A stretch of 20,398 nucleotides of DNA from a virus, in the IMG/VR virus record IMGVR_UViG_3300021964_000720, positions 1 to 20,398 of that record, one strand, 5' to 3'. Both the position numbers and the translations under genes were made by a program. Below, one piece after another: positions 1 through 20,398 of this stretch (positions within the stretch are counted from its first letter, which is position 1; each line of letters starts with the position of its first letter). The notes under the pieces were generated by a model that was given only the letters and a program-made list of their open reading frames with translations, did not search any database and was not told the DNA's origin.

Positions 1-469
1 TTTTTTTCTTTTGAATATCTATAAACTTATCTTCAAGTTTGGTGACTGTTTGATCCACCGCTTCTTCCATTAAAACTTCAGCTAATCGTTTCCAATTAAT
101 ATCTATCTTTGGTCCATCATCATTAGGATCAGGCATTTGATCGGGAAGATCAGGTAGCACGTTTCCTTCTTGATCTATTGTTTTTGTTTTCTTTTCTTCC
201 CCATCATCTTTTTTTGTTTGTAAAACAATATTATCTAAGGACGTATCGCCGACCACGGGAGGTGCATTATAAAAACTGTCTCCGTATGTTCTGTATTCTT
301 TAATTCGTTCTGATTCAGTTTGGGGGAATAGTGTTTCGAGATCAACAAGATCGTTTTCACCGTAACCAGAGAGATCTATATTTTGCCCTTTAAAATATTC
401 AATAACAGCAGGAACAGACATCCCCATCTGAGTTGCAACAGTAATTAAAGGAATAGCTTGAGCTACCAT
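1..469 (-). CDS. Unknown protein downstream of TerL (3' end outside window)
   Basis: The reading frame is open from an ATG at 469-467 to the left edge, giving about 156 residues with no stop. The ATG follows the TerL stop codon directly (TAA then ATG), so the two are almost certainly translated in tandem. The protein begins MVAQAIPLITVATQMG, a mildly hydrophobic start, and then becomes acidic and polar, with a Lys/Asp/Glu-rich stretch near residues 95-110 and a Pro/Asp-rich stretch (DLPDQMPDPNDDGPK) near 115-130. I recognise no family. Its place after TerL suggests a head or portal-associated protein, but that is inference from position only. The last visible residues are helix-like and charged, so the protein probably continues well beyond the edge. 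Confidence 0.8.
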   Translation of the reverse strand, partial: MVAQAIPLITVATQMGMSVPAVIEYFKGQNIDLSGYGENDLVDLETLFPQTESERIKEYRTYGDSFYNAPPVVGDTSLDNIVLQTKKDDGEEKKTKTIDQEGNVLPDLPDQMPDPNDDGPKIDINWKRLAEVLMEEAVDQTVTKLEDKFIDIQKKK

Positions 470-1927
470 TTAATAATACTCATAGGTTTTATAATAATCT
501 TTAATAGGGTCTTCATAGTCATCCTTTAATGATACAAAATTACCTTGACGATAACGCATTAATGCTTGCGTCATACTATCAACTAAATCATCATGTTCAC
601 CATAAGGAAAAGCCGCGCATTCTTCAATCATTTCTTCAGCGAATTTTTTTTCTGGTGCCCATACTTGTCCCGACTCAAAAATAGGGGAGACAGAGTTTAC
701 ACGTGAAATCTTATCATTACCTTTTGAAGGAGAATAACTAACAACAGGAATTCCAACTTGTCTAAGTTCCTGAATTAATGGCTGCCCTGATGCTTTAGCT
801 TCTACAATAATTGTTTCAGGTTCCCAATACTTGTATTGTTCTAAAGCAATCTTTTTAAGTTCAGGAAACTCCCAACGATCTTTAATGCAATCAAGCAAAA
901 TAATATTATCTTGACTGAACTTTGTTTTAAATATTCCCCACGTACTAATCGCACTAAAGTCTGCGGTTTCTCTTTTACTAAAAGCGGTATCATAACTTTG
1001 AATAATATGTGTTAGCTCAGGAATGTCTTCTCGTAACCAACGTTTCCACCATTCACGTTTAATGATTGCTCCTTCTTCGGAAGTTGGTTTTTGTTGATAC
1101 TGAGCTTCCCACGACATAACAGGTAAGTTGGCTTGAATTTTCTCTAGCTCTTCTTTTTTCCAATACTCTGGCCAAATAGGTTTACCGCTTGGTAGGATTG
1201 CGGGAAATTCTACAACCTCCCATTGATCTGCTTTAGTTTCAGCCTGTTGTTTTATTAATCGACCTGTAAGATCTCGCTCTGACCACCTTGTCATAACAAC
1301 AATAATGGCTCCTCCTGGTTGTAAACGTTGTCTTGGTCCTGACATATACCAATCAAAAGCATTATCAAAACTTGTGTCAGTTATACTTTGCTCTGAATGT
1401 GGGTCATCAATGATGAGTAAGTCTGCACCACGTCCAGTAATCGCACCACCAATACCTGCTCCAAAATATTCTCCTCCATGATTGGTTTCCCAACGACCTG
1501 ATGCTTTCGAGTCGGCTCGTAGATACACATCTTTAAAAATTTTTTTGAACTGAGGGTCATTCATAAGGTTTCTCATTTTTCTACCAAACCTGTAAGATAA
1601 TTCTGCAGTGTGAGTTGCTTGAATTATTTTTGTTTTTGGTTTTTTACCCATCAACCAAGCAGGAAATAAGTAAGAAGAGAACTCAGACTTGGTGTGTCTT
1701 GGAGGCATATTAACAATTAATCGTTTTAGTTCTCCTGATGCGATGGCTTCAAACTTTTTTGCCATAACATTGTGATGATATCCGTCTATAAATTCAGGCC
1801 AAACTAACTTTACAAAATGCATAAAGCTAGATTGAGCTTTTTTACTGTCATCTTGCATGGCAATTGCCAACATTAGCCTTAATTCTTCGTCCGAATACTT
1901 TTCAAATGTAGAATTTTTTTGATCCAT
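470..1927 (-). CDS. terL: Terminase large subunit (TerL)
   Basis: The ATP-driven motor and nuclease that packages phage DNA into procapsids. The 485-residue length is normal. The N-terminal ATPase has a deviant Walker A (PPRHTKS, residues 75-81) in the usual terminase form with Arg before the loop, but with Thr where Gly or Ser is common. Walker B is LIIDDPHSE (171-179), and MTRWSERDLTGRL (212-224) matches the following motif. The C-terminal RNase H-like nuclease shows SYDTAFS (Asp313), IIVEAKASG (Glu376) and GEHDDLVDSM (Asp446/447, Asp450), the expected acidic triad. The start has an AGGAG ribosome site about 6 bases upstream. TerS lies about 950 bases upstream on the same strand, separated from TerL by a nuclease gene and a repeat-rich gap. 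The family call is firm. Confidence 0.95.
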   Translation of the reverse strand: MDQKNSTFEKYSDEELRLMLAIAMQDDSKKAQSSFMHFVKLVWPEFIDGYHHNVMAKKFEAIASGELKRLIVNMPPRHTKSEFSSYLFPAWLMGKKPKTKIIQATHTAELSYRFGRKMRNLMNDPQFKKIFKDVYLRADSKASGRWETNHGGEYFGAGIGGAITGRGADLLIIDDPHSEQSITDTSFDNAFDWYMSGPRQRLQPGGAIIVVMTRWSERDLTGRLIKQQAETKADQWEVVEFPAILPSGKPIWPEYWKKEELEKIQANLPVMSWEAQYQQKPTSEEGAIIKREWWKRWLREDIPELTHIIQSYDTAFSKRETADFSAISTWGIFKTKFSQDNIILLDCIKDRWEFPELKKIALEQYKYWEPETIIVEAKASGQPLIQELRQVGIPVVSYSPSKGNDKISRVNSVSPIFESGQVWAPEKKFAEEMIEECAAFPYGEHDDLVDSMTQALMRYRQGNFVSLKDDYEDPIKDYYKTYEYY

Positions 1928-1960
1928 TGGGACTCCTAAGTCTTTTTACACTAAAAAAAG

Positions 1961-1970
1961 GGGTATACCC
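1961..1970. repeat. Perfect palindrome GGGTATACCC
   Basis: Ten-base perfect palindrome 34 bases upstream of the TerL start, with a related half-site GGGTATA at 2063-2069 and TACCCTA again at 2110-2116. The spacing suits an operator for a dimeric repressor or activator of the leftward genes; no binding protein can be assigned from sequence. Confidence 0.4.
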
Positions 1971-2073
1971 TAGAAAAATCGGTTTCATATGAAAAAATGA
2001 TGGCTGAATATCTAAATCATGCGTTTGAGCCCTCGCCCTCGCGTGTGTACGGGATTTTTTTGGGGTATAGTAT

Positions 2074-2091
2074 CCGCGGATTTCCGCCATT
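2074..2091 (+). repeat. 18-base intergenic element, copy A
   Basis: Reads CCGCGGATTTCCGCCATT on the plus strand. Member of the seven-copy family YSSCRGAWWWCMGCCAWT. Lies in the gap upstream of TerL. The core GCGGA-TT-TCCGC is itself an inverted repeat. Confidence 0.6.
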
Positions 2092-2133
2092 TTTTTCATT
2101 TTTTACAGGTACCCTAACGTTTTTCGCGATTAA

Positions 2134-2151
2134 TGGCAGATTTCCCACGAT
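2134..2151 (+). repeat. 18-base intergenic element, copy B
   Basis: Reads TGGCAGATTTCCCACGAT, the most divergent copy. It shares the left half TGGCAGA with copy F and the TTTCC centre with copies A and C. Confidence 0.4.
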
Positions 2152-2160
2152 TACCAATGC

Positions 2161-2180
2161 ACGATAATTGTAGTTATCGT
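2161..2180. repeat. Perfect 7 bp stem-loop
   Basis: ACGATAA and TTATCGT form a perfect 7 bp stem around a TTGTAG loop, 4 bases past the VRR-NUC stop codon. It lacks a T run in the leftward direction, so it is not a good intrinsic terminator; it could be an operator or an RNA 3' end stabiliser. Confidence 0.35.
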
Positions 2181-2183
2181 ACC

Positions 2184-2618
2184 TTATCCTGTTTTACCGC
2201 AGATTTCCTCGCTTTTCGTGGGTCGCGAACCGTGAACTTTTTTTAAAACACTAGATATAGTATCCCATCCCTGCGCGGTTGACGGTTCGCTGACACCGTT
2301 TCGTGAGAGATTTAGCGAAAGCCTTCCCTCATACAGATTTATCGTGTCTGGAGGAAGGTGCTTCGCGTGTTTTTGATAAACCAATATGTAATTACATCCT
2401 CCAGTCTCTTTCCACAGTTTAATGTTCATTGCTATTTGATGTGGGCTCAACTTGATCTTGTTACCAGTTGCAACTTTAGCCTCAATGAAGATCGTATCTA
2501 AACGTGGAGCAACTCCAACCATATCAGGGAACCCGTGAAGGGTTGTAGTCTCAATACGCAACCAGTTATAAACTGTGAGCTTTTTCTTAATTAATTTAAC
2601 AAAGTAGGACTCTTTCAT
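2184..2618 (-). CDS. VRR-NUC-like PD-(D/E)XK nuclease
   Basis: A 144-residue predicted structure-specific nuclease. Visible motifs are GFPD (residues 29-32, catalytic Asp32), FIEAK (44-48, Glu46 and Lys48) and SPHQ (58-61), the order expected for VRR-NUC and related phage Holliday-junction-type nucleases. The catalytic core sits in the first 75 residues; the C-terminal 65 residues are polar and not recognised. It lies between TerS and TerL on the same strand, a place where a branched-DNA resolving enzyme would help packaging. There is no clear ribosome site ahead of the ATG. The 3' end carries a copy of the GC-rich word family (2217-2235) and copy C of the 18-base element, so the C-terminal tail sequence may be shaped by these DNA elements rather than by protein function. 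Confidence 0.85.
   Translation of the reverse strand: MKESYFVKLIKKKLTVYNWLRIETTTLHGFPDMVGVAPRLDTIFIEAKVATGNKIKLSPHQIAMNIKLWKETGGCNYILVYQKHAKHLPPDTINLYEGRLSLNLSRNGVSEPSTAQGWDTISSVLKKVHGSRPTKSEEICGKTG
2197..2214 (+). repeat. 18-base intergenic element, copy C
   Basis: Reads CCGCAGATTTCCTCGCTT. It overlaps the last codons of the VRR-NUC gene. With the bases just left of it, it shares the 12-mer TTTTACCGCAGA (2192-2203) with copy D, about 17.6 kb away on the other strand. Confidence 0.5.
2217..2235 (-). repeat. GC-rich word family, copy in VRR-NUC gene
   Basis: On the minus strand this reads TCACGGTTCGCGACCCACG, matching TCACGGATCGCGGAGCACG at 5846-5864 over 19 positions with a few changes. Here its first T is the third base of a codon, so the reading frame differs from both other long copies. 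Confidence 0.55.
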
Positions 2619-2663
2619 GTTACAAAATTAGTATGATTATTTTTTTAAAAAGCACAGATACGC

Positions 2664-2882
2664 ATGATTAAGGTTTGGTTACTCGTTACAGCAATGTCAC
2701 TACAAGGTTGGCCAAGTGTAAAATATAGTGGAGAACTATTTATAGATGAGCGAACATGTGAAGCAAAAAGAATATATGTTGAGAACCAATCAATTGAAGG
2801 AGCCTTACAAAGAGGATACTCTGCAGTGCATGTTGAAACGTGGTGTCTTGAAACACTTATGTTTACACCTAACAGTACTTAA
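2664..2882 (+). CDS. Small protein with N-terminal hydrophobic segment, antisense to packaging genes
   Basis: A 72-residue protein that starts MIKVWLLVTAMSL, a short hydrophobic stretch like a signal peptide or anchor, followed by a polar part with two cysteines (Cys33 and Cys61) that could form a disulfide outside the cytoplasm. Short marine phage proteins beginning MIKxWLL with a PSVKY-like segment are familiar to me, which supports a real gene, though their role is unknown. It runs rightwards between two leftward genes and its last 4 bases overlap the TerS stop, so the two converge tail to tail. No good ribosome site precedes the ATG; a TATGAT box at 2632-2637 might serve as its own promoter. 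Function unknown. Confidence 0.6.
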   Translation: MIKVWLLVTAMSLQGWPSVKYSGELFIDERTCEAKRIYVENQSIEGALQRGYSAVHVETWCLETLMFTPNST

Positions 2883-3409
2883 TCCTCGTGCTCAATTAGT
2901 TTTGGTTCAGGCTTAGTCTGTTCTTGTTCAATGACATTCTCTTCATTAACAATTGGAATTCCTTTGCGTTGTAGTTCATTTAACTTTTGCAATAGTTGCT
3001 CGCGCGGTAAGTTCTCGACAGCGCTCTCCATTCTTATTGTTGGATCATACAATCCTGCAGCCTTACCTCTTAAAGCCTCAGCATTAATTGCTGCCGCATA
3101 ATGTTTTTCGTCCTCAGCTTTTTTACTGAGATCATCAAGTCTTGCAACATGCTTATCCATATTAACAGAATACTTATCTGCTAATTCTTTTTTCATATCA
3201 TAAATGGCCTCAGCCACTAATGGATATTTCTTTGGATCTTGTAACTCCCAAGCAGATCTTCTAGCTGCAGACTCAGAGTATCCTGCCTTGCGCGCAGACT
3301 CAGATGCAGATTGCAAACCCATTAATGTTTTGGTGCAGAACTCATAAACAAAACGCAATTGCATTGGTGTTAGCTTACGTGATTTTCTTCCATCGATTAT
3401 TTTAACCAT
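2879..3409 (-). CDS. terS: Terminase small subunit (TerS, Terminase_2-like)
   Basis: DNA-recognition subunit of the packaging enzyme, which binds the packaging start site and stimulates TerL. The 176-residue protein has the typical order: LTPMQLRFVYEF near residues 13-24, then AS.SARKAGYSESAARRSAWEL (35-56), a helix-turn-helix in the form seen in Terminase_2/XtmA proteins, then a helical oligomerisation region with EALRGKAAGLYD (about 111-122), which is frequent in phage TerS. The acidic Glu-rich C-terminal tail probably contacts TerL. It is the first leftward gene after the divergent control region, so it probably heads the packaging transcript. No ribosome site sits close to the ATG. Confidence 0.85.
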   Translation of the reverse strand: MVKIIDGRKSRKLTPMQLRFVYEFCTKTLMGLQSASESARKAGYSESAARRSAWELQDPKKYPLVAEAIYDMKKELADKYSVNMDKHVARLDDLSKKAEDEKHYAAAINAEALRGKAAGLYDPTIRMESAVENLPREQLLQKLNELQRKGIPIVNEENVIEQEQTKPEPKLIEHED

Positions 3410-3442
3410 AATACACTATTTCTGACCCTCTTTATAAATCAA

Positions 3443-3470
3443 CATATAAATTATTTTTCTCGTGGTGCAA
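3443..3470 (-). promoter_or_regulatory. Possible leftward promoter for TerS
   Basis: On the minus strand TTGCAC (3470-3465) is followed after 16 bases by TATATG (3448-3443), 33 bases before the TerS ATG. A second box, TATAAA, lies at 3436-3431. Matches to consensus are moderate, so this is tentative. Confidence 0.3.
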
Positions 3471-3477
3471 AGAACAA

Positions 3478-3495
3478 AATGGCTGTTTTCTGCCA
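3478..3495 (-). repeat. 18-base intergenic element, copy F
   Basis: Reads TGGCAGAAAACAGCCATT on the minus strand. Its plus-strand bases 3478-3492 are an exact 15-base inverse of 4017-4031 (copy G), so the pair brackets the nuclease gene at 3726-4013. Confidence 0.65.
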
Positions 3496-3510
3496 ATCAA
3501 TGTTTTTACA

Positions 3511-3527
3511 TGACACTACTAGTGTCA
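3511..3527. repeat. Operator-like palindrome TGACACT/AGTGTCA
   Basis: Perfect 7 bp arms around ACT. The same TGACAC word recurs at 3599-3603 and 3608-3612 (in a 9-base tandem repeat) and at 3692-3697 inside the -35 box of the rightward promoter, which suggests repeated sites for one regulator. Confidence 0.45.
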
Positions 3528-3594
3528 GGCGTACACTACTAAAAACTGACAAGTGTAAGGTAGTTTATGGCTTAAACAAACGATTAATTTGCTT

Positions 3595-3612
3595 ACCTGA
3601 CACACCTGACAC
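3595..3612 (+). repeat. Tandem repeat of ACCTGACAC (two units)
   Basis: Two exact adjacent 9-base copies in the divergent control region. Each carries the TGACAC word shared with the palindrome at 3511-3527. Confidence 0.5.
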
Positions 3613-3690
3613 TTATATTTCATTTTTAAAAATTTTTTTTTTAAAAGGGGTGGGAAAAGGTGTAAGTAGTGTACGGTGACCACGGACCAC

Positions 3691-3719
3691 GTGACACGTA
3701 TCATCAGTGATGGTATATA
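3691..3719 (+). promoter_or_regulatory. Rightward sigma70-like promoter
   Basis: GTGACA (3691-3696) and TATATA (3714-3719) are separated by 17 bases. Transcription would begin near 3726, exactly at the GTG start codon of the first rightward gene, which has no ribosome site. The -35 box is part of a GTGACAC word, so a regulator of that word would block this promoter. Confidence 0.5.
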
Positions 3720-3725
3720 AATCAA

Positions 3726-4013
3726 GTGAATAGAAAACATCAAAAAGGTTTCATATCGCACATTCAAGCAATTAAATTTCTATCGGAGCAAGGTTATTTT
3801 GTCTTTGATAATTTCTCACGCTTGGGTCCATGCGATCTTATCGGTATCAATGAGCGCGGAGAAATATTATTAGTCGATGTTAAATCAACCAGTAAAAGAA
3901 AATCAGGAACACACAAAGGATATCTCATCACACGCACACCAACAGACCTCCAGAAGAAACTCAATATACACATATTAATGGTCGATGAAGAGGGAAACTG
4001 TACCCTCAAATAA
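3726..4013 (+). CDS. Small PD-(D/E)XK endonuclease, Holliday-junction-resolvase-like
   Basis: A 95-residue single-domain nuclease. The first helix carries GFISHIQAIKFLSEQGYFVF (8-27), then GPCDLIGI (Asp37) and LLVDVKSTS (Asp51, Lys53), the spacing of a PD-(D/E)XK core like that of archaeal Hjc-type resolvases and intron-associated PD-(D/E)XK enzymes. Gln14 stands where many relatives have a Glu, so the first metal ligand may be altered. The start must be GTG: an in-frame stop TGA lies at 3708-3710 and no other start codon follows closely. No ribosome site is present, and the promoter at 3691-3719 would yield a leaderless message. It is the first gene of the rightward program and is bracketed by inverted 15-base repeats. 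It may resolve recombination or replication branches, or act as a homing-like enzyme. Confidence 0.75.
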   Translation: MNRKHQKGFISHIQAIKFLSEQGYFVFDNFSRLGPCDLIGINERGEILLVDVKSTSKRKSGTHKGYLITRTPTDLQKKLNIHILMVDEEGNCTLK

Positions 4014-4031
4014 CCCCAGAAAACAGCCATT
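4014..4031 (+). repeat. 18-base intergenic element, copy G
   Basis: Reads CCCCAGAAAACAGCCATT and starts on the base after the nuclease stop codon. The promoter at 4045-4072 follows. Confidence 0.65.
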
Positions 4032-4044
4032 ATTCTTATAATCC

Positions 4045-4072
4045 TTGAGATTTTATAATAAATCATTATAAA
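4045..4072 (+). promoter_or_regulatory. Promoter ahead of the metallopeptidase-like gene
   Basis: TTGAGA (4045-4050), a 16-base spacer and TATAAA (4067-4072) are each one base off the sigma70 consensus. TATTATATAA (4074-4083) follows, and the ribosome site AAAGGAG precedes the ATG at 4101. Confidence 0.5.
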
Positions 4073-4100
4073 TTATTATATAAACATAAAGGAGAAAGTT

Positions 4101-4598
4101 ATGAGAAAGAAAAAACTAAAAATTCAAGTATCTTTACCAAGACTTAGTTGGGTAGAGAACAACTATGAAAATGCTGTTAAGTTTTTTTTAAAAGAGCTTA
4201 ACATTTCTACAAGATTACAAAACACTTTAAATATTAAAGTTCATATTAGAAGAACTGTATTAAAGAAAAACATTTTAGGTAACTGCAGTATCTTAACTAA
4301 TGGATCATCTTCTACTAAAGAATTCAAAATAATTCTTAGAGAAGATAGATCTTACTTTCAACAATTACAAACTTTAGCGCATGAATGTGTTCACATTGAG
4401 CAAGCTTGTAAAAATCGTTTGCAGTTAAGAGTATGGTCTTCAGATAAAAGAACGCATGTTCGTTGGGAAGGTAAAGAGTGCGGTGTGTATTTGCAGGACA
4501 TTGCTTACGAAGATGCGCCTTGGGAAATCGAGGCAAGAGACAAACAAGAAAAACTAGTGAGAGACTTTTATTCTCATCAAAACAAAGGGAGAAGATAA
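4101..4598 (+). CDS. Predicted zinc metallopeptidase (HExxH)
   Basis: A 165-residue protein with TLAHECVHIEQ (91-101): His94, Glu95 and His98 form the zinc-binding and catalytic HExxH motif. A downstream segment, PWEIEA (140-145), could supply the third ligand through Glu142 or Glu144; a WExEA-type acidic site after HExxH is found in several phage and SprT-like minimal metalloproteases. The upstream part is a basic, strand-rich segment without recognisable motifs. A strong ribosome site (AAAGGAGAAAG) precedes the start, and the stop overlaps the next ATG by one base (TAATG), so it is coupled to the following gene. As an early protein it might trim a host or phage protein; the substrate cannot be read from sequence. 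Confidence 0.75.
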   Translation: MRKKKLKIQVSLPRLSWVENNYENAVKFFLKELNISTRLQNTLNIKVHIRRTVLKKNILGNCSILTNGSSSTKEFKIILREDRSYFQQLQTLAHECVHIEQACKNRLQLRVWSSDKRTHVRWEGKECGVYLQDIAYEDAPWEIEARDKQEKLVRDFYSHQNKGRR

Positions 4599-5611
4599 TG
4601 GAGAAAGTAGAATTTAAAATACCTTATACTAAGTTTGGTACAATATTTGCAGACAAAGATGGTGATAACCTTGTTATCACTGGAGTGTCAAAAAACGATA
4701 ACAAACAAAATATTTGGGCCCTTGTTCATAAGGACCACAAATTGTGGAAATACAATTACAATTTTGCCGTGTATCAGCAGGGCAAAAACTTTATTGGTTA
4801 TGGCAGAGATAAAGATAAAAATCTAGTTGAGGTTAATTTTAGTAAAAGACCAAATAGACATGTCTTAGGGGCTGAAAAACCAGAAGGCAGTTACTGGTCT
4901 ACTCATAACATTGCTACTTATGATGAGTATCATATTCTTTTAAAAGCAGCTAAAGTTATTAAAAGAACCGAGGAAGAGGCTAGGATCAAAGCAGAAAAGC
5001 TTTTACATAAAAATGCTAATGAGAACCGTGCTAAGTGTGGGGCTTGTGAGCGTCACATTGAGAGATGGGATGAAGGCAACTGGAATGGTGTTGTATATGA
5101 TCATGGCTTTGAACAAGCTGGTTATAGAGCAGGTGTTTGTATTGGTGCGAGATATCAACCTTGGGAGAAATCTCCTGAAGGTAAGATTGCTTACATCAAG
5201 CAATTGCGAGACAGAGAGGCTATCATTTTGGGATCTAAACCTAATCAAGCTAAACTTGATAAAATGATAAAAGCATCTGATGAGTATGTTGTTTGGAATA
5301 ATGAACTTAAAAAGCTTAAAGAAGACCTATGGCAGGACTTTAGACAGTCTCCTTGGTATCCTTACAAAAACTTAGATATTAACTTTAGAAGATATCTTGT
5401 GGAGCAAGGATATGAAAATTTTGAGTTGCCAAAAAGAAATCCTCAATTCTTTGGTGTTCATGTGTGGAACCAAACTACTCTTGATGAGTTGTTAAACGTT
5501 TGGCAAAGACAATTAGATATGATCCGAAATATTATTTCTAAAGAACAATCTAAAGTTGATAACTGGCAAGAGCAGTTAACAGCTAGAGAGATTATTAATT
5601 CACGTGGTTAA
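4598..5611 (+). CDS. Unknown protein with zinc-knuckle and charged helical C-terminus
   Basis: A 337-residue protein. I chose the ATG at 4598, directly coupled to the previous stop (TAATG) and preceded by GGGAGAA, over an upstream in-frame ATG at 4478. Residues 1-90 look beta-rich. Residues 120-145 are a charged helix. KCGACER (Cys147, Cys150) is followed by VVYDHGF (His169) and AGVCIGARYQPWE (Cys181), a C-C-H-C pattern that I recognise from many phage and plasmid proteins, where the DHGF/xCxGxxxxPWE part is conserved. The C-terminal 130 residues are helical and charged, possibly coiled coil. It overlaps the next gene by 8 bases. Function unknown; nucleic-acid binding through the zinc site is a reasonable guess. 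Confidence 0.8.
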   Translation: MEKVEFKIPYTKFGTIFADKDGDNLVITGVSKNDNKQNIWALVHKDHKLWKYNYNFAVYQQGKNFIGYGRDKDKNLVEVNFSKRPNRHVLGAEKPEGSYWSTHNIATYDEYHILLKAAKVIKRTEEEARIKAEKLLHKNANENRAKCGACERHIERWDEGNWNGVVYDHGFEQAGYRAGVCIGARYQPWEKSPEGKIAYIKQLRDREAIILGSKPNQAKLDKMIKASDEYVVWNNELKKLKEDLWQDFRQSPWYPYKNLDINFRRYLVEQGYENFELPKRNPQFFGVHVWNQTTLDELLNVWQRQLDMIRNIISKEQSKVDNWQEQLTAREIINSRG

Positions 5612-5810
5612 ATTCGTAATCGCGTGTATCACGGTGGGCGTATGTTGTTACCTTTATGTTTATCATACGCCTTACCAAACCTTCATGCGCGACTGCAGGT
5701 ACGATGAATATTTAGAAGGTAATTTAAGCGATCAATATTGTACGTGGTTGTACTTTGAAATGATCGACGAGGACTCATGGGTCCGACAAATAATAGAGGC
5801 ACTAGAATGA
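5604..5810 (+). CDS. Small membrane-anchored or secreted protein
   Basis: A 68-residue protein with a GTG start overlapping the previous gene by 8 bases. VKFVIACITVGVCCYLYVY (2-20) is one hydrophobic segment, either a signal anchor or a cleavable signal. The rest is acidic with Cys31 and Cys46, which could pair in the periplasm. Its end overlaps the methyltransferase start (ATGA), so it is probably translated only by coupling. Small anchored proteins like this are common in early phage regions and often act on the envelope or host enzymes; nothing more specific can be said. Confidence 0.65.
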   Translation: MVKFVIACITVGVCCYLYVYHTPYQTFMRDCRYDEYLEGNLSDQYCTWLYFEMIDEDSWVRQIIEALE

Positions 5811-6445
5811 TAGAATTAATTAATGACGATTGCCGTAATCACGTTTCACGGATCGCGGAGCACGATAACTGTTTAGTAATTTATGATCCACCTTATGATG
5901 AGTGGGATCAAGTAATCAATGTTGAGGCTACATCTAAAATAGCTTTTACATCACCACAAAGACGACATGAAACAGAAAATATTTTAGGGAAACCAAGAAA
6001 CGAAATCGTTTGGTTTTTTAAAGATGGTAGATGGGTGAGTAAAAACTTACCGCGGATCACGCACAACTATATTTTTATTTATGGGAAGACGAGTGATGCA
6101 GCCGTGGGCCCTGATCAAGAAATAAAGACAATGAAAAAAGGATACACCTCCATTGGTAAAGATAATTTAGGTCCACGAATATTTACAACCAAACCACGTA
6201 AACATTTAAACAGCGTGTTAGAATATCCGCGTAACATGAAAAGCGGATCGTGGGGCAAGCCAATTGGTTTATTAAAAAATGTAATTGAATGGATTGATCC
6301 TGACATTGTTTTTGATTTGTATATGGGCACAGGCTCCGCAGGAAAAGCATGTTTAGAGCTGAATAAATCATACGTAGGAATTGAGAAAAATAGCGATGTA
6401 TTCGAAAAAACGAAGGCTCATTTTAGCCCAGAAAACCGCCAATAA
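5807..6445 (+). CDS. DNA methyltransferase, N4-cytosine/N6-adenine (beta-class order)
   Basis: Transfers a methyl group from S-adenosylmethionine to the amino group of adenine or cytosine in DNA. The 212-residue protein has the catalytic motif IV DPPYDEW (27-33) near the N-terminus, KPIGLLKNVIEW (151-162, the KP..L motif X) and the cofactor loop FDLYMGTGSAGKAC (169-182, motif I) near the C-terminus, followed by GIEKN (191-195). The order IV, then X and I, is that of the beta class (the class of CcrM and many phage enzymes). It is shorter than CcrM and lacks its C-terminal domain; residues 40-145 would recognise the target. No restriction partner is nearby, so host mimicry or protection from restriction is likely. 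I chose the ATG at 5807 (ATGA overlap) over 5777. The gene contains GC-rich words at 5846 and 6050, and its last codons form copy E of the 18-base element. Confidence 0.85.
   Translation: MIELINDDCRNHVSRIAEHDNCLVIYDPPYDEWDQVINVEATSKIAFTSPQRRHETENILGKPRNEIVWFFKDGRWVSKNLPRITHNYIFIYGKTSDAAVGPDQEIKTMKKGYTSIGKDNLGPRIFTTKPRKHLNSVLEYPRNMKSGSWGKPIGLLKNVIEWIDPDIVFDLYMGTGSAGKACLELNKSYVGIEKNSDVFEKTKAHFSPENRQ
5846..5864 (+). repeat. GC-rich word family, copy in methyltransferase gene
   Basis: TCACGGATCGCGGAGCACG. Its first base is codon position 1. It shares CACGGATCGCG exactly with 14938-14948 and 19147-19157, and GCGGAGCACGA (5855-5865) exactly with 17085-17095. A weaker relative, CCGCGGATCACGCAC, lies at 6050-6064 in the same gene. 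Confidence 0.6.
6426..6443 (+). repeat. 18-base intergenic element, copy E
   Basis: GCCCAGAAAACCGCCAAT, spanning the last codons of the methyltransferase gene. Bases 6429-6444 are an exact 16-base inverse of 19836-19851. Confidence 0.65.
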
Positions 6446-6460
6446 TTAGATAAATGTTTT

Positions 6461-6484
6461 AAAATATTATAAAATATTATATAA
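6461..6484 (+). promoter_or_regulatory. AT-rich promoter-like block with direct repeat
   Basis: AAAATATTAT is repeated twice in tandem (6461-6480) and runs into TATTATATAA (6475-6484). TATAAA (6468-6473) could be a -10 box. It sits 36 bases before the ATG at 6521, in the same arrangement (18-base element, AT block, ribosome site) as 4014-4100 and 19837-19925. Confidence 0.4.
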
Positions 6485-6520
6485 GTAAGGCATTAACAAA
6501 TAGAAAGAAAGAAGGCAAAA

Positions 6521-7030
6521 ATGAAAAAACTAAAACAAAAAATAAATAAAATCTTAGTTAACTTTTTAAATGATCAACACGCTAAAGATATTAAAAGCGG
6601 TAAAGAAGAAATTGTTTCTTCTTTTGAGAATGATAAATTTTCAATCGATATTATAACTCGTAAAGATTCAGTTCACCCAACTGATCCAAATAGATTTGAT
6701 ATGGAACTTGTTGGTGATTACGATGCTGTATTCTATTACAAAGATACTAAAAAGAAAGTGTCTAAAGAAGATTTTAAAGCGTGGTGCAGTGAGTTTGTTT
6801 TGGTGGATGTAAAATATGATAGTTGGTTTCATAAAAACGAACAATTTAGAATTACTGATGATGGTCAAAATGTTTTTATAATTCTTGATGGTTCAGCATC
6901 AGAACTTTATGATATTGAAACTGAGTTTTTCACTGAGTCTTATCATGATGCTTTAAACAAATGTCTTGAGGATGCAGGAATTGAGTTCGATCCTTATAGC
7001 CGTTCAACTTTACAAGTGGTGGCTCAATAA
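6521..7030 (+). CDS. Unknown 169-residue early protein
   Basis: No family recognised. The N-terminus is a basic helix (MKKLKQKINKILVNF), followed by an acidic, strand-rich body with many Asp, Phe and Tyr residues (for example YDAVFYYKD and WCSEFVLVDVKYDSWF). There is a single cysteine near residue 90 and another near 148, with no metal-site spacing. The start is preceded by AGAAGG, a modest ribosome site. The stop codon lies in the loop of a 7 bp hairpin that may serve as a weak terminator, so this gene may be expressed partly as its own unit from the AT block upstream. Confidence 0.7.
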   Translation: MKKLKQKINKILVNFLNDQHAKDIKSGKEEIVSSFENDKFSIDIITRKDSVHPTDPNRFDMELVGDYDAVFYYKDTKKKVSKEDFKAWCSEFVLVDVKYDSWFHKNEQFRITDDGQNVFIILDGSASELYDIETEFFTESYHDALNKCLEDAGIEFDPYSRSTLQVVAQ

Positions 7031-7038
7031 AGAGCCAC
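7019..7038 (+). terminator. Weak intrinsic terminator or attenuator hairpin
   Basis: GTGGCTC (7019-7025) pairs perfectly with GAGCCAC (7032-7038) around AATAAA, which contains the stop codon of the gene ending at 7030. Only four T follow (TTTTAAAAGG), so termination would be partial. Confidence 0.4.
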
Positions 7039-7058
7039 TTTTAAAAGGAGAAAGAAAT

Positions 7059-8126
7059 ATGTACGGAAACAATCATTTTGAAGACACACCACAAACTGTT
7101 TTAAAAACAGTGTCTAATCATCGTGGTAATCCTAATACTAAAATTCGTTGGGATGTTGAATTATCTTCAGGAGAAAACGCGCAAGAAAATTATTTCACGT
7201 TGCGCGTTTCAATTATTATTGATGAAAAAATTGTACCTAATCTTTTTGGGTTACATGTTCAAAATCTTTCTAAAGATTTTGATAAGGCAGCTGCTAAAGC
7301 AAAAGAGTTTGTGCAGGAAGGTGATCTTTTCACTTGGGAAAATGGCCAATCACAATCTATTAATCGTGGTTCTACTTTTCGTTTTGGTAAATACATCGGT
7401 CAATCTTTTGTTGATGTAGCAAATGATGATCCTAGCTACTTTTTATATATTCGTAGTTGGGCTAAAAAGTCTTTACTTGATAGCAAGCGCCTGCAGGTTA
7501 ATAAGCAAGCATTATTAGATGATGTAGAAGCAAATAAAATTGCGGATGATGTTTTTCAAGCAAAACAAAAACAAGACATTGAGAACAAAGAAAAAAGAGC
7601 TCTACAAGCTTTAAACTCTAATTATGTAGGTAACATTGATGAGGCTATTGAGGTAGAGGCTACTGTTCTTCATGTTAAGACGGGTGAAAGTGATTTTGGT
7701 TTTTGGACTAAAACAAAATTAATTGATGATGCAGGAAACATCTTCATTTACTGGAATGATGTTTTTGGTTCTTCAACATGCATTGATGCGGTATCGGACA
7801 GCAATTTTGGTGACGGATATAGAAATCACGGTCAAATTCTTTCTTGTTCAAAAGGTGACCGCGTTAAGTTCAAAGCGACTGTAAAAGATCACTTTGAAGA
7901 CAAGTTTTATTTTGGTGCTAAGACCACTAAAATATCGCGTGTGCGTAAGTTAGAAATTGTTTTTTTAGCTCTTGTCGATGGTTACAGAGCAAACAGCACT
8001 CTTAATGGTAATCTTAAGTATCACGCAGACAATTCTAAAAACTTTAGATTTGTTAATCAAAAAACTAAAAAGGAGATCTCATACAGAGATCTCCCTAACC
8101 CTGATAAAGGAGAAAGAAATGATTAA
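7059..8126 (+). CDS. ExoX-C-like / OB-like two-domain protein
   Basis: A 355-residue protein. I chose the ATG at 7059, which follows AAAAGGAGAAAG; an in-frame ATG at 6966 lies inside the previous gene. Residues 107-131 (FRFGKYIGQSFVDVANDDPS...) match the small domain at the C-terminus of exodeoxyribonuclease X-like proteins, usually FGKYKGK...DPSYLxWL. Residues about 197-295 (EVEATVLHVKTGESDFGFW ... GNIFIYW ... GDRVKFKATVKDHFEDKFYFGAKTT) resemble the OB-like module with the TVK-H-x(n)-QT pattern found in phage proteins. The N-terminal 100 residues are not recognised, and residues 160-185 are a charged helix. No exonuclease active site is present, so the ExoX-C part is probably a DNA-binding or adaptor module. 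Role in recombination or replication is inferred. Confidence 0.75.
   Translation: MYGNNHFEDTPQTVLKTVSNHRGNPNTKIRWDVELSSGENAQENYFTLRVSIIIDEKIVPNLFGLHVQNLSKDFDKAAAKAKEFVQEGDLFTWENGQSQSINRGSTFRFGKYIGQSFVDVANDDPSYFLYIRSWAKKSLLDSKRLQVNKQALLDDVEANKIADDVFQAKQKQDIENKEKRALQALNSNYVGNIDEAIEVEATVLHVKTGESDFGFWTKTKLIDDAGNIFIYWNDVFGSSTCIDAVSDSNFGDGYRNHGQILSCSKGDRVKFKATVKDHFEDKFYFGAKTTKISRVRKLEIVFLALVDGYRANSTLNGNLKYHADNSKNFRFVNQKTKKEISYRDLPNPDKGERND
8072..8094 (+). repeat. Perfect 9 bp stem-loop before a microprotein gene
   Basis: GGAGATCTC (8072-8080) and GAGATCTCC (8086-8094) form a perfect stem around ATACA, 24 bases ahead of the ATG at 8119 and inside the C-terminal codons of the upstream gene. It has no T run, so control of translation or RNA processing is more likely than termination. 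Confidence 0.45.
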
Positions 8127-8232
8127 ATATATTATCAACGATCTTAAATTAGCGAGCAAGGAAGATTGGATCTACCTTGCTCTTTCATTACCTGTAAGTC
8201 TGGTTGCACTTGCAGATTGGTTTATATTTTAA
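8119..8232 (+). CDS. Membrane microprotein (37 residues)
   Basis: Preceded by an ideal ribosome site AAAGGAGAAAG four bases before the ATG; it overlaps the end of the previous gene by 8 bases. The first half is polar (MIKYIINDLKLASKEDW), and IYLALSLPVSLVALADWFIF is one hydrophobic segment ending the protein, so it is a C-terminally anchored membrane microprotein. The next gene starts 12 bases later with the same ribosome site. Short tail-anchored proteins can act as inhibitors of host membrane enzymes, but no target can be named. Confidence 0.6.
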   Translation: MIKYIINDLKLASKEDWIYLALSLPVSLVALADWFIF

Positions 8233-8244
8233 CAGGAGAAAGAA

Positions 8245-8496
8245 ATGACTAAAAAATCGATTATAAATATAAAAGTTTCAGGAGTTAAAAGATTAAATAA
8301 CTCTTCTAATGGAAACCCGAAATACGAGTTTCATTTTCATAAAGGAGGCATTGCAACAACGCCTTCGGATGCAGGATGGGTGTATGCTTTTAGCACTGAT
8401 ACTTTTTGGGGTAAGTGGGTAGATATTACTTATCACATGACTAAAGCAGGAAAAGCAATTCTGGACTCAATAACTTTAAATAAGCAGGAGCAATAA
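8245..8496 (+). CDS. Unknown 83-residue beta-rich protein
   Basis: Preceded by CAGGAGAAAG. The sequence is strand-rich and looks like a small beta-barrel: a leading basic strand (KKSIINIKVSGVKRL), NSSNGNPKYEFHF, then AGWVYAFSTDTFWGKWVDITYHM. The SSNGNPxYEF part resembles short phage proteins that I cannot name. There is no metal site. Its stop overlaps the next start (TAATG). Given the neighbours (zinc-knuckle and ParB-fold proteins) it may belong to an early accessory cluster. Confidence 0.65.
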   Translation: MTKKSIINIKVSGVKRLNNSSNGNPKYEFHFHKGGIATTPSDAGWVYAFSTDTFWGKWVDITYHMTKAGKAILDSITLNKQEQ

Positions 8497-8741
8497 TGAT
8501 TAAAGGTAATCCGATAGTCAGTAAATGTGTTAATTGCGACGGTCAGTTCCGTCGCAATACTTTTGGTGTAGGATTGAATACCATAGGGAAGGATTTAGAG
8601 TACGCAACATCAGCTAAATCTTTTTATTTTTGTCAGTCAAAATGCGAACAAGAGTTTGCAGAGGCGTGTGCCGAAGCTAACGTTAGGCGTATCGGCGGAA
8701 CGTTAGTCAGGTTTAATAAAGGAGATAGGAGGGCTTCATGA
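8496..8741 (+). CDS. Cys4 zinc-ribbon microprotein
   Basis: An 81-residue protein with CVNC (Cys11, Cys14) and FYFCQSKCEQEF (Cys46, Cys50), a four-cysteine zinc ribbon resembling the TRASH/FCS-type pattern YFCSxxCxxxF, followed by a basic tail (VRRIGGTLVRFNKGDRR). The start is coupled to the upstream stop (TAATG) with GCAGGAG before it, and the stop is coupled to the ParB-fold gene (ATGA). A perfect 10 bp hairpin at 8533-8558 lies in its early codons. Probably binds nucleic acid or a protein partner; not assignable further. Confidence 0.7.
   Translation: MIKGNPIVSKCVNCDGQFRRNTFGVGLNTIGKDLEYATSAKSFYFCQSKCEQEFAEACAEANVRRIGGTLVRFNKGDRRAS
8533..8558 (+). repeat. Perfect 10 bp stem-loop inside the zinc-ribbon gene
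   Basis: ATTGCGACGG (8533-8542) and CCGTCGCAAT (8549-8558) pair fully around TCAGTT, 37 bases into the gene. The stem is GC-rich for this genome and encodes the CDGQFRRN segment. Confidence 0.5.
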
Positions 8742-9505
8742 CTAAAATATTAAAATCTTTTGATTATAAAAAATTTAAATTTATCAAAGGTAATAGGGCC
8801 ATAAACGACCGCCATGTTAACGGTTTAGTTAAAAGCATGGAAAAGAATGGGCTTATTATAAATCCTTCGTGTGTTAACGAAAAGTTAGAAATCATTGAGG
8901 GTCAACATCGTTTAATGGCTTGTGAGATATTAAATCTTCCTTACTATTATTATGTAGTTCCTGGTGCTACTATTGATGATGTTACTATTTTAAATCAAAA
9001 TAGAAAAAACTGGGGCTTTACGGAATGGATGAACCGTTATTCTGAATACAATAATATGGAATATCAAATCTATAAATCATTGTATGAGAAATGGGGCTTT
9101 GATCATTGGAGCACTATATTTCTTTTGTGTCGTACAAAAGGATATCGTAGCCGTGCAGGATTAAAAGATAAGTTTTATGATGGCACACTAAAAATTGAAA
9201 CGTTAGAGCAAGGTAAAAAATGGGCTCAACGTATCATGGACGTCGAACCATATTATAAAAATTATAAAAGACGTGCCTTCATTCAAGCAATGATCCGCGT
9301 GTTTCATGATCGTAATTACAATCATAAAATTTTTATTAATAAATTAAATATGGTTAGAGATAGATTATACGACTGTTCAACAGTCGGTTTATATCTTCAA
9401 CGTATTGATGATATTATGAACTATCAAACACCTAAAAATAAAAGAGTAAATTTTGCGATGCAATGGGGCGATCCAGAATCTATCTTTTCAGATAAAGCAG
9501 CTTAG
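8738..9505 (+). CDS. ParB/sulfiredoxin-fold protein
   Basis: A 255-residue protein with an N-terminal ParB-like domain: NRAINDRHVNGLVKSMEKNG (19-38) corresponds to box I, and LEIIEGQHRLMAC (50-62), with Glu54-Gly55-Gln56-His57-Arg58, to box II, where chromosomal ParB has the nucleotide-binding GxRR or G-E-R-R. Many phage members carry EGQHR. There is no clear helix-turn-helix; the C-terminal 160 residues are rich in aromatic and basic residues (WGFTEWMNRY, KNYKRRAFIQAMIRVFHDR). Coupled upstream by ATGA. Phage proteins of this fold have been proposed as DNA-binding regulators or nucleases; which applies here is open. It is unlikely to be a partition protein because no ParA is present. Confidence 0.8.
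   Translation: MTKILKSFDYKKFKFIKGNRAINDRHVNGLVKSMEKNGLIINPSCVNEKLEIIEGQHRLMACEILNLPYYYYVVPGATIDDVTILNQNRKNWGFTEWMNRYSEYNNMEYQIYKSLYEKWGFDHWSTIFLLCRTKGYRSRAGLKDKFYDGTLKIETLEQGKKWAQRIMDVEPYYKNYKRRAFIQAMIRVFHDRNYNHKIFINKLNMVRDRLYDCSTVGLYLQRIDDIMNYQTPKNKRVNFAMQWGDPESIFSDKAA
9370..9386. repeat. Palindrome in ParB-fold gene
   Basis: CGACTGTTCAACAGTCG is a perfect palindrome of 8 bp arms around one C. It lies inside the coding region and may simply be a coding coincidence or an operator. Confidence 0.3.
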
Positions 9506-9513
9506 GAGGATCA

Positions 9514-9714
9514 ATGAAAAAACTTTTTAATTTTTTTAGGAAGAAGAAAAAAAGAATTGATTTAATTAAATTTCATCTCATGGCTAATCAATACAATGGT
9601 GTGATTGGTTGGCAAGCAAACGATCTTGAAACATTGTACCCTGCAACTGGTGTGTATAGCAAACCAGTTAGAGGAGAAGATACATGGCAAAGAGAAGGGG
9701 GGTTAAAAAAGTAA
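9514..9714 (+). CDS. Small basic protein of unknown role
   Basis: A 66-residue protein with an excellent ribosome site (TAGGAGGATCA) 8 bases after the ParB-fold gene. The N-terminus is very basic (MKKLFNFFRKKKKRIDLIKF), like a nucleic-acid or membrane-surface binding helix. The rest (YNGVIGWQANDLETLYPATGVYSKPVRGED) is polar with several aromatics. No family recognised. Its 3' end overlaps the next gene by about 30 bases if that gene starts at 9684. Confidence 0.6.
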   Translation: MKKLFNFFRKKKKRIDLIKFHLMANQYNGVIGWQANDLETLYPATGVYSKPVRGEDTWQREGGLKK

Positions 9715-9914
9715 TGGGGATGTTTGATGAGTTTCACGATTGTAAATCGTGCAATAGACGCTATCATCAGTGGTTGATGGTAGCAATAAAGAATAGATAT
9801 CCTGATCATTTATGTATCAGGTGCTACAATTTTAAGGATGAACATGAAAAAGAAAGAGAAAAAACTAACACATTACAATCAAATGATCACAGCGAAGACA
9901 AGAAAGTTGCTTGA
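9684..9914 (+). CDS. Cys4 zinc-ribbon microprotein with charged tail
   Basis: A 76-residue protein with CKSC (Cys20, Cys23) and CIRC (Cys44, Cys47) forming a likely zinc ribbon, followed by a Lys/Glu-rich tail. Two starts are possible: 9684, which has AGGAG 7 bases upstream but overlaps the previous gene, or 9714, which begins directly on the previous stop (TAATG) and gives MGMFDEFHDC. I list the longer form because of the better ribosome site. The tail codons overlap the next small gene in another frame for 71 bases. Role unknown. Confidence 0.55.
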   Translation: MAKRRGVKKVMGMFDEFHDCKSCNRRYHQWLMVAIKNRYPDHLCIRCYNFKDEHEKEREKTNTLQSNDHSEDKKVA

Positions 9915-9984
9915 TCAAATGTGTAAGAAAACAAAGCTATCAAGGCCTATGCAATTAGAAAAGATTGTTGAGGAGTCATCATGA
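9844..9984 (+). CDS. Ribbon-helix-helix (Arc/CopG-like) microprotein
   Basis: A 46-residue frame with a good ribosome site (AAGGATGAAC before the ATG). After a basic leader, THYNQMIT is a strand, AKTRKLLDQMCKKTK is the first helix and LSRPMQLEKIVEESS the second; the alternation and the Leu-Ser-Arg turn match ribbon-helix-helix DNA-binding domains, in which two chains pair through the strand. This would make it a small dimeric transcription regulator and a candidate reader of the operator-like repeats in this window. The start overlaps the zinc-ribbon gene, and the end overlaps the next ATG (ATGA). The fold is inferred from pattern only. Confidence 0.55.
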   Translation: MKKKEKKLTHYNQMITAKTRKLLDQMCKKTKLSRPMQLEKIVEESS

Positions 9985-10085
9985 TAACACATATTTTATT
10001 AGGGCTAATTCTTTTAGCCCTAGTTGGTATTGGATTTATGGTGTTCATCATTGGTAAAATAATAGATGAACGTCTTCAAAATTAA
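9981..10085 (+). CDS. Single-span membrane microprotein (34 residues)
   Basis: Begins in the ATGA overlap with the ribbon-helix-helix gene and has GAGGAG upstream. ILLGLILLALVGIGFMVFIIG is one long hydrophobic span, followed by a charged tail KIIDERLQN. It ends in a 4-base tail-to-tail overlap with the leftward gene at 10082. Codons for LGLILLAL form an 8 bp inverted repeat (10001-10021). Function unknown. Confidence 0.5.
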   Translation: MITHILLGLILLALVGIGFMVFIIGKIIDERLQN

Positions 10086-10279
10086 TCCATAAAAAACTTT
10101 GGGTCTTCTTTTACAGGTCCTAGAACTTTTCTCAGGGCCTGTAGACCATCCGATAATACCTGTTCCCACTCTTCTTTTTTTAACACTTTATTATATTGAG
10201 GGTTATAAAATTTAAGAGATACCTCACCACATTGTGGGCACTGAGATATTTTTCTCACAGGACTATTAGGTAACAACAT
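10082..10279 (-). CDS. Small CxxC protein
   Basis: A 65-residue leftward gene. CPQCG (Cys14, Cys17) is one zinc knuckle half, so metal binding would need a dimer. Residues 30-55 look like an amphipathic helix (VLKKEEWEQVLSDGLQALRKVL). A TATAAT box on the minus strand at 10314-10309 and GGCAAAGG just before the ATG suggest that it has its own promoter and ribosome site. It belongs with the leftward island in which the SNF2 helicase lies, but is separated from it by a structured gap. Role unknown. Confidence 0.55.
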   Translation of the reverse strand: MLLPNSPVRKISQCPQCGEVSLKFYNPQYNKVLKKEEWEQVLSDGLQALRKVLGPVKEDPKFFMD

Positions 10280-10308
10280 AACCTTTGCCTTTTTTTAAAT
10301 TTAAGCGA

Positions 10309-10314
10309 ATTATA
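10309..10314 (-). promoter_or_regulatory. -10 box for the small CxxC gene
   Basis: Perfect TATAAT on the minus strand 29 bases before the ATG at 10279. TTGCTC lies 17 bases upstream but is a poor -35 match and falls in an arm of the inverted repeat at 10324-10379. Confidence 0.35.
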
Positions 10315-10323
10315 GGCAATTTT

Positions 10324-10379
10324 TTCCAAGCGAGCAACCTAATTTTGTAAGGAGGAAAATGTGAATTACTCGCTTGGAA
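10324..10379 (+). repeat. 11 bp perfect inverted repeat enclosing a ribosome site
   Basis: TTCCAAGCGAG (10324-10334) and CTCGCTTGGAA (10369-10379) pair perfectly. The 34-base loop holds AAGGAGG (10349-10355), an ATG directly followed by TGA (10359-10364), and a GTG at 10361. See the small frame at 10361. Confidence 0.5.
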
Positions 10380-10447
10380 CTCTAAAAGGGCGGTTCGCCC
10401 TTAAACTCTATCACAGGTTTACTCTCCCGAAATTTTGTAGTTTTTGA
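10361..10447 (+). CDS. Possible 28-residue leader-like frame
   Basis: A GTG 5 bases after a perfect AAGGAGG opens a 28-codon frame (starts MNYSLGTLKGRFAL) ending at TGA 10445-10447. Its early codons are the right arm of the 11 bp inverted repeat and its middle codons are the hairpin at 10386-10402. The last part is antisense to the zinc-finger gene end. The strong ribosome site is the only support. Confidence 0.25.
   Translation: MNYSLGTLKGRFALKLYHRFTLPKFCSF
10386..10402 (-). terminator. Intrinsic terminator of the leftward helicase transcript
   Basis: AAGGGC and GCCCTT arms around a 5-base loop; read leftwards the hairpin is followed by a short T run (TTTTAG). It lies 16 bases past the stop of the zinc-finger gene. 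Confidence 0.5.
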
Positions 10448-10652
10448 AACATTCTGGATCAAGCGGTGGTCCATAGTAGATGCTAACATTGTCGTTGACA
10501 CCCTCGGTCCACGATTGATGGTAGTACTTATTTTCATCGATTTCCCCTTGTGAGTGACAAACCTTACACTGTTCAATGTTTGTCTCTGCTTCAAATGATA
10601 GTTTGACATATCCGTTTCCTTTACAATTGGTGCATGGGATCATATTAACCAT
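10419..10652 (-). CDS. DnaJ-type zinc-finger protein
   Basis: A 77-residue protein with CTNCKGNG (Cys7, Cys10) and CKVCHSQG (Cys29, Cys32). The CxxCxGxG form is that of the DnaJ cysteine-rich domain, here reduced to one zinc site without the J domain. The C-terminal half (ENKYYHQSWTEGVNDNVSIYYGPPLDPECF) is polar and aromatic. Its start overlaps the helicase stop by 13 bases, with GGAG upstream, so it is translationally coupled to the helicase and may be its partner. An alternative start is Met4. A frame at 10382-10609 on the same strand is only a shadow of this gene. Confidence 0.65.
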   Translation of the reverse strand: MVNMIPCTNCKGNGYVKLSFEAETNIEQCKVCHSQGEIDENKYYHQSWTEGVNDNVSIYYGPPLDPECFKNYKISGE

Positions 10653-12103
10653 TTCCTTATCTCCTCAGCTAACACCGACGTAGCTAAGTTTATTTTATTT
10701 CGTAGTGAATAAATAATTTTTTCATCGACTGTTCCTGTTGAAACAAGATCAATGTAAGTGACTTTATCTTCTGTACCAATACGATGGTTACGCGCCTCTG
10801 CTTGCTCACGGATCTCTAAATCATAATTATTTGAATAAAAGATAGCAAGACTAGCTGCAGTTAATGTAATACCTCTACCGCCTGTCATTGGTTGACCGAT
10901 AAAAAATTGTGTCTCAGAATCTTCCTGAAAACGCCGTATGTTTTCTTGTCTATCTTTTTGTGGAGTGTCTCCATAATACGTGACCACGGAGCGCGGACCG
11001 TATTTTTTTAATAATGTTTTTTCAATCTCTTGAATGTCATGACGATAATTCGCCCAAATGATCGCTTTATCACCGTGCTCTTCTAGAATAGCACATAGTT
11101 CTTTAACGCGGTTATTTGGTAACGATAATACTTTACCATCATCCGTTGCCATATGACCACACACTATTTGATGAAGTCTTATCATTTGAGCGAGCACTGA
11201 CGTAGTCGTCAATGTTTCTTGCTTGAGCTGCACTAAAGCAGTGCGTTTCATTTGCATGTACGCATCAAGCTGTTCCGTTGTCATCGGAACAATTCTTTTC
11301 ATCCATACTTGATCAGGAAGATCAAGCGCATCTTTTTTTAAAACACGATAAGAAAATTGTCGTAACTTATAATTTAACTCTTCTAAGTTTTTATACCCTG
11401 TTACTTTATTAAACGAACGACCACCAAAAGATAATCGTTGCATCTGACAGTAGCGCGCTCTGAATGTATAAATAGAACTAAACCCTAATAGATCATGATT
11501 TAAAAAATTACATTGAGCGTATAGATCTTCAGGAGATTTAGTAATAGGGGATCCTGTCATGATAACACGATAACGCGCTAAGTTACCAAGCTTAGTAATA
11601 GCTTTAGTACGTAACGCGGTTGAGTTTTTAATGATCGTGCTTTCATCAACAGCCATCAATGCTTGACGGGTCATCAGAAATCTATCAGCAAACTTACGTC
11701 CACGTTCCGTGGTAAACGCATCAACATTCATAATTAAAATATTTAAATGCACCTTCGCAGGTTCTGTAATAAATAAGGTTTGTAATTCTTCTTCATGCTT
11801 TTTTGTTTTTTGTCCTGTCCATACAACAACGTTACGATCTACGTGTGTTGGCATGTGTGTCTCAATTTCTTTGACCCACGTTCCTTTGACACCGTTTGGA
11901 CAAATAACGAGTAAACCAAAAATATATCCATTGTCATAAAGAAATGAAGATCCATCAATTAACACTTTTGTTTTTCCACAACCCATCTCCATGAGTAAAG
12001 CAAACTCTTTGTTTTGCTTAGAAAAATGATTTAACATAGCCCCCATAGCAGCTAATTGATGCTCGTAAGGCGTTGTTTTAAAACTATATTTATATTTCGG
12101 CAT
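10640..12103 (-). CDS. SNF2-family SF2 helicase/translocase
   Basis: A 487-residue ATPase that moves along double-stranded DNA to remodel branched structures or displace proteins. N-terminal lobe: PYEHQLAAM (Q-like motif, 12-20), MEMGCGKTK (Walker A, 38-46), MAVDEST (DExx box, 150-156, with DEST instead of DEAH), and MTGSPITKSPEDLYAQ (motif III, from 182). C-terminal lobe: AIIWANYRHDI, GGRGITLTAAS and QAEARNHRIG (motif VI, the QxxxRxHRIG form of SNF2 proteins). No extra chromatin-type domains. Similar short SNF2 helicases are common in phage replication modules. It is unusual in being transcribed against its replication neighbours, with the DnaJ-like zinc protein coupled downstream. A variant of the GC-rich word lies at 10985-10997. 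Start chosen at the first ATG; TATAAT lies only 10 bases upstream, so its leader would be very short. Confidence 0.9.
   Translation of the reverse strand: MPKYKYSFKTTPYEHQLAAMGAMLNHFSKQNKEFALLMEMGCGKTKVLIDGSSFLYDNGYIFGLLVICPNGVKGTWVKEIETHMPTHVDRNVVVWTGQKTKKHEEELQTLFITEPAKVHLNILIMNVDAFTTERGRKFADRFLMTRQALMAVDESTIIKNSTALRTKAITKLGNLARYRVIMTGSPITKSPEDLYAQCNFLNHDLLGFSSIYTFRARYCQMQRLSFGGRSFNKVTGYKNLEELNYKLRQFSYRVLKKDALDLPDQVWMKRIVPMTTEQLDAYMQMKRTALVQLKQETLTTTSVLAQMIRLHQIVCGHMATDDGKVLSLPNNRVKELCAILEEHGDKAIIWANYRHDIQEIEKTLLKKYGPRSVVTYYGDTPQKDRQENIRRFQEDSETQFFIGQPMTGGRGITLTAASLAIFYSNNYDLEIREQAEARNHRIGTEDKVTYIDLVSTGTVDEKIIYSLRNKINLATSVLAEEIRKWLI
10983..11000 (+). repeat. GC-rich word family, copy in SNF2 helicase gene
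   Basis: ACCACGGAGCGCGGACCG. CACGGAGCGCGGA (10985-10997) differs by one base from CACGGATCGCGGA at 5847-5859. Confidence 0.45.
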
Positions 12104-12147
12104 AACTTTCTAAATTATAAAATTTAAAAACGATAACATTTTTCTTG

Positions 12148-12153
12148 TATAAT
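12148..12153 (+). promoter_or_regulatory. Possible -10 box for the 12187 operon
   Basis: TATAAT preceded by TTG, 34 bases before the ATG at 12187, in an AT-only divergent gap. No -35 box is evident at 17 bases. Confidence 0.3.
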
Positions 12154-12186
12154 TAAAATAAAAATAATATAGACTGTTCAAGAAAG

Positions 12187-12540
12187 ATGAAAGAATCAGA
12201 AAAAAAAGGAAATGTGTACGTTATCCAAGAGGTATCTCGATTTAATGTAATCACTGCTCAAGTGTATGGAAAATTAATTCCTATATTTGAGGAGGGAAAA
12301 CAAATTATGTTATCACCTGGGCCAGCGACACGTAAGGCTAAAAATGTATTAAAAGATTTTAATGATAAAGATTATTTATTATTGATTGGTGATCCTTCGA
12401 TGATAGGTCTTTGTTGTTCAGTTGCTGCAGAAAATAATCGTGGCCGATATAATCTTTTAAAATATGATCGCCAAACGCATACATATCTCCCTATACAGAT
12501 AGACTTACACGAGAGGAATAACTATGACAGAGAAAGTTGA
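12187..12540 (+). CDS. Conserved phage protein of unknown function
   Basis: A 117-residue protein. The body has VYVIQEV, ITAQVYGKLIPI, IMLSPGPATRKAKNVLKDF and YLLLIGDPSMIGLCCSVAA, then GRYNLLKYDRQTHTYLPIQIDL. I know this arrangement (a VLSPGP segment, then DYLLLxGDPxxIG, then NxLKWDRxxxxYxPVxxDL) from phages of marine and alphaproteobacterial hosts, where it sits beside replication genes, but no activity has been assigned to my knowledge. It leads the rightward block after the divergent helicase and overlaps the next gene by 17 bases. Confidence 0.7.
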   Translation: MKESEKKGNVYVIQEVSRFNVITAQVYGKLIPIFEEGKQIMLSPGPATRKAKNVLKDFNDKDYLLLIGDPSMIGLCCSVAAENNRGRYNLLKYDRQTHTYLPIQIDLHERNNYDRES

Positions 12541-13081
12541 TTTTACAAATTTTTTACCTGAAGAAAATAAAGTAGAAATATCTGAGGTCAAAGATGTGTC
12601 AGAAGCATCTAACAGATATTTACAAATTGAAAGTGAAATACTTTCATTAGAAAACGACGTTAAAAGAAAAAAATCCGAGCTACAACAAATGAATGATTCT
12701 ATTGTTCAGATGATGGAGCAACGCGGAGTTAAAGAGATTAAACTGACGAGTGGTGAAGCAATAAGTTATAAACCCTTTTATAAAGCTAGCATCACTAAAG
12801 ATAATGAAACAGAATGTTTTGGGTGGTTAGAAAAAAATAATCACGGAGAACTAATTAAAAACATTGTGTCAGTGAAGTTTGGTAAAGGAGATAATGATCA
12901 GGCGTCTAAGTTGGTTGAAGACTTAGAACAAAATGGTTTAGCTCCTGACCAAAAACGCAAGGTCGAGCCTATGACCTTGAACGCCTTTGTTGGCGAACAA
13001 ATAAATAAAGGTACAGATTTACCTACAGACATATTCAATGTGTATATGGGTAATAAAGTGAAAATTAAAAAAGGGAAATAA
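12524..13081 (+). CDS. Coiled-coil phage replication/recombination accessory protein
   Basis: A 185-residue protein. After an acidic leader, residues about 28-68 form a coiled coil (SNRYLQIESEILSLENDVKR and onward), followed by RGVKEIKLTSGEAISYKPF, CFGWLEKNNHGELIKNIVSV and EPMTLNAFVGEQINKG. This order (coiled coil, I-x-L-xxG-xxISY, FxWLxxNxHGxLIK, TLxAFVxE) is widespread among phage proteins encoded next to ssDNA-binding proteins. No enzymatic motif is present. It starts after GAGAGGAA and is followed 3 bases later by the probable ssDNA-binding gene, so the two proteins probably act as a pair. Confidence 0.7.
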   Translation: MTEKVDFTNFLPEENKVEISEVKDVSEASNRYLQIESEILSLENDVKRKKSELQQMNDSIVQMMEQRGVKEIKLTSGEAISYKPFYKASITKDNETECFGWLEKNNHGELIKNIVSVKFGKGDNDQASKLVEDLEQNGLAPDQKRKVEPMTLNAFVGEQINKGTDLPTDIFNVYMGNKVKIKKGK

Positions 13082-13083
13082 CG

Positions 13084-13911
13084 ATGAACGATGTAACGAA
13101 AAAAAAGAAAAGTGAAGTATCGACTAATGTTGTAGACTTTTCAGGGCACATTGGTGTTGGCTTTGAAAATGTTGGTGCACAAGAAATGGCAATTCCATTT
13201 TTAAAAATTGCTAGCTCTCAAACACCAGAGATTAAAAAATCAAATGCTAAGTTTGTTGAAGGACTTGAGCAAGGTGATATTTTTAATTCTGTTACAAAAG
13301 AATTTTACAAAAGCATAGCTGTAGTTCCGTGTGCCTTTAGAGTGCGTGGGGTAGAGTGGTCACCTTTAGGTGAAGGTACTGGTGCACCTGTAAAAATTTA
13401 TAAGCCTGAAGAAATGCCAGCGTTAACGCGTGGCGCGGATGGGGAAGATCATTACATGATTAATGGAGCGATCTCTCCTACCTATATTGTTACGACGGCT
13501 GAATATTTTGTTTTACGAATTAATGAGGACGGATCGTTTGAACGATGCCAAATTATTATGCAGAAAACACAATATAAAAAATCCCGTTATTGGAATACGA
13601 TGATGATGAATCAGAAAATTAAAGCCAACGATGGGTCACTAAGAACATTACCAATGTTTGCAAATGTATACAAAATGGAAGGTGTACAAGAAGCAAATAA
13701 AAAGAATGATTGGTGGGGATGGAAAATCACCTTGGATAAATCAGTTAATGATATTCCTAATCCATCTTATATTGTGGAGGAGGCTAAACATTTTCATGAG
13801 CTTGTGACATCAGGATCAATAGATCCTGCTCCAGAGGCAAATAATGATAATGACGATAGCGGTTTAAAAGACATCACGCCTAATGCGGATAGTGGCGTTT
13901 TAGGATCGTAA
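13084..13911 (+). CDS. Probable phage ssDNA-binding protein
   Basis: A 275-residue protein. IPFLKIASSQTPEIKKSN (38-55) and GLEQGDIFNSVTKEFYKSIAVVPCAFRVRGVEWSPLGEGTG (about 60-100) follow the pattern of phage proteins usually labelled ssDNA-binding or Gp2.5-like in marine phages (P-x-L-K-I ... GDI-N-T ... VVPC). The centre (IIMQKTQYKKSRYWNTMMMN) is basic and aromatic. The last 30 residues are acidic (PAPEANNDNDDSGLKD), the kind of tail by which ssDNA-binding proteins recruit polymerase and helicase. It lies directly upstream of primase, helicase and polymerase and ends at an intrinsic terminator, fitting a highly made protein. The call rests on pattern and context. Confidence 0.65.
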   Translation: MNDVTKKKKSEVSTNVVDFSGHIGVGFENVGAQEMAIPFLKIASSQTPEIKKSNAKFVEGLEQGDIFNSVTKEFYKSIAVVPCAFRVRGVEWSPLGEGTGAPVKIYKPEEMPALTRGADGEDHYMINGAISPTYIVTTAEYFVLRINEDGSFERCQIIMQKTQYKKSRYWNTMMMNQKIKANDGSLRTLPMFANVYKMEGVQEANKKNDWWGWKITLDKSVNDIPNPSYIVEEAKHFHELVTSGSIDPAPEANNDNDDSGLKDITPNADSGVLGS

Positions 13912-13930
13912 TCACCTTAATTATCTAGGT

Positions 13931-13951
13931 TAGGGGCCTTCAAGGCCCCTA
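13931..13951 (+). terminator. Strong intrinsic terminator
   Basis: TAGGGGCC and GGCCCCTA form an 8 bp stem around TTCAA, followed by T-rich GTTATTTTATTATTATTT. It lies 19 bases after the ssDNA-binding gene and 18 bases before the primase ATG. Confidence 0.85.
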
Positions 13952-13969
13952 GTTATTTTATTATTATTT

Positions 13970-15532
13970 ATGAAAGTAGAAAAATTTAAAAATATATTTG
14001 ATGGGTTAGATAGAGCTCACGGTTTTTATGAGTATACCCAAACAAAACAAAACGGTAAGCGTGATGGACGCATGCGTACAGTGCATGAAGAACCTACTTT
14101 ACAAATGTTTCAAGATCATCTTGAAGGAAAAGATCGTGCTTTAGGTATTGTTCCCATTCGAGACGATGCAACTTGTACGTGGGGCTGTATTGATATTGAC
14201 GAGTACCCTTTGGATCATAAAAAAATATTATCACAAATACGAAAATACAAACTACCATTAGTGATGTGTGCCTCCAAATCTTTTGGCGCTCATCTTTTTT
14301 TATTTTCCAAAAATCCACAACCTGCTTCTCTCTTTGATGAAAAGTTAAAAGAAATACGCGCTTATCTTGGCTATGCAAAAGCGGAGGTATTTCCTAAACA
14401 AATTAAACTCTCTGATGAGCAAGACACTGGATCGTGGCTGAACTTACCTTATCACGGCGACACACGGTACGCGTTTCTTGATAATGGTGAAGGTGCTACA
14501 TTAGAAGAATTCTTTGAGTTATATGACAAATATGTCTGTGATGATATTGGTAAAATATTAATACAGGTAGAAGATAATGACATGGCTGATGGTCCTCCAT
14601 GTTTAGAAATTTTAACGGATCAAGGTTATCCAGAAGGGACAAGAAATAATGGATTATTTAGTGTGGGAATTTTTTATCGTAAGTCTAATCCTGATGACTG
14701 GAAAAATTTACTAGAAAAATATAATCGTGAATATATGGATCCACCTTTGAATACACATGAGGTAGCGATTATCATGAAATCAGTAGGCGCTGATAAAGCC
14801 GATGGTAGTATGAAATACATGTATAAATGTACGGATCAACCTATCGCTAGTGTTTGTCAAAGAGCAAAATGTAAATTAAGAAAATTTGGTGTAGGAACAT
14901 CAGGCCAAGATCATCCTGTATATGCAAACTTACGTGTCACGGATCGCGAACCACGTATTTGGTATCTTGATATAGACTCTCATCCAGTGGAAACACAAGT
15001 ACAAGATGAAATAGAATACCATCATCGTTTACGTAAATTAGTTAAAAGAAAATTATTACGGTACATACCTATGATGAAACAAGCTGACTGGGAAGAGATA
15101 CAGTCTGGATTATTTGAAACTATTACCACAATAAATATGCCTGAAGATGTATCGAAGGTTGGTGAATTTAAAGATTATTTATTTGAGTTTTGTACCGCAA
15201 GAGGCGAGTCTTTTGATATTGATGAATTAGATATGGAAAAGCCTTACACCAATGTTGAAGAGAATGCGACATACTTTCGTTTACGAGATCTATCAAAGTG
15301 GTTAGAGAATACAAAAAACTTTAAAGAGAATAGATCTTGGTTAGTACAACGAATAAAAGATTTAGAGGGCGAAGATGTAAGAGTATATCCTAAAGGAATA
15401 CAAACACGTGCATGGAAAATACCTGCTTACACACAACCTAAAAAGATGGAAAAGATGCCTGATTTAAAAACAGATGAAAAAACAGATAAAGATGTTTTAG
15501 GCGGAACTGAAGATGAGGCTATGACATTTTAA
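13970..15532 (+). CDS. Archaeo-eukaryotic-type primase (TOTE/AEP-like)
   Basis: A 520-residue primase that would make primers for DNA synthesis. Residues 1-190 carry the AEP active site: CIDIDEYP with Asp75 and Asp77 (hhhDhD), SKSFGAHLF with His108 (SxH), and EVFPKQIKL...SWLNLPYHGDTR (139-166), the FPKQ and NLP segment typical of the AEP found in TOTE systems and phage relatives. A middle part, RNNGLFSVGIFYRK ... PPLNTHEVAIIMKSV (226-272), is PriCT-like. Cys287, Cys296 and Cys301 (CTDQPIASVCQRAKC) may bind zinc or an iron-sulfur cluster. The C-terminal 200 residues are helical and end in a charged tail; no helicase domain is fused. No ribosome site precedes the ATG because the leader is the terminator's T-rich tail. 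The stop overlaps the helicase start (TAATG). Confidence 0.8.
   Translation: MKVEKFKNIFDGLDRAHGFYEYTQTKQNGKRDGRMRTVHEEPTLQMFQDHLEGKDRALGIVPIRDDATCTWGCIDIDEYPLDHKKILSQIRKYKLPLVMCASKSFGAHLFLFSKNPQPASLFDEKLKEIRAYLGYAKAEVFPKQIKLSDEQDTGSWLNLPYHGDTRYAFLDNGEGATLEEFFELYDKYVCDDIGKILIQVEDNDMADGPPCLEILTDQGYPEGTRNNGLFSVGIFYRKSNPDDWKNLLEKYNREYMDPPLNTHEVAIIMKSVGADKADGSMKYMYKCTDQPIASVCQRAKCKLRKFGVGTSGQDHPVYANLRVTDREPRIWYLDIDSHPVETQVQDEIEYHHRLRKLVKRKLLRYIPMMKQADWEEIQSGLFETITTINMPEDVSKVGEFKDYLFEFCTARGESFDIDELDMEKPYTNVEENATYFRLRDLSKWLENTKNFKENRSWLVQRIKDLEGEDVRVYPKGIQTRAWKIPAYTQPKKMEKMPDLKTDEKTDKDVLGGTEDEAMTF
14937..14955 (+). repeat. GC-rich word family, copy in primase gene
   Basis: TCACGGATCGCGAACCACG, differing from 5846-5864 at only two of 19 positions, but read here with its first base at codon position 2 (peptide VTDREPR rather than SRIAEH). 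Confidence 0.6.
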
Positions 15533-17052
15533 TGATTAATATAATTGTAGGTCCTCCTGGTACAGGCAAAACAACAGAGCTGTTAAATATATGTCAGCAT
15601 AAAAAAGAACAGGGTGTTCCTTGGGAAAGAATTGGTTTCTTTTCTTTTTCTAAGAAAGCAGCATATGAAGCTAAAGACAGAGCAAGACATAAGTTTCAAG
15701 CTAGCAGAGATGATTTAACACATTTTAGGACATTACATAGTTTTGCTTTTAGACATTTAGCTGTCAAGGAAGATAACTTAATGAAACAAAAACATTGGAA
15801 AGAATTATCTTCTAAAGTTGGTTTTAATTTAGTTTTTAATGATAATGATGATTCTGTTTATACGAATTCTAATCATCAATTTATAAATCTTATTAACAAA
15901 GCGCGCTTAAAAGATATTAGTTTAGCAGAAGAGGTTAGGCTTTATCCTGATCCGATTAATATGGTTAAGCTAGATTATTTAAACAGAGTTATTAATGAAT
16001 ATAAAAAAATTAATGAGCTTTATGATTATACGGACATGATTGTTGATTACACAAATGACACAGTTTCGACACAGTTTGATGTGCTCTTTATTGATGAAGC
16101 GCAGGACATGCCTCGCATTCAATATAACATGGTAGATAAATTAATTAGTAACAGTAAAGAGGTTTACATTGCAGGTGATGATGATCAAGCTATCTTTCGT
16201 TGGTCAGGCGCCGATGTAGATAAATTTATATCTCTACAAGGTACAGTAAAAGTTTTAGATAAATCGTATCGTTGTCCGCGAAGAGTGTTTCGATTAGCTA
16301 ATAATATTATAACTAAAATACGAAACAGGCGCCCTAAAGTTTGGCAACCAAAAGAAGATGAAGGTAAAATATATCGTATACCACATTTACGCCATATTGA
16401 TTTATCTTCAGGTAATTGGTTGATCCTTGGCAGAACAAAAAAAATTAGAAATGAAATGATAGAAGAAATACTTTTAGAACAAGGTTATTGGTATGGCCGA
16501 GGTGAGCATAGACCAGTGTCTACGACTGTTTTGGGGGCTATAGATGTATGGAAAAAATTAAAGTCTGGTAACACGGTTACCTTAACAGAGGTTAAAACTT
16601 TATATAATAAAATAAAAACTAAAGTTGGAATTAAGCATGGTCATAAAACAATGAAAGTAGAGAATGATAAACAATTATTTTCATTACAGCAGCTAAAAGA
16701 TCATCATGGTTTACTTGTCGATGGAGAGTGGTGGGACATACTTAGTTCGTTAACACCTTTTGAAATTACTTATTTACGGCGGCTTGAGAAAATAGGTGAA
16801 GACATAACAACAGAACCACGAATTCGTGTTTCTACAATTCATCAAGCTAAAGGCGGAGAATGTGAAAATGTCATTGTGTTATTAGATTTAGGAAAGATTG
16901 TTTATAGATCTTATTTAAAAAATCCTGATGATGAGCACCGTGTTTTTTATGTTGCTGTCACCAGAGCAAAAAACAATTTGTATATTGTTGAGGCTCAAAA
17001 ACAACAAGGTTACCGAATGTACGGTGATGAAAGGATGCATGATGATTTATAA
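15532..17052 (+). CDS. UvrD/Rep-like SF1 DNA helicase
   Basis: A 506-residue 3'-5' type DNA helicase. Motifs in order: GPPGTGKTT (Walker A, 7-15), FFSFSKKAA and THFRTLHSFAFRHL (motifs Ia/Ib), FIDEAQDMP (Walker B DEAQD, 188-192), GDDDQAIFRWSGA (motif III, from 215), KSYRCPRRVFRLANNI (motif IV region), VSTIHQAKGGECENVIVL (motif V, about 432-450) and FYVAVTRAKNNLYIV (motif VI, about 472-486). It is shorter than UvrD or PcrA (about 720) because the 1B and 2B inserts are small, which is usual for phage members. Coupled to primase upstream by TAATG and overlapping the next gene by 14 bases. In the absence of a DnaB-type helicase here it is the obvious fork helicase candidate. Confidence 0.92.
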   Translation: MINIIVGPPGTGKTTELLNICQHKKEQGVPWERIGFFSFSKKAAYEAKDRARHKFQASRDDLTHFRTLHSFAFRHLAVKEDNLMKQKHWKELSSKVGFNLVFNDNDDSVYTNSNHQFINLINKARLKDISLAEEVRLYPDPINMVKLDYLNRVINEYKKINELYDYTDMIVDYTNDTVSTQFDVLFIDEAQDMPRIQYNMVDKLISNSKEVYIAGDDDQAIFRWSGADVDKFISLQGTVKVLDKSYRCPRRVFRLANNIITKIRNRRPKVWQPKEDEGKIYRIPHLRHIDLSSGNWLILGRTKKIRNEMIEEILLEQGYWYGRGEHRPVSTTVLGAIDVWKKLKSGNTVTLTEVKTLYNKIKTKVGIKHGHKTMKVENDKQLFSLQQLKDHHGLLVDGEWWDILSSLTPFEITYLRRLEKIGEDITTEPRIRVSTIHQAKGGECENVIVLLDLGKIVYRSYLKNPDDEHRVFYVAVTRAKNNLYIVEAQKQQGYRMYGDERMHDDL

Positions 17053-17317
17053 AAAAATACTTAACAAAGCCATTGAATTGATTGGCGGAGCACGAAACAC
17101 GGATTACGGAGATCGGGTTACCAATCATCAAAACATCGCTAACTTATGGTCTGCTTTTTTAAATAAAAAAATATCCGCTCATGATGTAGCAATTTGTATG
17201 GCTTTAGTTAAAGTAGCGCGTCTCATGCATAGTCGTAAATCTGATAGTTATGTTGATCTAGCAGCGTACGGCGCAATTGCAGGTGAGATAGCAGAACGTG
17301 AAGAGGATAAAAAATAA
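17039..17317 (+). CDS. DUF6378-type protein
   Basis: A 92-residue protein. LNKAIELIGGARNTDYGDRV (with YGD), NHQNIANLWSAFL, KKISAHDVAICMALVKVARL and SYVDLAAYGAIAGE match the DUF6378 pattern (ER..dYG ... N...IA.LW ... DVA..M...K.aR ... DS..D.AGY) common in phages. The helical Asp/Glu pattern is MazG-like at a distance, so a nucleotide-related role has been considered, but no activity is established. Start at 17039 or 17042 (consecutive ATGs) with AAAGG upstream; an earlier ATG at 16928 lies inside the helicase gene. Coupled to the next gene by TAATG. Its early codons contain a member of the GC-rich word family (17085-17116). Confidence 0.75.
   Translation: MMIYKKILNKAIELIGGARNTDYGDRVTNHQNIANLWSAFLNKKISAHDVAICMALVKVARLMHSRKSDSYVDLAAYGAIAGEIAEREEDKK
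17085..17116 (+). repeat. GC-rich word family, copies in DUF6378 gene
   Basis: GCGGAGCACGA (17085-17095) is identical to 5855-5865. CACGGATTACGGA (17099-17111) differs at two positions from CACGGATCGCGGA. Confidence 0.45.
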
Positions 17318-17970
17318 TGCCAAATTTTTTTAAAAATGGAAGTACCCCAGAGGAGAGAAGAAAAGTATTACCAGGATATCCAAAAGATTTAGTTTTTAAA
17401 AACTATGAAGAATATAAACAATATTTTGTTGGTGACAGAATTATTTGTTTGTTATGTGGCAAACATTATAGATCACTTGGAAACCATCTTAGAGTATCTC
17501 ATGAAACCACGGTTGAAGATTACAAAAAAAAGTACGGTATATTATGGGGTAAATCATTAATATGTAATGAATATTATGAAATACGATCAAAAGAAGCAAA
17601 AAAGACGATTGCTAATGGTAAACTTATACCTCAAACTTTAGAGGGTAGAAGAAAACTAGCAGAGCTAGCTCGTAAATATAAAAGAAAACCAAGAGATTTT
17701 AAACTTCATACAGTCTCCTCTCAAGATAATATTAAAAAATATAATGAATTACATGGCTTTGATGGAGAAAAAACTAGAATTAAAAAAGAAAATCAAACTA
17801 AATGGGGGACTGAAGAATTTAAAAAAGTAATGGCAAACAGACCTCAATGTAATCTTTTTGCAGGAGGATATAAAAACTATTGGAAAGGCAAAAAACAATC
17901 AGAGGATCATAAGAGAAAAAAATCAGAAGCCATGAAAGCTTATCATAAAAAATTAAAGGAGAAAAAATAA
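17317..17970 (+). CDS. ROS/MucR-like zinc-finger protein with NUMOD3-like tail
   Basis: A 217-residue DNA-binding protein. IICLLCGKHYRSLGNHLRVSH (42-62) gives Cys44, Cys47, His57 and His62, followed by ETTVEDYKKKYGI: the C2H2 finger and trailing DYRxxYG motif of the ROS/MucR family of alphaproteobacterial regulators. After a basic linker, the C-terminus (YWKGKKQSEDHKRKKSEAMK, about 187-206) resembles the NUMOD3 DNA-contact motif of homing endonucleases (GKKHSExTKxKxSEAxKG). No GIY-YIG, HNH or other nuclease core is present between them. It could be a regulator that acquired a homing-type DNA-reading module, or the remnant of a homing enzyme. Starts in TAATG overlap and ends in an overlap with the polymerase ATG. 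Confidence 0.75.
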   Translation: MPNFFKNGSTPEERRKVLPGYPKDLVFKNYEEYKQYFVGDRIICLLCGKHYRSLGNHLRVSHETTVEDYKKKYGILWGKSLICNEYYEIRSKEAKKTIANGKLIPQTLEGRRKLAELARKYKRKPRDFKLHTVSSQDNIKKYNELHGFDGEKTRIKKENQTKWGTEEFKKVMANRPQCNLFAGGYKNYWKGKKQSEDHKRKKSEAMKAYHKKLKEKK

Positions 17971-19832
17971 TGCAAAATAATTTTGGCTTTACAAAATCCG
18001 AGTGGGTACCACCTCATGAACTACCTGATATTACCGATGCTAAGGTTATTGCTTTTGACTTAGAAACATATGATCCACAATTAAAAACAACTGGACCAGG
18101 ATGGACAACTAAAACAGGGCATATTATTGGCGTAGCGGTAGCCGTGGATGGTTGGAAGGGTTACTATCCTATTCGTCATGAGAATGGTTTTAATTGGGAT
18201 AGAAGACGTGTCTTAACATGGATGAAAAAATTAATGCAAACAGATGCTATCAAAGTAGCACACAATGCTATTTATGATTTAGGTTGGTTACATGCTGAAG
18301 GCATAGAGGTAAAAGGACCTATAGTTGATACAATGTTAATGGCTCCTATTTTAAATGAGAATAAATTTTCTTATGCATTAAGTGCAGTGGGAAAAGATAT
18401 GCTTGGTGAAATAAAAGATGAAACACTTTTAAAACAAGCGGCTACTGAGTTTGGTATTGATCCTAAAAATGAAATGTACAAGTTGCCAGCTATCTTTGTA
18501 GGTGATTATGCGGAGCAAGATGCAGACTTGACTTTACGACTGTTTCACCACATGCGACCACTCATTGAAAAACAGAGTTTAAACACAGTGTATAAATTAG
18601 AGATGAATCTTATACCAATTATATTTGAAATGACAAAACGAGGAGTTAGAGTTGATAGAGAAAAAGCAAGACGTTATAAAAAAAGTTTTAAGAATACAGA
18701 AAAGAAGATACTTGATGAAATATTGGCAGACACGGGTATTGCAGTTGATGTTTGGGCTGCGGCTAGCGTTGCAAAAGTATTTGATAAACTTAAAATAGAT
18801 TATCCGAGAACAGAAAAAACACAGGCACCTAGTTTTACTAAAGATTTTTTAATACATCATTCACACCCAATTGCTAAAAAAATTCAGAGCGCCAGAGAGT
18901 TTAATAAAGTGCAATCAACTTTCATTGATACTATTTTAAAACACGGTGAGTCAGGACGCATTCATGCAAGTATTCATCAAATGAGAGATGGTACATCAGG
19001 AACAGTGTCAGGTCGATTTAGTTATTCTAATCCAAACTTACAGCAATTACCTTCTCGTAATAAAGAAATTAAAAAACAAATACGAGGATTGTTTTTACCT
19101 GAAGAAGGAGAGACATGGGGATCTTTTGATTATAGTCAGCAGGAACCACGGATCGCGTCACACTTTGCTTCAAGCTTAGGATGCGAAGGAGCTAAAGATG
19201 TTGTAGAAGAGTATCAAAAAAATCCTGATGCAGATTTCCATAGAATAGTAGCAAACATTGCTAACATTGGAAGAGATCAGGCAAAAACTATTAACCTTGG
19301 ATTATTTTATGGCATGGGCGTTAACAAACTTTCCAACGAATTGCAAGTGAACGTTGATGTTGCAAAAGAAATTTTAAAGGAGTACAATTCTAAGGTACCG
19401 TTTGTTAAGGAATTAACTAAACGCGTATCAAACTTCGCCAACAGTGAAGGTTACGTCTCAACAATCAAAGGTAGAAAATGTCGTTTTGAGTTATGGGAAC
19501 CGACCACTTTTGGCGTGTTCAAAGCTCTTCCAGAAGATCAAGCAAAATTAAAATATGGTAAGCATCACATTTTACAAAGAGCTGGTACTTACAAAGCATT
19601 AAACAGATTGATACAAGGATCAGCAGCGGATCAAACAAAACAAGCAATGATAGAATTGTATAAAGAAAATTTAATTCCTTTAATACAAATTCATGATGAG
19701 CTCACATTAAGTTTTAATGGTGAAGAAAAAACTAAAAATAAAATAATGGAACTAATGACACATGCTGTAAAATTAACGGTTCCAAGTAAAGTTGATTGTG
19801 ATTTAGGAAAATCTTGGGGCGATGCTACCTAG
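17970..19832 (+). CDS. polA: DNA polymerase I, family A, with proofreading domain
   Basis: A 620-residue replicative polymerase without the 5'-3' nuclease domain. Proofreading exonuclease: FDLETYD (29-35, Asp30, Glu32), HNAIYDLGWL (98-107, Asp103) and YAEQDADLTLRL (Tyr180, Asp184). Polymerase: motif A FDYSQQEPRIASHF (Asp387), motif B RDQAKTINLGLFYGMG (Arg435, Lys439, Leu443, Tyr447) and motif C IHDELTL (575-577 HDE). All catalytic residues are present. Leu443 aligns with Phe762 of E. coli Pol I, a site whose identity has been tied to phage lifestyle. Motif A has QEP where E. coli has IEL, a variant I associate with marine phage polymerases. A copy of the GC-rich word overlaps motif A (19147-19157). 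Ribosome site AAAGGAG precedes the start. Confidence 0.96.
   Translation: MQNNFGFTKSEWVPPHELPDITDAKVIAFDLETYDPQLKTTGPGWTTKTGHIIGVAVAVDGWKGYYPIRHENGFNWDRRRVLTWMKKLMQTDAIKVAHNAIYDLGWLHAEGIEVKGPIVDTMLMAPILNENKFSYALSAVGKDMLGEIKDETLLKQAATEFGIDPKNEMYKLPAIFVGDYAEQDADLTLRLFHHMRPLIEKQSLNTVYKLEMNLIPIIFEMTKRGVRVDREKARRYKKSFKNTEKKILDEILADTGIAVDVWAAASVAKVFDKLKIDYPRTEKTQAPSFTKDFLIHHSHPIAKKIQSAREFNKVQSTFIDTILKHGESGRIHASIHQMRDGTSGTVSGRFSYSNPNLQQLPSRNKEIKKQIRGLFLPEEGETWGSFDYSQQEPRIASHFASSLGCEGAKDVVEEYQKNPDADFHRIVANIANIGRDQAKTINLGLFYGMGVNKLSNELQVNVDVAKEILKEYNSKVPFVKELTKRVSNFANSEGYVSTIKGRKCRFELWEPTTFGVFKALPEDQAKLKYGKHHILQRAGTYKALNRLIQGSAADQTKQAMIELYKENLIPLIQIHDELTLSFNGEEKTKNKIMELMTHAVKLTVPSKVDCDLGKSWGDAT
19147..19157 (+). 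repeat. GC-rich word family, copy in polymerase motif A
   Basis: CACGGATCGCG, identical to 5847-5857 and 14938-14948. Here it encodes part of the PRIAS segment right after the catalytic DYSQ. Confidence 0.5.
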
Positions 19833-19836
19833 AAAT

Positions 19837-19854
19837 ATTGGCGGTTTTCTGCGG
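19837..19854 (-). repeat. 18-base intergenic element, copy D
   Basis: Reads CCGCAGAAAACCGCCAAT on the minus strand, 4 bases after the polymerase stop codon. It is the copy closest to consensus and shares an extended TTTTACCGCAGA with copy C. Confidence 0.65.
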
Positions 19855-19876
19855 TAAAATAGATATGTCTTGCGTA

Positions 19877-19900
19877 TGATATAATATTATATAATATATA
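19877..19900 (+). promoter_or_regulatory. Extended -10 promoter ahead of the SH3-fold gene
   Basis: TGATATAAT (19877-19885) is a perfect extended -10. TATTATATAA (19885-19894) follows. The ATG is 41 bases downstream of the -10 box, with AGAAGGAATT as ribosome site. Confidence 0.5.
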
Positions 19901-19925
19901 CTTATAATTTTAGAAAGAAGGAATT

Positions 19926-20237
19926 ATGAAATATACTAAACAAGACTTATTTAAAATAATCGGCCCAGAATTTTTCTCTGCAATTTTTACTAAGAGTAAT
20001 GGTGAGAAGAGAAAGATACTTGCTAAACTACATGTAAAAGATCAAAAGTTTTTTGCAGGTGGTGAATTACTTGGTGACAGAAATCATTTACTAGAATGCA
20101 TTGATGTTAACGTTCTTAAAAAAGTTGATGATCCAAAAAAAGCTTGGAGATCAATACAACTAAATAATTTAATCAGCCTTAAAATAAAAGGTGTTGAACA
20201 TATTGAGAAAGGAGAAAGTCATGCACAAGCCGCTTAA
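19926..20237 (+). CDS. SH3-like beta-barrel (DUF2693-type) phage protein
   Basis: A 103-residue protein. FSAIFTKSNGEKRKILAKLHV (17-37), a variable middle, and KAWRSIQLNNLISLKIKGVE (72-91) follow the pattern of the phage SH3 beta-barrel/DUF2693 group, in which a F.F.K.dG..R segment is followed by a .aWR.i....I..i strand. No catalytic residues. Family members are frequent next to replication genes but their role is not known to me. It begins a new transcription unit after the polymerase (own promoter and 18-base element) and overlaps the next start by 17 bases. Confidence 0.65.
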   Translation: MKYTKQDLFKIIGPEFFSAIFTKSNGEKRKILAKLHVKDQKFFAGGELLGDRNHLLECIDVNVLKKVDDPKKAWRSIQLNNLISLKIKGVEHIEKGESHAQAA

Positions 20238-20398
20238 ATTTATTGAACCAGTACAAATAGAAATGGATTTTAATGTTCCATTTACTTTCAAAGACAGCAT
20301 TGCTAAAGTATCTAGAAAAAATCCAATGAGAGGATCTATCTTACAAAGTTTCTTAGGTGATGTTTGTCAAAATAAAAAATCTTCTTTTACTGATTGGG
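20221..20398 (+). CDS. Unknown protein (3' end outside window)
   Basis: Open from an ATG with an excellent ribosome site (AAAGGAGAAAG) to the right edge, 59 codons visible. It begins MHKPLKFIEPVQIEMDFNVP, followed by FTFKDSIAKVSRKNPMRGSI and a helical segment with a single cysteine. No family recognised; too little is visible for a role. Confidence 0.65.
   Translation, partial: MHKPLKFIEPVQIEMDFNVPFTFKDSIAKVSRKNPMRGSILQSFLGDVCQNKKSSFTDW

Follow-up and report, generated by a model that had tools for sequence, protein, structure and literature searches.

What reads the short repeated words that lie between the terminase genes and the rightward genes of this virus, and to what end? The original prediction was of a genetic switch, in which a single regulator bound to TGACAC words controls the genes on both sides. 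The window, as we call the whole stretch of DNA analysed, is a virus record of 20,398 bases in which we observe no end repeats. The terminase genes run leftward, left of position 3409, and open reading frames run rightward, right of 3726, with the following features in and around the intergenic region.

470–1927, minus strand: terL, the large terminase subunit (phrog_38, 1.2e-109; Terminase_6C)
2184–2618, minus strand: gene for a VRR/Hjc-like PD-(D/E)xK nuclease, after terS (motif and profile matches)
2879–3409, minus strand: terS, the small terminase subunit, of Terminase_2 type with an N-terminal HTH (phrog_51, 4.9e-12)
3511–3527: palindrome TGACACTACTAGTGTCA, with arms of 8 about one base
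3511–3529: half-sites 1 and 2, consisting of the palindrome TGACACTACTAGTGTCA plus GG, proximal to TerS
3530–3537, plus strand: half-site 3, CGTACACT
3552–3560, minus strand: half-site 4, CCTTACACT, facing half-site 3 in inverted orientation; part of the same array and missed in the original prediction
3595–3603 and 3604–3612: tandem copies of ACCTGACAC
3596–3613, plus strand: half-sites 5 and 6, the 9-base tandem CCTGACACA CCTGACACT, half-site 5 ending in ACACA, not ACACT
3622–3646: A/T-only tract of 25 bases, a possible bend or unwinding element
3668–3676, minus strand: half-site 7, CCGTACACT, the distal site
3691–3697: GTGACAC, outside the conserved layout
3726–4013, plus strand: small ORF with a PD-(D/E)xK-like motif, on the other side of the array (invariant D37, D51 and K53)

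The four elements on which the switch had been built, namely the palindrome, the tandem, GTGACAC and the inverted pair GTACACTACT (3531–3540) and AGTAGTGTAC (3665–3674), are all found in the sequence at exactly those positions, and the inverted pair extends to 18 nt with 83% complementarity (3530–3547/3658–3675). We describe them as an array of seven half-sites with the core ACAC, six of them with ACACT, plus the A/T tract, spanning 3511–3676. The repetition of TGACAC claimed for this region is denser than chance: the word occurs 5 times in 3410–3725 against a shuffle mean of 0.24, a count reached in 0 of 1000 dinucleotide shuffles, and the same holds for CCTGACAC (3 against 0.004; 0/1000) and ACACTACT (3 against 0.02; 0/1000). 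Weaker excesses are seen for T.ACACT (2/1000), the count of the commonest 6-mer (26/1000) and the longest palindrome (3/200), and 5 of the window's 16 TGACAC words are located in 3450–3725. The spelling of the window's array is mixed (CCTG, CATG, CCTT, CGT) and less uniform than in most relatives. The A/T tract is exceeded in length by two other A/T-only runs in the window, and an A/T-rich tract recurs at the same place in relatives. GTGACAC at 3691, although present, is retained in only 13 of 31 distinct intergenic regions, all from the window's own clade, and has no place in the conserved layout; it therefore probably does not belong to the array.

Other repeats are found in this neighborhood. 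A perfect 15-base inverted repeat, AATGGCTGTTTTCTG at 3478–3492 and CAGAAAACAGCCATT at 4017–4031, flanks the array and the small ORF; its core, AAAACAGCCA, is also present at four places in L020. The direct repeat CCACGGACCACG lies at 3680–3691, right of the array, and CACGRNNCACG-like words are seen close to the array of some relatives, as well as upstream of terS in the phage HTVC023P.

The array could belong with the genes on either side, and relatives separate the two. Protein searches with TerS and with the ORF at 3726 as queries gave 66 and 45 loci, respectively. Where both genes are present, we obtain 31 distinct intergenic regions of 314–333 bases (identical regions merged before counting), in which the array is kept; conservation of the words in relatives, which the original prediction had named as its own test, is thus borne out. 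The array remains beside terS where the right-hand gene differs, as in L024, whose right-hand gene encodes a 171-residue protein without a Pfam match. Conversely, loci with only the 3726-type ORF (L099–L112) lack an array over the 700 bases ahead of it, a result that rules out that ORF, itself without a Pfam match or a significant match to solved structures, as the partner of the array. Because the terS loci keep the array under varied right-hand genes and the loci with only the 3726-type ORF lack it, we conclude that the array belongs with terS. One locus with terS, L022, has no array in the 600 bases examined. Location at or in terS, a trait of pac- and cosB-type sites, is therefore seen here, with arrays farther upstream in L350 (about 0.4 kb from terS) and L140, where ~1 kb, with two other frames of the TerS strand, separates the upstream array from TerS. 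In L025 and L031 the array is likewise kept, although farther from terS, at about 320–550 bases upstream.

Among 28 array loci chosen with TerS present, the TerS and nuclease families are common to nearly all and no other gene family is, in a comparison that covered up to 6 kb on each side and, for some loci, under 1 kb of upstream DNA. The nuclease, whose presence played no part in choosing the loci, is on the TerS strand in all 28 (single-linkage BLAST), with its center 0.6–1.2 kb from the TerS start in 25. By profile, it is found in the locus DNA of 129 of 140 TerS loci, and it is also near TerS in the array-less records HTVC027P, 023Pt_psg01 and DSL-LC04.

These results bear directly on the switch, in which a regulator bound to the array would control the operon of terS together with the divergent operon on the right. 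The intergenic position upstream of terS and a 17-base palindrome of operator size are what such a reading would lead one to expect, and the part of it that invokes one regulator for the TGACAC words is consistent with what we observe, that they are copies of one conserved, like-spelled site; judging from these spellings, one DNA-binding protein probably reads the words of the array. Control in both directions is not supported: the array is tied to terS, and the divergent right-hand gene is freely replaced in relatives. In L140, the frame before the array is also on the TerS strand, and the array is therefore not between divergent genes at all. Promoter-like matches in 2600–4700 number 10 against a mean of 8.1, as expected by chance. 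The linked regulator gene of a lambda-type switch has no counterpart, as no family beyond TerS and the nuclease is common to nearly all array loci within the DNA compared, up to 6 kb on each side and shorter upstream in some.

A regulator with further targets would be expected to have further groups of sites, and the original prediction proposed a search for more TGACAC palindromes across the genome. In 11 records searched with CCTNACACT, 54 matches are found, 38 of them in the terS array, against one match in all for the control. Groups of at least three occur solely at the terS array, in 9 of the 11 records; L011's record has two CCTNACACT there and L056's has none, its half-sites being without CCT. 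The closest to a group outside the array is a pair in L024's record. This confinement speaks against a regulon. Similarly, each of three long contigs scanned in full has one clearly non-coding group of repeated 7-mers, at terS. The same scan misses the mixed array of the window, where its sole match is an inverted repeat at 8051–8300; a 9-base perfect inverted repeat, GGAGATCTC-ATACA-GAGATCTCC, lies at 8072–8094, near the end of the ORF at 6966–8126. With one array group per record and the evidence above, we regard the switch as improbable. Its two proposed binders, a putative ribbon-helix-helix protein and a ROS/MucR-like protein, are encoded at 9844 and 17317, 6 and 13 kb from the array. The description of the latter as ROS/MucR-like is correct, as a ROS_MUCR domain is present (17317–17970, 4.6e-15). 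As a binder, TerS, which has an HTH, is a better candidate than either.

Relatives were also sought without reference to the motif. A search of bacterial and archaeal genome contigs with the TerS alignment yielded 8 relatives with 30–43% identity, of which six (L345, L346, L347, L348, L349 and L350) carry an array upstream of TerS, each spelled in its own way. Five of these six arrays are significant (0 to 3 of 200 shuffles), and that of L346 is not (24 of 200). The other two, L351 (uncultured Pelagibacteraceae, isolate AG-919-D18) and L352, have no array upstream of TerS. We tested 35 TerS clusters in total, of which 21 were found by protein; the other 14 are L067, in which TerS is cut at the contig start, and 13 from motif scans. 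Among the 21, a repeat within 450 bases upstream of TerS is significant in 13 (at most 10 of 200 shuffles), compared with 6 of 57 control upstream regions (at most 5 of 100 shuffles), a difference with a Fisher p of 1.2e-5. The 8 clusters that miss the threshold comprise five without a visible array (L113, L228, L230, L351 and L352), two with a weak array (L047 and L346), and L025, whose array lies beyond the tested 450 bases.

The cultured phage HTVC023P (L229) has TAGGAA eight times upstream of TerS (0/200 shuffles). Its repeat, CTAGGAAA, at about 8700–8900 of L229, is a different word in the same place upstream of terS. Without mismatches, TNACACTNNNAGTGTNA is absent from the whole records of HTVC027P, HTVC023P, DSL-LC04 and 023Pt_psg01; with one mismatch, it matches one place in HTVC023P, and HTVC027P has one control match.

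If the array is read by a single protein, its half-sites should resemble one another more than those of other arrays. The four bases preceding ACACT are indeed alike within an array and different between arrays, with spellings that include CCTT, CCTC, TATT, CTTT, TGTT, CGTT, CGTA, GGTT and TGTC, among others. Over 27 arrays and 164 half-sites, again chosen with TerS present, mean agreement is 2.63 of 4 positions compared with 1.76 in shuffled sets (0/5000). This set leaves out L067, L113, L228, L230, L351 and L352 (no array), L229 (other motif) and L348 (fewer than three ACACT), and L025, L140 and L350 were read farther upstream than the others. As 13 of the 27 arrays come from motif scans that favor TTACACT, the test was redone on the 14 protein-found arrays (86 half-sites), where agreement is 2.52 of 4 compared with 1.67 (0/5000); with one half-site per tandem run, it is 2.48 compared with 1.68 (0/5000). 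Shared spelling would follow from a single protein reading every copy, with site and protein changing together, as in the repeated sites for one protein of pac- and cosB-type systems, though within-array likeness could partly come from recent duplication.

The layout is conserved over a shorter range. From terS outward, half-sites in the window's wider clade are spaced by 13, 7–8, 24, 42–43, 8–9 and 64 bases, and the spacings of 42 and 64 would be near 4 and 6 helical turns. The window's layout is not kept in divergent arrays, although elements of it recur: among arrays with at least four half-sites, a same-strand pair at 8–9 bases is found in 21 of 26 (10 of 13 protein-found) and a 13-base inverted pair in 11 of 26 (8 of 13 protein-found).

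Motif scans approach the linkage from the opposite side. Scanning viral contigs with TTACACTNNNAGTGTAA gave 117 places among the matches listed. With at least seven ACACT words in ~500 bases, 12 of 13 such places, several of the 12 being close kin, have a TerS match in the locus, compared with 5 of the remaining 104, again among the matches listed. In L168, L181 and L190, the array lies beside a TerS of 33–34% identity. Two palindromes, in L158 and L177, are inside reading frames and were taken as chance. A scan for direct repeats, counted like the palindrome scan over the first 120 stretches among the matches listed, gave 24 loci in which at least seven ACACT words lie close to the repeat; TerS is present in 12 of these and absent from the other 12. 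Among these listed TerS-less loci, 5 were judged to be repeats in reading frames and 7 are intergenic, one of which (L239) is on a contig that stops 146 bases on.

The intergenic TerS-less arrays raise the main rival to a packaging site, which is a replication origin: the half-sites would be iterons for an initiator, the A/T tract an unwinding element, and terS merely adjacent. Iterons with an A/T tract form the textbook layout of an origin, and the array has both. Among the matches listed, 6 of the 7 intergenic TerS-less TTACACT arrays adjoin primase, helicase or AAA-type genes, as does the array of L167 from the palindrome scan; neighbors were called by Pfam in L317 and from the neighbor's nearly identical starting letters in L335. 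These TTACACT-type arrays lie in L245 (about 3245–3370), L317 (3538), L335 (7339–7685), L314 (5282), L305 (7737), L249 (1173–1310) and L167 (about 6320–6600). They are possibly replication origins in unrelated phages and share the layout of the window's array, but they were chosen by motif, and their likeness is thus no sign of kinship. The three long contigs offer no second non-coding array as an alternative origin, and the array of the window sits at the minimum of its cumulative GC skew; yet the skew follows gene direction, turning negative over the reversed block at 10–12 kb, which makes the minimum uninformative. SaPI-type iteron origins lie beside a D5-like helicase. Their short repeats flank an A/T-rich tract, as here, whereas our array has terS as its constant neighbor and lies near no known initiator gene. 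It is terS that travels with the array, and no known initiator gene does so: no known initiator family is common to the 28 loci within the DNA compared, and the replication genes of the window, an AEP-TOTE type primase with PriCT_1, a UvrD-type helicase and a family A DNA polymerase (13970–19832, the primase at 13970), begin more than 10 kb to the right of the array. On balance, we consider an origin unlikely, though it has to be taken seriously.

Two further readings can be dealt with briefly. Repeated sites would also suit a partition or centromere-like site, and the window encodes a ParB-like protein at 8738–9502 (phrog_12305, 7.3e-20); this gene is 5 kb away and is not among the families common to the array loci within the DNA compared, which leaves a partition site very improbable. 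Slightly less probable still is a structured RNA in place of a protein site: the inverted pairs could form hairpins, but there is no Rfam match at gathering thresholds, and direct and inverted repeats share their spelling, which base pairing does not require. To all readings other than a packaging site, an origin or an operator, including any that we have not considered, we jointly assign little weight.

The protein encoded by terS is compatible with DNA recognition. The Pfam family Terminase_2 matches TerS below the cutoff in the window and above it in L058 and L349. An AlphaFold model has a mean pLDDT of 72.9, rising to ~90 over residues 11–70, and places a recognition helix at residues 46–56. 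The best three Foldseek matches to this model are small terminases of SPP1-like phages, with a target TM-score of 0.83 to the SF6 DNA-binding domain (4zc3/2cmp) and E-values that are all at least 0.001; the HTH of TerS is thus predicted to have the SF6/SPP1-type fold. In the clade with TCACACT arrays, the recognition helix carries a Lys at position 47, which is found in 0 of the other 25 sequences compared. As a sign that TerS reads the array, Lys47 is suggestive at the level of sequence. It represents a single event, L346 has TGTCACACT without Lys47, and the nuclease has more clade-specific columns (21) than TerS (7, of which 4 are outside the variable tail), so that covariation fails to single out TerS. 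In the nuclease, E3, E23, P31-D32, E46-x-K48 and Q61 are invariant in 22 sequences; its profile matches are weak, to the solved nuclease 4qbo (6.4e-5), Hjc (4tkd, 0.0036) and RelE toxins (0.02), and the Pfam family Hjc is slightly under the cutoff.

The occurrence of the array ahead of terS in many distant relatives, with a spelling that changes as a set, points to an array by which the DNA of this marine phage is tagged for packaging by the phage itself, and away from an on/off switch. We consider it fairly probable that the array is a TerS recognition array, a candidate packaging-initiation site of the pac or cosB kind. In favor of a packaging site are the tracking of terS while the right-hand gene changes, the own-spelling arrays of relatives found blind to the motif with their repeat excess over controls, and the presence of TerS at most ACACT-rich places among the matches listed. 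The shared spelling, the predicted SF6/SPP1-type fold, the Lys47 clade and the TAGGAA repeat of HTVC023P add to these, as does the terS array being the sole clearly non-coding group in the scan of three long contigs. Weighing against it are the 8 of 21 clusters below the threshold, the less uniform array of the window, the look-alike arrays elsewhere beside replication genes, and the domain of SF6 TerS, for which part of one report describes binding with little sequence specificity (PMC4737164). Contig ends, which here are ends of assembly fragments, show no pile-up at the array: of 66 loci, 6 have their end in the first 320 bases upstream of terS, and 8 in the next 640.

We infer TerS to be the binder and the site to start packaging, and each bending and cutting step that follows is of the same kind. 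At positions 3511–3676, the small terminase of the phage itself would assemble into a nucleoprotein complex, in which seven half-sites, mostly N4-ACACT, with set orientations and spacings, some near whole helical turns, would be read by the HTH domains of oligomeric TerS. The A/T tract may permit a bend in the DNA that separates the proximal set from the distal site. With TerS bound, the array would label the DNA as that of the phage and recruit TerL for a cut close by. The VRR/Hjc-like nuclease may remove branches from the DNA or aid the cut, and TerS on the array may also damp its own operon. More tentatively, and with fairly low confidence, we suggest a three-part cassette of half-site array, SF6-type TerS and VRR/Hjc-like nuclease, in which a TerS ring would read the array sequence-specifically through its many HTHs at once, the specificities of array and TerS would often have changed together across phages, and the nuclease would join in the start of packaging.

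Known packaging sites offer partial parallels. In lambda cosB, gpNu1 reads R sites that are separated by a bend site. The array resembles it in having several copies of one candidate TerS site and a bendable stretch beside terS; the half-site, number and spacing differ, and for the array no cut site or cohesive end has been identified. In HK97, an HNH protein lies beside cos; here, too, a small nuclease gene is near terS, but of the VRR/Hjc-like kind. The pac site of SPP1 and SF6 (pacL, pacC and pacR), which is bound by G1P, has repeat sets at the start of terS, as the array does, and a TerS whose N-terminal domain is of the fold predicted for that of the window; unlike this pac site, the array uses one half-site in both orientations with lineage-specific spelling. 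According to parts of two reports, SPP1/SF6 TerS oligomers are thought to bind two sites, looping the DNA (PMC4737164, PMC7617512), and the repeats of SF6 pac are reported in one of these parts to matter little for binding (PMC4737164). In part of another report, the HK97 small terminase is described as recognizing a specific DNA site at cos (PMC11331095), and this recognition is through N- and C-terminal segments as DNA exits the ring tunnel, not through an outer array of HTHs.

Within the portion of PMC11331095 that addresses it, the recognition of viral DNA by small terminases is called a subject of major debate. The corresponding section of a review (PMC9611059) describes the binding of pac-phage TerS to DNA in vitro as weak and mostly sequence-independent, and sequence-specific binding is reported there for the TerS of cos phages. 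Such an array is unnamed in the titles and abstract starts of the literature searched, which mostly left subscription journals outside. The array seems to be a variant of the pac/cosB theme, and what seems new, as far as these searches show, is the broad range of TerS proteins paired with their sites. If TerS reads the array, natural TerS genes with their own spellings would provide a ready test of sequence-specific recognition by ring-forming TerS, and the arrays would help locate packaging start sites in the genomes of uncultured phages.
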